NCBI RefSeq assembly: GCF_900129225.1
Contig: NZ_FQUG01000003.1
Span: 186,001 to 250,000 of the forward strand
From: Schwartzia succinivorans DSM 10502
GTDB lineage: Bacteria > Bacillota > Negativicutes > Selenomonadales > Selenomonadaceae
DNA: 64,000 nt
Reading direction: 5' to 3'
Positions 1 to 64,000 of this stretch are shown here, one piece after another; the first letter of the stretch is position 1; every line of letters starts with the position of its first letter. The notes beneath the pieces were generated by a model. It did no database searches, was not told where the DNA came from, and worked only from the letters and a program-made list of their open reading frames with translations. Position numbers and translations under genes: made by a program.

Positions 1-399
1 GATAATGCTGCAAAGGAATGCGAGAATATGAAGCTTCAGGCACAGATGGAGCTTTCTGAGCAGCAGATTTCGGTGCGTGAGAATGTGCGCCGCGAGGAAG
101 AAAAATACGATGCTGTATTGCAGCGTCAAAGGCAGTTCCTTATAAAGATAAAGTCCCTTCTCCGTACCGAGCTTGAGCTTCTTGAGGAAGACGGTGTAAG
201 GGAGGCCGTAGGCTCTCTTGATGAGATTTCTGAGGAAATAAAGGAAGAGCTGGATAAGGACAGCGGAGTAAAACCGCTGCCTTGGCAGCATCATTATCAT
301 ATGAAAAATACAAATCCCGACGGACCGGTGGAGCGTGACGCCAGAGTGCTCGCTGAGCAGCGGCGTGAGCAGCAAAGCCATGAGGACGGTAATAAATAA
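1..399 (+). CDS. divIVA: DivIVA-family protein, C-terminal part (partial)
   Basis: The frame is open from base 1, so the true start lies upstream of the window. The visible 132 residues begin DNAAKECENMK and are dominated by charged, heptad-like helix (EEEKYDAVLQRQRQFLIKIKSLLRTELELL), followed by an acidic hydrophilic tail. This resembles the C-terminal coiled coil of DivIVA, the curvature-sensing scaffold of division and polar growth in Firmicutes. Position just before lspA and an rluD-type gene fits a Firmicute division cluster. Only the tail is visible, so another coiled-coil protein is possible. Confidence 0.7.
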   Translation, partial: DNAAKECENMKLQAQMELSEQQISVRENVRREEEKYDAVLQRQRQFLIKIKSLLRTELELLEEDGVREAVGSLDEISEEIKEELDKDSGVKPLPWQHHYHMKNTNPDGPVERDARVLAEQRREQQSHEDGNK

Positions 400-416
400 G
401 AGGGGCACGAAACAAC

Positions 417-866
417 GTGTTTTGGCTGATTGTAGCATTACTGATTATTCTTGATCAGGCAGTTAAATTTTTTGTCATGGCATCTATGGAGCTGGGACAT
501 TCAGTTCCTGTCCTGCCTGGCATTTTTCATATCACATACATACAAAATCCCGGGGCTGCCTTCGGTATACTTGCCGAGCAGCGTTGGATATTTATAATTG
601 CCGGAGTTTTGATTATAGGAGCCGGTGTGTTCTTTTTTAAGCGGCTGGAAAAGGAAAGTGCGTGGATTTACTACGGGTCGTCTCTTCTTCTTGGCGGTGC
701 GGCTTCCAATTTGATTGACCGTATCTGGCTTGGAAAGGTCATTGATTTTTTTGATTTTAGAGTCTGGCCGGTATTTAACACGGCTGATATCGCCATCTGC
801 GTCGGAGTCGGAGCTATTCTGTACGCTATGCTTATGGATGAATGGAAGGAGGCACATCAGGCCTGA
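417..866 (+). CDS. lspA: Lipoprotein signal peptidase (signal peptidase II)
   Basis: An inner-membrane aspartyl protease that cleaves the signal peptide of diacylglyceryl-modified prolipoproteins, acting after Lgt (encoded at 41732-42538). The protein has 149 residues, four hydrophobic segments, the family NPGAAFG motif near residue 44, and both catalytic aspartates: Asp101 in SNLID and Asp124 in NTAD. The start is GTG, preceded by an AGAGGGG Shine-Dalgarno element at 399-405. The gene lies 17 bases after divIVA and its stop overlaps the next gene (TGATG), so the three are probably co-transcribed. Confidence 0.96.
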   Translation: MFWLIVALLIILDQAVKFFVMASMELGHSVPVLPGIFHITYIQNPGAAFGILAEQRWIFIIAGVLIIGAGVFFFKRLEKESAWIYYGSSLLLGGAASNLIDRIWLGKVIDFFDFRVWPVFNTADIAICVGVGAILYAMLMDEWKEAHQA

Positions 867-1786
867 TGGAGCGTTTTGAATATACTGCGGAAACGACAGG
901 TACACGGCTGGATGTTTTCCTTTCCGAAAAGCAGCCCGAGCTTTCACGCTCTCATATACAAAAGGTTATCGAGAGCGGCGGCGCGCTGGTAAACGGAAAA
1001 GCAGAAAAAAGCAGAACGAAGCTGAAGGAAGGGGACACTGTTTCCTTTACTCTGCCGGATCCCGTATCGGTAGATGTGCTGCCGGAGGATATTCCTCTGG
1101 ATATTTTATACGAGGATCATGATGTTATTGTTGTAAACAAAGCACGCGGTATGGTTGTTCATCCTGCAGCGGGAGTTTACAACGGTACCCTGGTTAATGC
1201 GCTTTTGCATCATTGTGAGGATCTTTCCGGGATTAACGGTGCGGTTCGTCCGGGAATTGTCCATCGTCTTGATAAGGATACGTCCGGTGTCATGATAGCG
1301 GCGAAAAATGATGCGGCGCATGTAGATTTGGCGGAGCAGATACGCGTAAAAAGTGCTCACAGGGTATACTTGGCAGTTGTCTGCGGAAATATTGCAGAAG
1401 AGAGCGGAACGATTCATGGTGCTATTGGCAGAAGCCAAAAGGACCGCCAAAAGATGGCAGTCGTGCTGCACAACGGAAAGGATGCTACTACCAAGTTTAA
1501 GGTACTTGAACGATATGGGGACTATACTCTCGTAGAGTGTCGGCTTCTTACAGGCCGTACACATCAGATTCGCGTGCACATGGCATTCATAGGTCATCCC
1601 GTCCTCGGAGATCCTAAATACGGACCGAAAAAATGTCCGTTTGCAATAGAAGGGCAGGCACTTCACTCGAAGTCGCTTACCTTTGAACATCCGGTATCAA
1701 AAAAGGAAATGACCTTTGAGGCTCCTGTACCTGAGGATATGCAGCGTATTATTGATTCGCTGAGAAAGCGGCAGGGGATAAAGTGA
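866..1786 (+). CDS. rluD: RluD-type 23S rRNA pseudouridine synthase
   Basis: Pseudouridine synthase of the RluA/RluD family, which isomerises uridines in 23S rRNA. An N-terminal S4 RNA-binding domain (about residues 10-75; SRSHIQKVIESGGALVNG) precedes the catalytic domain. Motif HRLDKDTSG carries the catalytic aspartate (about residue 136); LTGRTHQIRVHM is the second family motif. I place the start at the ATG overlapping the lspA stop. An in-frame ATG at 842 would add eight residues inside lspA with no S4 homology. Exact target uridines (RluD or another paralogue such as YlyB) cannot be assigned from sequence alone. Confidence 0.93.
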   Translation: MERFEYTAETTGTRLDVFLSEKQPELSRSHIQKVIESGGALVNGKAEKSRTKLKEGDTVSFTLPDPVSVDVLPEDIPLDILYEDHDVIVVNKARGMVVHPAAGVYNGTLVNALLHHCEDLSGINGAVRPGIVHRLDKDTSGVMIAAKNDAAHVDLAEQIRVKSAHRVYLAVVCGNIAEESGTIHGAIGRSQKDRQKMAVVLHNGKDATTKFKVLERYGDYTLVECRLLTGRTHQIRVHMAFIGHPVLGDPKYGPKKCPFAIEGQALHSKSLTFEHPVSKKEMTFEAPVPEDMQRIIDSLRKRQGIK

Positions 1787-1803
1787 GACTTATTCAGGGC
1801 TTT

Positions 1804-1848
1804 ATAGGTGCTATCCCCCACCTTAGAGGCGGGAGCCTTAGCACCTAT
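1804..1848 (+). promoter_or_regulatory. Candidate PyrR-binding hairpin in the pyrR leader
   Basis: A perfect 9-bp inverted repeat (ATAGGTGCT at 1804-1812, AGCACCTAT at 1840-1848) encloses a purine-rich loop. Bases 1821-1829 read CCTTAGAGG, which matches eight of nine positions of the PyrR anti-antiterminator consensus CCNGNGAGG. The hairpin lies about 25 bases before the pyrR Shine-Dalgarno and no intrinsic terminator follows it. If functional it would more likely act on translation or RNA stability than by transcription termination. Confidence 0.5.
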
Positions 1849-1875
1849 TGGCATCGGATAAAAAATAACTGATAG

Positions 1876-2439
<564 letters not shown>

Positions 2440-2450
2440 AAAGAAATAAG

Positions 2451-2494
2451 AAAAGCTCACGTCTTCGAAATGCTTCGGGGCGTGAGCTTTTTTT
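2451..2494. terminator. Bidirectional terminator between pyrR and rqcH
   Basis: Inverted repeat AAAAGCTCACG / CGTGAGCTTTTT with a U-tract for both strands; it overlaps the stop codon of rqcH. Confidence 0.9.
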
Positions 2495-4247
2495 ACTGCT
2501 GCTGTGAAAGAATACTTCGCAGTGCTTTATCGTCGGGTGTACGGTAGAGTGTTTTCTGATTTGTAAAAATAACAAAGCCGGGCTTTGCTCCTGATGGCTT
2601 TTTTACATAACGGCAAAGCGTATAATCGACAGGTATATTGGATGAGCCTGCTGCCTGACTGAAATGCGCGGCAAGGTCTGCTGCCAGAAGCAGAGCCTCA
2701 TCTGAAGGTGCTGCTCCCTCGGTGCGCAGTATGACATGAGAGCCGGGGATGTCCTTTGTGTGAAGCCATACATCATCACGGTCAGCGGTCTTGAAGGTCA
2801 GACGATCGTTTTGATAGTTGTTTTTCCCAACAAGTATTTCAGTCCCGTCAGATGCGGTGAAGATGAAGGGCTTCGATGGCTTGAGAGAAGCCTTTTTCTT
2901 CTTTGTGCTTTTAAGATATCCCTGAGCCGTTAGTTCGGCCTTTATGTCCTCAAGCTCTGACAGAGTTGAAGATACGGCAAGGGAAGCTTCAACACTTTCA
3001 AGGTAACGTATGGATTCACCGCACGATACTATTTGTTCGTCGAGAAGCGAACGTGCGCGTTTGAGCTTGTTGTATCTGTGGTAGTACGCCTGAATATTTT
3101 CAGCGACGGTGAGACGCTGATCCATTTCGATTTTAATCACTGCACCTTCTGTGGAATATATATCGGGAAGGGACAGCTCTGAATCCGCGCGGTCCTTCAG
3201 CTGATACTGGTAAGTCATGAGGTTGTCTGCCTTGATGCGGTATTCCTCTGCATTGTCAGCTTCCTCGACATCCTTGTGCAGCTTTACCAGCTTGTTTTTC
3301 GCCCGCGTAAGCTCGGTGTGCACCAGTTTTTTGAGAGGCTCCTTATCCTGTGGGACAAAGCTTCCTAAAATTGAAGTGGCCTTGGCGAGCATTGCATCTA
3401 TTGAAGGAAAAAAATCAATATCTTCTTCCGGAAGATAATGGAGCGTAAATGTGGACATTGCCTTGATTTTATTTTTTTCTCCACGAACAAGACATGGCAT
3501 TGAATCAGAATCAGAAAGCGCGTCCACTGTTTCTTTGATTGCATTTTCCAGCGATTTATAGTCTGCTTCATCCAAAGAAGAAAGCGGTGCGTTTGGTGAA
3601 AGTCCGGCTGAGAAGGCCGTTTCTTTTGCTGTAACCGGACCAAAGCCGAGACATGCAGCACAAAGTGCCTGGCTTAGCTTCATATCCGTAAATCCTCTCA
3701 GCTTTTCAATGATTTTTTGAGGCGGAGCGAGAGTTACGTCATATTTATCCTGTGTTGGAGGTATCTCGTACGGTTCGCCAGGAAGAACCTCACGGATACG
3801 GCTGCTGTTGGCGCCAACCTTCCGAAGCGCATCTATTATGATGCCGTCCTGTACGAGAATAAGATTGCTGTATTTTCCCATCAGTTCGCATATCAGTGTC
3901 TTCGTTACTATTCGCCCGCCGGCACCTATTACATCAATGTCGATAGATATTATGCGGTCGAGACCGTGCTGGCGTATCTGGGCGATACGGCCTGTTTCAA
4001 TCTGCTTCCTGAGAACCATGCAGAAGGTAGGGGGCTCTGCAGGGCTTTCAAGCGGTGCATCCAGACGGTAAAGAATCGGGTTCTGCGGCTGTATTGATAT
4101 GTAAAGCAGCTGATTTTCACCGGGCTGGCGCACGGAAAAGGTGAGTGTCTGTCTGTTGGGCTGAGTAATCTTATCTATCCTTCCGCCTGTGAGAGACTTG
4201 TTCAGTTCAATAACAAGGCGGCGCATTGAAAATCCGTCTAGACTCAT
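2493..4247 (-). CDS. rqcH: Rqc2 homologue RqcH (NFACT family)
   Basis: NFACT-family ribosome quality control factor. RqcH binds obstructed 50S subunits and recruits tRNA-Ala to add C-terminal alanine tails; older annotations call it a fibronectin-binding protein. The 584 residues show the N-terminal NFACT-N domain (MSLDGFSMRRLVIELNKSL, with Ala/Arg-rich motif TGGRIDKITQP), a central coiled coil (about 290-420), and a C-terminal NFACT-R domain (VGKNNYQNDRLTFK, DVWLHTKDIPGSHVIL). It is convergent with pyrR. The tmRNA gene at 58793-59144 supplies the other main rescue route in this window. Confidence 0.95.
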   Translation of the reverse strand: MSLDGFSMRRLVIELNKSLTGGRIDKITQPNRQTLTFSVRQPGENQLLYISIQPQNPILYRLDAPLESPAEPPTFCMVLRKQIETGRIAQIRQHGLDRIISIDIDVIGAGGRIVTKTLICELMGKYSNLILVQDGIIIDALRKVGANSSRIREVLPGEPYEIPPTQDKYDVTLAPPQKIIEKLRGFTDMKLSQALCAACLGFGPVTAKETAFSAGLSPNAPLSSLDEADYKSLENAIKETVDALSDSDSMPCLVRGEKNKIKAMSTFTLHYLPEEDIDFFPSIDAMLAKATSILGSFVPQDKEPLKKLVHTELTRAKNKLVKLHKDVEEADNAEEYRIKADNLMTYQYQLKDRADSELSLPDIYSTEGAVIKIEMDQRLTVAENIQAYYHRYNKLKRARSLLDEQIVSCGESIRYLESVEASLAVSSTLSELEDIKAELTAQGYLKSTKKKKASLKPSKPFIFTASDGTEILVGKNNYQNDRLTFKTADRDDVWLHTKDIPGSHVILRTEGAAPSDEALLLAADLAAHFSQAAGSSNIPVDYTLCRYVKKPSGAKPGFVIFTNQKTLYRTPDDKALRSILSQQQ

Positions 4248-4312
4248 TAAAAAACCTCATTTCATAGGTATTTCTTCTAGTATATCACAGGGGAGAAAAT
4301 GTGAAAAAAATC

Positions 4313-4341
4313 TTGCCGAGTGAGACTTATTGGTATATACT
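4313..4341 (+). promoter_or_regulatory. Sigma-70-type promoter of corA
   Basis: TTGCCG (4313-4318), 17-bp spacer, TATACT (4336-4341). Initiation near 4348 would give a leader of about 205 bases before the corA start. Confidence 0.7.
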
Positions 4342-4347
4342 TTTTTG

Positions 4348-4552
4348 AGGTAAACCGCAAGGTTAGATTCAAGGAAGGATGGTGAGAAATATGGACGGCG
4401 ATCACCCTGATTTATGTATGTGTAATATGAATTCGAATCGTAGGGAACGCTGCCGTTTTCTCAGCCTTTTAACTGAGATGTGGGAGCGCTTTTGAGGTTG
4501 CCTCTTTAGCGCTTTTTTTAAGCCCGTTCCCTGCAGGGAAGGGGTTTTTTCT
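4348..4552 (+). promoter_or_regulatory. Structured corA leader, candidate cis-regulatory RNA
   Basis: Elements seen in order: a GNRA-capped hairpin AACC-GCAA-GGTT (4353-4364); a GGTGA/TCACC pair (4381-4385, 4402-4406); an intrinsic terminator (4485-4519); and a second hairpin with arms TTCCC/GGGAA (4527-4540) that contains the Shine-Dalgarno (GGAAGGGG) and is followed by six T. GGGAACG at 4443-4449 is a perfect complement of CGTTCCC at 4525-4531 and could free the ribosome binding site. I could not match it to the M-box, NiCo or yybP-ykoY consensus. Confidence 0.5.
4485..4519 (+). terminator. Intrinsic terminator inside the corA leader
   Basis: AGCGCT (4485-4490) pairs with AGCGCT (4508-4513); an inner GAGG/CCTC pair extends the hairpin and seven T follow. 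It lies between the corA promoter and start, so it is probably an attenuator. Confidence 0.75.
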
Positions 4553-5506
4553 ATGCTTAGAATACTGAAATCCCATGAGAGCGGACGGCTTGTTGAGCTG
4601 GATTTGAATACGCTCGAAAAGGGAGCATGGATCAATATTATAGATCCTACACCGTACGAACTGAAAATCGTCGGTGAACTTACGAACGTTGAGCCGGACT
4701 TCCTGCGTTCTGCATTGGATGATGAGGAGCGCTCGCATACAGATGTTGAGGACGATGCTATCATGGTCCTGACGAATGTACCTGTCATGCGCTCCTACGA
4801 AAGCTATGATACGCTGCCGCTGGCACTTATACTGACGAAGGAATATATCATCACGGTCTGCTTGGAGGAAACGCCGGTTCTTTCAGAATTTAATGAAAGA
4901 AGCTCGCGGTTCTTCCGCACCTTCAAAAAGACACGTTTTCTGTTCCAGATTTTGTATAAATCTGCTACCTTTTATCTGAGATATCTCAGGCAGATCAGCA
5001 AGCTCTCAGATGAGGTTGAGCATATGCTCCGCGATTCAATGAGAAACAGGGATATTCTTCGCCTGCTTGAGCTGCAGAAGGGCCTGACATATTTTAATGC
5101 GGCGCTCCGTTCTGACGGTGCTGTGCTTGATAAGCTGCTGCGTCTCCGCACAAATCCGCAGACACAGCCGATTCTCAAGATGTACGAGGAAGACGAGGAT
5201 CTGTTGGAGGATGTTATTATAGAGAATAAGCAGGCGCGGGAAATGGTTGAAATGTACAGCAAAATTCTTGCGCGGCTCGCAGATACTTTCTCCTCAATTA
5301 TTTCAAACAATCAGAACCTGGTTATGAAATTCCTCGCAGCTATGACGATTATTCTTGCCATACCGACGGTTATCTCAAGCTTTTTCGGGATGAATGTTCC
5401 TGTACCACTGGCAACAAGCGCGGACGCTTTTCTCGTCATCGCGGGACTTTCTGTTTCTATTGCAGGATTCATGGCATTTGTGCTTTGGCGGCATAATATG
5501 TTTTGA
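4553..5506 (+). CDS. corA: CorA-family magnesium/cobalt transporter
   Basis: Pentameric divalent-cation channel of the inner membrane. The 317 residues comprise a large cytoplasmic alpha/beta domain, a long helix (about 150-260) and two C-terminal membrane segments. The signature GMN is at about residues 279-281 (SFFGMNVPVP) at the end of TM1, and the basic end WRHNMF follows TM2. The usual substrate is Mg2+, with Co2+ or Ni2+ also carried by some members. Expression is probably attenuated by its leader. The downstream 76-residue gene is 16 bases away and likely co-transcribed. Confidence 0.93.
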   Translation: MLRILKSHESGRLVELDLNTLEKGAWINIIDPTPYELKIVGELTNVEPDFLRSALDDEERSHTDVEDDAIMVLTNVPVMRSYESYDTLPLALILTKEYIITVCLEETPVLSEFNERSSRFFRTFKKTRFLFQILYKSATFYLRYLRQISKLSDEVEHMLRDSMRNRDILRLLELQKGLTYFNAALRSDGAVLDKLLRLRTNPQTQPILKMYEEDEDLLEDVIIENKQAREMVEMYSKILARLADTFSSIISNNQNLVMKFLAAMTIILAIPTVISSFFGMNVPVPLATSADAFLVIAGLSVSIAGFMAFVLWRHNMF

Positions 5507-5522
5507 TGAAAGGAATATTTCT

Positions 5523-5753
5523 ATGGGAGTTATGCTTGAGTCCGAACTAAAATCCGGAAAAATTTTTGGAGATTTTGAAAATAATGAATATGTTTACATG
5601 CCTGCCAGTGAGTTCGGTGTAGATGAACCATTGTGCGTCTATGAAACACTGGAGGGGCGTGAGGACGTCACGCTCGAAGAAGCGCTGCGCCTTGTGAGAG
5701 TAAGGAGTTTGCGTCCTGTGAAACACCCAAGGCTGGGGAAGACGAGCTGCTAA
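5523..5753 (+). CDS. Small conserved-looking hypothetical protein
   Basis: A 76-residue protein I do not recognise. It is acidic in the middle (EFGVDEPLCVYETLEGREDVTLEEALRL) with a basic C-terminus (RVRSLRPVKHPRLGK), and has no signal peptide or membrane segment. I chose the ATG at 5523 because AAAGGAA (5512-5518 region) precedes it; the longer frame from 5394 overlaps corA. It lies 16 bases after corA and before a strong terminator, so it is the last gene of the corA transcript. Confidence 0.6.
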   Translation: MGVMLESELKSGKIFGDFENNEYVYMPASEFGVDEPLCVYETLEGREDVTLEEALRLVRVRSLRPVKHPRLGKTSC

Positions 5754-5814
5754 ACCGTGTATCGGGTACATACTTTGCAAAGTGTAAAGCATATACCTGA
5801 TACACGGTTTTTTA
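5753..5814 (+). terminator. Intrinsic terminator after the corA operon
   Basis: A stem of about 15 bp (ACCGTGTATCGGGTA with its complement, one wobble) is followed by TTTTTT at 5808-5813. Confidence 0.9.
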
Positions 5815-5830
5815 CTTGAAAAATTAGTGC

Positions 5831-5859
5831 TTGACAATGATTTTGTCCCGTGCTATTCT
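5831..5859 (+). promoter_or_regulatory. Promoter upstream of the cobalamin riboswitch
   Basis: Consensus TTGACA (5831-5836), 17-bp spacer, TATTCT (5854-5859). Initiation near 5866 precedes the aptamer. Confidence 0.8.
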
Positions 5860-5916
5860 TGCAATGTAATCGGGATATGGACATCCCGTAAGACTCTGAA
5901 AAGTGAACATAGTTTG

Positions 5917-6062
5917 AATCAGGTGTCAGCGACTTAATAGAAAAGTTGGTAGAAGCCAACGCGGTCCCGCCACTGTAACAGAGAGTTCTTCGGCATAAGC
6001 CACTGGATATTCCGGGAAGGCGCCGAAGGATGATGACCTGGAGCCAGGAGAACTGCCTGATT
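5917..6062 (+). promoter_or_regulatory. Cobalamin (adenosylcobalamin-type) riboswitch aptamer
   Basis: The B12 box GAGCCAGGAGAACTGCC (6041-6057) and the core GCCACTGTAAC (5979-5989 region) are both present. Closing helix P1 is formed by AATCAGGT (5917-5924) and GCCTGATT (6055-6062). Hairpins with arms TTGGT/GCCAA and a CTTCGG-containing stem lie at the expected places. An intrinsic terminator follows at 6144, consistent with B12-dependent termination of the downstream unit (DnaA-N-like gene, cbiK and the nitrogenase-like genes). Confidence 0.93.
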
Positions 6063-6143
6063 GACAATCACCGGTTGACCTACGAGCGATGGGAAGGGGA
6101 TTTGACAGACAGCGTCTGTTCTATTGGCGTACTCTGTAATCAC

Positions 6144-6176
6144 GACTCTTTTCCGTTCGAGGGAAAGAGTCTTTTA
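6144..6176 (+). terminator. Riboswitch expression-platform terminator
   Basis: GACTCTTTTCC (6144-6154) pairs with GGGAAAGAGTC (6161-6171) around GTTCGA, then TTTTA. It lies 80 bases after the B12 aptamer. Confidence 0.8.
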
Positions 6177-6419
6177 TGTTGGCGGAAAGTTTTCCGTGAG
6201 TTCAGCTTTATGGAAAGCATTGCTCATACATTCCATTCAACTCTTTACACGCCGATTGCGGCGGGCCTCCGAGGTGGACTCTCGCGGGGCCGATTTTTTT
6301 TGTCCAAAACAGGACGCAAAAATGCTTGAAATTTTGTATGTATCGGTTTTTAAGTTTGCAAAGACAAGAAGCGCAGTTTCTGTTAAAATATTAAAAGATG
6401 AAAGAGAGGAGATATAAAA
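6177..6419 (+). other. Non-coding leader between riboswitch terminator and first gene
   Basis: About 240 bases without a convincing gene. It contains a second strong terminator hairpin at 6265-6301. The short frames crossing it lack ribosome binding sites. No clear second promoter was found before 6420, although the AT-rich stretch 6330-6400 could hold one. Confidence 0.4.
6265..6301 (+). terminator. Second tandem terminator in the B12-riboswitch leader
   Basis: GGCCTCCGAG pairs with CTCGCGGGGCC (one bulged base) across a seven-base loop and is followed by GA and eight T. Its strength suggests either a second attenuation step or that the downstream genes have their own promoter. Confidence 0.75.
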
Positions 6420-6758
6420 ATGCAGAATAACGGAACAGGATTGGCTGCAGATTTGCAGATAACGGCTGAGACGCCTATTACGGATGATCCGAACATTTCT
6501 ATCGAAAAACGCACTCCGCTGGAGGTCCGTCTTCAGGAGACCCGCCCTGAGCTTATAGGCGCGTTGAAGACGCTTAAGGAAAAAATAGGTGAGGAAAGCT
6601 TTAATAAATTCGTTGAGCCTCTCAACAATGTTACCCGAAGCGGTGGTATGCTTCTTCTGGTTGCAGAGGATTTGCGGCAGAAGTCTCTTTTGGAGCGTGA
6701 TTATATTCCGCAGATAAAAGAGGCCTTTGAGGTGCAGGTCGTCCGTATTGTTGTCTGA
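6420..6758 (+). CDS. Stand-alone DnaA N-terminal-domain-like protein
   Basis: A 112-residue protein. Residues about 45-112 resemble the DnaA N-terminal (domain I) fold: a first helix LKTLKEKIGEESFNKFVEPL, a strand pair around GGMLLLVAEDL, then RDYIPQIKEAF and a final strand VQVVRIVV. DnaA domain I mediates self-association and binds helicase or DnaA regulators; nothing here resembles the AAA+ or DNA-binding domains. The first 40 residues are polar and probably disordered. GAGAGGAGAT precedes the ATG. It lies 22 bases before cbiK, downstream of the B12 riboswitch. The function in this context is unknown and the assignment rests on pattern similarity. Confidence 0.6.
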   Translation: MQNNGTGLAADLQITAETPITDDPNISIEKRTPLEVRLQETRPELIGALKTLKEKIGEESFNKFVEPLNNVTRSGGMLLLVAEDLRQKSLLERDYIPQIKEAFEVQVVRIVV

Positions 6759-6780
6759 TTTTGGAAGACGAAGGTAGGAG

Positions 6781-7734
6781 ATGCTTGCATTGCAGGGCAA
6801 TTGTCATGCGAAATATATAATGCATCCTGAGGTCAGAAACGTGACAATGGCGCTTCGCCATGCCACGCAAATAGGAGTCCTGTGCTATGATACACCGGAG
6901 CTGCAGGGGCTTCCCGATAAGGATGCTATTCTTGTTATGAGCTTTGGTACGACTGTGACTGACGCACGCCGTACAACTATAGAAAAAACTGTAGAGGACA
7001 TACAGCAGAATCATCCTGATGTTAAGGTTGTGCTGGCATTTACCTCAAACATTGTTATTGAACGTATTGCCGAGAGGGAAGGAAAACGTTATCCGCTGCC
7101 TGAGGAGGCGCTGCATGCGTTGAAGGCAGAAGGATATACGCGTGTTGCTATGACGACGCTTGACCTCTTTCCGGGGATTGAATACACCTATGATACGAGT
7201 GTGTTCCATCTCTACAAGGCCGAGTTCAAGCGTGCAACCATGGGAACACCGCTCATTTACTGGATGGGACAGCATGGGCGCCGTGATGATGCCATGGATT
7301 TTGTGAAGGCGGTAGAAACACAGTTCCCGGAGCGTGAGCCCCACGGAGGCGTGCTTCTTATGGCACACGGTTCTCCGCATCCTTCAAATGCGTTTTACGA
7401 TACGATTCAGAGCCGATTGATGCAGCTTGGCTTCAGGAATGTTTATGTCTACACGGTGGAGGGCCGTCCTAATCTTTCGGACGTTGTGCCGTATCTGAAA
7501 CGGGCAGGCGTTCAGAAGATTACTCTGATGCCGCTCATGATGGTCGCCGGAACCCATGTCAAAAAGGATATGATGGCCGATAACCCTAAAAGCCATAAGG
7601 TTCAGCTCGAAGCGGCAGGCTTTGAGGTTAATCCGTATCTGAAGGGACTCGGTGAAAATGAAGCCGTGCGCAGGATGTATGTCGAGCGCGCGGATGAAGC
7701 TTATGAATATCTGAAGGACAGCGGAAAAAAGTAA
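6781..7734 (+). CDS. cbiK: CbiK-family sirohydrochlorin metallochelatase, cytoplasmic paralogue
   Basis: CbiK-type chelatases insert Co2+ into sirohydrochlorin in the anaerobic B12 pathway. The 317 residues contain the family metal ligands: His196 in MAHGSPH, Glu227 in YTVEG and His259 in MMVAGTH. No signal peptide is present, so it acts in the cytoplasm. It is a close paralogue of the secreted protein at 12836, similar even over the segment before the catalytic domain (HPEVRNVTMALRHATQIGVL here). The metal-site loop differs (AGTHVKKDM versus AGDHATNDM). The Shine-Dalgarno AGGTAGGAG is too close to the ATG at 6781, so the TTG at 6790 may be the real start. It is followed by nitrogenase-like genes. 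Confidence 0.9.
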   Translation: MLALQGNCHAKYIMHPEVRNVTMALRHATQIGVLCYDTPELQGLPDKDAILVMSFGTTVTDARRTTIEKTVEDIQQNHPDVKVVLAFTSNIVIERIAEREGKRYPLPEEALHALKAEGYTRVAMTTLDLFPGIEYTYDTSVFHLYKAEFKRATMGTPLIYWMGQHGRRDDAMDFVKAVETQFPEREPHGGVLLMAHGSPHPSNAFYDTIQSRLMQLGFRNVYVYTVEGRPNLSDVVPYLKRAGVQKITLMPLMMVAGTHVKKDMMADNPKSHKVQLEAAGFEVNPYLKGLGENEAVRRMYVERADEAYEYLKDSGKK

Positions 7735-7738
7735 AGAG

Positions 7739-7768
7739 GAGCCTCTGTGAATACAGGGGCTTTTCTTG
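7739..7768 (+). terminator. Weak terminator or attenuator between cbiK and the Fe-protein gene
   Basis: AGCCTCTGT pairs with ACAGGGGCT across GAAT and is followed by TTTCTTGTT. It could reduce read-through from cbiK into the nitrogenase-like genes. Confidence 0.5.
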
Positions 7769-7800
7769 TTCTACAGAAAAACGGCAGGAGGCTGCGGTAT

Positions 7801-8613
7801 ATGAAGAAAATCGCGTTTTACGGAAAAGGCGGAATAGGGAAATCGACGACAGCATCGAATGTTTCTGCGGCATTCAGTGAAATGGGTAAATGTACGGCGC
7901 AGATTGGCTGTGATCCGAAAAATGATTCCACACGTCTTCTTCTTGGACATATCTGCAGACAGACAGTTCTTGACCTCGAACGTGAACGCCGCGGAGGTGA
8001 AATCGCGGTGGAGGAAATTGTACACAAGGGCTGGAATGATATACTCTGCATTGAGGCCGGCGGGCCTGAGCCGGGAGTTGGCTGCGCGGGACGCGGAATC
8101 ATCGTGGCACTGCAGCGGCTTAAGGCTCTTAAGGCATTGGAAAATGTTGATGTTGCTTTGTATGATGTTCTTGGAGATGTGGTATGCGGCGGATTCGCAC
8201 TGCCGATACGTGAAGGTTATGCCGAGGAAATATATATCGTTTCATCGGGCGAGCTGATGTCTCTTTACGCGGCTAATAATATCGCGAAGGGAATACGGAA
8301 ATTTGCTGTCCGGGGTTCTGTAAAGCTCGGGGGAATAATAGGAAACAGCCGAAATGTGCCTCTTGAAAAGGAGCTTTTGGAGGAATTTGCCGAAAAGCTT
8401 GGTACTAAGCTTATTGCCTTTATACCCCGCGACAACGTGGTGCACGATGCGGAAATTCATCGTCAGACAGTGCTTGCCTTTGCGCCTGACAGCAGTCAGG
8501 CTGAGATTTATCGGAAGCTTGCTGCGGATATAGATAAAAATGAAAAGCTTATAATACCAACGCCGATGGAGTTTGAGGAGCTTGAAGGGCTGGTGGAGAA
8601 ATATGGCAATTGA
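7801..8613 (+). CDS. Nitrogenase iron protein-like ATPase (NifH/BchL/CfbC superfamily)
   Basis: A homodimeric ATP-driven electron donor that reduces a nitrogenase-like partner. In 270 residues all NifH hallmarks are visible: P-loop GKGGIGKST (8-16), [14 protein letters not shown] (37-49), and the two [4Fe-4S] ligands Cys95 ([13 protein letters not shown]) and Cys129 ([11 protein letters not shown]). The ATG at 7801 follows GCAGGAGG by ten bases; the longer frame from 7747 is not used. Its stop overlaps the start of the next gene, and the two partner genes follow immediately. No nifE, nifN, nifB or other cofactor genes are in the window, so dinitrogen fixation is unlikely. The electron acceptor is presumably the 8603/9903 pair. 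Confidence 0.93.
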
Positions 8614-9910
8614 AACAAAGCGTGTGCTGAAATGCCGCAGGGTCGCATCCAGCAGCTGCACTATGACAGGAGTATGGCGTGCTCTCTGCTATGTGGATGG
8701 CGCGGTGGTTATATATCACAGTCCGAGAGCCTGCGCGCATATTGCAAGGCGTATGGATACCAGCTCCTTCTGCCGTCTCATAAAGGATGCGCCTGAGGAA
8801 ACGAGGCTTAGAAGTATACCTCTTCTGTCCAGCGATTTGACTGATGAGGAAGCGGTGTTTGGCGGGGAGGAACGTTTGCGCCGTGCTGTGCGGTATGCCT
8901 ATGAAAAATATAATCCAAAGGCGGTATTCATAGCCAACTCCTGTGTATCGGGCGTAATCGGGGATGATACGGATGCGGTGGCGGAGGAAATGACGGAGAA
9001 GCTTGGCATACCTGTCATTGATACGGCTCATCATGGATTTTTGGACGGAGAATATTTTGACGGTTATCTTGATGCTGCACGCATTCTGGTGCAGCGCTTT
9101 ATGAAGCCGCAGGAAAAAATACCGGGGACAGTGCTGCTCTTTGGAGACTGCGGCGGCCTTTTTGGAGAATACACACGGGAAATGCGGCGGTTGCTGAATT
9201 ACTTCGGGCTTAAGATAAGCGGGCAATTTCCATCATATATGTCACTTTCGGAGCTTGAAAAAGCACCTTCGGCAGCACTGACTGTCGTAATAGGCCGTTC
9301 TGAGTCAGATAAACGTCAGCAGCATTTCGCGGCTGTCGGTGAGGAATTTTCCGATAAGTTCGGCATACCGTGTTTTTCGGAGCTTTATCCTGTGGGCTAT
9401 GCAAAGACAATGGAGTGGATTGAAGGGTTCGGAAAATTTCTGGGTATGGAGGAGGCTGCTGAGACTGCCGCAAAAGAGGAAGAACAGAGGTTTATGGCGT
9501 ATATTGACGAGGCTGCGAAGACTCTCAGAGGGAAAAAGGTTGTTTACTGCGCAGGACGTGCGGCTGAATTTTTCCAACCTCAGACAACACTGTTTCTTAT
9601 AGAAAAGCTTGGTATGAAGCTTCTGGGCATTGAGCTTTTTGATTCACAGGACAAAGAAGGGCTGCTTAAGAAAGAAGAAAAGCTCAGAGCCCTCACGGAC
9701 GCACCAATTCTTTCAGGTGATGTATTTGAAAAGGCTGTGATGGAATCGGATGTTGTCCTCACTACACATGAGCTGGTGAATACTAATGTGCGGCAGGTAT
9801 TTCTGCCATGTGTAGCAGGGGCAGGATGGACAGGCGAGAAGGAAGTCATGGATGCGATGGTGCGCGTTATGCACCGGGCACTCTCAAGAGGAGGGCTTAT
9901 ATATGCCTGA
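8603..9910 (+). CDS. Nitrogenase component-I-like protein, NifD/NifE-type subunit
   Basis: A 435-residue member of the oxidoreductase/nitrogenase component 1 family. Three cysteines sit at the spacing of P-cluster or [4Fe-4S] ligands: Cys19 (ASSSCTMTG), Cys44 (SPRACAHIA) and Cys114 ([11 protein letters not shown]). They match Cys62, Cys88 and Cys154 of NifD in motif context. The ATG at 8603 overlaps the Fe-protein stop and follows GGTGGAG; the frame continues upstream to 8573 but without a better start. I cannot identify FeMo-cofactor ligands. With its partner at 9903 it should form a heterotetramer reduced by the 7801 product. CfbD, BchN/BchB, BchY/Z and MarD/K are relatives; the substrate is unknown. 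Confidence 0.87.
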
Positions 9911-11198
9911 TATGGAAAATTTCAGTGAGTTCTGCGGTATGCAGGATGAATGCGCCCTTGCCGGAGCGGCTGCTTTTTTCGCCGGTATCCCTGATGCCGC
10001 TGTCGTTATCAACGGTCCGTTGTGGTGCTATTATTATGCCATGCGTCATATAGAAATGAACGAACCGCTTATCTCCAAGAGAATGCTCTGCACACAGCTG
10101 GATAACGAAGCAATTGTATTTGGAAGTGAGGAGTACCTCAGGGATACGCTTGCTCCGTATGCGGAAAAGCCTCCCTCTGTTCTCTGTATCGCAAATAACT
10201 GCTCTGCAAGTCTTATCGGTGATGATGTGCTTGGTATTGCAAGGGAGCTTGGAATATCCTGCCCTATTACTGCGCCCGAAAGCGGAGGACTTATAGGCGG
10301 ATTCGCGGAGGGATGGCAGAAGGCATCACTCTCGTTGCTTGATGAAGTGAATTTCGAAGCGAAAGAAAAAATACAATCCGCAGTAAATCTTATGGGAGTG
10401 ACAGGCGGGTATTATAACGGTCTTGAGGATGCAGATGAGCTGAAAAGGCTTCTGACACTGGCAGGATATCAGGTGCAGGCTTGTCCGGGAGCAGGCATGG
10501 CATTTGCGGATTTTTCAAAGCTTTCACGTGCGTCGCTTAATATTGTTGTACACCGTGAGCTGGGAATGCCGCTTGCGAGGAAGCTTCATGAAATGTTCGG
10601 TACACCGTATATAGCACCGCTTCCTCCTTATGGCATAAGCGGTACACGTCAGTGGATGGACGCTGTAAATGATGCTCTTGAAGCTCCTGCAAAATCTGAC
10701 TTTGAATCTGTATGCGCAAAAACGGAGCAGCGTATTTTTCTTCGAATCGGTGAACTGAAAGGCATTTGGGACGAGCTTTGGTATGATGAGGCAATAGTTT
10801 CGGGCACTGAAACATCTGCAGCTGCGTTCGCACAGGCACTGCGCGGAGAGTGGGCGGATATAGGACGGCTTACGCTTATTCATCCTGCAGGCAAAAAGCC
10901 TGAAAATTACAGCGCAGCCGATGATATCCTCGACGCAGGGAAAGACATTGATGAAATCAAAAAGCGTTTTTCCGACATGAAGCAGGGAATTGTAGCTGCA
11001 TCAAGCAACGAAACAACACAACTTACAAATTTTACCGACGGGAAAATCGAAGTTTTTCCTATAGCATACCCGGTTTTTGACAGCATGAAGCTGTCTGATG
11101 CGCCTTTTATGGGACTTCGCGGTGCAGCGTATGTACAGGAGGTTCTTTGGAATGCGAAGATACATGAAATTGCAAGAAATGTCGCTTCTGAAAAATAA
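9903..11198 (+). CDS. Nitrogenase component-I-like protein, NifK/NifN-type subunit
   Basis: The 431-residue partner of the preceding protein. Its cysteines Cys17 (MQDECALAGA), Cys42 (INGPLWCYYY) and Cys100 (IANNCSASLIGDD) again fit the three-ligand pattern, so the pair could hold a shared cluster with six cysteines. The C-terminus (FPIAYPVFDSMKL, MGLRGAAYVQEVLWNA) resembles the NifK/NifN end (GYPIFDR, GYRGA). The start ATG lies inside the last codons of the upstream gene, so translation is coupled. The two subunits are of similar size and clearly paralogous. Together with the Fe protein this is a three-gene H-D-K set, unlike CfbCD, which has a single D-type subunit. Confidence 0.87.
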   Translation: MPDMENFSEFCGMQDECALAGAAAFFAGIPDAAVVINGPLWCYYYAMRHIEMNEPLISKRMLCTQLDNEAIVFGSEEYLRDTLAPYAEKPPSVLCIANNCSASLIGDDVLGIARELGISCPITAPESGGLIGGFAEGWQKASLSLLDEVNFEAKEKIQSAVNLMGVTGGYYNGLEDADELKRLLTLAGYQVQACPGAGMAFADFSKLSRASLNIVVHRELGMPLARKLHEMFGTPYIAPLPPYGISGTRQWMDAVNDALEAPAKSDFESVCAKTEQRIFLRIGELKGIWDELWYDEAIVSGTETSAAAFAQALRGEWADIGRLTLIHPAGKKPENYSAADDILDAGKDIDEIKKRFSDMKQGIVAASSNETTQLTNFTDGKIEVFPIAYPVFDSMKLSDAPFMGLRGAAYVQEVLWNAKIHEIARNVASEK

Positions 11199-11210
11199 GA
11201 AACTTATTCC

Positions 11211-11239
11211 TTGACGAACTGCGATGAAACTGATAGGAT
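11211..11239 (+). promoter_or_regulatory. Promoter of the ZTP-controlled transporter
   Basis: TTGACG (11211-11216), 17-bp spacer, TAGGAT (11234-11239), just after the nitrogenase-like operon. It separates the transporter from the upstream genes. Confidence 0.7.
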
Positions 11240-11261
11240 GGGCATGTAAAAGAAAATATTT

Positions 11262-11335
11262 CTTTGCAGGACTGACGGATAAGTGGAATTGACCACATGT
11301 ACTGCAAAGTGAATCAGCCGACCGTCTGGGCAGAG
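11262..11335 (+). promoter_or_regulatory. ZTP (pfl-motif) riboswitch aptamer
   Basis: P1 is formed by CTTTGCAG (11262-11269) and CTGCAAAG (11302-11309), enclosing GGACTGACGG and the hairpin GTGG-AATTGA-CCAC (11283-11296). The conserved 3' part GCCGACCGTCTGGGCA (11317-11332) matches the pfl-motif end CCGCCUGGGCA. The P3 strand is also the 5' arm of the following terminator, as in known ZTP riboswitches that switch on when ZMP or ZTP accumulates. Confidence 0.85.
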
Positions 11336-11357
11336 AACTTGTGCCCGGACGGTTTTT
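11322..11357 (+). terminator. ZTP riboswitch terminator
   Basis: CCGTCTGGGCA (11322-11332) pairs with TGCCCGGACGG (11342-11352), one wobble, then TTTTT. Confidence 0.9.
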
Positions 11358-11406
11358 GTTCGTACACGGTTCTCTTCAGTGTTTGTTATTTGAAAGGGTG
11401 GTTGTT

Positions 11407-12624
11407 GTGCGAAATCGTTGGTTGATTGCTTTGGCAGCGGTGGGAATCCATGTTTCCATCGGAAGTGTATACGCGTGGAGTGTGTTGACACGTCCGATTA
11501 TGGAAGCTATGGGATTTTCACTTTCTGAAACTACATGGACATTTTCAATTGCAATTTTATTCCTCGGATTGTCTGCAGGATTCCTCGGCAGCTATGTCGA
11601 ACGGTATGGCCCCAAAAAAAGTGGGCTTATTTCAATGCTTTTTTTCGGACTGGGCATGTTTGGAACGGCATTTGCTTTGTCTGAAAGAAGTCTTCCGTTG
11701 TTATATCTTTTTTATGGTGTTATCGGTGGAATCGGACTTGGAGTGGGATATATTACGCCTGTATCGACTCTGGTGAAATATTTTCCGAATAACCGGGGGT
11801 TTGCAACAGGCCTTGCGATTATGGGCTTTGGCTTTGCCGCGCTCATTGCAGGTCCTCTGATGAGATATCTTACAGAGAGCTTCGGTCTCGTATGGAATTT
11901 CCTGATTCTCGGTGCGGTTTATATGGTGCTTATCGGCGCATCAGCGCTTTATCTGAAACCGCCGGCCTCTAAAGACTCTTCAGGTGCTGTTGTATATATA
12001 CAAAAAGGGAAGACCGCCCATGAGGCCGTCAGAACATGGCAGTTCGGCGCGCTCTGGTGGATTTTCTTTGTGAATATTACTTGCGGAATAGGTCTTCTTG
12101 CAGTTGCATCTCCGATGGCACAGCAGGTGGTTGGAATGGATGCTGTGCAGGCGGCATCAATGGTGGGGGTTATAGGCATACTTAATGGCGGTGGACGCAT
12201 AATGTGGTCAACGCTTTCTGACTACATGGGCAGAGGCGTAACATATATGCTTTTCTTTGCAATTCAGATTTGTGCCTTCTGGCTTTTGGGCAATACCACT
12301 GATGCAGTACTGTTTCAGGTGCTTGTGCTTCTGATTATAAGCTGCTATGGAGGAGGCTTTTCATGCATGCCTGCGTATCTCTCGGATATTTTTGGCACCC
12401 GTGAACTCAGCGCTATACACGGGCGCGTACTCACAGCATGGGGGATTGCAGGTGTTGTGGGCCCGACAATTGTATCGTGGTTTTGGGAGCGTACTCAGGG
12501 ATATACGGCGACATTGGAATTTTTTGCTATATGCTTTATCGGTAACCTCATCATTGCGGCAGTACTTAATGTCTACGGTAGGGAGCATGTTGAGACGCTT
12601 GATTCATTGAGTACGGAGAGATGA
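11407..12624 (+). CDS. OFA-family MFS transporter (formate/oxalate type)
   Basis: A 405-residue, 12-segment major facilitator of the oxalate/formate antiporter family: N-terminal HVSIGSVYAWSVLTRP and the TM2-3 loop YVERYGPKKSG are typical. The GTG at 11407 follows GAAAGGGTGG by a normal spacing; frames starting at 11341 would lie in the terminator. The ZTP riboswitch in its leader links it to 10-formyl-tetrahydrofolate shortage, so I infer formate (or another one-carbon carboxylate) as substrate. It is not functionally tied to the nitrogenase-like genes despite adjacency. Confidence 0.85.
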   Translation: MRNRWLIALAAVGIHVSIGSVYAWSVLTRPIMEAMGFSLSETTWTFSIAILFLGLSAGFLGSYVERYGPKKSGLISMLFFGLGMFGTAFALSERSLPLLYLFYGVIGGIGLGVGYITPVSTLVKYFPNNRGFATGLAIMGFGFAALIAGPLMRYLTESFGLVWNFLILGAVYMVLIGASALYLKPPASKDSSGAVVYIQKGKTAHEAVRTWQFGALWWIFFVNITCGIGLLAVASPMAQQVVGMDAVQAASMVGVIGILNGGGRIMWSTLSDYMGRGVTYMLFFAIQICAFWLLGNTTDAVLFQVLVLLIISCYGGGFSCMPAYLSDIFGTRELSAIHGRVLTAWGIAGVVGPTIVSWFWERTQGYTATLEFFAICFIGNLIIAAVLNVYGREHVETLDSLSTER

Positions 12625-12751
12625 ATCACATTCATTTTATCAAACCAAAGCTGAGCCAAGCTACAAAGGGAAAACAAAGAAGCAAGATTCAAAAAATGAG
12701 ATAAAAACTGAATTATATTGAAATAAATTCATTTATATACTATAAGAGGTA

Positions 12752-12782
12752 TTGACTATATAGTAGGTATATAGTTTAACAT
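12752..12782 (+). promoter_or_regulatory. MerR-type promoter/operator of the secreted cbiK gene
   Basis: TTGACT (12752-12757), a 19-bp spacer, and TAACAT (12777-12782). A perfect palindrome ACTATATA-N5-TATATAGT (12755-12775) fills the spacer. The overlong 19-bp spacer with a centred dyad is the architecture activated by MerR-family proteins. The same element recurs at 13967 and 38664. Confidence 0.85.
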
Positions 12783-12835
12783 ACATAACTGGACCATAAT
12801 TTAACAATTCTATATCAAAAAGGAGTGTTAGTTTT

Positions 12836-13840
12836 ATGAAAAAAGGTTTTAAAAAGTATGTCGCAGCAGCTGCTGCAGTCGCATCGCTGTTTTCTTTTCA
12901 GCTGACAAGTGAGGCCGCTTACCAGCTGAGCAGCGAGGTAAAGGATGCTACGCCGGCTCTCCTGCAGGCAGCACAGATTGGTGTTCTCACGAACGAGAAC
13001 CCTGAGCTTCAGGAGCTTGAGAACAAGGATGCAATCGTTGTTATGAGCTTCGGAACGACATACAAGGAAACACGTGCAAAGACGATCGACGCTACGGTAA
13101 AAGAGATTCAGGCAGCTCATCCTAACACAAAGGTTGTTGTTGCTTTCACATCCCATATCATCATCGACCGCATTCAGGCAAAAGAGGGCATCAAATATCC
13201 GACACCGGAGGAAGCTCTCGACCAGCTGAAGGAGGAAGGCTACTCCCGTGTAGCACTGACATCTCTCCAGCTCTTCCCGGGAATGGAGTATGCTTATCAG
13301 ACGGCTGTATTCAACCTCTATAAGAACAACTTCAAAAAGATGACAATGGGTACACCTATCATGTACTGGATGGGACAGGAAGAACAGCGTGATGATATTG
13401 CTGAGTTTGTTCAGGCTATTAAGACGCAGTTCCCGAAACAGGGCAAGCAGGATGCAATCCTTCTCCTTGCACACGGCACACCGCATCCGTCCAATGCTTA
13501 CTACTCTGTAATCCAGAACCGCATCAATCAGGCTGGTCTGAAGAATGTATATCTCTACACGGTTGAAGGCTGGCCTTCCCTCGACGATATCATTCCGCAG
13601 CTCAAGGCAGCTGGCATCAAGCATGTTACGCTCATGCCGACGATGATGGTTGCAGGCGACCATGCTACGAATGATATGGCAGGCGACGAGCCGGATTCCC
13701 ATAAATCCATCCTTCAGGCTCAGGGCTTCAAGGTTGACGCTTACATCCACGGTCTTGGCGAGAACGAAGCTGTCCGCAAGATGTTCGTAGAGCGTGCAAA
13801 TGAATCCTGGGATCACCTTCAGGGAAAAATTGCTGAATAA
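12836..13840 (+). CDS. cbiK: Secreted CbiK-family metallochelatase
   Basis: A 334-residue CbiK homologue with an N-terminal signal peptide (MKKGFKKY, hydrophobic stretch, cleavage near residue 27 after TSEA), so it is predicted to be periplasmic. Metal ligands of the family are intact: His213 (LAHGTPH), Glu244 (YTVEG) and His276 (MVAGDHATNDM). A periplasmic CbiK is known in Desulfovibrio vulgaris (CbiKP), which binds haem and has been proposed to work in metal or haem handling. The promoter carries the same MerR-type operator as the following receptor operon, so the two are likely induced together. It has its own terminator, and a cytoplasmic paralogue lies at 6781. Confidence 0.93.
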   Translation: MKKGFKKYVAAAAAVASLFSFQLTSEAAYQLSSEVKDATPALLQAAQIGVLTNENPELQELENKDAIVVMSFGTTYKETRAKTIDATVKEIQAAHPNTKVVVAFTSHIIIDRIQAKEGIKYPTPEEALDQLKEEGYSRVALTSLQLFPGMEYAYQTAVFNLYKNNFKKMTMGTPIMYWMGQEEQRDDIAEFVQAIKTQFPKQGKQDAILLLAHGTPHPSNAYYSVIQNRINQAGLKNVYLYTVEGWPSLDDIIPQLKAAGIKHVTLMPTMMVAGDHATNDMAGDEPDSHKSILQAQGFKVDAYIHGLGENEAVRKMFVERANESWDHLQGKIAE

Positions 13841-13855
13841 TTGATTTAACTACAG

Positions 13856-13898
13856 ACCACCCGACACGGCAGAGGCCGCGGCGGGTGGTTTTCTTTTG
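13856..13898 (+). terminator. Terminator after the secreted cbiK gene
   Basis: ACCACCCG (13856-13863) pairs with CGGGTGGT (13882-13889), with an inner GC-rich stem, then TTTTCTTTTG. Confidence 0.85.
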
Positions 13899-13966
13899 TT
13901 TTTCCTTTCATAAAAAATGAATTGCTAGCTAATTTGCTTATTTTTACATTATAATTCATTTTTTCA

Positions 13967-13997
13967 TTGACCATATAGTTCCTATATGGTTTACAGT
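13967..13997 (+). promoter_or_regulatory. MerR-type promoter/operator of the TonB receptor operon
   Basis: TTGACC (13967-13972), 19-bp spacer, TACAGT (13992-13997). The perfect palindrome ACCATATA-N5-TATATGGT occupies 13970-13990. Initiation near 14004 rules out a TTG start at 14003 for the receptor. Confidence 0.85.
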
Positions 13998-14035
13998 CTA
14001 TTTTGTTATCGTATGAAAGGAGATATGATAGAAAA

Positions 14036-15988
14036 ATGAAAATCTTATCAGAGCTGAAGGAAAGGGCGGCAATGCGCCGTCTCACGGGAGCTGTATTGGC
14101 TACAGCGGTTTTTGGATGCGCAATGGGGAGCGTATACGCGGCTGAAGAAACTAAAGCAGCGGCTGAAGAAAAGGCAGCTGCGGCAGCAGAAGAACCGATT
14201 GATGAGTACACGCTTTCCGAGACAGTGGTTACGGCGGAGAGGATTCCGACGGAACGCATGAATACGCCGGCAAATATCAGCGTCATCACATCAAAGGATA
14301 TAGAAGCTAATCACTATGTTGATGTTGTTGAAGCACTGTCTCAAGTTAATGGCGTAGTTGCCAGCCATCAGGGAGGTTTTGATGGAGTTGCTATTAACGG
14401 TGATGAGCGTGTTGTCGTTATGGTTGATGGACGCCGTCTTAATAACGATCAAATTCTTCCTTCTGGCAAAGGCCGCGTAGACCTTAAAATGATTCCAACG
14501 CTGAAGAATATTGACCGCATTGAGGTAGTAAAGGGCGGTTCTTCCGCGCTTTACGGCAGCGATGCTGTCGGCGGTGTAATTAATATCATCACAAAACGCG
14601 GCAGCAAAAAACCTCAGACTACTCTTGACGTAAACATGGGCTCCTGGGGAACATACAATTATGAGATTGCTACACAAGGCTCCGACAATGATTTCAGCTG
14701 GTTTGTATCCGGCAGCCTTCAGAAGCAAAATCATTTACGCTATAAGTTGGATGGCGAATCTCACAATACACCTCACAGTGACAAGGATAATAATAGTTTT
14801 GTAGTACGTCTTGACCAGAACCTTGACGAAGCAAGCTCGGTTCGATTCAATTTTGAACATAAGACAGTACATGAGGGAATGTACTTTAATGAACTCAATC
14901 CTAGCGAGTGGCTTCCGCAAAAAGACGAACCGTTAGTTGAGATCTTTAATAACGTTGCTCTCTCATACAACTTTAAAGAAAATAAAAAAACACCTGGTTA
15001 TTTAAGGGTGTTTAACAATTATAAAGGAACGTATTTTCAGGGTTCGTATGATACACGACTCTTTGGTGCTGATTATCAGAATGGCTGGGAGTTAGGTGAG
15101 CATACTGTTGTAGCCGGTGCAGAATGGCATGAGAGCCGTTCTACTAATAAAGCGTCAGGATATGAAGACGAAAAACTCAGGGATATATCGGGTTATGTGC
15201 AGGATACATGGAAATTAGGCGATAAATGGTCACTCGTTCCTGGGGTTCGTGTAAATAACCATAATCGTTACGGGACACACTGGTCTCCGAAGATTGCGGT
15301 TAATTATCGCGCTGATAAAAAGACTCAGTTGTATGCATCTTGGGGTCGTGTGTTCCAGGCACCTAGTGCAGATGACTTGTTTTATACGAATGCGGGCAAG
15401 CGAAGTAATGTGGACTTGAGACCAGAAACAGGGTATACAGAAACCATAGGCATTAACCACTGTTTTGATGATGCTACGAGCGTAAGCTTCAGCGTGTTCC
15501 AGAGTCAGCTTCATGATGCTATTACTTGGGCACCTGTTGGTGGCGTTTGGTGGCCCAGCAACGTCAATAAAGAAAAACGCCGCGGACTTGATTTTACAGT
15601 AAAACGTCGTATCAGTCCAATTTGGGACATTGACCTTGGGTATTCATACACGAGCATACGTCAGACAGATGCTACAGGTGATTTGGCATATTATGGTAAA
15701 AATCTCAAACCGAATGGCTATCATGTCGCACTGAAATATCATCAGGGTGCATGGAAAGCTGGTCTTTACACGAACTATAACACAGGAATTGATACAAGTT
15801 TGGCGCTCGCACGTCATGCGGCACTGGTTGACCTTAACGTAAGTTATGATGTTAATGCTGCCACCACGATTTATTTCAAGGCGTTAAATCTTTTCAATCA
15901 GGAATATTCGGCATATCCAGGAGGCAAAGGCAGTTACTATCCAGGCAATTGCCGATTCTTCCAGCTGGGTGTAACATATACGTTCTAA
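14036..15988 (+). CDS. TonB-dependent outer-membrane receptor 1
   Basis: A 650-residue receptor. The signal peptide (LTGAVLATAVFGCAMGSVYA) is followed by an Ala/Glu-rich linker, a TonB box-like DEYTLSETVVTAER, a plug domain (VVEALSQVNGV, IDRIEVVKGGSSALYGSDAVGGVINIITKRG) and a 22-strand-type barrel ending in a terminal aromatic residue (FFQLGVTYTF). It resembles BtuB and haem/siderophore receptors; the ligand cannot be assigned. The ATG at 14036 follows AAAGGAGAT. It heads an operon with an ABC importer and the ExbB-ExbD-TonB motor under a MerR-type promoter. The barrel-encoding part from about 14720 looks more AT-rich than its neighbours. Confidence 0.92.
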   Translation: MKILSELKERAAMRRLTGAVLATAVFGCAMGSVYAAEETKAAAEEKAAAAAEEPIDEYTLSETVVTAERIPTERMNTPANISVITSKDIEANHYVDVVEALSQVNGVVASHQGGFDGVAINGDERVVVMVDGRRLNNDQILPSGKGRVDLKMIPTLKNIDRIEVVKGGSSALYGSDAVGGVINIITKRGSKKPQTTLDVNMGSWGTYNYEIATQGSDNDFSWFVSGSLQKQNHLRYKLDGESHNTPHSDKDNNSFVVRLDQNLDEASSVRFNFEHKTVHEGMYFNELNPSEWLPQKDEPLVEIFNNVALSYNFKENKKTPGYLRVFNNYKGTYFQGSYDTRLFGADYQNGWELGEHTVVAGAEWHESRSTNKASGYEDEKLRDISGYVQDTWKLGDKWSLVPGVRVNNHNRYGTHWSPKIAVNYRADKKTQLYASWGRVFQAPSADDLFYTNAGKRSNVDLRPETGYTETIGINHCFDDATSVSFSVFQSQLHDAITWAPVGGVWWPSNVNKEKRRGLDFTVKRRISPIWDIDLGYSYTSIRQTDATGDLAYYGKNLKPNGYHVALKYHQGAWKAGLYTNYNTGIDTSLALARHAALVDLNVSYDVNAATTIYFKALNLFNQEYSAYPGGKGSYYPGNCRFFQLGVTYTF

Positions 15989-16024
15989 GGGCAAGATAAA
16001 AGAACGCAAGGATGTTGTATAAAA

Positions 16025-16885
16025 ATGATGAAATGTGTGTTAACCGCAGAGAAGCTGTCCGTGGGGTATTCTACGGACAGTCCCGTTCTGCGGGATATTT
16101 GCTTTAATGTGAATAAAGGTGAACTGGTAGGTCTCATAGGCCCCAACGGTGCGGGGAAGTCCACTCTGCTAAAGAGTCTCCGTGGTATTTTAAAGCCTCT
16201 TGAGGGTGAAATTTATATTGCTGACCATATGGCATCAGCTTTGACAGACCATGAATTTGCCTGCCTGACAGCATATCTGCAGCAGGATGTGCATATCGCT
16301 TTTGACTACAGTGTTCGGGAAATCGTGAACACCGGGCGTTATCCGCATTTGCAGTGGTGGGAAAAGGAAGGCATAGAGGACAACAAAATTGTTGACGCAT
16401 GTATGGAGTTTACCCGTGTAGCTGACCTTGCGGATAAGTCCGTTTTGGAGATATCGGGAGGACAGCGGCAGCGTGTTATGCTGGCAAAGGTGCTTGCGCA
16501 GCAGACACCGATTCTCTTTTTGGATGAACCTTCCACGGGACTTGATATTTTCTATCAGGAGGAGATGTTCCGCTTTTGTCAGGAGCTCTGCCGTGCAGGG
16601 AAAACTGTCCTTATGGTGGTTCACGAGCTGAGTCTTGCAGCGAGATTTTGCAGCAGATTGATGCTCATTGGAAATCATAAGGTCATGAAGGATGGAAAGC
16701 CTGAGGATGTTCTCACAGAGGAATATCTTACAGAGGCTTATGGTGTGCCTGTTCGTGTGGTGGAAAATCCGAGGACAGGGCATGTGGAGGTCTATACAGA
16801 ACCTAACGAGAAAAATCCGGAACGAAAGGCTCTTTTGCATGTAATCCAATCCGGTGAAACGGAGGATGTCCATGGTAAAGAATAA
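16025..16885 (+). CDS. FecE/BtuD-type ABC transporter ATPase
   Basis: ATP-binding subunit of a type II importer for Fe-siderophore, haem or cobalamin. In 286 residues: Walker A GPNGAGKST (about 39-47), signature SGGQRQR, Walker B PILFLDEPS and the switch His in MVVHELSLA. The C-terminal 40 residues are a polar extension. The gene lies 37 bases after the receptor and overlaps the next gene, so it belongs to the same operon. Confidence 0.92.
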   Translation: MMKCVLTAEKLSVGYSTDSPVLRDICFNVNKGELVGLIGPNGAGKSTLLKSLRGILKPLEGEIYIADHMASALTDHEFACLTAYLQQDVHIAFDYSVREIVNTGRYPHLQWWEKEGIEDNKIVDACMEFTRVADLADKSVLEISGGQRQRVMLAKVLAQQTPILFLDEPSTGLDIFYQEEMFRFCQELCRAGKTVLMVVHELSLAARFCSRLMLIGNHKVMKDGKPEDVLTEEYLTEAYGVPVRVVENPRTGHVEVYTEPNEKNPERKALLHVIQSGETEDVHGKE

Positions 16886-17909
16886 ATTGTCGTTTCGAGT
16901 CTATATGATTATACTGGTTTTTATTTTGGCAGGAGTAAGTATACTGTCTATGGCATGGGGGCAGATTGATATTCCCCTCAAGACTGCTGCGGCGTTTCTG
17001 TTTAAGTCGATGGGGATTCCAGTCTTAACAGATGTGCCTGTATCACCTGAGCAGCAGGCGGTGCTTCTTCATATTCGTCTGCCACGTACCATAGTCGGTC
17101 TTTTGGTTGGGGCCGGACTTGCGGCATCGGGCACTGTAATGCAGGGGCTTTTCGCTAATCCTCTGGCAGATCCGGGCATAGTCGGCGTGTCCAGCGGTGC
17201 TTCACTGGGAGCGGTTATAGCTATAGCCACAGGCTTCAGCGAGATGAGCATGTTTGCGACTCCGCTCTTTGCGCTCTGCGGCGCGGCATGTGCGGTTATT
17301 CTGACCGTGGGACTTGCAATGCGCCACGGAAAGGTTCCAATGATGATGCTTCTTTTATCAGGCGTCGTGGTCGGAATGCTTTTGGCGGCGGCAACAGCAG
17401 GTATTTTGACAGTGGTAAACGAGCATAAGCTTCAGCAGTATCTTTTCTGGACAATCGGTGGTCTTGATTACAGGCGCTGGGAGCATGTTCTTATGGGAAT
17501 TGGCCCGATTTTGGGCGGTATAGCTGTCATGCTTCTCATGGCGCGTCATCTGAATGTTCTTGTACTTGGTGATATTGAGGCAAAGGCTGTTGGTCTTCCC
17601 GTAGTAAAATACCGGCTTGGCTTTTTGGCACTTGCAGCCATGACGACGTCAGTAGGCGTCTGCATCAGCGGAAACATCGGCTTTGTTGGTCTTGTTGTCC
17701 CTCACATGATGCGTATGCTGATAGGTCCGGACCACAGGTATCTTCTTCCTGCCAGTGTGCTTGCCGGAGCGAGCTTTCTAGTGCTGTGCGACTCCATCGG
17801 ACGTGTTATCGCATCGCCAAGTGAGGTGCGCGTGGGCATTATGACTGCTCTCATCGGAACTCCGTATTTTCTCTATCTGTTGAGAAAAACATATACGACG
17901 ACACGGTAA
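16872..17909 (+). CDS. FecCD/BtuC-type ABC transporter permease
   Basis: A 345-residue inner-membrane permease of the FecCD family with about ten segments. Typical motifs are RLPRTIVGLLVGAGLAASG, NPLADPGIVGVSSGAS and the coupling region GNIGFVGLVVPHMMRMLIGPDHR. Only one permease gene is present, so it should act as a homodimer. I chose the ATG at 16872, six bases after GGAGG; frames starting at 16854 overlap the ATPase gene further. Confidence 0.93.
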   Translation: MVKNKLSFRVYMIILVFILAGVSILSMAWGQIDIPLKTAAAFLFKSMGIPVLTDVPVSPEQQAVLLHIRLPRTIVGLLVGAGLAASGTVMQGLFANPLADPGIVGVSSGASLGAVIAIATGFSEMSMFATPLFALCGAACAVILTVGLAMRHGKVPMMMLLLSGVVVGMLLAAATAGILTVVNEHKLQQYLFWTIGGLDYRRWEHVLMGIGPILGGIAVMLLMARHLNVLVLGDIEAKAVGLPVVKYRLGFLALAAMTTSVGVCISGNIGFVGLVVPHMMRMLIGPDHRYLLPASVLAGASFLVLCDSIGRVIASPSEVRVGIMTALIGTPYFLYLLRKTYTTTR

Positions 17910-17934
17910 GGCTACAGAGAAGGAGAAGAAAGCC

Positions 17935-18954
17935 ATGTTCAAAGCAGGACTTCGATGTCATAGAAGCGTGCTTCCAATGATTCTTCTGCTTGGTCTTTTC
18001 TGCATGTTTTTGACGGGTTGCGGAAAGGAAAAAGAGGAGAAGAGCGCAGGTGAAGCCTCAGGCTATGACATCGTTGATTATCAGGGAACTACGGTACACA
18101 TCCCGGCGAAGCCGAAACGGATTATGTCCTTTATGACAGGCACTGACGAAATCCTTTTGGGGCTTGTAGAGCCCGAGCGAATGGTTGCAATCAACAAGGA
18201 GTTTGCGGATCCGAGCCGTTCCAATGTGTATGAGCTCTCTCAGAGGATACCGCATGTGATTGAAAGAAATCCTCCTGTAGAGCGTATCATATCGCTGCAG
18301 CCGGACCTGATTATCGTTCATGCGTGGATATCTCAGGAGAAGATTGAAACGCTCAGGGAGTTTCATATTCCCGTCGTTGTTGTGAAATCGCCAAAGAGTC
18401 TCGCGGAAATTCATTCTACTATCCGCCTTATCGCGGCGGCAATCGGAGAGCCTGAACGGGGAGAAAAGCTTATTTCAAAGATGGGTGATGAGCTTTCCAA
18501 ACTCAAGGAGAAGATTGATGCGGTTCCTGCAGAAAAACGGGGAAAGCGTATCGCGTTTATTTCGGTCATGGCAGGCTACGGCGGACGGGGAAGTATTTTT
18601 GATGATTATTGCAAATTCGCTGACGCGAAAAATGCGAAGGCTCTCGCCGGTATCAAGGAAGGTCAGGTAATGGCGAAGGAACAGCTTCTGGAAATGAATC
18701 CGGATATACTCATGTTTCCAAGCTATCATGAGCCAAATTCCCCTGAGGAGCGGTATGGCGCGGAATACAGGAGCGATCCCTCGCTGCAGACGCTGACTGC
18801 CATACGGGAAAACCGTGATCTTGAGCCTTGGGCGCATTACGTATATAATATTTCACAGAATTTTGTTTTTGGAGTTCAGGAAATGGCGTATGTGCTTTAC
18901 GGTGACGAGTTTGCGCAGCCGACCACACGCCACCTGAGTGTTGCGGAAGAATAA
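17935..18954 (+). CDS. Periplasmic binding lipoprotein 1 (BtuF/FepB family)
   Basis: A 339-residue substrate-binding lipoprotein. The lipobox LTGC places the lipidated cysteine at residue 29. The cluster A-2 fold is indicated by DYQGTTVHIPAKPKRIM near the mature start and PDLIIVHAWI in the first lobe. It delivers ligand to the 16872 permease. A paralogue at 21865 shares the start of the mature protein, VKDYQGTTVKIPKKPERI, and the C-terminal FVFGVQEMAYVLYGDEFAQ. Confidence 0.92.
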   Translation: MFKAGLRCHRSVLPMILLLGLFCMFLTGCGKEKEEKSAGEASGYDIVDYQGTTVHIPAKPKRIMSFMTGTDEILLGLVEPERMVAINKEFADPSRSNVYELSQRIPHVIERNPPVERIISLQPDLIIVHAWISQEKIETLREFHIPVVVVKSPKSLAEIHSTIRLIAAAIGEPERGEKLISKMGDELSKLKEKIDAVPAEKRGKRIAFISVMAGYGGRGSIFDDYCKFADAKNAKALAGIKEGQVMAKEQLLEMNPDILMFPSYHEPNSPEERYGAEYRSDPSLQTLTAIRENRDLEPWAHYVYNISQNFVFGVQEMAYVLYGDEFAQPTTRHLSVAEE

Positions 18955-18975
18955 ATTTTAATCGGAGGTTTTTTT

Positions 18976-19611
18976 ATGGAATTGGTTTCAAATGCAGTGC
19001 TTTACTTTCACAAGGGCGGGTTTGTAATGTATCTCCTGCTCGTTTGTTCGTTGTTTGTGGTTTCGATTGCAATCGAGCGCAGTATGTTTTTTTCAAAGAT
19101 GGACGCAGGAAGAAAATTTGCACAGAGCTTTTATGATTTCATGACGCAGCAGAAATATGCAGAAGCAGCAGAAGCAGCAAAAAATGCCAATGGGATTCTC
19201 CCTGAGCTTTTGTACGGAGCAATGAAGCTGGCAGGAAAGAATGAAAGTGCTGTATCGTCATATATGGAGGTACAGTCAGGTATTGCTCTGTCACAGTTCA
19301 GACGCCGTCTTTACTACCTGAATGTCATAGTTACGATGGCTCCGCTTCTCGGACTTCTTGGAACAATCAGCGGTATGATTTCGTCCTTCAGTGTGTTTGA
19401 TATTGATGGAGGAAAGGCAACCGCAATTACCGGGGGCGTCAGTGAGGCTCTTATCGCTACGGCCTTCGGCCTTTGTGTGGCAATCCTTGCGCTGACGGTA
19501 CATTCATATTTCACTCAGCGCATTGAAAATATTGTCACGGATATGGAGCAGAGCTTCTCGCTTGTAGAAGGTGAGAAGGAAAATATCGCAAAAGCCGGGG
19601 TGGGAGCATGA
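18976..19611 (+). CDS. exbB: ExbB/TolQ-family proton channel protein
   Basis: A 211-residue inner-membrane protein with three hydrophobic segments. MotA/TolQ/ExbB-domain motifs are seen: APLLGLLGTISGMISSF and GGVSEALIATAFGLCVAI. With ExbD and TonB it converts proton-motive force into work on outer-membrane receptors. It starts 21 bases after the binding lipoprotein (AATCGGAGG upstream) and its stop overlaps exbD. Confidence 0.93.
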   Translation: MELVSNAVLYFHKGGFVMYLLLVCSLFVVSIAIERSMFFSKMDAGRKFAQSFYDFMTQQKYAEAAEAAKNANGILPELLYGAMKLAGKNESAVSSYMEVQSGIALSQFRRRLYYLNVIVTMAPLLGLLGTISGMISSFSVFDIDGGKATAITGGVSEALIATAFGLCVAILALTVHSYFTQRIENIVTDMEQSFSLVEGEKENIAKAGVGA

Positions 19612-20024
19612 GGCTCAGAGACCGACGCAGCTTTGATAAGCCGGAAGTAATGATTATACCTATGATTGATATCATGTTTTTTCTGCTCGTCTTTTTTATG
19701 ATAAGCACTCTTTACATGGTCAATCTTAAAACGGTTGATATTCAGATGCCTAAGGCGCAGACTGCAGAAATGAAAACAAGTGTTACGTATCTTGTAACAA
19801 TGAAGAAGGATGGTTCCTTATGGCTGGAGGATAAGCCAATAAAGGAAGCAGTACTAATTAAGCGTTCGGAAGAACAGACTAAGCATAATCCAAAATTTTC
19901 CGTGGTTGTTCGGGCGGATGAAGGAGCTGAATATGGGCGTGTAATTACGCTTTTGGACAAGCTGAAGGCTGCAGGTGTTACACGCTTTGGTCTGGCCGCT
20001 GATTCCGGGGGGCAGGCAAAATGA
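19608..20024 (+). CDS. exbD: ExbD/TolR-family protein
   Basis: A 138-residue protein with one N-terminal membrane segment. The essential aspartate lies in MIPMIDIMFFLLVFFM (PMID motif). The periplasmic domain shows the family end (VVVRADEGAEYGRVITLLDKLKAAGVTRFGLA, with long run shown only in part of the domain). It overlaps both exbB and tonB by four bases, so the three are translationally coupled. Confidence 0.93.
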   Translation: MRLRDRRSFDKPEVMIIPMIDIMFFLLVFFMISTLYMVNLKTVDIQMPKAQTAEMKTSVTYLVTMKKDGSLWLEDKPIKEAVLIKRSEEQTKHNPKFSVVVRADEGAEYGRVITLLDKLKAAGVTRFGLAADSGGQAK

Positions 20025-20860
20025 ATGATGCATCAAAGAATGAAGCACAGGCATGGATAGGGTCTGTGCTGCTTCACGTTCTGTTCTTTCTGCTGCTGGC
20101 ATTTGGTGGATTCTTTGCGATTCACAGGGATGATATTCAAAAGCCGATAGATGTCGTGCTGTATGATGCGGATGCAGGTACAGGCCCGGGCGGCGGAGGA
20201 GGTGGGGGAGGCGGTTCCCCTGCACCGAAAGAAAAGGCAGCTGCCCCTGCACCTGCACCTGAGGAAGCAATGGCGGTTTCAAGTGATTCTATACCTGAGC
20301 CGACTCAGGAGGAAAAGACTCCTGAACCAACGCCTGCGACGGAAAACCATCAGACCGATGTGAATTCTGCTGCAGCAGACAGTACGAATGCCAACGTTTC
20401 CGAGGATGGAACAGGTACCGGTGGAAGCGGTACAGGCTCAGGCGGCGGAAACGGAAGCGGTATCGGTGAGGGAACAGGAAGCGGTACAGGGCCGGGCTCA
20501 GGCTCCGGCACAGGCGGAGGTAACGGAAGCGGTGTCGGCACAGGAAACGGAAGCGGCACAGGCGACGGAAATGCAATGCGTCCGAAAAATCCTCCGGTTC
20601 TGCTGGCTGCATCAGAGCCTGTATATCCCGAGCGTCTTCGCAGAGAAGGCGCAGAGGGTAGTGTTTATCTGCGGCTTATCGTAGGTGCTGACGGTTCGGT
20701 TGAGGAAGCATCTGTTTCAGAGTCATCCGGCTATGATGAAATGGATGCGGCTGCGGTCAGTGCGGCGTACGAATACCGCTTTGAGCCTGCTGAGAACGCA
20801 TACGGTGATCCTGTACGCTGTGCCATAAGCACGGCGGTTCATTTCCGTTTGAACTGGTAA
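20021..20860 (+). CDS. tonB: TonB energy-transducing protein with glycine-rich linker
   Basis: A 279-residue protein: N-terminal membrane anchor (SVLLHVLFFLLLAFGGFF), a first glycine run and a Pro/Ala/Glu segment (about 50-110), a long Gly/Ser/Thr-rich linker (about 128-185), and a C-terminal TonB domain from PVYPERLRREGAEGSV to the end. The periplasm-spanning linker is usually Pro/Lys-rich; here a large part is glycine repeats. It overlaps exbD. It could serve both receptors in the window. Confidence 0.93.
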   Translation: MNDASKNEAQAWIGSVLLHVLFFLLLAFGGFFAIHRDDIQKPIDVVLYDADAGTGPGGGGGGGGGSPAPKEKAAAPAPAPEEAMAVSSDSIPEPTQEEKTPEPTPATENHQTDVNSAAADSTNANVSEDGTGTGGSGTGSGGGNGSGIGEGTGSGTGPGSGSGTGGGNGSGVGTGNGSGTGDGNAMRPKNPPVLLAASEPVYPERLRREGAEGSVYLRLIVGADGSVEEASVSESSGYDEMDAAAVSAAYEYRFEPAENAYGDPVRCAISTAVHFRLNW

Positions 20861-20890
20861 GCTTTGTCAATTTGAGAAAGTGTGCGGCAT

Positions 20891-21847
20891 ATGTTGGAGC
20901 TTTTTAATTTTGCAAATGCCCCTGAGGAAATAAACCGTCTTTTTGGAGGAAAAAAAGAAAATCTCGTTTCCTTCATTGAGGGGAATAATCTTGACGGAAT
21001 GGAACTGATGGCGTGTGAGCCGCTTCAGGAGGATTTTCTTGAGCGGAGATATGTCAAAGGCAGTCATCTGATTTTCTGGCCTACTTGGTTTGGCTTTTGG
21101 CGGCAGGATGAGGAACGTCTGAGGCGGGATATTGGTAATGATGAAGCTGTACGTTACATGTACGGCACAGAAAACGTCAGGGAATGGCTTGGTTTTTGGC
21201 GTGATAACATACGCCGCTCCGTAGAGGCAGGAGCAGAGTATCTTGTTTTCCATATTGCTGAATCAGAGCCGTCAGCACTTTCATCAAGGCAGTTTACGGT
21301 TACGGATGAAGAGATAGTTGGTGCTTCAGTGGAGCTGGTAAATTCCCTTTGCAATGAAATCCCTGAGGACTGTCTGCTGCTTTTTGAAAATCTCTGGTGG
21401 CCCGGGCTTACTCTTCTGAAGCCAAGGCTCATGGAGAAGCTTTTGGAGTCGGTTCGTCATAAAAACTGCGGCTTTATGATGGATACGGGACATCTTATGA
21501 ATACAAACCTTGAGCTGCGCAATGAGGCGGAGTCTGTTGACTATGTTCTTGATATATACCGCAGACTTGGCGAACTTCAAAAATATGTCCGTGGAATTCA
21601 CCTGCATCAGTCGCAGTCAGGGGAATACGTTAAGGCCATGATGTCAAAGCATATTGGTAAAGGACCGGGTGAAATTTTTGAGTATATCCGGAACGTGGAC
21701 AGACATCTGCCATTTCGCACGACAGATGTGAAAAGGATATTGGAAGAGGTTCAGCCTGAATATCTTGTACATGAATTTTTGCCGAAGTCCACAGAGGACT
21801 GGAATATGAAGCTGGCAGTACAGCGTCATGCGCTTGGACTTGTATAG
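20891..21847 (+). CDS. TIM-barrel protein of the AP-endonuclease-2 / xylose-isomerase-like superfamily
   Basis: A 318-residue cytoplasmic protein. Motifs of the divalent-metal barrel superfamily are visible: LLLFENLWWPGL (Glu), CGFMMDTGHLMN (Asp, His), RGIHLHQSQSG (His pair) and YLVHEFLP (Glu), which together could bind a metal. The precise enzyme (isomerase, epimerase, hydrolase or other) is not recognisable. It lies inside the uptake operon between tonB and the second binding lipoprotein, so it may process the imported ligand. Start: ATG 20891 preceded by GAGAAAG; a GTG at 20882 is also in frame. Confidence 0.75.
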   Translation: MLELFNFANAPEEINRLFGGKKENLVSFIEGNNLDGMELMACEPLQEDFLERRYVKGSHLIFWPTWFGFWRQDEERLRRDIGNDEAVRYMYGTENVREWLGFWRDNIRRSVEAGAEYLVFHIAESEPSALSSRQFTVTDEEIVGASVELVNSLCNEIPEDCLLLFENLWWPGLTLLKPRLMEKLLESVRHKNCGFMMDTGHLMNTNLELRNEAESVDYVLDIYRRLGELQKYVRGIHLHQSQSGEYVKAMMSKHIGKGPGEIFEYIRNVDRHLPFRTTDVKRILEEVQPEYLVHEFLPKSTEDWNMKLAVQRHALGLV

Positions 21848-21864
21848 CTTGGGAGAGGATAGTT

Positions 21865-22854
21865 TTGCAGTACAAAAAAATATGTCTGCTGCTTTGTCTT
21901 TTAATCACCGTTTTATGTCTTGCAGGCTGCGGAGCGGAGAAACATAAGGAACAGAGCGGTGGAATTGAAGTAAAGGATTATCAGGGGACAACGGTAAAAA
22001 TACCAAAGAAGCCCGAACGTATTCTGACGCTTTCAATCTACTCAGATGAAATGGTTTTGGGAATGGTGCCCTCGTCGAAGCTCGTTGCAATCAGTAAATT
22101 CCTTGATGACCCGAAGGAATCGGTTGTTGTTGAGAAGGCAAAGCGTGTTCCGGAAAAGGTCATGGACCCTTCTGTGGAACAGATTATGGGGTGGAAGCCT
22201 GATATCATTATCGCGAATACATGGACAAATATGGAAAAGGTCACGGCACTACGTGAACTTGGTTTTCCTGTTGTAGTAATCGGTCCCGGAAATTCCTATG
22301 CGGACATTCAGGGGGATGTTCGTCTTATTGCGCAGAGTATTTCGGAGGAAGAAAAAGGACAGCAGATTATTGCGAAGATGGATGAGATACGCGACGATAT
22401 CGTGAAAAAGGTGGAAAAGATTCCACCTGAAAAACGGAAGTCCGTGACTCTTCTGTCTGTCATGCGGCAGTATGGCGGGGCAGGGAGTGCCTTTGATGAT
22501 ATGTGCCGCCTTACAGGTGTGCGCAATGCCATAGCTGAGGTTGGCGTGAAGAACGGACAGGTTCTTACAAAGGAGCTTCTGGTCAAATCAAACCCTGATT
22601 ATATTCTTCTTCCAAGCTATGATGACAAGGGAACCTTTGACATTGATGCTTTCATCGCGTCTTATCTTGAGGATCCTTCTCTTGCATCTATGCGTGCAAT
22701 TCAGAACCGTGCGCTGATATTCCCTCGGGAAAGCTATATCTATAATTCCTCACAGGACTTTGTCTTCGGCATGCAGGAGCTGGCCTATGTAGTCTATGGT
22801 GAGGAATTCGCGCAGGAACCGAACCGCCACATATCATTCTCAGGTGAAAAGTAA
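21865..22854 (+). CDS. Periplasmic binding lipoprotein 2 (BtuF/FepB family)
   Basis: A 329-residue paralogue of the 17935 protein. The lipobox LAGC gives a lipidated Cys22, and mature-protein motifs are shared (VKDYQGTTVKIPKKPERI, PDIIIANTW, FVFGMQELAYVVYGEEFAQ). The start is TTG, six bases after GGGAGAGG. No permease or ATPase accompanies it, so it probably shares the 16872/16025 importer and widens ligand range. It is the last gene of the operon before a terminator. Confidence 0.92.
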   Translation: MQYKKICLLLCLLITVLCLAGCGAEKHKEQSGGIEVKDYQGTTVKIPKKPERILTLSIYSDEMVLGMVPSSKLVAISKFLDDPKESVVVEKAKRVPEKVMDPSVEQIMGWKPDIIIANTWTNMEKVTALRELGFPVVVIGPGNSYADIQGDVRLIAQSISEEEKGQQIIAKMDEIRDDIVKKVEKIPPEKRKSVTLLSVMRQYGGAGSAFDDMCRLTGVRNAIAEVGVKNGQVLTKELLVKSNPDYILLPSYDDKGTFDIDAFIASYLEDPSLASMRAIQNRALIFPRESYIYNSSQDFVFGMQELAYVVYGEEFAQEPNRHISFSGEK

Positions 22855-22876
22855 ATATTCAGAGGAAGCGAAGCTG

Positions 22877-22904
22877 ACGGCGTCCGATTTCGGGCGTCGT
22901 TTTT
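22877..22904 (+). terminator. Terminator of the TonB receptor operon
   Basis: ACGGCGTCCGA pairs with TCGGGCGTCGT (wobbles), then TTTTTC. Confidence 0.8.
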
Positions 22905-22936
22905 CTTTTCTGTATCGGAAATTTTACAAAATTTAA

Positions 22937-22955
22937 AATGATTATCAAAATCATT
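22937..22955 (+). promoter_or_regulatory. Fur-like box upstream of receptor 2
   Basis: AATGATT-N5-AATCATT is a perfect inverted repeat within AAATGATTATCAAAATCATT, close to the Fur 7-1-7 consensus (TGATAAT/ATTATCA). It lies 85 bases before the receptor start, suggesting iron-dependent repression. Confidence 0.75.
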
Positions 22956-23039
22956 CTCAAGTCCTATTGTATGAATTGTATTCAGGTAATATTCTTTTTA
23001 TTGTGTAATTCAGAATACAACAGGAGGGAAATTCAGGGA

Positions 23040-24986
23040 ATGAAGAAAAAATTTGTGAGGGCAGCTGTTCTGGGGGCAGCTCTGACTGTAAGCGCAAGCG
23101 CGTATGCAGCGGAAGCTGAAACAGCTGAGAGTCTGGACGAATACACCATTGATGAGACAATTGTTACGGCAACGCGCAGTGAAAAAAGGGATGTGGATAT
23201 CCCGGCAGCGACGGATGTCATAACTGCGGAGGATATTAAAGCAAAGGGTGCAAAAAATGCAGCGGAGGCACTTTATTACACTAACGGTTTTATCGCCAAA
23301 TCCCATGGACCTGTAGGTGCGTCCTTCGGTACAATGACAAACGAAGCATCGCTGCGCGGAAACAAGTCAGGGACGCTCATTCTTGTGAACGGAAATCCAG
23401 TTTCGTGGCGCGGTAAATATGACCTTTCGGATATTCCTGCTGATACCATTGAGCGGATCGAGATAGTAAAGGGCGGAGGTTCTGTTCTCTACGGAAGCAG
23501 TGCTCTGGCAGGCGTTATCAATATAATAACTAAGACTGCGGCTTCCAATCAGGTATCTGTGGGCTTTGGTAATTACGGGCAGCAGAAATATCATCTGAAC
23601 GTAGGAGATGACAAATATTCTATTACCTACGACCTCAATAAATGGGACGAGCAGAAGGGAGTAACACTTACACCAAGCAGCTCGGGAAGCATACCGTACC
23701 GTGCGGATGTAAAAAATATCAGAAATGAAAATATCGGTATCAATATTTCCCCTGACGAGCATTGGAAATTCATCTACGGACACTATAAGTCATATACCGA
23801 CTACGATTACTACGCGACAGATGCCAAAGGTCAGACAAAAGCCGGAGACCTTTATCGTGACAGAAAGCTGCGTTCTGACCGTGATATGGCACAGATAAGC
23901 TATAAGAATGCCGGATGGGACGCCAGCATGTATTTTAACACAATGACCTTGGAGACAACGTATACGACTTATTTCAATACCAAGAACGGCAAGAAGACAA
24001 ATTCGCCGTACGATTCCAGGGAAAAGAATATATCCTACGGCATTGATGCGCAGAAAACATGGAATGTCGGCGATAAGACAACATTTATCGCCGGGATTGA
24101 CTGGATGCATGAGATTTTTCATTCACTGCCTACGACACCGCAGTCAAAGGAAGTACAGGATGACTCAAGAAATATATGGGGACTCTTCGGACAGTGGGAG
24201 CAGAAGTTTGATAAAAAGAATTCACTCATCCTCGGTGCCCGTGAGACATGGACAACAAACACCACAAAGAGCAACGGAATGAAAAATTACAGTAATTTCA
24301 GCGCATCTGCTCAGTATCTTTACAAGCTGGATGATAAAAACAGTCTGTATGCCAGCGCAAATCAGTCCTTCCGTATGCCGACCTTCCGTGAGGCAGATAA
24401 CGCTGAGGAAGCGACAAATCTGAAGCCTCAGCGCGGTGTCAACTATGAGCTGGGCTGGAAAAAGCAGGCAGGAAATCATCTGTGGAAAGCGGCGCTTTTC
24501 CATACGAAGGTAAAGGATAAAATTGCAACTGAAATGATAACCTTCGTAACAAGCAATGAGGACTTCAAAAACACAGGTTTTGAGCTCTCCTGTGAGGTTA
24601 ACGCCAAGAATGGTATGAACTATAACTATGGTATTACGTGGCAGAACCCTGTGACAAGAAACACGAAATACGGTCCTGATTGGGTTCGTGATTACGGAAA
24701 ATTCCAGCTTGTAGGAGGAATCGGATATCACAAGGGCAAATGGCGTACAGCTCTAAATGCATCATATCTTGCTGACCGCAGTGGTTCGACCAGCGGAAAG
24801 GCAATCCGGTTGAAACCGTATTTGTTGACATCCTTTACGCTTGCCTATGCTCCAAACAAGTACAGCGAGCTTGAGCTTTCGGTCAACAACCTTTTGAATC
24901 GTAAGGATATCACTACGCATAGTGCAAGCAGCTTTTATTATTGTGCAGGCCGCAGCTTCATGCTGACCTACACTCAAAAATGGTAA
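23040..24986 (+). CDS. TonB-dependent outer-membrane receptor 2
   Basis: A 648-residue receptor with signal peptide (MKKKFVRAAVLGAALTVSASAYA), TonB-box-like DEYTIDETIVTATRSE, a plug (AEALYYTNGFIAKSHG, IERIEIVKGGGSVLYGSSALAGV) and a barrel ending in FMLTYTQKW. The ATG at 23040 follows AGGAGGG; the longer frame from 22938 would run through the Fur-like box. Unlike receptor 1 it has iron-type rather than MerR-type control, so it may carry a ferric ligand. It is flanked by terminators and so is monocistronic. Confidence 0.92.
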   Translation: MKKKFVRAAVLGAALTVSASAYAAEAETAESLDEYTIDETIVTATRSEKRDVDIPAATDVITAEDIKAKGAKNAAEALYYTNGFIAKSHGPVGASFGTMTNEASLRGNKSGTLILVNGNPVSWRGKYDLSDIPADTIERIEIVKGGGSVLYGSSALAGVINIITKTAASNQVSVGFGNYGQQKYHLNVGDDKYSITYDLNKWDEQKGVTLTPSSSGSIPYRADVKNIRNENIGINISPDEHWKFIYGHYKSYTDYDYYATDAKGQTKAGDLYRDRKLRSDRDMAQISYKNAGWDASMYFNTMTLETTYTTYFNTKNGKKTNSPYDSREKNISYGIDAQKTWNVGDKTTFIAGIDWMHEIFHSLPTTPQSKEVQDDSRNIWGLFGQWEQKFDKKNSLILGARETWTTNTTKSNGMKNYSNFSASAQYLYKLDDKNSLYASANQSFRMPTFREADNAEEATNLKPQRGVNYELGWKKQAGNHLWKAALFHTKVKDKIATEMITFVTSNEDFKNTGFELSCEVNAKNGMNYNYGITWQNPVTRNTKYGPDWVRDYGKFQLVGGIGYHKGKWRTALNASYLADRSGSTSGKAIRLKPYLLTSFTLAYAPNKYSELELSVNNLLNRKDITTHSASSFYYCAGRSFMLTYTQKW

Positions 24987-25005
24987 TTCCCCTTTCACAT
25001 ATAAA

Positions 25006-25038
25006 AAAACGGCGTCCGATTTTTCGGGCGCCGTTTTG
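25006..25038. terminator. Bidirectional terminator between receptor 2 and merR
   Basis: AAAACGGCGTCCGA pairs with TCGGGCGCCGTTTT, with A/T runs on both sides. Confidence 0.85.
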
Positions 25039-25053
25039 ACTGTGCTGCATTTG

Positions 25054-25893
25054 TTATTCAAGAGAACGCACGGGCAGGGAAAATTCAGTGATGTAGCGTG
25101 TCTCGTTTGAGGTTTGCCAGTAGTCCTTGATGGACTGGACGATAACATCACCGGATACCTCGAGATGGTTCCTTGAGAGGTATTCATTGAGCTTGCCGTA
25201 CAGTTCTTTGTAATTTTTAGTATATGTGCCTGAGAAGAAGATTCGGACATAGAGACCGGCAGGAATCTGAATCGTCGGAAATTCCTCCTTCGGTGAAGTA
25301 ACCTTGACGAAATAACGCCAAGTCCTGTGCTGATTTTCTCCAAAGAAGTCGCTTTGACGTATAATCCATCCGGGTGGCGTGTTTCTGAAATCATCCTTGC
25401 CGAAGATGGACAAAACATGGTCAGAGAAAAGCTGCATACGGGCAGCAGAGTCTGCATCAGGAGGAACCGGGTCGCTGGCATATATTTCGCGAGTCGGAAG
25501 CCATGTAGTCTGGAAGACTCCGAGAGGAAGTCCGACCTGCTGCTTTAACTGGCTGAGCAGATATTCCATGGCGGTCTGCTTTTCACGTATGGCTTCAATC
25601 AGACGGTCATCCTCGGCCTTCTGACGTTCAAGCAGCCTTGTCAGTGCGGCAGGACTGCGGTTTTCAAGAAATGCGCGGATTTCCTTTATGGGCACATCCA
25701 GCTTGCGAAGATTCAAAATGATTTCAAGCTCATGGAATTGGTCAACGGAGTAGTAACGATATCCATTCTTTTCAATGAAGGAAGGAATTAAAAGTCCTGC
25801 GTTAGAGTAATAAATAAGTGTTTGCTTAGGAATGTGATAGAGATTTGCCAGCTCACCGATTGTAAAACAGGCTTGCTTTTTCTTTTGTTCCAA
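25054..25893 (-). CDS. MerR-family regulator with GyrI-like effector domain (1)
   Basis: A 279-residue regulator of the BmrR architecture: N-terminal winged helix (FTIGELANLYHIPKQTLIYY, YRYYSVDQFHELEIILNLRKL), a linking coiled coil (about 75-120) and a C-terminal ligand-binding domain related to GyrI (GLYVRIFFSGTY). Members activate transcription by twisting promoters with 19-bp spacers. The TTG at 25893 lies eight bases after CGGAGG and fits better than the GTG at 25902, which abuts the Shine-Dalgarno. It is divergent from the metal ABC transporter. It is similar in architecture to the 38755 regulator. Confidence 0.88.
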   Translation of the reverse strand: MEQKKKQACFTIGELANLYHIPKQTLIYYSNAGLLIPSFIEKNGYRYYSVDQFHELEIILNLRKLDVPIKEIRAFLENRSPAALTRLLERQKAEDDRLIEAIREKQTAMEYLLSQLKQQVGLPLGVFQTTWLPTREIYASDPVPPDADSAARMQLFSDHVLSIFGKDDFRNTPPGWIIRQSDFFGENQHRTWRYFVKVTSPKEEFPTIQIPAGLYVRIFFSGTYTKNYKELYGKLNEYLSRNHLEVSGDVIVQSIKDYWQTSNETRYITEFSLPVRSLE

Positions 25894-25914
25894 GGGGGAC
25901 ACCTCCGAGGGATT

Positions 25915-25972
25915 TTTTACAATATTAATTATACGTCAAAAAAATAGAAAATCCTTCCTTAATATTGTAAAA
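25915..25972. promoter_or_regulatory. Widely spaced inverted repeat in the merR / metal-ABC intergenic region
   Basis: TTTTACAATATTAA (25915-25928) and its exact complement (25959-25972) are 44 bp apart centre to centre, about four helical turns. They flank the divergent start region of merR and the ABC operon. It may be a pair of operator half-sites for a regulator of both, possibly the MerR protein or a metalloregulator. Confidence 0.5.
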
Positions 25973-26017
25973 TGTGCGAAAATAAATAGAATAATGTAGA
26001 GAAGGGCAGGATATACG

Positions 26018-26806
26018 TTGTTCAAATCTATTTTGCATCATTCAGCGGCATCAGGTGATGACTGCAGTAAGGTTTGTTGTACAAAAATAGAAAATTTTGG
26101 AGTCGGCTTTGGAGAAACAAAGCTTTTTTCGGGAGTCAATCTTCATGTTCACTGTGGACAGCTTACTGCTGTCATAGGGCCTAACGGCGCAGGGAAATCT
26201 ACGCTGCTTAAAGCAATTCTCGGCGAAGTCCCCCATGAAGGAAAGCTCAATTATATAGACGCAAAGGGAAAGCATACGGGACACCCTGTTATCGGGTATG
26301 TGCCTCAGTATCTGCGCTTTGATGTGAGCGCGCCTGCAAGCGTCATGGATATTTTTATGGCATGTTTATCAGGGCTTCCTGTTTGGCTGTGTTCATCTCA
26401 AAAGCTTCGTGCCCGTGTAAAGGAGGATCTTGCAAGGGTAAAGGCAGAGCATCTTATAGACAGAAGGCTGGGCGCGCTTTCGGGAGGCGAGCTTCAGCGT
26501 GTGCTTTTGGCGCTGGCCCTTGATCCAATGCCTGACCTGCTTCTTTTGGATGAACCGGTATCAGGTGTTGACCATAATGGATTGGTGTTGTTTTATCAGA
26601 TTCTGGCGGAGCTTCGTGAAAAAGAAGATATAGCAATCATACTCATTTCCCACGACCTTCATCTTATGGCAAAGCATGCAGATCAGGTTGTGCTGATGGA
26701 CCACGGAGTTGTCACCTGCGGAACTCCGAAGGAAGTGTTTGGCAATCCGAGAACACAGGAAATTTTTGGATTGATTACAGAGCTTCCCGATGAGGAGGCT
26801 GTGTGA
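26018..26806 (+). CDS. Zn/Mn-type ABC transporter ATPase (ZnuC-like)
   Basis: A 262-residue ATPase with Walker A GPNGAGKST (about 54-62), signature LSGGELQRV, Walker B LLLLDEPVSG and switch ILISHDLH. The TTG start follows GAAGGGCAGG. The next gene is an ABC-3 family permease, so the pair is a metal (Zn2+, Mn2+ or Fe2+) importer of the ZnuCB/MntBC type. No cognate ZnuA binding protein is in the window. Confidence 0.88.
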   Translation: MFKSILHHSAASGDDCSKVCCTKIENFGVGFGETKLFSGVNLHVHCGQLTAVIGPNGAGKSTLLKAILGEVPHEGKLNYIDAKGKHTGHPVIGYVPQYLRFDVSAPASVMDIFMACLSGLPVWLCSSQKLRARVKEDLARVKAEHLIDRRLGALSGGELQRVLLALALDPMPDLLLLDEPVSGVDHNGLVLFYQILAELREKEDIAIILISHDLHLMAKHADQVVLMDHGVVTCGTPKEVFGNPRTQEIFGLITELPDEEAV

Positions 26807-27654
26807 TGGAAAATATATACATGCTGCTGGAGATGCTTTTGCCCTTTGAATGGGTTGAGCATACCTTCATGAAAAATGCTTTCCTGGCGGTTCTGCTTGT
26901 AACACCGCTTTTTGGAATACTTTCAACAATGGTAGTATCAAACAGAATGGCGTTTTTCTCTGATTCGCTTGGTCACGGCGCGTTTACCGGTATAGCCCTT
27001 GGAGCTATTCTCGGTATGGGTTCTCCACTGGCATCACTCATAATTTTTTCACTTGTCTTTGCTTTACTGATTACGTACATAAAAAATAACAGCAGGACGT
27101 CAGCGGATACAGTAATAGGTGTATTTTCATCCACGGCGGTTGCCGTAGGACTTATGCTGATGTCACGTGGGGGAGGCTTTAATAAGTTTTCTTCCTACCT
27201 GATAGGAGACATTCTTAGTATTACGCCGGAAGATTTGGCGGCGCTGCTTCTGGTTTTTATTGTTGTTGTTACAGCATGGGCCTTTTTGTTTAATCGACTT
27301 CTTGTGCTTTCAATAAATGCATCCTTCGCGGGAAGCCGCGGAATACACGTTTTTCTGACGGAAAGCCTGTTTGCCGCGCTGCTGGCTGTTGTTGTCGCAG
27401 TGAGTATCCAGTGGGTCGGGCTTTTGATTATCAATTCTCTTTTGGTGCTTCCTGCGGCCGCCGCAAGGAATGCGGCATCCGGTGTCAAGGAATATCATTT
27501 GCTTTCCGTAGGGACAGCAATGATTTCGGGAGTGACGGGACTTATTTCAGCCTATTATTTCAACATGGCAGCCGGCGCGGCGATAGTTGCGGCAGCGGCA
27601 GTGATTTTTTTTGCGACATGGATGCTGAGAGGGAAATTTTTGAATAAGACTTGA
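26806..27654 (+). CDS. ABC-3 family metal permease (ZnuB-like)
   Basis: A 282-residue membrane protein with about eight segments; motifs DSLGHGAFTGIALG and SVQWVGLLIIN-like segment (VSIQWVGLLIINSLLVLPAA) match the ZnuB/MntB family. The ATG at 26806 overlaps the ATPase stop and follows GAGGAGG. The metal cannot be deduced from the sequence. Confidence 0.9.
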   Translation: MENIYMLLEMLLPFEWVEHTFMKNAFLAVLLVTPLFGILSTMVVSNRMAFFSDSLGHGAFTGIALGAILGMGSPLASLIIFSLVFALLITYIKNNSRTSADTVIGVFSSTAVAVGLMLMSRGGGFNKFSSYLIGDILSITPEDLAALLLVFIVVVTAWAFLFNRLLVLSINASFAGSRGIHVFLTESLFAALLAVVVAVSIQWVGLLIINSLLVLPAAAARNAASGVKEYHLLSVGTAMISGVTGLISAYYFNMAAGAAIVAAAAVIFFATWMLRGKFLNKT

Positions 27655-27673
27655 TAGGAAAGGAAGATTCCTT

Positions 27674-28153
27674 ATGAAAATAGAGTATGTAGATAAAGGC
27701 TCCTGCTCCCTGTGCGGGGGAGGAACAGAGCTTGTTGAGATTGAGTGGGGGAAATCTGATATTGAGCCCATGCTGATGTGCGCGGCTTGCCGTGACGAGC
27801 TGATGAAGCAAATGCAGGCGGCAGAAAAAGAAGCGCCTCAGTGCTCAGAGGATGGATATCCGCCTCTTACAGCGGCTATTGCTGCAGAAGCTGCAGGCAT
27901 GACTGAGGAGGAATTTGATGAAAAATATTTGACGGATACCATTGACCGCGTTGTATTTGAATTTGTACGGGGCTATGGAAGGCTTGAGCTTGACGGACAG
28001 GCAATGACAATGATGGTTCTCATGCTTGAGGATGTATCCGAGGAAGAGATTTCAAAGCATCTGAGCAGACTTGTTGAGCGCGGTATAATATATAAGGTTC
28101 AGGGGAAAAAGGATTGGTACGGTGCTGACTATCCGTTCTCTGACGATATTTAA
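27674..28153 (+). CDS. Hypothetical protein with N-terminal CxxC pair
   Basis: A 159-residue soluble protein, not recognised as a named family. The N-terminus carries Cys11-x2-Cys14 and Cys36-x2-Cys39, a probable zinc ribbon. The C-terminal 60 residues (LEDVSEEEISKHLSRLVERG) look like a helical or winged-helix segment. It lies 19 bases after the metal permease, probably in its operon, so a metal-storage or metal-dependent regulatory role is possible. That is inference from context. Confidence 0.6.
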   Translation: MKIEYVDKGSCSLCGGGTELVEIEWGKSDIEPMLMCAACRDELMKQMQAAEKEAPQCSEDGYPPLTAAIAAEAAGMTEEEFDEKYLTDTIDRVVFEFVRGYGRLELDGQAMTMMVLMLEDVSEEEISKHLSRLVERGIIYKVQGKKDWYGADYPFSDDI

Positions 28154-28314
28154 AAGATTAGAAAATTAATATTTACCTAACTGAAATAACAAGAAAAATT
28201 AAGCAATTTTACGTATCATAAAGATGAAAATGAAGAAAGATTAAAAATAATCGTCAAATATTAGAAAAATAAGTATGGTTTGATATATTTGACATAAAAC
28301 CGAGGGAATGTTTC
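28154..28314 (+). other. AT-rich intergenic region
   Basis: No gene, terminator or repeat recognised. A weak TTAGAA-N17-TATATT promoter-like element is present but not convincing. Confidence 0.3.
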
Positions 28315-29259
28315 GTGGATATTAAAATGAAACTTCTCGTGTTTGCGGTTGATTTGATTTGCCCTTTGATATTGGGGTATGCGTGCAGGTATCAAAAGAA
28401 GCTTGGGGATAATTTTTTTAATAAAATGATATTGAATAATATCCTCGTCGTTTGTCCTGTTGTCTCATTCCTGAGTTTTTGGGTTATGCCGATTACACGG
28501 GAATTTCTGTGGCTGCCTGTTATGAGTATAGCGCTTGGTTTTGTACCGGGAGCTATGGCATACTGGCTTGCAGGCCGCAAATATAAAGATTATCGGGAGC
28601 AGGGCGCATACGTTATGGCGGCAAGCCTTGGAAATCTCGGAACGATTGGCGGAATATGCGTGTTCCTGATATACGGGGAACGCGGCTACGCCTATCAGCA
28701 GATTGCGACACTTTTCCAGTATGTGCTGATGTTTATGTTCTGCTATCCGCTTGCCAGGAGATATGAGACAAAGGCAGAAGGGAAAAGCGGCCAGAAGGTA
28801 TCGGTTATTTCTATGCTGTTTTCTAAAAAGCAGCTGGCTGTAGTCGGTATACTCCTCGGCGGAGTACTTCAATGTGCAGGTGTTCCGAGGCCTGAGGTAT
28901 TCAGCGGCGTAACACAGATTTTTATTCATTTTGGAGCATGGACAGGACTTATTCCTGTCGGATACTCAATTGAAATTTCAAAAATAAAAAAATATTGGAC
29001 ATCACTTTTTGATTTGTCCTTTATAAAATTTGCTGCGGCTCCTGCCGTAATTTACGGATTTTCGCATCTTGTGATAAAAAGTCCGGACATGCTGGGCTCG
29101 CTGCTTATATTATCTGCCACTCCGACGGCTGTAAATGCTGTCGTGACGGCAAGACTCTACAAGCTTTCACTTGATTTGTCGGTTGCGGCTTTTATCGTGA
29201 CTACAATTATATTTTTAACAATGGTTTATCCGTTTTTGTTTTTTGTTTTGGCAGGGTGA
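28315..29259 (+). CDS. AEC-family (auxin efflux carrier-like) transporter
   Basis: A 314-residue inner-membrane protein with about ten segments in the two-half arrangement of the AEC/malate permease family (e.g. ending SATPTAVNAVVTARLY, FIVTTIIFLTMVYPF). The GTG start follows GAGGGAA. Bacterial members export or import organic acids such as malate; the substrate here is unknown. It precedes tolC-macAB and its end overlaps the longer upstream tolC frame. Confidence 0.8.
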   Translation: MDIKMKLLVFAVDLICPLILGYACRYQKKLGDNFFNKMILNNILVVCPVVSFLSFWVMPITREFLWLPVMSIALGFVPGAMAYWLAGRKYKDYREQGAYVMAASLGNLGTIGGICVFLIYGERGYAYQQIATLFQYVLMFMFCYPLARRYETKAEGKSGQKVSVISMLFSKKQLAVVGILLGGVLQCAGVPRPEVFSGVTQIFIHFGAWTGLIPVGYSIEISKIKKYWTSLFDLSFIKFAAAPAVIYGFSHLVIKSPDMLGSLLILSATPTAVNAVVTARLYKLSLDLSVAAFIVTTIIFLTMVYPFLFFVLAG

Positions 29260-29290
29260 TTCCCTGACACTCATGAGAGGAATGAGACCT

Positions 29291-30766
29291 ATGAAGAAAA
29301 CAGGACGTTTTAGAAAGGCGGCGGCTCTTGCGGCGGTTATGCTGCTTTGCGGAGCAGCAACGGCCAGTGCTGCGGATTTGACGATTCAGGAAGCAGTGGA
29401 TATGGCACTGGAGCAGAATATTTCGCTCAAAATCAAGGAAAAGGGAGAAGACACGGCAAAGGCAAATTTGAAATCCGCAAGAGGAACTAACAGCTTCTCG
29501 GTTTCAGCCGGTGCAAGTCTTACAGATACAAAGACAAATGATGTTGAAACGATTAGAAACGGTTCGACATCTTTAAGTGTTTCCTTACCGCTTTATTCCG
29601 GCGGGAAAAATCAGGCCAACATCAAAAGTGCCGAAATAGGTATGGATGTGGCCCGGCTGCAGACATTGCGCGAGCGCGAGGATCTTCGGCTCAAGGTTAT
29701 AAAAGCATATTATGATGTGCTGGAATCAAAGCGTGTGGTGGAGATTGATCAGGAATCAGTTGACCGCTACAAAGCACATCTTACTAATATGGAGCAGCTT
29801 TATTCTGCAGGAAGCAAGGCGCGTCTTGATGTTCTCCGTTCTTCGGTTGAGCTGACGAATGCACGGCAGACACTTATAAAAGCAAAGAACACATACGAGG
29901 TAAATGTGGTTACGCTGAAAAATCTTCTCCGCATGGACCAGAGCGAGCCTTTGAATTTGACTGAGGATTTCAGATTCACGCCGTTTTTTCCGAAAATGGA
30001 TGCGTGTGTAAGCTATGCGTTTGCGAACAGAAAGGACCTGATTGTTGATACATACAAGCTGAAGCAGCAGGAGCTTGCGGTGACAGTGGCACAGGCAGGC
30101 TATCTCCCGACTCTTACGCTTAATGCCGGTGTCAGTGGGGACCATCGCTTTACGCAGGGACATGGCAACGATCATTCCCGTACTATCGGTCTCAGGGCCA
30201 GCTGGAATATATTTGACAGCGGTTTGACTGAGGCGGCTGTAGATAAAGCAAAGACGAATTATGAGATAGCTGAGCTTCAGGTGAAGAAGGACAAGGAGGA
30301 TATTGACCTCAACGTCCGTCAGCAGTATTACAATATGCGTGAGGCACAGCGCCGTCTTATCGCCACGCAGTCTGCAGTAAAGGAAGCAGAAGAGGATTAC
30401 TACATCACTAACGAAAAATACCGCGCAGGTCAGGGTATTATGCTGGATATTCTCGACGCGCAGGTGGCGCTCTCTACGGCACAGCTCAATTACATCAGTG
30501 CCGAGTATGATTATGCACGCTATAAGGCCGCAGTTGAAAACGCGGTCGGTCTTGATATAGGCCAGTCGCCTAATGTTATTGACCCGAATGCCGCGGCAGA
30601 GGCAAAGAAACGCTTCGGAGACAGACCGGTTCCGACTGATGCTCCTGTATCCCGGGATTATCTCCATGCGCGCTCGGTTGTAGATGATGACCGTGTTCCG
30701 GAAGAAATAGAGGCAGCTGCGGCTGCAGCCAAAGCGGCCAATATACACGAAAGGGAGGCGAGATAA
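29291..30766 (+). CDS. tolC: TolC-family outer-membrane efflux protein
   Basis: A 491-residue trimeric channel-tunnel protein. It has a signal peptide (AAALAAVMLLCGAATASA) and two repeats of long amphipathic helices with family motifs (LTIQEAVDMALEQN, LYSGGKNQANIKSAE, GIMLDILDAQVALSTAQLNYI). The ATG at 29291 follows AGAGGA. Its stop overlaps the macA start (TAATG), so tolC-macA-macB form one operon and one envelope-spanning pump. Confidence 0.93.
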   Translation: MKKTGRFRKAAALAAVMLLCGAATASAADLTIQEAVDMALEQNISLKIKEKGEDTAKANLKSARGTNSFSVSAGASLTDTKTNDVETIRNGSTSLSVSLPLYSGGKNQANIKSAEIGMDVARLQTLREREDLRLKVIKAYYDVLESKRVVEIDQESVDRYKAHLTNMEQLYSAGSKARLDVLRSSVELTNARQTLIKAKNTYEVNVVTLKNLLRMDQSEPLNLTEDFRFTPFFPKMDACVSYAFANRKDLIVDTYKLKQQELAVTVAQAGYLPTLTLNAGVSGDHRFTQGHGNDHSRTIGLRASWNIFDSGLTEAAVDKAKTNYEIAELQVKKDKEDIDLNVRQQYYNMREAQRRLIATQSAVKEAEEDYYITNEKYRAGQGIMLDILDAQVALSTAQLNYISAEYDYARYKAAVENAVGLDIGQSPNVIDPNAAAEAKKRFGDRPVPTDAPVSRDYLHARSVVDDDRVPEEIEAAAAAAKAANIHEREAR

Positions 30767-31902
30767 TGGAAATCAACGGGAAAGTGAAGGCAGGAATAGT
30801 CGCGCTTGTTATAGCGGCCGGCGCTTTTGGCGGTTGGCAGTATTATCAGTCATCTCAGAAAGCAGGCAAAGCGGCTCAGGTTCAGACGGTAGATGTAAAG
30901 CGGCATGATTTGAAGTCGACCGTATCAGCAACAGGAACACTGAGACCTGTTAATTCGGTAGAGGTCAGCTCCAAAATTACCGCACGAATAAAAACTGTGC
31001 TTGTCAAGGAAAATGACAAAGTAAAAGCAGGGCAGACAGTTGCTACCCTTGACGGCAAGGATTATGAAGCTAAGCGCGAGCAGGCACAGTATAAGGTCGT
31101 AAATGCGAAGGCGAAATATGACCGTATAGCACATCTTTATAATATTGGTGCAAGCACCCAGGAGGACTATGAGGATGCGGTGTATCAGTATGATACGGCG
31201 CTCAGTAATCTGGAGGTTACCGAGTCCGACCTTGCAGAAACGGTTATCACATCGCCTATGGACGGTGTTGTAGTTGGTGAGCCTCTGACCCCTGGTACAA
31301 TGGCAGTTCAGGGTAATTCCAATCCAACTGTAATTATGCGTATAGCAGACCTTTCTACTAAGCAGATAAAGGCGAAAATTGATGAAACAGATATCGGTAG
31401 TGTGCGTATCGGGCAGACAGCAACATTCACGGTAGATGCTTATCCGAATAAGACATTTAACGCACGTGTATCACTGATTTCACAGACAGATGTGACCAGC
31501 AGCTGGGAAACCTCGTCCTCATCCTCAAGCTCATCGTCAGTCAGTGTAATTTATTATTATGTAACCCTTGACGTTGATGATCCTGATAACCTTCTTCTGC
31601 CCGGTATGACGGCACAGGTGGAGGTAATTACATCGGATAAACCGCAGACACTTGCAATTCCTATTTCCGCGCTCAAGACAAATACCGGCGGAAGCTATGT
31701 GCTCGTGATGCAGCCGGATGGCTCAACGAAAGAGCAGTATATCGAAACAGGTGTCTACAGCGACGAGTATGTGGAAGTGCTTTCCGGACTTAACGAAGGC
31801 GATGTTATCGTTAACAGCTACAAGGCGAAAAAGAGCAGCAGCTCCGGAAATTCAAGCGGAAACCGCAGCAGCGCCCGTCGCGGCGGGCCACCACCATTCT
31901 AA
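30766..31902 (+). CDS. macA: MacA-type periplasmic adaptor
   Basis: A 378-residue HlyD/RND-type membrane fusion protein: N-terminal anchor (GIVALVIAAGAFGGWQYY), barrel-sandwich half (VKRHDLKSTVSATGTLRPV), alpha hairpin (about 95-150), a serine-rich loop (about 245-260) and a Ser/Arg-rich C-terminus. It links the MacB ATP-driven permease to TolC. The gene overlaps tolC by one base and ends 13 bases before macB. Confidence 0.92.
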   Translation: MEINGKVKAGIVALVIAAGAFGGWQYYQSSQKAGKAAQVQTVDVKRHDLKSTVSATGTLRPVNSVEVSSKITARIKTVLVKENDKVKAGQTVATLDGKDYEAKREQAQYKVVNAKAKYDRIAHLYNIGASTQEDYEDAVYQYDTALSNLEVTESDLAETVITSPMDGVVVGEPLTPGTMAVQGNSNPTVIMRIADLSTKQIKAKIDETDIGSVRIGQTATFTVDAYPNKTFNARVSLISQTDVTSSWETSSSSSSSSSVSVIYYYVTLDVDDPDNLLLPGMTAQVEVITSDKPQTLAIPISALKTNTGGSYVLVMQPDGSTKEQYIETGVYSDEYVEVLSGLNEGDVIVNSYKAKKSSSSGNSSGNRSSARRGGPPPF

Positions 31903-31915
31903 GGAGGTGAGCGCG

Positions 31916-32623
31916 ATGGAAAAACCTATGATTGAGCTCGCCGGCATAAAGAAAATATACTATGTAGGAGGGCAGGAGGTAGCGGCTCTTGCAGGTATTG
32001 ACCTCAACATAAAGCAGGGTGAATTCGCTGCGCTCATGGGGCCGTCAGGTTCAGGTAAGTCAACTCTTATGAATATCTTAGGGTGTCTCGACAGACCTAC
32101 ATGCGGTTCATACAAGCTTGATGGGCAGGAGGTTGCGAATCTGACGGATGACGAGCTTGCCGTAGTGCGAAACAAGCGGATAGGCTTTGTCTTTCAGAAC
32201 TTTAACCTGCTGTCGCGCATATCAGCAGCAGATAATGTGGCACTGCCTTTGATATACGCGGGGGTAGGCAAGAATGAGCGGAAGGAACGGGCAAGAAAGG
32301 TTCTTGATGCTGTAGGCCTTGGCGACCGTGCAGACCATCAGCCAAATGAGCTTTCAGGCGGTCAGCGTCAGCGCGTAGCGATAGCCAGGGCACTTGTGAA
32401 TGACCCGCATATCATTATGGCAGATGAGCCGACAGGAAACCTTGACACGAAATCGACCAAGGAAATAATGGAGATTTTCGAGGGGCTTCATAGAGAAGGC
32501 CGTACTATTATACTTGTCACGCATGAACCGGAAATCGCGGCATGTGCCAGCCGACAGCTGCTGGTGCGTGACGGACTGATTACACAGGATGCAGGCAAGG
32601 GCGTTAAAATGGATGTCGTATAA
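31916..32623 (+). CDS. macB: MacB-type ABC transporter ATPase
   Basis: A 235-residue ATPase of the LolD/MacB class: Walker A GPSGSGKST, signature LSGGQRQRV, Walker B IIMADEPTGNLD, His of ILVTHEPE. The ATG at 31916 follows AAGGAGGTG; upstream in-frame starts lie within macA. The E. coli MacB has ATPase and permease fused; here they are separate genes, as in many Firmicutes. Confidence 0.93.
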   Translation: MEKPMIELAGIKKIYYVGGQEVAALAGIDLNIKQGEFAALMGPSGSGKSTLMNILGCLDRPTCGSYKLDGQEVANLTDDELAVVRNKRIGFVFQNFNLLSRISAADNVALPLIYAGVGKNERKERARKVLDAVGLGDRADHQPNELSGGQRQRVAIARALVNDPHIIMADEPTGNLDTKSTKEIMEIFEGLHREGRTIILVTHEPEIAACASRQLLVRDGLITQDAGKGVKMDVV

Positions 32624-32638
32624 AGGAGGAGTGGCCGC

Positions 32639-33859
32639 ATGGGAATGTTTATGGAAAGCGTTGAAATCGCGCTTCATGCCCTGTTTGCTAATAAGCTGCG
32701 TTCCATCCTCACAATGCTGGGTATAATTATCGGTGTAGGAGCCGTAATAGCCATGATTGCAGTCGGCATGGGCGTCAGTCAGAAGGTAACAAGCTCGATT
32801 GCAAGCCTCGGCAGCAATATGCTTATTGTACGTCCGGGCGCGGCAACGACAGGCGGTGTAAGAGGCTCGGCAGGCTCGCGAAAAACACTGAAATATGAGG
32901 ATGCGCAGGCAATCAAAAAGAAAATAAAGGACGCACAGTATGTTTCACCGGTGGTAAGCAGCTCCTTTCAGATTGTCAACGGTAATCAGAACTGGAATAC
33001 ACAGGTGCAGGGTGTAACGCCCGAATACCTGCAGATTCGAGACCTCAGTGTATCAAACGGTTCATTCATTACAGAAAATGACCTGGCTACAAGAAATCGT
33101 GTTGCTGTCATAGGAACGACGGTTTCCGAGAACCTTTTCGGAGAAGAAAATCCTGTCGGACATGTTATCCGGGTAAAGAATCAGCCGTATCGCGTTATAG
33201 GCGTGCTTGAGAGCAAGGGCCAGTCCTCTACAGGACAGGACCAGGATGATACGGTCATCGTACCGCTGACGACAGCTATGGATCGTCTTTTGGGTATTAC
33301 CTACGTAAATATGATAAACGTGCAGGTGGTAAGTCAGGAAAAGATGGATGAGGTGCAGTCGAACATCGAGACACTTCTGAGACAGCGTCATCATCTGGTG
33401 GGTGACAAGGAAAACGACTTTCAGGTGCAGAACCTTACGAGCCTTATGGCGACACTCAACGAGACAACTACTATGCTGACACTTTTCCTTGGAAGCATAG
33501 CGGCAATCTCGCTTATCGTCGGAGGAATCGGTATCATGAATATCATGATGGTTTCGGTTACTGAGCGTACACGTGAAATCGGAATAAGAAAAGCACTTGG
33601 AGCTACCTTCAAGAACATAATGACGCAGTTCCTGATAGAATCTGTTGTAATTGGTGTAATAGGCGGACTTATAGGAGTTGCCTTTGGTATCGGTGTGGCA
33701 CTGGCTATATCGAAATTCGGAGGATTCCAGACGGTTATTACGATAGGACCTATTCTTATGTCCTTCAGCTTTTCGGTGGGAATCGGACTTTTCTTCGGGA
33801 TATATCCTGCAAGAAAAGCAGCACTTCTTGACCCGATTGAAGCACTTCGTTATGAATAA
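32639..33859 (+). CDS. MacB-type ABC transporter permease
   Basis: A 406-residue FtsX/MacB-family permease: TM1 (LRSILTMLGIIIGVGAVIAMIAVGMG is the N-terminal segment), a large periplasmic domain (about 50-275), and three C-terminal segments including GGIGIMNIMMVSVTERTREI and PARKAALLDPIEALRYE. It forms the membrane part of the MacAB-TolC pump, which in other bacteria exports macrolides, peptides or lipopeptides. A terminator follows. Confidence 0.93.
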   Translation: MGMFMESVEIALHALFANKLRSILTMLGIIIGVGAVIAMIAVGMGVSQKVTSSIASLGSNMLIVRPGAATTGGVRGSAGSRKTLKYEDAQAIKKKIKDAQYVSPVVSSSFQIVNGNQNWNTQVQGVTPEYLQIRDLSVSNGSFITENDLATRNRVAVIGTTVSENLFGEENPVGHVIRVKNQPYRVIGVLESKGQSSTGQDQDDTVIVPLTTAMDRLLGITYVNMINVQVVSQEKMDEVQSNIETLLRQRHHLVGDKENDFQVQNLTSLMATLNETTTMLTLFLGSIAAISLIVGGIGIMNIMMVSVTERTREIGIRKALGATFKNIMTQFLIESVVIGVIGGLIGVAFGIGVALAISKFGGFQTVITIGPILMSFSFSVGIGLFFGIYPARKAALLDPIEALRYE

Positions 33860-33864
33860 GAAAA

Positions 33865-33905
33865 AAGGGCACGCAGCCGTTGATGGCCGTGTGCCCTTGC
33901 TTTTT
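33865..33905. terminator. Bidirectional terminator after macB and xpt
   Basis: AAGGGCAC pairs with GTGCCCTT, an inner GCC/GGC pair extends it, then GCTTTTTG; A-run on the other side. Confidence 0.85.
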
Positions 33906-33915
33906 GTGCAATAAA

Positions 33916-34491
33916 TTATTTCTTCGTGAACGTAACCTTTCCGTCCTCAAGTGACGCAATGCTTGCGAGGGCTTCGAGGTGATAGCCTGCTTCGATGAGG
34001 CGGCTGTGTCCCTTCTGAAATGCCTTTTCGATGGCGATTCCTATTCCTGCGACTGTGGAGCCTGCTTTTTCTACAATGCGTGCCATGCCGAGGGCAGCTT
34101 CACCGTTGGCGAGAAAATCATCAATTATGAGAACCTTTTCCCCTGCGGGCAGGAATTTTTTCAGCACAGTAATATGTGCGGTCTCCTGTTTAGTAAAGGA
34201 ATAAACATCCTCAACATACGCAGGCTCTGACATGAGTACAGACGCTTTTTTTCGTGCGAAAACAAACGGGACATTCAGCACGAGTGCTGTCGTGAGGGCC
34301 ATGGAGATACCTGAAGCTTCAATCGTAAGGATGCGCTGGATGCCTTTATCTGCAAAAAGCCGTGCAAATTCTTTGCCCATTTCCATCATGAGCTTCGCAT
34401 CTACCTGATGGTTCAGAAAGGAATCCACCTTAAGGACACCGCCCGGCAGGACAAGTCCTTCTTCCTTGATACGATTTTCCAATAACTCCAT
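33916..34491 (-). CDS. xpt: Xanthine phosphoribosyltransferase
   Basis: A 191-residue enzyme converting xanthine and PRPP to XMP in purine salvage. The PRPP-binding motif is VLIIDDFLANGEAA, and the N-terminal MELLENRIKEEGLVLPGGVLKVDSFLNHQ is characteristic of Xpt. It is divergent from a xanthine-type NCS2 permease. Its promoter (34527-34554) leaves a short leader, so a purine riboswitch like that of Bacillus subtilis xpt is absent here. Confidence 0.96.
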   Translation of the reverse strand: MELLENRIKEEGLVLPGGVLKVDSFLNHQVDAKLMMEMGKEFARLFADKGIQRILTIEASGISMALTTALVLNVPFVFARKKASVLMSEPAYVEDVYSFTKQETAHITVLKKFLPAGEKVLIIDDFLANGEAALGMARIVEKAGSTVAGIGIAIEKAFQKGHSRLIEAGYHLEALASIASLEDGKVTFTKK

Positions 34492-34526
34492 GATATGACC
34501 TCCTGAGTAAAAAGTGTATTAAAATA

Positions 34527-34554
34527 AGTATACGATTCTCTAAATAAAATGCAA
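34527..34554 (-). promoter_or_regulatory. Promoter of xpt
   Basis: Minus strand TTGCAT, 16-bp spacer, TATACT. Confidence 0.65.
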
Positions 34555-34581
34555 TAGTAATTATGAAAAGACAAAAATTTT

Positions 34582-34610
34582 TTGCGTTCGAAAAAAATTG
34601 GCTGTATACT
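34582..34610 (+). promoter_or_regulatory. Promoter of the xanthine/uracil permease gene
   Basis: TTGCGT (34582-34587), 17-bp spacer, TATACT (34605-34610). CGTTCGAAAA within it loosely resembles a PurR half-box (complement of CCGAAC), which I regard as weak. Confidence 0.65.
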
Positions 34611-34646
34611 AATTTTATTCACATATTTTGACGGGAGGAAATTTTC

Positions 34647-35963
34647 ATGCAGTCATCAAAAGTCCATCCGGTTGATAAAAAGCTTCCGTTTTGGCAGCTG
34701 CTCATCTACGGATTCCAGCATGTGCTGGCTATGTATTCCGGAGCAGTAGCAGTTCCGCTGGTGCTTGCCGGCGCAATTCATCTTGATGTAGAACATCTGA
34801 TTTACCTCATCAATGCAGACCTTTTTACCTGCGGTATCGCAACCCTGGTACAGACACTGAGTATGGGACCGTACATCGGGTCGAAGCTGCCGATTGTGCA
34901 AGGATGCACCTTCACTGCTGTCACTCCGATGATTTTAATTGCAAACTCTGCAGGCGGAGGGGCCGAGGGCTTGCGTGTAGTGTACGGCTCTGTAATCGTG
35001 GCAGGACTTATATGCTTTATAACAGCAAATTATTTCAGCAAGCTCCTTCGTTTTTTTCCACCTGTGGTTACAGGAGCCGTTATCACGATAATCGGTCTTA
35101 CTCTTATGCCGGTGGCAGTTGGCTGGATTGCAGGTGTGAATCCTGCTGCTCCTGATTATGCTGCGCCGATGAACATTATGATTGCTCTTCTTGTGCTGGT
35201 GCTGATACTCTTTCTTTATCGTGTCAGCAGTGGATTTATCGGACACATTGCGGTCCTTCTGGGGCTTATTTTCGGTACCGTCGTCGCGGCTTTGCTCGGA
35301 TATGTGGATTTTTCGGCAGTCGGTCAGGCGGCTTCGCTGGGAATTACAACACCATTCGCTTTCGGAATGCCTGTATTTGAGCCGGTATCCTGTATAGCAA
35401 TGACTCTCGTCATGCTTGTTACTATGGCTGAAACAACAGGTGATGTAATTGCTGTCGGAAAAATAGTAAACAAGCCGACTGACGAGGAAATTCTCTGCAA
35501 GGCACTTCGTGCGGACGGATTCTCTACGGCTCTTGGCGGTATCCTTAATGCGTTTCCTTATACTGCTTTTGCGCAGAACATAGGTCTTGTAAGCATTACA
35601 GGCGTTCGAAGCCGCTATGTTGTAGCCATGGGCGGCGTGATACTCATGATACTCGGTCTTTTGCCGAAGCTCGCGGCAGTTGTTGCCTGCATACCGAACA
35701 TGGTGCTGGGCGGCGCGGGCCTTGCAATGTTCGGAATGGTTGCGGCCAGCGGAATACAGGCATTGTCCAAGGTGAATTTTGTAGGCAACTGTAACATGAT
35801 GGTCATTGCAGTCAGCGTTGCGGTGGCATTGATTCCTATAGGCGCTCCGACATTTTATTCCAAATTTCCCACAGGAGTCCAGCTTATCTGCACCAGCGGC
35901 ATTACGATAGGAAGTATAACGGCAATATTGCTTAATCTTATTTTGAACAAGGGTACTGATTAA
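34647..35963 (+). CDS. NCS2-family xanthine (nucleobase) permease
   Basis: A 438-residue NCS2 transporter with about 14 membrane segments. Signatures are QHVLAMYSGAVAVPLVLAGA, LPIVQGCTFTAVTPMI and the motif region NAFPYTAFAQNIGLVSITGV. The divergent xpt gene argues for xanthine over uracil. GGGAGG precedes the ATG. Confidence 0.9.
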   Translation: MQSSKVHPVDKKLPFWQLLIYGFQHVLAMYSGAVAVPLVLAGAIHLDVEHLIYLINADLFTCGIATLVQTLSMGPYIGSKLPIVQGCTFTAVTPMILIANSAGGGAEGLRVVYGSVIVAGLICFITANYFSKLLRFFPPVVTGAVITIIGLTLMPVAVGWIAGVNPAAPDYAAPMNIMIALLVLVLILFLYRVSSGFIGHIAVLLGLIFGTVVAALLGYVDFSAVGQAASLGITTPFAFGMPVFEPVSCIAMTLVMLVTMAETTGDVIAVGKIVNKPTDEEILCKALRADGFSTALGGILNAFPYTAFAQNIGLVSITGVRSRYVVAMGGVILMILGLLPKLAAVVACIPNMVLGGAGLAMFGMVAASGIQALSKVNFVGNCNMMVIAVSVAVALIPIGAPTFYSKFPTGVQLICTSGITIGSITAILLNLILNKGTD

Positions 35964-35968
35964 AAACA

Positions 35969-36006
35969 AAACACAGCTGCTCCTTGAAGGGCGGCTGTGT
36001 TTCTTT
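35969..36006 (+). terminator. Terminator after the NCS2 permease
   Basis: ACACAGCTGC pairs with GCGGCTGTGT (wobble), then TTCTTT. Confidence 0.75.
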
Positions 36007-36107
36007 GTATACAAACAGCGGAGTCTGAGCAATTTCATTGCATTTCACTATACTTTCGTCTAAAATCAGATATGTGCGCTTTAGAATACGAAACAGGAGA
36101 GATGAGT

Positions 36108-36878
36108 ATGTTTGAAATGCCGGATCTCGCGACAGCTGTTTTTCTGGCTGTAATGGGATTTGTAGCCTCATTTATTGATTCGGTGGTTGGCGGAGGAGGG
36201 CTTATATCAACTCCTGCACTTTTGTGGACAGGCTTACCGCCTATTACAACCCTTGCAACCAATAAGGTGGCTGCGACTATGGGCTCGCTTACGAGCTTTG
36301 TGCAGTTTGTGCGTTCAGGGAAGATGGATACGGAGCTGATAAAGAAGCTGTTCCCGATATCCTTTATAGGCTCAGTGCTTGGCGTTTTTGCCGTGCGCAT
36401 GGTGCCGGCGGATTTTTTGAAGCCCCTCGTTATCGTGATGCTCATAGGTGTCGCGCTGTACAGCATTTTCAAAAAGGATTGGGGTAAGGTATCGACATAT
36501 CACGGCATGACAAACAGAATGTTCGTGCTGAGCTGCGTTACTGCTTTTGTGTTCGGCTTTTATGACGGTTTTTTTGGTCCCGGTACGGGTTCGTTTCTCC
36601 TTTTTGCTTTTCTTATGATAGGCTTTGATTTCATAGGAGCGGCGGCGAACGGCAGAGCACTGAACTTTGCAAGCAACATTGCGGCATTCATCACCTTTAC
36701 AGCGCTGGGACTGGCAAATTATGGATATGCAATCCCTATGGGAATAGCCATGATTGCAGGAGCTGTCTGCGGTACAAAGATGGCACTGACGAAGGGCGCG
36801 GCCTATGTGCGCCCGCTGTTTATCGGAGTGACATCAATATTGATTGGAAAACAGCTTTGGGATTTGTTTTTCAAGTGA
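36108..36878 (+). CDS. TSUP (TauE/SafE) family permease
   Basis: A 256-residue inner-membrane protein of the TSUP family with about eight segments and the typical halves GFVASFIDSVVGGGGLISTPALL and GFYDGFFGPGTGSFLLFAFL. Members carry sulfite, sulfonates or related anions; the substrate is unknown. The ATG at 36108 is eight bases after AGGAG; the ATG at 36102 is also possible. The folP gene follows closely. Confidence 0.88.
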   Translation: MFEMPDLATAVFLAVMGFVASFIDSVVGGGGLISTPALLWTGLPPITTLATNKVAATMGSLTSFVQFVRSGKMDTELIKKLFPISFIGSVLGVFAVRMVPADFLKPLVIVMLIGVALYSIFKKDWGKVSTYHGMTNRMFVLSCVTAFVFGFYDGFFGPGTGSFLLFAFLMIGFDFIGAAANGRALNFASNIAAFITFTALGLANYGYAIPMGIAMIAGAVCGTKMALTKGAAYVRPLFIGVTSILIGKQLWDLFFK

Positions 36879-36889
36879 GGGAAAATATC

Positions 36890-37747
36890 ATGCAAAACAC
36901 TTACAGGAAATATGTATGGAAAGATGGGAAGACGCTCGAATACGGAAAACGGACACTTGTAATGGGGATTTTGAATGTTACTCCTGATTCCTTTTCTGAC
37001 GGAGGACTTTGGAATTCACCGGAGAAGGCACTTAGGCATGCGCTTCAGATGGTGGAGGATGGAGCTGATATAATTGATGTAGGTGCTGAATCCTCAAGGC
37101 CAGGTTTTGTCACTATGCCTGCAGAGGAGGAAATGGAGCGCCTGCGGCCTTACCTTGAGCTTTTAATGAAAGAGCTTCCTGTTCCTGTTTCGGTAGATAC
37201 ATTTAAATCAAAGACCGCGGATATGGCCGCGGAGCTTGGTGTTCATATACTGAATGATATTTGGGGGCTGCAGTATGCAGAAGAGGAACGCGGAGCAATG
37301 GCGCACGTTGCTTCAAAGCATGAACTGCCTGTTATTGTAATGCACAATCAGAGTTCAAAGGAATACGATAAGGATGTTATTGCTTCAATGCAGGATTTTT
37401 TCCGGGAGTCGATAAAAATCGCACAGGAAGCCGGTATGGAAAAAGAAAATATAATTCTTGACCCCGGTATCGGATTCGGAAAAACTCCCGAGGCAAATCT
37501 TACCGTACAGAGAAGGCTTGAAGAGCTGATAAGTCTTGACGGAGCGCTTTATCCTATGCTTCTTGCTGCAAGCCGAAAAAGTTTTATCGGTGCTGCGCTG
37601 GGGCTTCCTGTTGAGGAACGCATGGAAGCAACGGGCGCGGCGTGTGTGCTGGGGATTGTCAAGGGTGCCGGTATGGTACGAGTGCATGATGTCAAACCCA
37701 TTGCACGCATGTGCAGGATGACTGATGCAATTCTTGGGGCAGAATGA
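36890..37747 (+). CDS. folP: Dihydropteroate synthase
   Basis: A 285-residue TIM barrel condensing hydroxymethyl-dihydropterin pyrophosphate with p-aminobenzoate. The first pterin motif is MGILNVTPDSFSDGG, the second is DVGAESSRPG; DPGIGFGKT and SRKSFIG are also present. The ATG at 36890 follows GAGGGAAA, 11 bases after the TSUP stop. The next genes are folB and folK, giving three consecutive folate enzymes. Confidence 0.97.
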   Translation: MQNTYRKYVWKDGKTLEYGKRTLVMGILNVTPDSFSDGGLWNSPEKALRHALQMVEDGADIIDVGAESSRPGFVTMPAEEEMERLRPYLELLMKELPVPVSVDTFKSKTADMAAELGVHILNDIWGLQYAEEERGAMAHVASKHELPVIVMHNQSSKEYDKDVIASMQDFFRESIKIAQEAGMEKENIILDPGIGFGKTPEANLTVQRRLEELISLDGALYPMLLAASRKSFIGAALGLPVEERMEATGAACVLGIVKGAGMVRVHDVKPIARMCRMTDAILGAE

Positions 37748-37762
37748 AAAGGAGGTACCAAA

Positions 37763-38131
37763 ATGGACCGTATAAAAATAGAAGGAATGGAATTTCGCGG
37801 ACGTCACGGCTGCAAAGCGGCTGAGCGTGAGCTTGGACAGCCTTTTATCGTCGATGTTTCCATGTATTTTGATGTTTCTCCGGCAGGAAAAAGTGACGAT
37901 ATTAACAAGACTGTTAACTATGCGAAGGTCTTTGAGGCTGTAGAAGCAATAGTAGAGGGTGAACCTGTAGCGCTTATAGAAGCACTTGCCGAGCATATTT
38001 CAGAAGCTCTTTTTGAGCGGTTTGCGTTGATTCAGAAGCTTCGCATCGTTGTCCACAAGCCATCGGCACCTATACCGGGAAAATTCGCGGACGTGAGTGT
38101 TTCCATAACGCGTGAACGGGGGAAAAAATGA
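37763..38131 (+). CDS. folB: Dihydroneopterin aldolase
   Basis: A 122-residue enzyme cleaving dihydroneopterin to hydroxymethyl-dihydropterin and glycolaldehyde. The N-terminal IEGMEFRGRHGCKAAERELGQ and VNYAKVF / PVALIEALAEHI motifs are typical. AAAGGAGG precedes the ATG. The stop overlaps the folK start by four bases. Confidence 0.96.
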   Translation: MDRIKIEGMEFRGRHGCKAAERELGQPFIVDVSMYFDVSPAGKSDDINKTVNYAKVFEAVEAIVEGEPVALIEALAEHISEALFERFALIQKLRIVVHKPSAPIPGKFADVSVSITRERGKK

Positions 38132-38643
38132 ACAATCGGGGAGAACTGATAGTTCCTGTCGACCGTGCAACGGTAGCATATCTTGGCCTGGGAGCGAATC
38201 TGGGAGATAGGGAAAGCACCCTTTGGAAAGCCATAGAAATGATAGGCGGAGAGAAAGGAATAAGTATTTCAGCTGTGTCACCGATATACGAGACCGAACC
38301 GTGGGGGAATGAGAATCAGCCGAAATTTTTGAATCTCGTCGTGCAGATTGAAACCATGCTTGAACCTGATGAACTTCTTGACAGATGCCTGAATATAGAA
38401 AATGCTCTTGGACGTGTGCGCCGCGAGCATTGGGGTGCACGAACGATTGATATTGATATTCTTTCCATGGTTGGAATTGAATCCGACGGAGAAAAGCTTG
38501 TTTTACCACATCCATACCTTACTGAACGGGCCTTTATTCTCATGCCTCTTTTTGATGTTGCACCTGATCTCATGATAAGGCGCAGGCCTGTTTGGCAGTG
38601 GCTGAAAGAGGTTGAGGGAAAAGAGGGTGTAATAAGAATTTAA
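38128..38643 (+). CDS. folK: Hydroxymethyl-dihydropterin pyrophosphokinase
   Basis: A 171-residue enzyme transferring pyrophosphate from ATP to hydroxymethyl-dihydropterin. Signatures: AYLGLGANLGDRESTL, SPIYETEPWG, FLNLVVQIET, RREHWGARTIDIDIL and LPHPYLTERAF. It follows folB with overlapping codons and ends the fol operon. Confidence 0.97.
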   Translation: MNNRGELIVPVDRATVAYLGLGANLGDRESTLWKAIEMIGGEKGISISAVSPIYETEPWGNENQPKFLNLVVQIETMLEPDELLDRCLNIENALGRVRREHWGARTIDIDILSMVGIESDGEKLVLPHPYLTERAFILMPLFDVAPDLMIRRRPVWQWLKEVEGKEGVIRI

Positions 38644-38663
38644 TATTTTGTTTTCTGGGTATC

Positions 38664-38694
38664 TTGACTATATACTTAGTATATGGTTTACTCT
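38664..38694 (+). promoter_or_regulatory. MerR-type promoter/operator of the second merR gene
   Basis: TTGACT (38664-38669), 19-bp spacer, TACTCT (38689-38694). Dyad ACTATATA-N5-TATATGGT at 38667-38687. It is the third copy of the element seen at 12752 and 13967, suggesting that this regulator controls itself and those two promoters. Confidence 0.85.
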
Positions 38695-38754
38695 TAAAAC
38701 CTATAGAGCTATCCCTTATACAATGGGAAGTATATGTCAGATAGGTGTGATTAT

Positions 38755-39615
38755 ATGCCGCATAATCAAAATTTCTATACGGCGGGTGAGCTTGCAAAGA
38801 TGTTTAATCTTTCCAAGCAGACCTTGCTTTATTATGACCGCATTGGCCTTTTGCAGCCCGAATTCGTATCAGAAAACGGATACAGAAATTATTCGCTTCA
38901 TCAGTATCTGACTCTTGAGGTCATTACGAATCTTAGAAAGCTTGATATATCAATATCTACTATACAGAAATACCTGGCAAACCGCAGCCCGGAAATGATG
39001 CGTAAGCTGCTTGAAAAGAAGGATAAAAAGTGCCAGGAGACAATTGAACAGAATGAGAATATCCGAAAGGATATCCGTGTAATGTTCAAGCAGCTGGATG
39101 CACTGGAAGAGACATGTCTTAATCAGATTACGCTGACATATCGCCATTCAAAAAATCTTTACATCAGCAAGATAAATTCAAAGTCCGGACATATGGGGAC
39201 AATCTACATATTGGCAAGCCATAACATGAAGGTGTTTTCCGAGCATCACTTCAAGGAGCGGAGTGTGGGCTGGATTGTGGACGGAGAATCCTTCCTTAAT
39301 GGAACGAGTGCCGGTGCAAAGGCGTACTTTTCGACAGTCTCCATGAATTACTATGATGAAAAGGAAAATTACTTTGAAACGGCAGCAGGCTTTTATGTAT
39401 CCTTGCGTTTCAAGGGTACATTCCATAAGAATAAAAGGAAGCTGTCAAAAAAGATTTCCTTGTTCCTTAAAAGGAATAATCTGAGACCAATCAGTGACCT
39501 CTATGTTCAGCCGCTTTTGAATTATTGGATGTGTACATCACAGGATGAATATATAAATCAGATATCGATTCAGGTTGAGCAGATGGAAGAACCTGCTGAA
39601 GAAAACGATAAATAA
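38755..39615 (+). CDS. MerR-family regulator with GyrI-like effector domain (2)
   Basis: A 286-residue (293 if the ATG at 38734 is used) BmrR-type regulator: winged helix FYTAGELAKMFNLSKQTLLYY with YRNYSLHQYLTLEVITNLRKL, coiled coil about 80-120, and a GyrI-like C-terminal domain (AGFYVSLRFKGTF). ATAGGTG precedes the ATG at 38755. Its own promoter carries the operator also found at the secreted cbiK and receptor 1 promoters, making it the best candidate regulator of that system. The effector is unknown; relatives bind diverse, often aromatic or cationic molecules. Confidence 0.88.
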   Translation: MPHNQNFYTAGELAKMFNLSKQTLLYYDRIGLLQPEFVSENGYRNYSLHQYLTLEVITNLRKLDISISTIQKYLANRSPEMMRKLLEKKDKKCQETIEQNENIRKDIRVMFKQLDALEETCLNQITLTYRHSKNLYISKINSKSGHMGTIYILASHNMKVFSEHHFKERSVGWIVDGESFLNGTSAGAKAYFSTVSMNYYDEKENYFETAAGFYVSLRFKGTFHKNKRKLSKKISLFLKRNNLRPISDLYVQPLLNYWMCTSQDEYINQISIQVEQMEEPAEENDK

Positions 39616-39617
39616 AA

Positions 39618-39660
39618 AATCCGTGCAGAGCAAGAAAATCTCTGCACGGATTATTTTTTT
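39618..39660. terminator. Bidirectional terminator between merR 2 and the DUF815 gene
   Basis: AATCCGTGCAGAG pairs with CTCTGCACGGATT, with A-rich and T-rich flanks. Confidence 0.9.
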
Positions 39661-39661
39661 C

Positions 39662-40900
39662 TTACTTCTTGTGCTGCCCAAGATAATAATTAACGAACTG
39701 CTGTGCAACACGTCCGCTGCGTCCTGAGTGCTCCAGCTCCCAGCGGTGACCTGCCTGCTTCAGCTCCTCCGGTGTGAGGATGATACCCTTTTCGCGGAGA
39801 GCATGGTCGATAATTGCCAGATATTCATTCTGATCAGGCAGACGGTACATGATAATCAGCCCGAAGCGGTCGGAGAGGGAGATGGTCTCGTTCATGTTGT
39901 CGGATTTGTAAATTTCATCCTGACCTGACTCACGGTCGTGCCAGCTCTCTTTTATGAGGTGGCGGCGGTTGGAGGTGGCATAGATTAAAACATTTTCAGG
40001 ACAGGACTCGACGCCGCCTTCGATAGCTGACTTGAGATATTTGTACTCAGGATCGTTGCTTTCAAAGGAAAGGTCATCGAGATAGATGATAAAGCGCTTG
40101 GAAGCAATTCGGCGAAGTGTCTGTAAAAGACGTGGAAGCTCACCAAGCTGGGATTTCTGCAGCTGGATGAGCCGCAGTCCCTGCATGAAGTATTCATTTG
40201 CCAGAGCCTTTACCGACGAGGATTTGCCTGTGCCGCGTGCGCCGACAAGCAGCACATTGTTTGCCGGCCGCCCCGAAAGAAATGCCAGAGTGTTTGCTAT
40301 CAGGTCATGCTTCTGGGAAGCATATCCGATAAGATTTTCCATGCGGACAGGCTCGAAATGCTCTATGCCGACGAGGCCAAGCTCCTTGTCCCAGCGGAAA
40401 GCCCGGAACTGAGCAATTTTTCCGTTTCCGAAGCTGTGATAATACTCAATCAGCTTTTCTGCGAGAGATTCAGGTGTCCAGTCAACCGACAGCGCAGATG
40501 CAACAAAAGCACCGCCTTCTGTCATTTTTGCTTCTGTCGGAGTGTAGTCGTCAAGTATCGTGGTATTGAACCATTTGCTTGGAAGATTGCGCAGAAGAGG
40601 CTCCAGTACCTCAATATCATGAATGAATGCAAGCTTCAAATTTTTTCCGAGAGTACCGTTGGTTTTCTCGATGGTTTCCGCAGCGATATTTTCATCGTGC
40701 ATCAGGCGGAAAAGAATATATGACTGCAGAATATTGCCGGAGAGTCCGTGTGTCTCGGCTTCACGAAGCAAAAGAGAGAGGCACTCATACTGCATGGCAT
40801 CGTCGGAAGGCTCTTCAAGCCACTGAGCCAGACTTTTTATGGCTGTATCATTTAAAACAGGACGGCATACAAGCAATTGATACAAATGAGGGGCATTCAC
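39662..40900 (-). CDS. DUF815-family AAA+-type ATPase
   Basis: A 412-residue predicted ATP-binding protein. Walker A is VLLVGARGTGKSSSV (about 218-232), Walker B FIIYLDDLSFE and sensor region LIYATSNRRHL. The C-terminus (EHSGRSGRVAQQFVNYYLG) is typical of DUF815. No function is established for the family. The GTG start follows AGAAGGAAT. Confidence 0.88.
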   Translation of the reverse strand: MNAPHLYQLLVCRPVLNDTAIKSLAQWLEEPSDDAMQYECLSLLLREAETHGLSGNILQSYILFRLMHDENIAAETIEKTNGTLGKNLKLAFIHDIEVLEPLLRNLPSKWFNTTILDDYTPTEAKMTEGGAFVASALSVDWTPESLAEKLIEYYHSFGNGKIAQFRAFRWDKELGLVGIEHFEPVRMENLIGYASQKHDLIANTLAFLSGRPANNVLLVGARGTGKSSSVKALANEYFMQGLRLIQLQKSQLGELPRLLQTLRRIASKRFIIYLDDLSFESNDPEYKYLKSAIEGGVESCPENVLIYATSNRRHLIKESWHDRESGQDEIYKSDNMNETISLSDRFGLIIMYRLPDQNEYLAIIDHALREKGIILTPEELKQAGHRWELEHSGRSGRVAQQFVNYYLGQHKK

Positions 40901-40980
40901 GGTATATTCCTTCTTTCTGAACGAGTAAAAAACTGTTTATTACATTTTACTAGAAATCAGATAAAAGTAAACAAAAATAA

Positions 40981-41010
40981 AAAACCGCTCACCAAGAGGT
41001 AAGCGGTTTT
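40981..41010 (-). terminator. Terminator of the tRNA-Pro gene
   Basis: AAAACCGCT pairs with AGCGGTTTT; on the minus strand it is followed by TTATTTTTG. Confidence 0.8.
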
Positions 41011-41020
41011 GCTTTCAAAA

Positions 41021-41097
41021 TGGTCGGGATGACAGGGTTCGAACCTGCGGCCTCATCGTCCCGAACGATGCGCGCTACCAAACTGCGCCACATCCCG
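41021..41097 (-). tRNA. tRNA-Pro (anticodon CGG)
   Basis: A 77-base gene including an encoded CCA. On the minus strand: acceptor CGGGATG/CATCCCG, D arm GCGC/GCGC, anticodon stem CATCG/CGATG with loop TTCGGGA (anticodon CGG), and T arm GCAGG-TTCGAAC-CCTGT. Proline is assigned from the anticodon. Confidence 0.95.
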
Positions 41098-41109
41098 ACA
41101 ACATCAACT

Positions 41110-41138
41110 ATTATAGACGTGCTCGGCTAAAATGTCAA
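41110..41138 (-). promoter_or_regulatory. Promoter of tRNA-Pro
   Basis: Minus strand TTGACA, 17-bp spacer, TATAAT: full consensus. Confidence 0.85.
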
Positions 41139-41157
41139 TACTAATTTTCGTATTTTT

Positions 41158-41616
41158 TTATCTGTGACGATGAGCAAGAAGGCGGATGACCTTAGCTCCC
41201 GTGTTGTGAATACGGCGGAGCGGAGCGACACGCGTCTTTACCTTTGGTTTAAGGTCAGTAGTGGACGTGAAGTCACCGCGTCTCAGGTAGGTTGTGCGGA
41301 ATTTCTCAGGATGGAAAAGGCTGCGGACATTCTGCAGAAGCTTTTCAGGTGCTGCACCTTCGACGCAGAGGAAAAGGTCAGCTGCAACATAAGAAATGTT
41401 TGAATACATGTGCAGAGAAAAATGTCCCTCGTGAAGGATAATCAAAATAGCTGTGTGAGTTTCATCAAGAGCCTGAATTTTTGCGGAAAGAATATGAAAT
41501 CCCGCATGCTCCAAAAGAGCGGGAAGGGACGTGCGGAGAGTGACACCGTCCTCCAAAGTCTCAGGCTTGCATCCGTACATATCAACTGCCAAATGTCGTG
41601 CTACAATTTTATCCAT
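41158..41616 (-). CDS. S-adenosylmethionine decarboxylase-like protein lacking the pyruvoyl serine
   Basis: A 152-residue homologue of SpeD. Residues 4-25 (IVARHLAVDMYGCKPETLED) and 62-85 match the AdoMetDC fold. The active site region reads EGHFSLH, where processed SpeD proteins have ESH with the serine becoming the pyruvoyl cofactor; here it is Gly64. His69 and Cys84 remain. Autocatalytic cleavage by the known mechanism is therefore not expected, and the PE that usually follows is SN. It may be a regulatory or neofunctionalised relative. It has its own promoter (41662-41691). Confidence 0.75.
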   Translation of the reverse strand: MDKIVARHLAVDMYGCKPETLEDGVTLRTSLPALLEHAGFHILSAKIQALDETHTAILIILHEGHFSLHMYSNISYVAADLFLCVEGAAPEKLLQNVRSLFHPEKFRTTYLRRGDFTSTTDLKPKVKTRVAPLRRIHNTGAKVIRLLAHRHR

Positions 41617-41661
41617 AAACGTCTCCTTACTATGAATGAGTTCATTAAATCATATTATTCT

Positions 41662-41691
41662 ATTATAATGGTTGAAACAAAGGTTTGTAAA
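41662..41691 (-). promoter_or_regulatory. Promoter of the SpeD-like gene
   Basis: Minus strand TTTACA, 18-bp spacer, TATAAT. Confidence 0.65.
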
Positions 41692-41731
41692 GAGAAACTT
41701 TGATTTCAGTTTACTATCGGGTTGACAATGT

Positions 41732-42538
41732 CTATTTCGATTTTCTTTCTACAGCCTTGACTGCTGATGAGCTGCGTCGTTTCCATTCAAGATACAGCCA
41801 TATAAGCGTTGACACGCTGAAGGCTACGACACTGGTCATCTGTGCGGATTTGAAAATCCCCATAACAAGCTGCGTGTAGTCGCCGCGGAAATATTCCAAA
41901 AAGAAGCGTGCGGCAGAATACAGCATGACATACATGGTGAAAACCTGCCCCTTGCCGTGGCTGGCAGTGCGGTAGATTAAAAGAAGCGCGAATATAACCA
42001 TATCAAGCTGTCCTTCCCACACCTCGGCAGGCCAAAGCGGTTGAGCGCCATAGGTGTGAAAGGCGAGAGTGGTTTCAGGATATATGATTCCGAAATTTGA
42101 GCCGGTGGGGGCACCGAAAGCATCACCGTTTAGAAGATTGGCACACCTTCCAAGAGCTTGACCGAGTATGATGGCAGGGCATATTATGTCGGCAAACTCC
42201 CATGTGTCGATGTTGTGCCGTTTGGTATAGATGATACCGACGACTGCACCGAGGACGATACCGCCTTGTATCGCCATTCCGCCTTGCCATACGTTCAGAA
42301 TCTCCGTTATATGGTCTCTGTAATACGCCCAGTCAAAAAAGAAAACATCCCAAAGGCGCGAGCCGAGGATGCCGGCAAGTCCGCAGTATATACCCATGTC
42401 GGATATATGCTCGTGCCATCGTCCGTCCTGCTTTGCAAGGAAATAAGCAACTCCTGTCGCAAGTATGATGGAAAGACTCAAAACAAGTCCGTAGGCGCGT
42501 ATCGGAAAATCACCTATATAAAAAAGATATTGATGCAA
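41732..42538 (-). CDS. lgt: Prolipoprotein diacylglyceryl transferase
   Basis: A 268-residue inner-membrane enzyme attaching diacylglyceryl to the lipobox cysteine, the step before LspA (417-866). The signature GRCANLLNGDAFG lies mid-protein; about seven membrane segments are visible, and MAIQGGIVLGA is conserved. The TTG start follows GGGAGGAA. It is divergent from ileS, which has its own long leader. Confidence 0.95.
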   Translation of the reverse strand: MHQYLFYIGDFPIRAYGLVLSLSIILATGVAYFLAKQDGRWHEHISDMGIYCGLAGILGSRLWDVFFFDWAYYRDHITEILNVWQGGMAIQGGIVLGAVVGIIYTKRHNIDTWEFADIICPAIILGQALGRCANLLNGDAFGAPTGSNFGIIYPETTLAFHTYGAQPLWPAEVWEGQLDMVIFALLLIYRTASHGKGQVFTMYVMLYSAARFFLEYFRGDYTQLVMGIFKSAQMTSVVAFSVSTLIWLYLEWKRRSSSAVKAVERKSK

Positions 42539-42666
42539 CGTAAATTCCTCCCGGGAAAATTTTTCTACGTGTAATATTATACGCAGGATGTTACGTATTG
42601 TTCAAATTTTTCGTGACATAAACGAGAAAAATTTTAACAAAAACAAGGCAGGTTTACAAATTTATA

Positions 42667-42695
42667 GTGACAGAAGTCTTTGTGTGTGATACAAT
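42667..42695 (+). promoter_or_regulatory. Promoter of ileS
   Basis: GTGACA (42667-42672), 17-bp spacer, TACAAT (42690-42695), ahead of the T-box leader. Confidence 0.7.
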
Positions 42696-42710
42696 ATACC
42701 GCGTACATAA

Positions 42711-42946
42711 AAATGCGATGAACGGGACAGTAGATACAGTCGAAAGTCAAGCGAGCCGGCGTTGGTGGGAGGCCGGTACAGGAAGCCGTATCGAACATCA
42801 CCCGGGAGCAGCCGGCTGAAAGGAATCGAGTAAGCTGTGCCGGGTTTTCCCGTTACAGGAGCTGCGTATGTTGGTACGCTTGAAATAGGTGGTTTATAAA
42901 TGACAGCAAAACGCTCTCATCCTGTTTTGGATGCGGGCGTTTTTTG
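42711..42946 (+). promoter_or_regulatory. T-box leader of ileS, isoleucine specifier
   Basis: The stem I start (GGACAGTAGAT), the bulge motif GTTGGTG (42761-42767) and the specifier region GAACATCAC, with codon ATC (Ile) at 42797-42799, are present. The T-box ATAGGTGGTTTAT has UGGU at 42890-42893, complementary to the ACCA end of tRNA-Ile. A terminator follows. Uncharged tRNA-Ile should stabilise the antiterminator and switch ileS on. Confidence 0.9.
42909..42946 (+). terminator. T-box terminator of ileS
   Basis: ACGCTCTCATCC pairs with GGATGCGGGCGT (one mismatch, one wobble), then TTTTTT. Confidence 0.85.
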
Positions 42947-42962
42947 ATTTGGAGGGAAACGT

Positions 42963-45900
42963 ATGCTGTACGAAAAAGTTGACACCAATCTGAATTTCGT
43001 TGAGCGTGAAAAAAACGTTCTCGATTTCTGGAAAAAACAGGACATTGCACAGAAGGCAATCGACCAGCGCGAGGGCTGCGACACATTTACCTTCTATGAC
43101 GGCCCGCCGACGGCAAACGGCAAACCGCATATTGGACACGTTCTTACACGTGTTATAAAGGATATGCTGCCGCGCTATCAGTCCATGAAGGGCAAGAAGG
43201 TTCTCCGTAAGGCAGGCTGGGATACACACGGTCTTCCTGTTGAGCTTGAGGTCGAAAAGGCTCTCGGCATCAACGGCAAGGAGCAGATTGAAAAATACGG
43301 CATTGAGCCGTTCATCAAAAAATGCCGTGAGTCCGTTTGGAAGTACAAGGGCATGTGGGAAGAATTTTCCGACGTTGTAGGCTTCTGGGCTGACATGGAG
43401 CATCCGTACATCACCTACGAAAATGACTTCATTGAATCCGAGTGGTGGGCGCTCAAGGAAATCTGGAACAAGGGACTCCTTTACAAAGGACATAAGGTTG
43501 TTCCGTACTGCCCACGCTGCGGTACGCCGCTTTCCTCTCACGAGGTTGCCCAGGGCTACAAGGACGTAAAAGAGCGTTCCGCAATGGTCAAATTCAAGGT
43601 CAAGGACGAAGACGCATACTTCCTTGCATGGACGACGACACCGTGGACGCTGCCGTCTAACCTTGCACTCTGCGTAAATGCAGATGTTGACTATGTAAAG
43701 CTCCGTGTTGACGGCACTGTTTACTACCTGGCGGAAGCGCTGGTCGATACAGTATTCGACGGAGTAGAGGGTGAGCGCGAGGTACTGGCACGCATGAAGG
43801 GTAAAGAACTGGAGTATCGCGAGTACGAGCCGCTTTATCCGTATGCTGTCGGCAAAATCAATAAAAAAGCATTCTTCGTAATGTGCGATGATTACGTCAC
43901 AACAACCGACGGTACAGGTATCGTTCATACGGCACCGGCATTCGGTGAAGACGATGCCCGTGTCTGCAACAAGTACGATGTTGCTTTCGTACAGTTCGTA
44001 GACAGCCAGGGCAAAATGACTGAGGATACGGATTGGCCGGGAGTATTCGTAAAGGACGCAGACCCGCTCATCATTAAGGATCTCAAAATTTCCGGCAAGC
44101 TCTTCAAGGCACCTGTATTCGAGCACAGCTATCCGCACTGCTGGCGCTGTGATACACCGCTCATCTACTACGCACGTGAGTCCTGGTTTATCCGCATGAC
44201 GGCTGTCCGCGACGAGCTTATTGCCAACAACAATACAGTAAACTGGATTCCTCCGACAATCGGAAAGGGCCGCTTCGGAGACTGGCTGGAACACGTACAG
44301 GACTGGGGTATCAGCCGCAACCGTTACTGGGGCACACCGCTGAACGTATGGGAATGCTCCTGCGGCCATCAGCACGCCATTGGCTCCATCGAAGAGCTTA
44401 AATCCCTGTCGGACAACTGCCCGGACGAAATCGAGCTGCATCGTCCGTACATTGATGCCGTAACCATCAAATGCGAAAAATGTGGCGGAGAAATGCACCG
44501 TGTACCTGAGGTTATCGACTGCTGGTTTGACTCCGGCTCCATGCCTTTCGCGCAGTGGCATTATCCGTTCGAGAACAAGGACATCTTCGAGCGCCGCTAT
44601 CCTGCCGACTTCATCTCCGAGGCTGTTGACCAGACGCGCGGCTGGTTCTACTCGCTGATTGCAATTTCGACACTTCTTTTCCATCAGTCTCCGTACAAGA
44701 ACGTCATCGTTCTCGGACACGTACAGGATAAGGACGGACGCAAAATGTCCAAATCCAAGGGCAATGCTGTTGACCCGATGGAAGCCCTTGGCAAGCATGG
44801 AGCAGACGCAATCCGCTGGTACTTCTATGAAAACAGCGCTCCGTGGCTGCCGAACCGTTTCCATGACGGCGCGGTGCAGGAAGGTCAGCGCAAATTCATG
44901 GGTACGCTTTGGAATACCTACGCGTTCTTTGTGCTCTATGCGAACATCGACAACTTCGATGCAACGAAATATACATTGGAATATGACAAGCTTGCTGTCA
45001 TGGACAAGTGGATTCTCTCACGCCTTAACACCATGGTTAAGGAAGTAGACGGAGACCTTGCGTCCTATAAAGTTACAGAAGCTGCAAAGGCTCTGCAGGA
45101 GTTTGTTGATGAGCTCAGTAACTGGTATGTCCGCCGCAGTCGTGAGCGCTTCTGGGCGAAGGGCATGGAGCAGGATAAGATCAACGCGTACATGACTCTT
45201 TATACGGCGCTGGTTACAACGGTACAGGCTGCTGCTCCGATGGTTCCGTTCATTTCCGAGAGCATCTACAGAAACCTCGTATGCAGCATTGATAAAAATG
45301 CGCCGGAGAGCGTACATCTCTGCGATTATCCGACTGCAAACGAAGCATTCATCGATACAGAGCTTGAAGCGAATATGGACCTCGTACTGCAGATTGTTGT
45401 CCTCGGACGCGCTGCACGCAACGCATCCAACATCAAGAACCGTCAGCCTGTAGCAAACCTCTATGTCAAAGCAGACAAAGAGCTTTCTGAGTTCTTCAAG
45501 GAAATCGTCGAAAGCGAGCTCAATGCGAAGGCTGTTACCTTCAAGGATGATATGGAAGCATATCTTACCTACAGCTTCAAACCTCAGTTCAAGGTTCTCG
45601 GACCGAAGGTCGGCAAGCAGATTGGCGAAATCAAGGCTGCTCTTGCTTCTGTCAACGGACATACTGCGAAGGAAGAGCTGGATAAAACAGGCAAGCTTCA
45701 TCTTTCCCTCAAGAGCGGAGAGGTTGACCTCCTTCCGGAGGATGTGGAAGTCACCATGGCGCAGACAGAAGGATTCGCATGCCAGCGCTACGGCGGCGTA
45801 ACGGTCGCACTGGAAACTACGCTTACGGAAGAGCTTCTTGAAGAAGGCTTCGTCCGCGAGATTATCAGCAAGGTGCAGACAATGCGCAAAGAAAACGGCT

Positions 45901-46085
45901 TCGAAGTCACCGACCATATCACTGTATATATGGAAGGCAACGAAAAGCTTGAAAGCATCGTCAAAAAGAACGAAGACTTCCTCAGGAAAATCGCGCTTGC
46001 CGATACGGTCGTCTATGGTTCGACTGACGGATTCAAAAAGGAATGGAATATCAACGGCGAGAACGTAACTATCGCTGTGAAGTAA
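42963..46085 (+). CDS. ileS: Isoleucyl-tRNA synthetase
   Basis: A 1040-residue class I synthetase. HIGH (56-59 in PHIGHV) and KMSKS (594-598) are intact; the editing domain contains TTTPWTLPSN, and a long C-terminal anticodon-binding region follows. The N-terminal block (WALKEIWNKGLLYKG, PYCPRCGTPLSSHEV) and length resemble the eukaryote-like IleS2 type rather than the common bacterial type, and IleS2 enzymes are often naturally tolerant of mupirocin. That assignment is from pattern memory only. GGAGGG precedes the ATG, and the T-box in the leader fits the product. Confidence 0.95.
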   Translation: MLYEKVDTNLNFVEREKNVLDFWKKQDIAQKAIDQREGCDTFTFYDGPPTANGKPHIGHVLTRVIKDMLPRYQSMKGKKVLRKAGWDTHGLPVELEVEKALGINGKEQIEKYGIEPFIKKCRESVWKYKGMWEEFSDVVGFWADMEHPYITYENDFIESEWWALKEIWNKGLLYKGHKVVPYCPRCGTPLSSHEVAQGYKDVKERSAMVKFKVKDEDAYFLAWTTTPWTLPSNLALCVNADVDYVKLRVDGTVYYLAEALVDTVFDGVEGEREVLARMKGKELEYREYEPLYPYAVGKINKKAFFVMCDDYVTTTDGTGIVHTAPAFGEDDARVCNKYDVAFVQFVDSQGKMTEDTDWPGVFVKDADPLIIKDLKISGKLFKAPVFEHSYPHCWRCDTPLIYYARESWFIRMTAVRDELIANNNTVNWIPPTIGKGRFGDWLEHVQDWGISRNRYWGTPLNVWECSCGHQHAIGSIEELKSLSDNCPDEIELHRPYIDAVTIKCEKCGGEMHRVPEVIDCWFDSGSMPFAQWHYPFENKDIFERRYPADFISEAVDQTRGWFYSLIAISTLLFHQSPYKNVIVLGHVQDKDGRKMSKSKGNAVDPMEALGKHGADAIRWYFYENSAPWLPNRFHDGAVQEGQRKFMGTLWNTYAFFVLYANIDNFDATKYTLEYDKLAVMDKWILSRLNTMVKEVDGDLASYKVTEAAKALQEFVDELSNWYVRRSRERFWAKGMEQDKINAYMTLYTALVTTVQAAAPMVPFISESIYRNLVCSIDKNAPESVHLCDYPTANEAFIDTELEANMDLVLQIVVLGRAARNASNIKNRQPVANLYVKADKELSEFFKEIVESELNAKAVTFKDDMEAYLTYSFKPQFKVLGPKVGKQIGEIKAALASVNGHTAKEELDKTGKLHLSLKSGEVDLLPEDVEVTMAQTEGFACQRYGGVTVALETTLTEELLEEGFVREIISKVQTMRKENGFEVTDHITVYMEGNEKLESIVKKNEDFLRKIALADTVVYGSTDGFKKEWNINGENVTIAVK

Positions 46086-46113
46086 AAAAGAATATGCACG
46101 GCGTAGGCTGAAT

Positions 46114-46151
46114 AAAAATGCTGCATGAGGAACCTCGTGCAGCATTTTTTT
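46114..46151 (+). terminator. Terminator after ileS
   Basis: AAAATGCTGCATGAGG pairs with CCTCGTGCAGCATTTT (one wobble), then further T. Confidence 0.9.
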
Positions 46152-46182
46152 GCTATTCAATAAAAATTTTTTCAAAAACGCT

Positions 46183-46209
46183 TAAGAAAACAAAAATTTT
46201 TTTCGATAG
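46183..46209 (+). promoter_or_regulatory. Candidate sigma-28 promoter of the flagellin gene
   Basis: TAAG, 15-bp spacer, TTCGATAG; compare the sigma-28 consensus TAAA-N15-GCCGATAA. No good sigma-70 promoter is seen between 46152 and 46288. Confidence 0.55.
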
Positions 46210-46288
46210 ATTCACTGAAAAGATGTTAAATATGCATTCAGAGGAATGAATGCATGTAATACAGCTAGTGATCAAGGAGGAAGCAATC

Positions 46289-47596
46289 ATGGCTATGGTA
46301 ATCAAGAACAACAAGGATTCACTCAATACGGTGAATACCCTCAATAAGAATAATAAAGCCAAAGCAAAGAGCATGGAGAAGCTGTCGTCCGGTATGCGTA
46401 TCAACAGCGCTGCGGATGATGCATCGGGACTTTCCATTTCTGAGCGTATGCGCACACAGATTCGCTCCCTTGAACAGGATAACGCAAACACTCAGAACGG
46501 CAACAGCATGATGAAGGTTGCCGAGGGTGCTGTGGCAAGTACAGTTGATATCCTCAAAACATTAAAAGAAAAGCTCATTAACGCAGCGAACGATACAAAT
46601 ACAGATGCAGACCGTGCAACAATCCAGCGCGAGTTCGACCAGATGGTTGACCAGATTGATGATAATGCGAACGTTGAGTTCAATGGCAAGAAGCTGTTGG
46701 ATGGTTCCCATAACAGTCAGGTCATTGAACCGGGAACGAAAACTTGCTTGACAAATACGAGCTTTAGCGAAGATACGAAGAAACTTACAAAGTTGACTGA
46801 TCTGAAAGATTTTAATGGAACGAGTCTTGGAATTCATGATACTGATACGATTGTTGTATCGTATGTGAAACAAGGTGAAACAAAGGTATTGAGTTTTACA
46901 GCAAAGGGACTTCGCTTTGGTGATATTTTTGCGAAGGCTCCGGCTAAAGATGATGTTGTATTCGGTAGTGCTACATCTGCGATCGGATCGGATGCTTATG
47001 GTAATACTGTGTATACGGCTGATGATCGCAATGCTATTACATATAGAGCTAAGGATCCAGGTATAGAGGGTCAGATTTCTGGGCTTACGATTTGCGTAAT
47101 GGATAATACCGGAAAGCTTAACAAAAATGCAAACGCGATTCTTGATAATTTTACGGAAACGATTCGTGCAGAGAATCCTTCGCCGGATAATTCTATCGTT
47201 CTTCAGATAGGCACAAAAGCGAATCAGGCAATTAAGATTGGCCTTTCTGATATGCGCAGCACGGCCCTCGGACTTACGGCTACAGATGGTTCGAAACTAA
47301 ATATTTCAACACAGGCTAATGCAAATGCAGCAATCAATGTAGTTGAGACAGCACTGCAAAAGGTGCTCGACATGCAGACACAGATTGGTTCTGTAGAGAT
47401 GCGTCTCGGATTTACGTCCTCTAATATCATCACTTCGAAGGAAAACACTCAATCCTCTGAATCTGTTATCCGTGACACGGATATGGCGGCAGAGATGGCG
47501 GAATATACTAGGAATAACGTCCTTGAACAGGCATCCCAGTCCATGCTGGCACAGGCAAATCAGAACAGCAGCGCAGTACTCAGTTTGCTCCAGTAA
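46289..47596 (+). CDS. fliC: Flagellin
   Basis: A 435-residue flagellin. The conserved N-terminal D0/D1 region (MAMVIKNNKDSLNTVNTLNK, KLSSGMRINSAADDASGL) and C-terminal D1/D0 region (RDTDMAAEMAEYTRNNVLEQ, QSMLAQANQNSSAVLSLLQ) flank a variable, more AT-rich central part (about residues 145-340). The ATG at 46289 follows AAGGAGGA. It is a single gene away from other flagellar genes, flanked by terminators, with a sigma-28-like promoter. Motility is implied. Confidence 0.95.
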   Translation: MAMVIKNNKDSLNTVNTLNKNNKAKAKSMEKLSSGMRINSAADDASGLSISERMRTQIRSLEQDNANTQNGNSMMKVAEGAVASTVDILKTLKEKLINAANDTNTDADRATIQREFDQMVDQIDDNANVEFNGKKLLDGSHNSQVIEPGTKTCLTNTSFSEDTKKLTKLTDLKDFNGTSLGIHDTDTIVVSYVKQGETKVLSFTAKGLRFGDIFAKAPAKDDVVFGSATSAIGSDAYGNTVYTADDRNAITYRAKDPGIEGQISGLTICVMDNTGKLNKNANAILDNFTETIRAENPSPDNSIVLQIGTKANQAIKIGLSDMRSTALGLTATDGSKLNISTQANANAAINVVETALQKVLDMQTQIGSVEMRLGFTSSNIITSKENTQSSESVIRDTDMAAEMAEYTRNNVLEQASQSMLAQANQNSSAVLSLLQ

Positions 47597-47608
47597 AATT
47601 TCAAATAA

Positions 47609-47640
47609 AAACCTCTCCTTCCTTTGGAGAGGTTTTTTTA
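47609..47640 (+). terminator. Terminator after the flagellin gene
   Basis: AACCTCTCC pairs with GGAGAGGTT, then TTTTTT. Confidence 0.9.
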
Positions 47641-47710
47641 TACAAAAAGTCACTGGGAAATGTGTCGTGATTTTTTTCGTTTTATAAGTGTTTTATAGGA
47701 AGAAACTCCC

Positions 47711-47739
47711 TTGTTGACTTGAAATACCTGTAATATAAT
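47711..47739 (+). promoter_or_regulatory. Promoter of the adhesin operon
   Basis: TTGTTG (47711-47716), 17-bp spacer, TATAAT (47734-47739). Confidence 0.65.
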
Positions 47740-47824
47740 AACATTAGATAAGTATACCTATTTATAGAATATGTCATTTACATAAATTTCAAGGATGAAT
47801 TATGAACGAACGGAGTGACCCCAA

Positions 47825-50800
47825 ATGAACCGCAAAATGAAGCAAGAGAAGCTTGCAAAACAAATCAGCCTTGCATTAATGGCCGGTATGGTAACATACA
47901 CACCGGTCGCTTTTGGTATGCCTGTACAGGATGGAACTGCAGCGGGAGTTCATGTTAATACACCTGATACTGTAACGATGAACATCACAGGTGACAATCA
48001 AAACAATGTCATCAACTGGATTGATTTTTCTATAGGAAAAACCGAGACTGTCAATTTTGATAATAACAACTACGCCAATATTGTCACCGGTTCAGCAACA
48101 TCATTTATTGATGGTCACATGAACGGCGGAGGAGACATCTACCTCATTAACCCGAACGGGGTCATTTTCGGGAAAGATGCGCAGGTAAATGTAGGTAATC
48201 TCTATGTTTCTACGCAGGGTAAGGTTGACACTAGTAAATTTAATGATCAGGAAGCTAATCCAGTATTAAGTGTCAGTGGCACACCTGCCTGTGATGTTGT
48301 TAATCTCGGAACAATCAAAGCGGATACTGTCGAAGTCGTCGGCAATAATATCCGCTTCTTGAATGCTGCTCAGCTTCAGGTTAAGGATCCTGAATCCACA
48401 ACACCGCTTACAGGCAGTAATGTTAAAGTGACAGCAAATGGATATATTCATGTCGGTCATGAGGGTTCGGTAACTGTTTCCGGATATGATGCAAACAAAA
48501 CAATAACAGAGTATCAGCTTGTTCATAATCTGTCTCAATTACATGCTATGAGTGGCTCTAACAACTACATGTTGGCGGACGATATAAATAAAGAGGCTAC
48601 GACACCTACTGAGTTTGAGTCGGTAGAAAGTTTTAGCGGTAAATTTGACGGAATGTTTTATACTGTTAATAATTTAAAAATTACTTCGGGAACAAATGGT
48701 CAGGGATTATTTGCATCTACTTCAGGTGCGACCATTGAAAACGTTGGATTAGTTAATGTAAATGTAACGGGCTCTGAGAATGATGAGGAACATGGTGCAG
48801 GTGGAATTGTTGGCACGGCGCAGTCAACAACTCTGCGGAATGTATACACAACTGGTGGAACGGTTACAGGAGATAATCCTTTCGTTGGTGGGCTTGTTGG
48901 CACCGTAACTGGTGCAGTAACGATTGATACTGCATATAACGATAACAAAGTAATAAATGGTGCAGGAATTTTGGGCTATGTAGATACAGATACTTGGGAT
49001 TTAACAATCAAAGACACTTATAATACCGGAACAATTCAGGGCGATACACAGTATGGCTTCATTGCGTTTAATAATGGTGATGAAGCAGGACATAAAGCAC
49101 ATTTCTCTAACATCTATAATACGGCAGGGACGCAATTCACAGCGACACCTTTACCAGGGATGGAGAATAAATATGATGTAACAGCATTGTCTGATACTTC
49201 TAATCCAGTAAGCCAAAAAAGGTATTATTCTAGTTGGGATATTAGTGATGTCGGCGGTGTAACAATTGACCCAGATACAGGTAACGTCACAAAAACAAAA
49301 TGGCGCATTTATGCAGGGCAGAGTCTGCCTATGCTTACTGCGTTCTTTAAGGGCACAGTACAGGCAAGCTATGATTTTTCCATGGGTGACGTATCGGGTA
49401 GCAACCTCGATAAGAAAGCATTTGCTGATTATAGCACGAATAAATACTACACAGAGAACACGGTTGTATCCGGCTCAAAGTATGTGGCGAGAACTACGGG
49501 CCCTCAGTACGACGGTAATGTTGTAACGACATATAATGCAAATGCTGTCACGCTTAGCGATATTAAAATGCTGGGTGATGATAAGTTAACAACAGATGAC
49601 TATACGGTTCACCCCAAAGACCAGACTGCAACCAGAAGCACGAAGTCGAGCGTTGCAACATTCTCTGATTCATATTCACTCTTTTCTTCGGGGCAGCTTG
49701 GCTATGACATTGCGGGAAGTAATTTTACGATTGAAAAACGTAAGGTAACGGTTGATGGAAGTGCAAGCGTAAATCCTGAAAAAACATATGATGGTACAGG
49801 ATACACGGACGATGTAACCTTTACGGCCAGTGGCATTTCCGGGATTGCCGGAAAAGACAGTGGCCTGTTAAAGCTGTCCGGAGACGGCACAGGGTATTTC
49901 TTTGCCTCGGCTGCTGACAGAACAGAGTTTTTGGCATTGCCTGAGGCACAGCGTAAAACGACCGGTGAGACCTACACAGTGAAAGCTGTCGGGGAAAACT
50001 ATTTTGTTTATCTTGATTTGTCTGATATTTCACTGGATAAAAAGGATGGGTTGTCTCCTGAGGATCAGGCAAAGGCAGCAGCAGCACTAAATAACTATGA
50101 TACCTATATTGATTTGCCGGAAGAGGCGAAGATGAGTCAAAATGGTATTATTACCCCGCGTTCTTTGTATTTAAAGACAAAGAGTGGAGAGACTGCGCTT
50201 GATAAGGTCTATGATGGAACAACCGATGTAAATGCGACGTATAATACGTCCAATAAAAATATTATAATCGACACATCAAAGGGTGATTCGGTTCTTAGCG
50301 GTGATGAAATTAGTATCGTTGGTACTGATGATGTTGTTTTCTTTACGGACAAAAATGCAGGTGACGCGAAGAAGGTTGCATATACCGGAATTAGAATTTC
50401 CGGTGATGACGATACAGTCAAGAATTATCAAATCGTTGATGAGGACGGCAATGTCGTTTATCGTACATTTAACGGAACGATTATGCCTGCTGTCGGAGTT
50501 GAGGACGGAGCTACGGTCAATGTGACGGCTAAAATTACGCCGAAGACCATTGATATGAATTCCGCAGTCAATGCAGTGACTAAGGAATATGATGGCAATT
50601 CAACATATGAGGGTACTATAAGTATTAATACTTCGTCAGGAGAAATCATTACTGGTGACAGCATTGCCTTCACAATCGTAGGCAACAAAGGCACGTTTAT
50701 GAAGGCGGACGGAACGACGGAGACGGTTCATGCAGGCGGTAATGATGCGGCGGCGAAGGTATCATATACTCTCAAAGTCACGGGCGATGATGCTCCTAAC

Positions 50801-53800
50801 TACAAAATCGGTACAACTACACTCGAGGACAATAAGACAGTTCCGGGTGTAGTTAGTGTGGGCACAATTACGAAGAAAACGCTTCAGGTAACTTATGACG
50901 CAGGTACTCCCGCAACGCTTCTTGAGCGTACCTATAATGGCGAATCTACGGTAGCTGATGGTACAACGATTACTGCGGACAATGTTAAAAATCGTATCAC
51001 GGTAACAGGCTGGGTAGACGGCGATGCGAGCAAGACGGAAAATACAGTCGTTAATACTGCTGATTATGTGAATTCGGGTGTCGCAGATGCTCATGTTGCG
51101 ATGTCTGGCGGAAGTGTAACAACGAAGGATGTTCTTTATAAACTGAATAATCTTGATGACTACACTTATTCCGGAACTGGAGTTGTTAGCGGTACGGATT
51201 ATACGACGCTTACGGTGGCAAATGCCGGAAAAGTTACGCAGAAGGCTTTGACTGTTAATTTTGGCGAGCAGACGAAGCAATATGATGGAACAATCGCTGT
51301 CACACAGCCTATCACGGGGACACTTGACGGATTTGTGAACGAATCCGACCGAGATACTATTACGCTGGATGTGACGGGTGCTTCCGGTACATACAACAAT
51401 GGCTCTGATGTCGCCGGATATGCTGACGGAACCGATAAGGTCACCTATACAGGTGTGACGCTTACCGGCACAAACAATGATTATTCACTGCCTGTGGACA
51501 TGAAGGGCAACGGTACTATAACGGCAAGAGTTCTTCACAATGATTCCAATGATTTCGGAGTTGACTGGGATGCCTTGAATCCGATCATCAAGACGTATGA
51601 TGGCAATGATAAGGTTAAAGGCGCAACAGGATATGAGTCCGAGGTCTATGGTACGAATGCCGTAACAAGTACAAACTTCATAGACAAGCTTTATGCGGCA
51701 GGAGTATCCGGTGACGGTCCGATTGCCTTCAAGGTTGCGTCTGCTGTTTACGATACAAAGCATGCCGGCGAGGGAAAACCGGTCACATACAATCTTACGA
51801 TTGACAAGAGTCAGTTTAGTTCCAATTCGAACTACGATGTCAACGGAATAACCGGGGATACAATCAGCATAACAAAGGAAACAACAGGAAAGATTACGCC
51901 GAAGGAAATTACGGCGTCTATTTCGAATACCCACACGACGAAGACATACGATGGTGACGCTAAGGTTAAGAATGGAGATACTGAAGTAACCGGCAATAAC
52001 CTTGTGACTCTGGATGGTTTGATTTCCGAAGATGCAAATAATTCCACGGCGGCATATCACTATGTGGGTACAGGGGTTAATACAGAGACTAAGAATGCAA
52101 CGCAGAATAGTGTAAACGGTGCAAATAAGATTGTTTATACCATTGCTATTAACGATGGCAACAAGGGGGATAACTATGTTGTCAAAGACTCTGCTGGCAA
52201 TACAGTAACACAGCTCACCGGTGACGGTGTAATCAATAAAGCCGGCTTGTCGCTGGCGTTTGCTGCGCCCACAAAAGACTACGATACGACCACGACAGCA
52301 ACTGTCGCAGTTACTCCGACAGGACTGAAAGGGTCTGACACGTTCACTGCTGCTTCGGTCACAGGTACTTACGGAAAAGGTACGACTGCAAACTGGGAAG
52401 CTGACGCAAATGCCGGTACGGATAAGCTTGTCAAATATACAGGTATCGACACGGCATTGGGTGACAACTATGGAAACTATAACGTTACTTATGGTACGGA
52501 AACTGTTGTCAACGGTGTGGCTTATAGCGCAGGTACAATCAATAAGCTGAATTTGACTAGTGGCATGATAACGTCAAACATTGACTCTGTGACCAAGACT
52601 TATGATGGCACGGCGAATGTTAATCACTTTGATGGAAGTACAACCAAGACTGCTTCGGATTATTTCGGTCTTACTGTAAAAATCAATGGTACAGATTATA
52701 TATGGAAAAACAGTGCAGATAAGACGTATTTCAAGACTGTTACGGGAGCATATCAGGACAGTACGCCGGGCGCAGGTGACGCAAAGAACGCAGGCGGGGA
52801 TAAGTCTGTCACGTATGCTGTTGAGCTTGCTGACGATTTGGCTGCAAATATCAACTTGGATTCTGCAGCTCTCAGCGATAAGCTCACAAGCACGAACAAT
52901 ACGATTACGAAGCGTCAGGTCGGTACTGTTACGGCTGCGCCTGCGACAGGTACTTCCATTGATAAGGTCTATGACGGAAACGATAGCGTTGACGCGTCTA
53001 CGGTTTCACTTACCTATGACCATAATGCGAATATCAATACTTCGACAACAGGAATTCTTGCGGATGATTATGCGGCAGGAGTTACTGTTTCGACGACCGG
53101 CTCGAAGTATACAACATCGGACGCAAACTGGGATCCGACTCAAGCAAGTACGCATGACGGCTCCAATAAGGTACAGATTTCGCTGGCGCTTAATGATACG
53201 TCAGGAAACTACGCACTTGCGAACACGCCTGCCGTGATAGACGGCAATATTCAGAAGAAAGCATTGACTGTGTCTGTCAAGGATAGTGCTGACTTTGACA
53301 AGACATATGATGCTACAGCTAATCTCAAAAATGCTGCAACGAGCTATCTTGATTTGAATACGGCAGGACAGATGGTCGGAACGGATACTGCAACGCTCAC
53401 AGGCGCATCGGGCAGCTATGATTCTGCGAATGCAGGAAATAGAACGGTTACATTCAATGACTTTGCTATTGATAATAACAACTACTATGTATCGACCACT
53501 TCTCTCCAGGGCAGCGGCACGATTGCACAGAAGGTCATTGATGCAGGAAAGGTCAAGGCTGATGGCGGCGCACTGTCGAAGGTATATGACGGCTCTACAG
53601 ATGCGACTGCAGCAATTGTTGGAAAGACGCTGACTTCGGAAGGATTTATTACAGGAGACGATGTAAGCCTTACTGCGACCGGTGCAGAGTATAGTGCTGC
53701 AACGGTAGCGGGTGCGACTACGGTAACATATTCAGGAGTTTCGCTTGGAGGAGCGTCTGCTGCGAACTATAAGATTGACAGTACGACACTTACAGGTGAC

Positions 53801-56800
53801 GGAACGATTACTCCGAAGACGGTTCACGCTGCGGCAACCGGTTCTGTTACAGGCAAGACCTATGACGGGCAGGAGCTCTCGCTTGCTGACCTGAATATCC
53901 AGCTCAATCAGGATGATATTGTCACCAAGACAGGCGCATCAACGAAGGACGATGTTACACTCACAGGGACAATTTCTGCCACAAAGGGCGGTAGTGCGGT
54001 CACGAAGATTAAAGACGCGGGGGACTATGTCCTTTCCTATGATGGTTTTGAACTGGACGGTACAGATAAATCGAACTATAACCTTGTGATGAATACGTCA
54101 ACTCTTCCGCAGAATATTACTATTGCGAAGAGAATGCTGACGGCAGATATTGCAAATGGGGCATACCGTGAATATGAAGCCGGGAACAATAATACGAATA
54201 ATGTAAATGTCAAACTTTCCGGATTTGTTGCTGATTCCGATTACAGCGTTACAGCAGATGATAAGGTAACGACGATTGTTGGAACATACGGTAAATGGGA
54301 TGCAACGAACGGTTTCACTGGGGATAATAATGTCAGCCGTTCGACGACAACTACAAATTATGTGCCTGTTGAAGGAAAGAACTATGGTTATAAAGCAATC
54401 AATTACGATGGATTTGCTAATGCTGTTGTCAATGCTCTTGGCACTGCTTCTGCGGCTGCCGCGGAGAACTATTATGTCGGAAATGTGACAGGAAATAATG
54501 GTGCTGCGGCCTCAACAATGACAAAGGATACGACAGGCCTTGTTCAGACGGCATACTTCAAAGAAGCCGCGAAGATGGGATACCTTACTCCGATTTCGAT
54601 TACAGCTGCAAGCATAAAGGAAAAATGGTCGGATGTTGAGAAGGTCTATGACGGAACAACCTCGGTCAACAATCCGCTTGAGAAGTTTACGCTCTATTAT
54701 GACGCGAATGGTAACAATCAGCAGGATGCAAATGAAGGTAGCATCGCGTATAAAATCGCTGAGGGCGGAAGCACGGTCTACAACAGCGCGGATGTGGCAA
54801 CGGCGAATACGGTCACCTATCGCGGTGTTAAGGTCGATGAAAACACGGCGTTGACGGATAATCCGAACTATGAGATGGCTTCGGATATCTTCGATAAATA
54901 CAATGGTGCTATTGATGATACACATGCGATAGTCACGGACGGCACAACTAAAGTCGCAATCAACAAGCGCGGTTTGATTGTACAGCCGACGACAAATGCG
55001 CCGTCGAAGGTATATGATGGTACTGACACTGTTATTAATCCGTCGAATTACGTTGAACTCGTTACAACGAAGAGCGGAGATACTGGCGTTATCGACGGTG
55101 ATAATGTCCTTCTTAATACGTCTGGTATCACAGGAAAGTATGATACTGCGGACGGCGGAGAGAATAAAGAGGTAACTTATTCAGGACTTGCTCTTACAGG
55201 AACTAAAGCAGGAAACTATAAAGTTATCAAAGCTGACGGTAATGAGACAACAACGGTTACAGACACAGGCAAGATTACTCCGCGTGAAATTGAGGTTGCT
55301 ATAAAGAACCGTGATGTGCAGAAGGTCTATGACAGCACATCCAATGTTCTGAAAGATAATGATAATGTTACGGTTAATCAGGCATTTCAGTATTCAACTG
55401 ATGCGGCTGATACTGACGGAAAAAATCTTGTAACTGCAACTGTAACAGGCGGTCAGATTACCTATGATACAGCGAATAATAAGATTATCTATACTCCGAC
55501 TGCCGGCACGGGAGTTGTCGAGGTACAGCTTGAAAAGGCTACATTCACCAAGGATGGTACGGCAACTGCAAACGCAGGAACAGGTCTTGGCATTGACTAC
55601 GTACTCTCCTATGACCCGAAGAACATCGTTCTTGTTCATACGACGGCAGACGGCGATAAAATCAGCTTGACACCTGCAGAGAATTCCAGGATGTCTGCAA
55701 CGCTTCGTGGTGATAATATCGGTACCATCACGCAGCGCGAGATTAAGCTGACTAATATCTACGCTGAGAAGATTTATGACGGTACTGACGCGGTTAAAGG
55801 TCTCAACGGAGATAGTATTACCGTACATGATATGCATAAGAATGTAGACTTTGCTCAAGGCAAGCTTCTTGGCGATGATACTGTCAATGGTCTTGGCATT
55901 AATGTGACAGGCGGTACATACGATGACCCGAATGCGGCAGATGATGAGACGCAGGATAAGAAGAACCATACGGTTTCAGGCGTTACATTCACCATTAACA
56001 ATGGTAACTATAAACTGGCGGATAATCAGCCGACTGATGGAACGGGCGTAATCACCCGCAAGACGATTACTGCCAATCCGACTGCTGTGAAGACAGCGCC
56101 GGGCGAGACTCCGACCTTCAGCGGCAGCTTCAGCGGCTTTGTCGGTGACGACGGAGCACAGGCTGCCCAGGACTTCGAGTGGAAATCCGATTCTTATCCT
56201 GCAATGATAAATGAAAAGGGTTCCTATGAGGTCTATGCGTGGTACAGAGATAAAGACTGCACAAGCGGAAATTACGGAAAGAACTATACGTTCTCGACTC
56301 CTGCGAATACCGCTTGGACGGTAGGATATACCGATCCGCTTGATCCGAGTAATCCGGACAGTCCGTTCAATCCTGACAATCCGATGTATCCGAGCAAACC
56401 TGATTCTCCGCTGAATCCGAATTCGGGTGTCGGGCAGGCAATCGCGCAGGCTTCGAAGTTCAAGCCGGATGACAAGTCTTACAACCGTGCTTCTCATGAC
56501 GATAATATCGAGCATTTCGGACAGCAGTCCGCTATCTCGATTCAGTATGAGGATGCGGGTGTCAATGTCGGTGATGAGGAAGCTGTTGTCGGAAAGCGTT
56601 CGCTTATCGGCATAGAGTCTGCAGGAAATGTAGTAAATCTCGGTGATGCTGAGATGCGTGCAGGCAATATCGGTATTGAGAACAATGGTACAAATCTTGG
56701 TTCTGCGGCTGAACAGGCTGCTATAGAAGCAGGACTTCCTGCAACGGAATCCTATGAGGCTGTACCGGCTGTTGCAACGGCGGAGCAGGAGGATGCGGTT

Positions 56801-57028
56801 GTAGAGTCGCCGTTCCTGTCGCGTCTGCGTCAGGGACAGAGCGCGGCTTCTGATGAGTCCGAAGGAGAGGTTTCTACGGGTATCAGCATTATTACGGCTG
56901 AACCGGAGGATGAGGACGAGGAAGAAAAGAAGAACCGTGCGGCGCTTATGGCACGTTCTGACCGCGAAACACACATCGGTATTGAAACTATCGGAGGCGG
57001 AGTCAATATGGCCGCTGCCGTAAGATGA
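47825..57028 (+). CDS. Two-partner secretion exoprotein (TpsA) with YDG repeats
   Basis: A giant 3067-residue filamentous-haemagglutinin-type protein. A signal sequence (about 1-32) precedes the TPS domain, with NVINWIDFSIG (61-71) and NPNGVIFG (109-116), which are the recognition motifs for the TpsB pore. Residues about 280-360 contain GLUG-like motifs (GGIVGTAQSTTLRNVYT, GGLVGTVTG). From about 640 to 2750 there are about 17 YDG-type repeats (KxYDGT), then a Pro/Asn/Ser-rich stretch (DPSNPDSPFNPDNP) and an acidic end. It should be a long surface fibre for adhesion or aggregation. The TpsB gene follows 22 bases downstream. No frameshift interrupts it. Confidence 0.92.
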   Translation: MNRKMKQEKLAKQISLALMAGMVTYTPVAFGMPVQDGTAAGVHVNTPDTVTMNITGDNQNNVINWIDFSIGKTETVNFDNNNYANIVTGSATSFIDGHMNGGGDIYLINPNGVIFGKDAQVNVGNLYVSTQGKVDTSKFNDQEANPVLSVSGTPACDVVNLGTIKADTVEVVGNNIRFLNAAQLQVKDPESTTPLTGSNVKVTANGYIHVGHEGSVTVSGYDANKTITEYQLVHNLSQLHAMSGSNNYMLADDINKEATTPTEFESVESFSGKFDGMFYTVNNLKITSGTNGQGLFASTSGATIENVGLVNVNVTGSENDEEHGAGGIVGTAQSTTLRNVYTTGGTVTGDNPFVGGLVGTVTGAVTIDTAYNDNKVINGAGILGYVDTDTWDLTIKDTYNTGTIQGDTQYGFIAFNNGDEAGHKAHFSNIYNTAGTQFTATPLPGMENKYDVTALSDTSNPVSQKRYYSSWDISDVGGVTIDPDTGNVTKTKWRIYAGQSLPMLTAFFKGTVQASYDFSMGDVSGSNLDKKAFADYSTNKYYTENTVVSGSKYVARTTGPQYDGNVVTTYNANAVTLSDIKMLGDDKLTTDDYTVHPKDQTATRSTKSSVATFSDSYSLFSSGQLGYDIAGSNFTIEKRKVTVDGSASVNPEKTYDGTGYTDDVTFTASGISGIAGKDSGLLKLSGDGTGYFFASAADRTEFLALPEAQRKTTGETYTVKAVGENYFVYLDLSDISLDKKDGLSPEDQAKAAAALNNYDTYIDLPEEAKMSQNGIITPRSLYLKTKSGETALDKVYDGTTDVNATYNTSNKNIIIDTSKGDSVLSGDEISIVGTDDVVFFTDKNAGDAKKVAYTGIRISGDDDTVKNYQIVDEDGNVVYRTFNGTIMPAVGVEDGATVNVTAKITPKTIDMNSAVNAVTKEYDGNSTYEGTISINTSSGEIITGDSIAFTIVGNKGTFMKADGTTETVHAGGNDAAAKVSYTLKVTGDDAPNYKIGTTTLEDNKTVPGVVSVGTITKKTLQVTYDAGTPATLLERTYNGESTVADGTTITADNVKNRITVTGWVDGDASKTENTVVNTADYVNSGVADAHVAMSGGSVTTKDVLYKLNNLDDYTYSGTGVVSGTDYTTLTVANAGKVTQKALTVNFGEQTKQYDGTIAVTQPITGTLDGFVNESDRDTITLDVTGASGTYNNGSDVAGYADGTDKVTYTGVTLTGTNNDYSLPVDMKGNGTITARVLHNDSNDFGVDWDALNPIIKTYDGNDKVKGATGYESEVYGTNAVTSTNFIDKLYAAGVSGDGPIAFKVASAVYDTKHAGEGKPVTYNLTIDKSQFSSNSNYDVNGITGDTISITKETTGKITPKEITASISNTHTTKTYDGDAKVKNGDTEVTGNNLVTLDGLISEDANNSTAAYHYVGTGVNTETKNATQNSVNGANKIVYTIAINDGNKGDNYVVKDSAGNTVTQLTGDGVINKAGLSLAFAAPTKDYDTTTTATVAVTPTGLKGSDTFTAASVTGTYGKGTTANWEADANAGTDKLVKYTGIDTALGDNYGNYNVTYGTETVVNGVAYSAGTINKLNLTSGMITSNIDSVTKTYDGTANVNHFDGSTTKTASDYFGLTVKINGTDYIWKNSADKTYFKTVTGAYQDSTPGAGDAKNAGGDKSVTYAVELADDLAANINLDSAALSDKLTSTNNTITKRQVGTVTAAPATGTSIDKVYDGNDSVDASTVSLTYDHNANINTSTTGILADDYAAGVTVSTTGSKYTTSDANWDPTQASTHDGSNKVQISLALNDTSGNYALANTPAVIDGNIQKKALTVSVKDSADFDKTYDATANLKNAATSYLDLNTAGQMVGTDTATLTGASGSYDSANAGNRTVTFNDFAIDNNNYYVSTTSLQGSGTIAQKVIDAGKVKADGGALSKVYDGSTDATAAIVGKTLTSEGFITGDDVSLTATGAEYSAATVAGATTVTYSGVSLGGASAANYKIDSTTLTGDGTITPKTVHAAATGSVTGKTYDGQELSLADLNIQLNQDDIVTKTGASTKDDVTLTGTISATKGGSAVTKIKDAGDYVLSYDGFELDGTDKSNYNLVMNTSTLPQNITIAKRMLTADIANGAYREYEAGNNNTNNVNVKLSGFVADSDYSVTADDKVTTIVGTYGKWDATNGFTGDNNVSRSTTTTNYVPVEGKNYGYKAINYDGFANAVVNALGTASAAAAENYYVGNVTGNNGAAASTMTKDTTGLVQTAYFKEAAKMGYLTPISITAASIKEKWSDVEKVYDGTTSVNNPLEKFTLYYDANGNNQQDANEGSIAYKIAEGGSTVYNSADVATANTVTYRGVKVDENTALTDNPNYEMASDIFDKYNGAIDDTHAIVTDGTTKVAINKRGLIVQPTTNAPSKVYDGTDTVINPSNYVELVTTKSGDTGVIDGDNVLLNTSGITGKYDTADGGENKEVTYSGLALTGTKAGNYKVIKADGNETTTVTDTGKITPREIEVAIKNRDVQKVYDSTSNVLKDNDNVTVNQAFQYSTDAADTDGKNLVTATVTGGQITYDTANNKIIYTPTAGTGVVEVQLEKATFTKDGTATANAGTGLGIDYVLSYDPKNIVLVHTTADGDKISLTPAENSRMSATLRGDNIGTITQREIKLTNIYAEKIYDGTDAVKGLNGDSITVHDMHKNVDFAQGKLLGDDTVNGLGINVTGGTYDDPNAADDETQDKKNHTVSGVTFTINNGNYKLADNQPTDGTGVITRKTITANPTAVKTAPGETPTFSGSFSGFVGDDGAQAAQDFEWKSDSYPAMINEKGSYEVYAWYRDKDCTSGNYGKNYTFSTPANTAWTVGYTDPLDPSNPDSPFNPDNPMYPSKPDSPLNPNSGVGQAIAQASKFKPDDKSYNRASHDDNIEHFGQQSAISIQYEDAGVNVGDEEAVVGKRSLIGIESAGNVVNLGDAEMRAGNIGIENNGTNLGSAAEQAAIEAGLPATESYEAVPAVATAEQEDAVVESPFLSRLRQGQSAASDESEGEVSTGISIITAEPEDEDEEEKKNRAALMARSDRETHIGIETIGGGVNMAAAVR
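49740..56080 (+). repeat. Array of about 17 YDG-type repeats within the adhesin gene
   Basis: Repeats of about 100-130 residues share a starting motif KxYDGT, with variants such as KTYDGT, KVYDGT, KEYDGN, KQYDGT, KDYDTT and KIYDGT. Codon sequences differ between copies, so the array looks old and diversified and not recently amplified. Coordinates are approximate. Confidence 0.8.
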
Positions 57029-57050
57029 TTAAGTAGGGGAGAGAAGAGAA

Positions 57051-58700
57051 TTGAAGATGAAATTCTACAAGTCGGCTGCAAGAATCATGACGATGACTCT
57101 GCTGGCCGGAGCCTTTGCTTCAACAACGTGGGCGGCGCCTTCGCTGTCACAGCCGGGTGAGGATATCAACGAACAGCTGCCTAAGGCTGCGGCTGAGGTT
57201 GAGAATAATGTCGGTTCTCCTAATACGAGTGTTCCTGATGTGAAGTTCACTCTCAAGAATATTAAGCTTGATGCGGCGGAGCTTCGTGTTGACCAGGCAG
57301 AACTTGCAAAAATTCTGCAGGGCTGTATCAATCGCGAAATGACGCTCGCGGAGTTTAATCAGGAAATCGACAAGGTGACGGCTTACTGCCGCCAGCATGG
57401 TTATCCTGCTTCCGCGGCGTATCTTCCGCCGCAGGACAGCAAGGACGGAAGTGTTGTTATCAAGGTTATTCCGGGACGGTATGGAAAGGTTAACATTGAT
57501 AACCGCAGCCGTCTGAAGCAGGATATAGTCGAGGGGTTTATCAAAAACCTGAAATCCGGTGATATTATACGCGTGGATAAGCTGGAGACCGCGCTTTATG
57601 GTATCAGTGACCTCAGCGGTACTAAGGCTGTTGCGGTTCTTAGTCCGGGTATGGATTTCGGTACAAGCGATCTTACGGTGCGTGTTGAGGACGGTAAGAC
57701 CTCGAACACGGTTCTGTATGCCGAGAACTATGGAAGCAGGTCTTCGGGACGCTATCGCTACGGTGTACAGGAGAGCCTGTATAACGTGGGCGGACGGGGA
57801 GATAAACTGAACCTTGGCGGTTTGATTTCCAACAGCCACATGAGAAACTTCTATGTGAATTATGAGGCACTTGTAGGACGCGGCGGCACAACGCTGGGAC
57901 TCGGCGTAAGCCGTATGGATTACAAGATTGGCGGTGCTTTTTCAAATCTTGCTCCGAAAGGTAAGGCGGATACTATCAGCCTGTTCGGCAAGGCTCCGAT
58001 TTATCATCTTGTTGACCGCAAGCTGGCATTTACGTATGGATTTGATTACAGAAATTTGAAGGATGAGTATCGTAATTTCTCAACGCTGAACCGCAAGAAG
58101 CATTCGACGAGTGTTCATGCAGGTGTGGAAGGCTTCCAGAGGTTTGATGGTTCGGTGGTGAATTTCAATGCGCAGGTCACAACGGGCCGCATGAATCTCG
58201 ATTCTGATACGCCGGGCGGTAAGCAGCTTGATGATATGGCGAAAACTGACGGACATTTCACGAAGTTTAATGCTTCTGTGACGGGCGTGCAGGCGCTTGG
58301 GCATAAGACTGACATCATGCTGAAGCTTTCGGGACAGAAGGCAAGTCGTGCTCTCGACAGCTCAGAGCAGTTCTATCTCGGCGGCGCGAATGGTGTACGC
58401 GCGTATCCGCAGGGCGAGGGCTCGGGCGATGACGGTTTCCAGGGGACGGCGGAGCTTCGTTACTATACGGATGTTCCGGGACTCGTACTGAGTACGTATT
58501 TTGATATGGGACATACACACCTCCGCAGAGAGGATGTGAACTATAATCTTAAGGGCTGGGGTATCGGTATCAGCTATACGAAGCCGAATGACTGGTTCGC
58601 AAGGTTTGATTATGCGCGCCGTATCGGTGGAGATGACCATATGAGCAATGACGCGCACAGCAAAGGTCGTATGTGGTTCATTCTTGGTAAGATTTGGTAA
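57051..58700 (+). CDS. TpsB outer-membrane transporter (FhaC/ShlB family)
   Basis: A 549-residue Omp85-superfamily pore secreting the upstream exoprotein. After a signal peptide (MTMTLLAGAFASTTWA region) come POTRA domains (about 65-215; FTLKNIKLDAAELRV, VIKVIPGRYGKVNI) and a 16-strand-type barrel with the conserved ANGVRAYPQGEGSGDDG (VRGY-type motif, loop 6) and a terminal aromatic (MWFILGKIW). Start TTG 57051 (nine bases after AGGGGAG) or ATG 57057. It is co-directional with the adhesin gene and followed by a terminator. Confidence 0.95.
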   Translation: MKMKFYKSAARIMTMTLLAGAFASTTWAAPSLSQPGEDINEQLPKAAAEVENNVGSPNTSVPDVKFTLKNIKLDAAELRVDQAELAKILQGCINREMTLAEFNQEIDKVTAYCRQHGYPASAAYLPPQDSKDGSVVIKVIPGRYGKVNIDNRSRLKQDIVEGFIKNLKSGDIIRVDKLETALYGISDLSGTKAVAVLSPGMDFGTSDLTVRVEDGKTSNTVLYAENYGSRSSGRYRYGVQESLYNVGGRGDKLNLGGLISNSHMRNFYVNYEALVGRGGTTLGLGVSRMDYKIGGAFSNLAPKGKADTISLFGKAPIYHLVDRKLAFTYGFDYRNLKDEYRNFSTLNRKKHSTSVHAGVEGFQRFDGSVVNFNAQVTTGRMNLDSDTPGGKQLDDMAKTDGHFTKFNASVTGVQALGHKTDIMLKLSGQKASRALDSSEQFYLGGANGVRAYPQGEGSGDDGFQGTAELRYYTDVPGLVLSTYFDMGHTHLRREDVNYNLKGWGIGISYTKPNDWFARFDYARRIGGDDHMSNDAHSKGRMWFILGKIW

Positions 58701-58710
58701 GAGTGAGAAA

Positions 58711-58750
58711 AAACAGGTCGGAAGGAAAATTCCTTCCGACCTGTTTTTTT
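58711..58750 (+). terminator. Terminator of the two-partner secretion operon
   Basis: AACAGGTCGGAAGGA pairs with TCCTTCCGACCTGTT, then TTTTT. Confidence 0.92.
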
Positions 58751-58760
58751 GAAAAAGTAA

Positions 58761-58784
58761 ACCGCAGGGAGCGCTCCCTGCGGT
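58761..58784 (-). terminator. Terminator of the tmRNA gene
   Basis: ACCGCAGGGAGC pairs perfectly with GCTCCCTGCGGT; on the minus strand TTTACTTTTTC follows. Confidence 0.8.
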
Positions 58785-58792
58785 GTTGTATT

Positions 58793-59144
58793 TGGTGGAG
58801 ATGAGGAGAATCGAACTCCTGTCCGAAAGCGTCGTATCAAGGGTTTCTCCGAGCGAAGCTCATGTACAGTTTAAGGATTCAGGCGCCCGTGAGCAGGCTC
58901 GAAAATCCCGATCTCGATAAAAGTGTCCCGAGAAGCCTCCGAGAATTGGCTCTCAGTAATTCCGCGTTTGGCCTCTGTCCCATCCGCGCGGAATCAGATA
59001 AGCAGAGGTTAGCATTAAGCTGCTAAAGCGTAATCTTCGTTTGCTTTTATATTTAATATAAAAGTTTCACCTTACTGACGGGATGATGACCCCCCGGCTC
59101 GCTGCCCATGCTCCGACTGCCCCCGTCGAGACCATTACATCCCC
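58793..59144 (-). ncRNA. ssrA: tmRNA
   Basis: A one-piece tmRNA of about 352 bases with encoded CCA. On the minus strand it starts GGGGATGTAATGG, has a tag reading frame encoding ANEDYALAA before TAA, and ends with the T arm GGAGTTCGATTCTCC and CATCTCCACCA. It rescues stalled ribosomes with SmpB and targets nascent chains to ClpXP. Promoter at 59178-59206. Confidence 0.97.
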
Positions 59145-59177
59145 GATAATGGCAATCAGCATCAGCTGTGGAAAATA

Positions 59178-59206
59178 ATTATAGCACAGCATTTATTAAA
59201 TTTCAA
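59178..59206 (-). promoter_or_regulatory. Promoter of tmRNA
   Basis: Minus strand TTGAAA, 17-bp spacer, TATAAT. Confidence 0.8.
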
Positions 59207-59223
59207 CTGTTAAGAAAAAATCA

Positions 59224-59252
59224 TTGACAGTAAAAAGCCTAAATAATAAAAT
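59224..59252 (+). promoter_or_regulatory. Promoter of typA
   Basis: TTGACA, 17-bp spacer, TAAAAT. It excludes the in-frame start at 59224 for typA. Confidence 0.8.
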
Positions 59253-59316
59253 GGATTGGATAGTTCTTTTTAGGAAGTCGTTTATTTATATATATTTAGG
59301 AGGAAGTAGTTTTAGA

Positions 59317-61146
59317 ATGAGTACAACAGAAAATTTGAGAAACATTGCTATCATCGCCCATGTCGATCATGGTAAGACAACACTGGTCGATGCGATGCTG
59401 AAGCAGAGCCATGTATTCCGTGCCAACGAGCAGGTTGCAGAGCGCGTTATGGACTCTGGTGATATTGAGCGTGAACGCGGTATCACGATTTTGTCCAAGA
59501 ATACGGCTGTAATGTATAAAGATATCAAAATCAATATCGTCGATACTCCGGGCCATGCTGATTTCGGCGGCGAGGTTGAGCGTGTTCTGAACATGGTCGA
59601 CGGTGTTCTTCTTCTGGTTGATGCCTTTGAGGGTCCGATGCCGCAGACGAAATACGTTCTTCGCAAGGCTCTTGAGCAGAAGCTGAAGCCTATTGTTGTT
59701 ATCAATAAGATTGACCGTCCTGACCAGCGCGTTGATGATGTTTATGATGAAATTCTTGAGCTTTTCATGGATCTCGGCGCTGATGATGACCAGCTGGATT
59801 TCCCGGTCATCTATGCAACGGCACGTGACGGTATTGCAAAGCTTTCCATGGATGATGAGGGTACGAACCTTGAGCCGCTCATGGAAATGATTGTAAAGGA
59901 GATTCCTGCACCACACGGTGATGCTGACGGCCCGCTGCAGATGATGGTTACGACACTTGAGGCTGATGACTATGTAGGCAAGGTTGCTGTCGGACGTGTT
60001 ATGCGCGGTACGGCAAAACCGAATCAGAGTGTTGCTCTGCTGGGCGGCGATAATGAGACAAAGGCACGTATCGGCAAGGTATTTGTGTACGAAGGTCTGA
60101 AGCGTGTTGAGGCTCAGAGCGCAGGTCTTGGTGAGATTGTCGCTCTTACAGGTCTTGGGGATGTTCATATCGGACAGACAGTTTCCGATGCTGAAAATCC
60201 TGAGGCTCTTCCGACAATCAATATCGACGAGCCGACGCTTTCCATGATGTTCGGAGTAAATACAAGCCCGTTTGCAGGCCGTGAAGGTCAGTTCGTAACA
60301 TCGCGCCATCTCCGCGACCGTCTTTTCAAAGAGGTGGAGACGAATGTTGCGCTCCGCGTTGAGGAGACGGATTCTGCTGATACCTTCAAGGTTTCTGGCC
60401 GTGGCGAGCTGCATCTTTCCATTCTGATTGAGCAGATGCGCCGTGAAGGTTATGAAATGCAGGTTGGTAAGCCTGAGGTTATCTACAAGACAATCAACGG
60501 TCAGAAATGCGAGCCGATGGAGAACCTGACTATTGAGGTTCCGCAGGAATACATGGGTACTGTCATGGAGCGTCTCGGACGCCGCAAGGCTGAGCTTTTG
60601 AACATGACAGAGGGCAACGGCTACATGCGTCTTGAGTTCATCATTCCGGCACGCGGACTTATCGGTTTCCGTTCCGAGCTTCTGACCAGTACCAAGGGTA
60701 ACGGTATCATGAGCCACGTGTTCCACGGCTATGCACCGTACAAGGGTGATATGGAAGGCCGTGAGCATGGTTCTCTCGTTGCTTTCGAAGAGGGCGAGAC
60801 GACGGGTTACGGTATCTTTACGCTGCAGGACCGCGGTACGATGTTCATTTCTCCGAACCAGATGGTATACGAGGGTATGATTGTCGGTGAGAACTCCCGT
60901 GAGCTGGATATCGACATCAATCCGTGCAAAAAGAAGAACGTCTCCAATATGCGTACTTCTTCCTCGGATGAAGCTATCCGCCTTGTTCCGCCTCGTATCC
61001 TGAGTCTTGAGCAGGCTCTTGAGTACATCAACGAGGAAGAGCTTGTTGAGGTTACTCCGCAGAGTGTTCGTCTCCGTAAGGCAGTTCTTGATCATTCTGC
61101 TCGCGGCCGTGCACGTAAAAATGCAACGAAGGCTGCAAAAGCCTGA
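59317..61146 (+). CDS. typA: Translational GTPase TypA/BipA
   Basis: A 609-residue ribosome-associated GTPase of the elongation factor family, involved in ribosome assembly and stress or low-temperature growth. G1 is AHVDHGKTT (14-22), the switch [12 protein letters not shown]3 [10 protein letters not shown]4 [10 protein letters not shown]. The characteristic C-terminal part includes [14 protein letters not shown] and the basic end [12 protein letters not shown]. The ATG at 59317 follows AGGAGGAAG. It is divergent from tmRNA. Confidence 0.97.
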
Positions 61147-61214
61147 CCAAATTACTCAGTAATTGAGTATAAATTAGATTAAATTTATTCGTAACATAGG
61201 GCTTACGATTCAAA

Positions 61215-61264
61215 ATTCTGCAAATTAGGGGAAAATTATTTTTCTCCGTTTGCAGGATTTTTTT
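61215..61264 (+). terminator. Terminator after typA
   Basis: ATTCTGCAAA pairs with TTTGCAGGAT (wobbles) and an inner GGGGA/TCTCC pair, then TTTTTT. Confidence 0.75.
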
Positions 61265-61376
61265 ATTTGGTGTAGAATACAGATAGTACACAAAAATTAC
61301 GGGGGAGTTTGCGCGCTTTTCTGGTCGTAGAGGATGCGTGTGGTATCCGTGCTAAAGCGCAGTGGAGGCGATATAG

Positions 61377-61835
61377 ATGGGATCGATAAAGGAAATGCTT
61401 GAAAAAGCAAAGAATGTTCTTATGCCTGTGGAGGAAGAAGAGGAATTCATCTCCGAGAAGGCTGAGGTCGAGGAAGAAGTGGTACAGGAAACACGCCGCG
61501 TTGCTAACGGGGCGCCGGTGTTTGCGTCGGCAGTTGCAGAGAGGCCGCGTTTTAAGGCACGTGCGGCAAAGGCTTCGGAGCTTTCTGTGGACATCTATGT
61601 CCCTTCGAATTTCGACCAGGTTACAGGTATAGCTGATGATCTGCTGGCAAAGAAGGCGGCAATTGTCAATTTTGAGCGTGTGGATTTGGCAGAGCAGCGC
61701 CGTATCTGCGATTTTGTAAACGGTGTATGCTACGTTTTGGATGGCGAGGCACGCCGTATTTCAGACGGTATGATGCTTTATGTGCCTGTCGGTGTTGATG
61801 TGGCTACTGCTAAGGCTCGTCCGGTAAAAAAATAA
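61377..61835 (+). CDS. sepF: Cell division protein SepF
   Basis: A 152-residue FtsZ membrane anchor. The N-terminal membrane-binding helix (MGSIKEMLEKAKNVL) and an acidic linker precede the SepF core domain (about 68-150; DIYVPSNFDQVTGIADDLL, KAAIVNFERVDLAEQRRICDFVNG, ISDGMMLYVPVGV). AGTGGAGG precedes the ATG. The leader holds a GCGCTTTT/AAAGCGC pair (61313-61360) that could fold near the ribosome binding site. It stands alone here and is not in the usual ylm cluster. Confidence 0.95.
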   Translation: MGSIKEMLEKAKNVLMPVEEEEEFISEKAEVEEEVVQETRRVANGAPVFASAVAERPRFKARAAKASELSVDIYVPSNFDQVTGIADDLLAKKAAIVNFERVDLAEQRRICDFVNGVCYVLDGEARRISDGMMLYVPVGVDVATAKARPVKK

Positions 61836-61846
61836 GCGAACTTTGG

Positions 61847-61873
61847 AAAGCGGTCTTAACCGACCGCTTTTTT
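61847..61873 (+). terminator. Terminator after sepF
   Basis: AAAGCGGTC pairs with GACCGCTTT, then TTTT. Confidence 0.88.
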
Positions 61874-61901
61874 GTTGTGTTCGTTTACAGGAGGAAGTTT
61901 T

Positions 61902-63353
61902 ATGGAAAGCAACAAAGAAATAATTGACAGGGTATTGGATGAATTTATGCCGTTGACAAAGATTCCGCGTCCATCCGGACATGAGAAGGCTGTCAGCGAT
62001 TATCTGAAAGGTGTTTTTGAGGGTATAGGCTGCAGTGTTGTGCAGGATGCGGTGAACAATATCATTGCGGACCTTCCGGCAACGAAGGGCTTCGAAAACG
62101 CGCCGCTTACGATTCTTCAGAGCCATATGGATATGGTCTGTGTCGCGGAAAAGGGCAGGGAGTACAATCCTTTAACAGATGAGATTAAGACAATCCGCAC
62201 GGAGGAATATCTGACGGCTGACGGTACGAGCCTTGGCTCTGACGACGGCAGCGGTATTTCGGAGATTATTTATATTTTCAAAACCCTTGAGAAGCATGGG
62301 CCGCTCCGTGCCATTATTACGGTTGACGAAGAGGTTGGCATGCTTGGGACGGAGAAGCTGGATGCCAAGTATGTGCAGGACGCTTCTTTTTATATCAACT
62401 GTGATTCCGAAGAGGATGACCTTCTGACAATCGGCAGCGCAGGAAGTCTTGATGTTGAATTTCACCGTGAAATTCATTGGGGAAAAACTCCTGAAGGGAA
62501 GGCCTGGAAGGTTTCTGTCAAGGGGCTTCTCGGCGGTCATTCCGGTGAGCGCATAGGTGACGGACGCGGCAACGCCCTCAGGGTTTTAGGACAGCTTATG
62601 CTTGAGCTTGGCGAGGCAGGAATTTCATTTGCTGTTTCTTCTATGGAAGGCGGTCAGGCAAGAAATGCTATTGCTGATTCGGCTTCATTTACTTTTGTTT
62701 CTTCCGCTGATGAGAAGGAAATCCTTAAGGTTTTGGATAACAGAAAGAAACGTTTCCTTGAAGCGTATGGAGCTGTAGACCCCGGTATGCATATCGAGCT
62801 TTCGGCGGATGATAAGCCTGAGCATGTCATGAGTGATGAGGATGTGCGGGCTTTGGCTGAGCTTCTGGTTACTCTGCATACGGGTATATTTGCAATGTCG
62901 TCCGCGCTTCCGGGACTTGTTGAGACCTCGGCCAATATCGGTATGCTCCGCATGACGGACAAGGAGGTATGGTTCTCATACTATCCGCGCTCCAGTGTGG
63001 ATTATAAGCTGGATTCCTTCAGCAAAAAGGCGATTATGCTTGGTGAAAGGTTCGGCTGTCCCGCAAAGGTAGGGACTCCGTCTCCTGCATGGCATGAGCG
63101 AACGGACAGCAAGCTGGCAAAAATCATTACAGAGGTTTTTGAGGAGCAGCACGGAGCTCCGATGCGTGTGGCAAGCATCCATGCAGGTCTTGAATGCAGT
63201 TGGATGGTGAAACGCAATCCAAAGCTTGATGTTGTTTCTGTAGGTGTAACTACGTACGATATACACAGCCCGAAGGAAAGACTTCTTCTTTCGACTGTAG
63301 CATCACAGGTAAAGATGATAAAGGAAACGCTGCGCCGTATCGCAGATATGTAA
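61902..63353 (+). CDS. pepD: M20C aminoacyl-histidine dipeptidase (PepD-like)
   Basis: A 483-residue dinuclear zinc dipeptidase. Metal and catalytic motifs of the M20 family are visible: SHMDMVC (His, Asp), GSDDGSGIS (Asp), VDEEVGMLG (Glu), NCDSEEDD (Asp) and the late AIHAGLEC-type segment IHAGLECSWM (His, Glu). GGHSGERI lies in the lid domain. The family cleaves Xaa-His and other dipeptides in the cytoplasm. The ATG at 61902 follows AGGAGGAAG. Confidence 0.93.
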   Translation: MESNKEIIDRVLDEFMPLTKIPRPSGHEKAVSDYLKGVFEGIGCSVVQDAVNNIIADLPATKGFENAPLTILQSHMDMVCVAEKGREYNPLTDEIKTIRTEEYLTADGTSLGSDDGSGISEIIYIFKTLEKHGPLRAIITVDEEVGMLGTEKLDAKYVQDASFYINCDSEEDDLLTIGSAGSLDVEFHREIHWGKTPEGKAWKVSVKGLLGGHSGERIGDGRGNALRVLGQLMLELGEAGISFAVSSMEGGQARNAIADSASFTFVSSADEKEILKVLDNRKKRFLEAYGAVDPGMHIELSADDKPEHVMSDEDVRALAELLVTLHTGIFAMSSALPGLVETSANIGMLRMTDKEVWFSYYPRSSVDYKLDSFSKKAIMLGERFGCPAKVGTPSPAWHERTDSKLAKIITEVFEEQHGAPMRVASIHAGLECSWMVKRNPKLDVVSVGVTTYDIHSPKERLLLSTVASQVKMIKETLRRIADM

Positions 63354-63365
63354 AAATAAGGATAA

Positions 63366-63396
63366 AAAAACGCTGACCGCGAGGTCAGCGTTTTTG
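63366..63396. terminator. Terminator between pepD and the partial helical-repeat gene
   Basis: AAACGCTGACC pairs with GGTCAGCGTTT, with A and T runs on the two sides. Confidence 0.85.
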
Positions 63397-63405
63397 TGTT
63401 TGTAA

Positions 63406-64000
63406 TCAGATATCCCAGTGAAGGGAATCAGGGTTCGGAGTTGCGTGGTCGATGGTATTAAGAATCCATGACGCGTTTTCATGCTGCTGGTTGAATGCCT
63501 GATTCAGTCCGGCAAGGTAGCTTTCGGGAACATCCATGTATTTGAGTGCCATGTGCATGTAGTCTTTTGCCACAAGAGGTACACCGCGCTCAGCCGCAAG
63601 CTGTGCCTTGAAGCGGTAACCGTAGTACAGGTAGCTGTTATGCTTTATGGGAATGTCCTCGTATGCGGCTATGCGTTCATCAACCTCTTCCTCAGCGCTC
63701 TGAATGCTGCCCTGGGCATGGAGAGTACTCCAGCGGTCTGCCCAGAGCTCGCCGCGAAGAATATACTTGTAAAGGAAGTCTGTGGACTCGGCAAGCTCAA
63801 TGGCGAGATTGATATGACGAAGCGCGTCATCGTATTTTTTGTCCTCGCGCTCCAGGGTGCTGAGCTTCTGCAGGGCGTAAACCTTTTCCTCGACATCCTG
63901 AGAGTTTTCTTCGTCAACCTCGGCCTCTACTACGGAGCGGAGAAGCTCAATTGCTTCATCACGGTGCTCTGATTTAGGCATTGCAAGGAAATGCGCAAGA
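63406..64000 (-). CDS. TPR-like helical-repeat protein (partial)
   Basis: The frame stays open to the window edge. The ATG at 63981 has no ribosome binding site, and the codons before it (LAHFLAMPKSEHRDEA) read as a continuous helix, so the protein probably starts upstream. The visible 198 residues are helical pairs (EAIELLRSVVEAEVDEEN, ALQKLSTLEREDKKYDDAL, HINLAIELAESTD), like TPR motifs. A specific function is not recognised. Confidence 0.65.
   Translation of the reverse strand, partial: LAHFLAMPKSEHRDEAIELLRSVVEAEVDEENSQDVEEKVYALQKLSTLEREDKKYDDALRHINLAIELAESTDFLYKYILRGELWADRWSTLHAQGSIQSAEEEVDERIAAYEDIPIKHNSYLYYGYRFKAQLAAERGVPLVAKDYMHMALKYMDVPESYLAGLNQAFNQQHENASWILNTIDHATPNPDSLHWDI

Follow-up and report, generated by a model that had tools for sequence, protein, structure and literature searches.

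A clade of nitrogenase-like enzymes under cobalamin control in Negativicutes, with a possible role in corrinoid salvage

Schwartzia succinivorans DSM 10502 encodes a nitrogenase-like enzyme, here called HDK, that belongs to a new clade of such enzymes, and the link of this family to cobalamin is general and not local to one strain. The nitrogenase-like enzymes characterised so far serve chlorophyll or F430 synthesis or break C-S bonds, and to our knowledge none acts in vitamin B12 metabolism. HDK and a chelatase may function in corrinoid or cobalt salvage, in which HDK would use ATP to reduce a corrinoid-type ring taken up by the cell; we put the probability of this reading at about 0.5. A literature search that mainly covered articles outside the subscription journals gave no account of the HDK family.

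The genes lie in the window, the whole 64-kb stretch of DNA that was analysed, in the order cobalamin riboswitch, small ORF, CbiK-type chelatase and then overlapping genes for NifH-, NifD- and NifK-like proteins (H, D and K). The features are:

5831-5859, + strand: promoter-like site TTGACA-17-TATTCT with TG before the -10, ahead of the riboswitch; consensus match only
5904-6074, + strand: cobalamin riboswitch aptamer RF00174
6144-6171, + strand: intrinsic terminator, 11-bp stem and TTTTAT tail, 3' of the aptamer; presumed expression platform
6420-6758, + strand: small ORF (112 aa); its DnaA_N-like match is weak (E = 2.4e-4, below cut-off)
6781-7734, + strand: CbiK-type class II chelatase, cytoplasmic (PF06180, E = 2.9e-72)
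7801-8613, + strand: Fe protein, NifH-like, H (PF00142, E = 1.9e-107)
8603-9910, + strand: component-1 subunit D (PF00148, E = 8e-59)
9903-11198, + strand: component-1 subunit K (PF00148, E = 5e-47)
12836-13840, + strand: second CbiK-type protein with N-terminal signal-like sequence, presumed periplasmic; signal judged from sequence only
14036-15988, + strand: outer-membrane receptor, TonB-dependent; the highest-scoring NCBIfam profile is that of the vitamin B12 receptor, with 175 bits against a cut-off of 600
16025-17909, + strand: ATPase and permease (FecCD/BtuC type) of an ABC importer, with 59% and 64% identity to Selenomonas genes (locus L057) directly after HDK
17935-18954, + strand: periplasmic substrate-binding protein, BtuF/FecB type (PF01497)
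18976-20860, + strand: ExbB-like, ExbD-like and TonB-like energy transduction proteins, by sequence; homologues adjoin HDK in other loci
20882-21847, + strand: TIM-barrel protein, xylose-isomerase-like; many relatives have it near HDK
21865-24986, + strand: second substrate-binding protein and second TonB-dependent receptor; homologues adjoin HDK in relatives

The sequence-only reading had proposed a CbiK chelatase and H-D-K genes with overlapping codons behind a B12 riboswitch, and profile matches and coordinates bear this out. H and D overlap by 11 nt, D and K by 8 nt. The riboswitch, one of five cobalamin riboswitches in the genome, lies just upstream of position 6420, where that reading had begun; it scores 102.4 bits (E = 1.7e-24) against an Rfam gathering score of 31.5 and comes with the promoter-like site and with the terminator as presumed expression platform. 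The small ORF has a homologue in the same place in the Schwartzia locus L053 (9375-9713), in which the order of the second CbiK-type gene is also the same, but it is no part of the enzyme. CbiZ was not found adjoining the operon in the window.

H is indeed a full Fe protein with a P-loop (GKGGIGKS at residue 8), Cys95 (GVGCAGRG) and Cys129 (VVCGGFA), and together with the component-1 fold this makes HDK a member of the nitrogenase superfamily. D and K each form a clade of their own with support of 100/100, outside Nif, Mar and Bch, in a tree calculated without CfbD and Isr, in which the Bch branches are long, so that the deeper order is unsure. None of the NCBIfam equivalog cut-offs was reached by H, D, K or CbiK. 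Of solved structures, the DPOR subunit BchB best matches the single-chain model of K (TM up to 0.82), and the model of D is closest to MarD and NifD (TM about 0.6), which are the best solved-structure matches of D by sequence as well as by fold.

The three cysteines in cluster contexts that had been read in each component-1 subunit are conserved in the family. Cys19, Cys44 and Cys114 of D are invariant in an alignment of 30 relatives; in K, aligned with 28 relatives (one locus left out), Cys17 and Cys42 are invariant and Cys100 is conserved in at least 90%. All six P-cluster-type cysteines are thus kept. The position of NifD Cys275 and MarD Cys270, which is a cysteine in NifD, NifE, MarD and both Treponema relatives, is glycine or another non-cysteine residue in 30 of 30 family members. 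In the alignment D also has no equivalent of NifD His442; since MarD uses a different loop (PMC12552129), this loss alone excludes only a nitrogenase site. A convincing NifB is absent from 24 of 37 carrier genomes, including S. succinivorans (best hit 31 bits, cut-off 344). Because the cofactor ligands are gone and NifB is absent from these carriers, the active site of HDK is predicted not to be of the Mar or nitrogenase type. A radical SAM maturase other than NifB may serve HDK; some loci contain a SPASM-type radical SAM gene whose similarity to peptide maturases and to haem-type radical SAM enzymes stays below all cut-offs. D and K do not fall into the Mar clade, a placement that would have refuted the proposal of a tetrapyrrole substrate, and the separate clade, the missing cofactor cysteine and the missing NifB rule out that HDK is a Mar orthologue.

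HDK is present in about 75 of 381 genomes of the class Negativicutes, whose members are mostly gut, mouth and rumen bacteria; an oddity of one strain is thereby ruled out. Of 37 carrier genomes, 13 have a B12 riboswitch on the same strand at most about 1.5 kb upstream of HDK, where chance would give 0.1 (P about 1e-23). In several Selenomonas-type loci the riboswitch, again on the same strand, is further upstream and ChlI/ChlD/CobN genes lie between it and H; a nearby B12 riboswitch is absent from some Acidaminococcaceae loci. In Sporomusa ovata the operon is part of an island that spans about 135 kb and contains 19 B12 riboswitches and genes for CbiK, CbiZ, CobN, the adenosyltransferase CobA and a cobalt-precorrin-8 methylmutase homologue. 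Many HDK loci also contain ChlI/ChlD, CbiZ and a BtuFCD/FecCD-type uptake system, and ECF/CbiQ transport genes are among the neighbours. In 47 full-length named loci, a chelatase subunit gene was found in 33, an uptake gene in 35 and CbiZ in 20. The links to B12 riboswitches and chelatases, which might have been confined to this strain, recur across the class.

The CbiK encoded in the operon has the PF06180 fold and keeps both catalytic histidines (His145 and His207 in Salmonella), but the motif AGDHxxND is changed to AGTHVKKD and the score of 189.6 bits is below the 400-bit cut-off of the NCBIfam equivalog for sirohydrochlorin cobaltochelatase. CbiK is the minority chelatase; the usual partner of HDK is the class I chelatase CobN/ChlI/ChlD. 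CobN is present in 70 of 75 carriers versus 45 of 306 non-carriers and, counted by genus, in 27 of 29 versus 14 of 73 (p = 3e-12). The neighbouring CobN is most similar to solved CobN, with 739 bits against 545 for ChlH and 391 for the haem de-chelatase HmuS. In S. succinivorans itself CobN, ChlI and ChlD are located away from the operon, with CobN unlinked (L178). The association with a chelatase that had been read from the operon therefore stands, whereas CbiK as the partner was too narrow, and a link to CbiK as the defining feature is ruled out by the commoner CobN. The co-occurrence with CobN is compatible with insertion and with removal of a metal alike.

The idea, considered in the sequence-only reading, that HDK takes over a reductase step in anaerobic B12 synthesis did not hold: cbiJ and the remaining cbi genes are present in the S. 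succinivorans genome, and CbiD is found in 333 of the 381 genomes, HDK in only about 75. A stand-in for cbiJ or any other de novo step is thus ruled out. With uptake genes and CbiZ nearby, it is more likely that an imported corrinoid is salvaged or processed than that a new metal-tetrapyrrole is synthesised. Expression of the operon would be confined to times of adenosylcobalamin scarcity, since the riboswitch-terminator would otherwise shut it off. A corrinoid would be taken up by the TonB/BtuFCD-type system and, in relatives, trimmed by CbiZ. H would then spend ATP and deliver electrons of low potential to an iron-sulfur cluster with the three cysteines of D and the three of K as ligands, and the D/K pair would reduce a tetrapyrrole, most likely the imported corrinoid, at the position of the nitrogenase cofactor. 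Either the ring or its cobalt would be reduced, and a chelatase, CbiK in the operon or, in most relatives and at another site of the S. succinivorans genome, CobN/ChlI/ChlD, would remove or exchange the metal. The parts of this scheme differ in strength: the substrate is probably a corrinoid, but it is doubtful that the chelatase uses the product of HDK as its substrate and frees or exchanges the cobalt. The riboswitch links, the CobN co-occurrence, the K model and the loss of cofactor ligands and NifB speak for the scheme; the D model, the Acidaminococcaceae loci that lack a nearby riboswitch, the unlinked CobN of S. succinivorans and the absence of CbiZ beside the operon in the window speak against it. 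We know of no enzymatic precedent for taking cobalt out of a corrin, and that HDK, as a P-cluster-type enzyme, reduces the corrin before CobN/ChlID or CbiK removes or exchanges its cobalt, as the first system to obtain cobalt from corrinoids, is rather unlikely. For metal removal as such there is a precedent: the CobN-like HmuS takes iron out of haem, with a higher yield in the presence of NADH (PMC12583661).

HDK could also be a reductase of corrinoid cobalt, driving Co(II) to Co(I) after a chelatase has inserted cobalt and before a CobA-type adenosyltransferase adds the upper ligand. The true-CobN-like neighbour and the presence of CobA within the S. ovata island speak for it, as does the order of the aerobic B12 pathway, in which a Co(II) reductase and then an adenosyltransferase act after CobN. 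However, the B12 makers of the class almost all do without HDK, an ATP-driven enzyme of two components seems more than a one-electron reduction requires, and in the window no adenosyltransferase was seen to adjoin HDK directly, which makes this unlikely. A new metal-tetrapyrrole cofactor, for which CbiK would make a metal-sirohydrochlorin that HDK reduces, had been suggested from the operon and recalls CfbA/CfbCD and the order bchN-bchB-bchH-bchL (L170), where a chelatase also accompanies a nitrogenase-like reductase. It is disfavoured and quite improbable, since the usual partner CobN acts on corrinoids, the uptake genes and CbiZ point to import and neither a cofactor-using enzyme nor a CfbB/CfbE-like gene was found in HDK loci.

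B12 riboswitches often control B12-independent replacements, and HDK might be such a stand-in when B12 is short, reducing a C-S bond or another non-tetrapyrrole substrate as do Mar and Isr. The best solved-structure matches of D fit this, as does the SPASM-type gene in some loci, and IsrB, which serves Isr, is itself not NifB-like (PMC11423573). With the cofactor cysteine missing from D, NifB absent from 24 of 37 carriers, a separate clade and chelatase and corrinoid genes as neighbours, we regard it as very improbable. Finally, haem or another non-corrinoid porphyrin could be the substrate, with reductive iron release or ring opening in anaerobic haem use. Import genes of the TonB/FecCD type are indeed present in the window, together with a CbiK-type protein that is presumably periplasmic, the CbiK-like FetB (PDB 9b86) is a haem-binding protein, and HmuS, a CobN relative, can strip haem of its iron (PMC12583661). 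But control is by B12 and not by haem or iron, the neighbours are CbiZ, ECF/CbiQ transport and a chelatase of the CobN and not the HmuS type, and the best receptor profile, though below its cut-off, is that of a B12 receptor; a haem substrate is likewise unlikely.

Several of the gut, oral and rumen anaerobes with HDK depend on B12-dependent propionate formation. The occurrence of HDK in B12-regulated loci of abundant anaerobes of these habitats bears on their competition for corrinoids and cobalt; if cobalt were released, B12-hungry anaerobes could mine inactive corrinoids. On that cobalt-releasing reading, HDK would also be a form of the superfamily with a P-cluster ligand set in which a tetrapyrrole replaces the active-site cluster. 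Six P-cluster-type cysteines together with a lost ligand of the active-site cluster speak to the kinship of the tetrapyrrole-reducing and the N2-reducing members.

NifHEN-like proteins were reportedly described by Dos Santos in 2012 beside hydrogenase-maturation genes in Firmicutes without nitrogen fixation. Like HDK they are nitrogenase-like proteins of Firmicutes, and S. succinivorans holds another nitrogenase-like system, C14, that fits their description; in the tree, the HDK of the window belongs to a different clade. CfbCD of F430 biosynthesis is also a nitrogenase-like reductase with a sirohydrochlorin-type chelatase as partner and no NifB-type cofactor. It differs in that CfbD is a single-subunit homodimer, whereas HDK has distinct D and K in separate clades, is not archaeal and is not accompanied by CfbB or CfbE; D (41.7 bits, cut-off 268) and H (371, cut-off 402) miss the profiles. 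The distinction from CfbCD drawn earlier from the two-subunit component holds for subunit make-up and cut-offs; the tree does not include CfbD. The partner chelatase of most HDK relatives is in the same superfamily (PF02514) as HmuS and CobN but nearer to CobN, and a dedicated ATP-driven reductase partner of either is not described in the literature searched. MarHDK shares the layout and all six P-cluster-type cysteines (MarD 66/91/158, MarK 32/56/121; PMC12552129), and MarD is the nearest solved relative of D by sequence. In contrast, HDK lacks equivalents of MarD Cys270 and NifD His442, NifB/MarB is absent from 24 of 37 carriers, and HDK is in its own clade with corrinoid and chelatase genes instead of the sulfur genes of Mar. 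Unlike DPOR (BchL-BchNB) and COR (BchX-BchYZ), HDK has no photosynthesis genes, is under B12 control, forms separate clades with scores far below the equivalog cut-offs and has six cysteines in D and K, part of which the aligned BchB and BchZ lack. With both it shares an ATP-driven Fe protein, a two-subunit component and the lack of a NifB-type cofactor ligand in D, and with DPOR the closeness of the K model to BchB and a gene order next to the class I chelatase gene bchH that resembles HDK beside cobN.

The operon of the window that encodes the nitrogenase-like enzyme HDK (Fe protein H, component-1 subunits D and K) has the following features:

Upstream of the riboswitch: promoter-like site
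5904-6074: cobalamin riboswitch, heading the operon
After the riboswitch: strong terminator
6420-6758: small ORF, downstream of the riboswitch
6781-7734: CbiK-type chelatase
7801-8613: H, overlapping D
8603-9910: D, overlapping H and K
9903-11198: K, overlapping D

The sequence of the Fe protein contains the P-loop and Cys95/Cys129. The product of the small ORF is weakly DnaA_N-like, and such proteins recur near B12-linked genes (L053 9375-9713; L065 11582-11944; L089 5740-6090), 3′ of the riboswitch in the window and 3′ of MeaB in L089. Behind the operon, a ZMP-ZTP riboswitch (11258-11338, 61 bits) precedes an MFS transporter gene whose product exceeds the NCBIfam cut-off for L-lactate transporters. 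An adhesin-like surface protein of 3067 aa, followed by an apparent outer-membrane partner transporter, is encoded at 47825-58700.

The genome (2.66 Mb) has five B12 riboswitches, three CbiK-type proteins and two more nitrogenase-like systems. One, a NifH-like gene with a gene for a 791-aa component-1 protein in which D and K are fused, lies directly 5′ of hypF, hypD and hypE (C14:24780-27910; L016 6780-9910) and fits the NifHEN-like/hydrogenase-maturation group of Dos Santos 2012. The other is a solitary HDK with short subunits (C13:351273-354595; L015 6273-9595), which grouped near the C14 system and not with the window's enzyme in a careful maximum likelihood tree. In this tree, built with NifDKEN, BchNB, BchYZ and Mar (methylthio-alkane reductase) as references but leaving out CfbD, and with long Bch branches and an unsure deeper order, the D and K families each came out as a clade of their own (support 100/100) with a long stem, separate from every reference and from both other systems. 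As a check on the Mar reference, its comparison with the solved Mar of R. rubrum gave 475 bits. The window's D and K are thus outside the Mar clade, in keeping with the sequence-only reading of a tetrapyrrole or corrinoid reductase. D-family scores ran from ~980 down to 200 bits; a few weaker matches fell at 165-140 bits, and ordinary component-1 paralogues scored ~130 bits or lower. The closest relative among the surveyed genomes is a Schwartzia sp. MAG of the same genus (85% identity in D).

Cys19/44/114 of D are invariant and align to NifD Cys62/88/154, and Cys17/42/100 of K align to the NifK/MarK set; the six matching positions are exactly those of the Mar P-cluster (PMC12552129). The position of the active-site-cluster cysteine (NifD 275, MarD 270) is occupied by Gly or another residue in 30/30 family members; an equivalent of NifD His442 is lacking as well. 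Since, in addition, NifB is convincing in only 13/37 carriers and was not found in the window's genome, most carriers have no NifB-derived cluster at the active site. What remains is a P-cluster-type relay combined with some other type of substrate site, as in the tetrapyrrole-binding enzymes DPOR and CfbCD (PMC12552129). It should be noted that the Isr enzyme is served by IsrB, a protein unlike NifB (PMC11423573), so another radical SAM maturase could serve HDK. AlphaFold models (pLDDT 86 and 88) matched BchB best for K (TM up to 0.82) and MarD/NifD for D (TM ~0.6).

HDK loci were read in Selenomonas, Centipeda, Mitsuokella, Phascolarctobacterium, Succiniclasticum, Dialister, Sporomusa, Pelosinus, Pectinatus and Veillonella, among others, and beyond the Negativicutes in Pelotomaculum. 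In 40 neighbourhoods and 73 named loci, recurrent neighbours were CobN (PF02514), ChlI- and ChlD-like subunits, CbiZ (PF01955), FecCD/BtuC permeases, substrate-binding proteins, TonB receptors, a SPASM radical SAM protein, a carbon-nitrogen hydrolase, a TIM-barrel protein and MerR regulators; CbiK adjoins HDK in a minority of loci only. A gene for a chelatase subunit is present in 33 of the 47 full-length named loci, an uptake gene in 35 and CbiZ in 20. Homologues of the window's uptake genes at 16-25 kb directly follow HDK in Selenomonas (L057), which ties this cluster to HDK. A B12 riboswitch lies on the same strand, at most ~1.5 kb upstream, in 13/37 genomes (0.10 expected; P ~1e-23). By carrier counts compiled by hand from listings, CobN is present in 70/75 carriers versus 45/306 others (odds ratio 81), a figure inflated by shared ancestry; the genus-level comparison (27/29 versus 14/73; p 3e-12) is fairer. 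CobN-ChlI-ChlD is also present in the window's genome, at C17, although CbiK sits in the operon.

The operon CbiK retains both catalytic His; its AGTHVKKD motif, AGDHxxND in the paralogues, suggests altered specificity. HDK-adjacent CbiK-like proteins at L079 13666-14454 and L084 7058-7918 lack the first catalytic His (CNGS/CNGA for HG) and could be either binding proteins or decayed chelatases. In Sporomusa ovata, a ~135-kb island (G298:C4:484-620 kb; L171-L177) contains 19 B12 riboswitches, several of them arranged in tandem; under their control are not only chelatases, CbiZ and TonB receptors but also surface-type proteins of very large size (1700-2150 aa). The CobN gene of S. ovata just upstream of the HDK riboswitch is in three fragments (L172 4577-6382), and intact copies lie elsewhere in the genome.

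It had been speculated that HDK replaces a reductase step of anaerobic B12 synthesis. This idea had to be abandoned. By reading of the sequences, the genome has cbiD, E, T, F, G, H, J, C, A, cobU, cbiP and cbiB (C15:355-366 kb) as well as cbiL, hemA, hemC, cobA-hemD and hemL (C13), each cluster headed by a B12 riboswitch, so HDK fills no gap there; and since CbiD is found in 333/381 genomes but HDK in ~75, de novo synthesis does not need HDK. A further B12 riboswitch (C17:148425-148598; L018 6425-6598) precedes the genes of methylmalonyl-CoA mutase, a B12-dependent enzyme, and may be an activating switch.

Import, B12 control and a partnership with a chelatase are grounded in the genomic evidence; a corrinoid as substrate and release of cobalt are our inferences. 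At low adenosylcobalamin the operon and the uptake systems would be made and a corrinoid imported. CbiZ, in the carriers that have it, would trim this corrinoid, HDK would reduce it in an ATP-driven step, and a chelatase would demetallate or remetallate it. Rival explanations are that HDK reduces Co(II) to Co(I) for adenosylation, serves in the use of haem, helps to make a new metal-tetrapyrrole or catalyses a reaction like that of Mar.

Our literature search found no description of a B12-riboswitch-controlled HDK family with chelatases. Among known systems, CfbCD adjoins CfbB. The haem de-chelatase HmuS is a CobN superfamily member that runs backwards and strips iron from haem, with yields in cell fractions rising from 15% to 71% with NADH (PMC12583661); the CobN neighbour of HDK is CobN-like, not HmuS-like.
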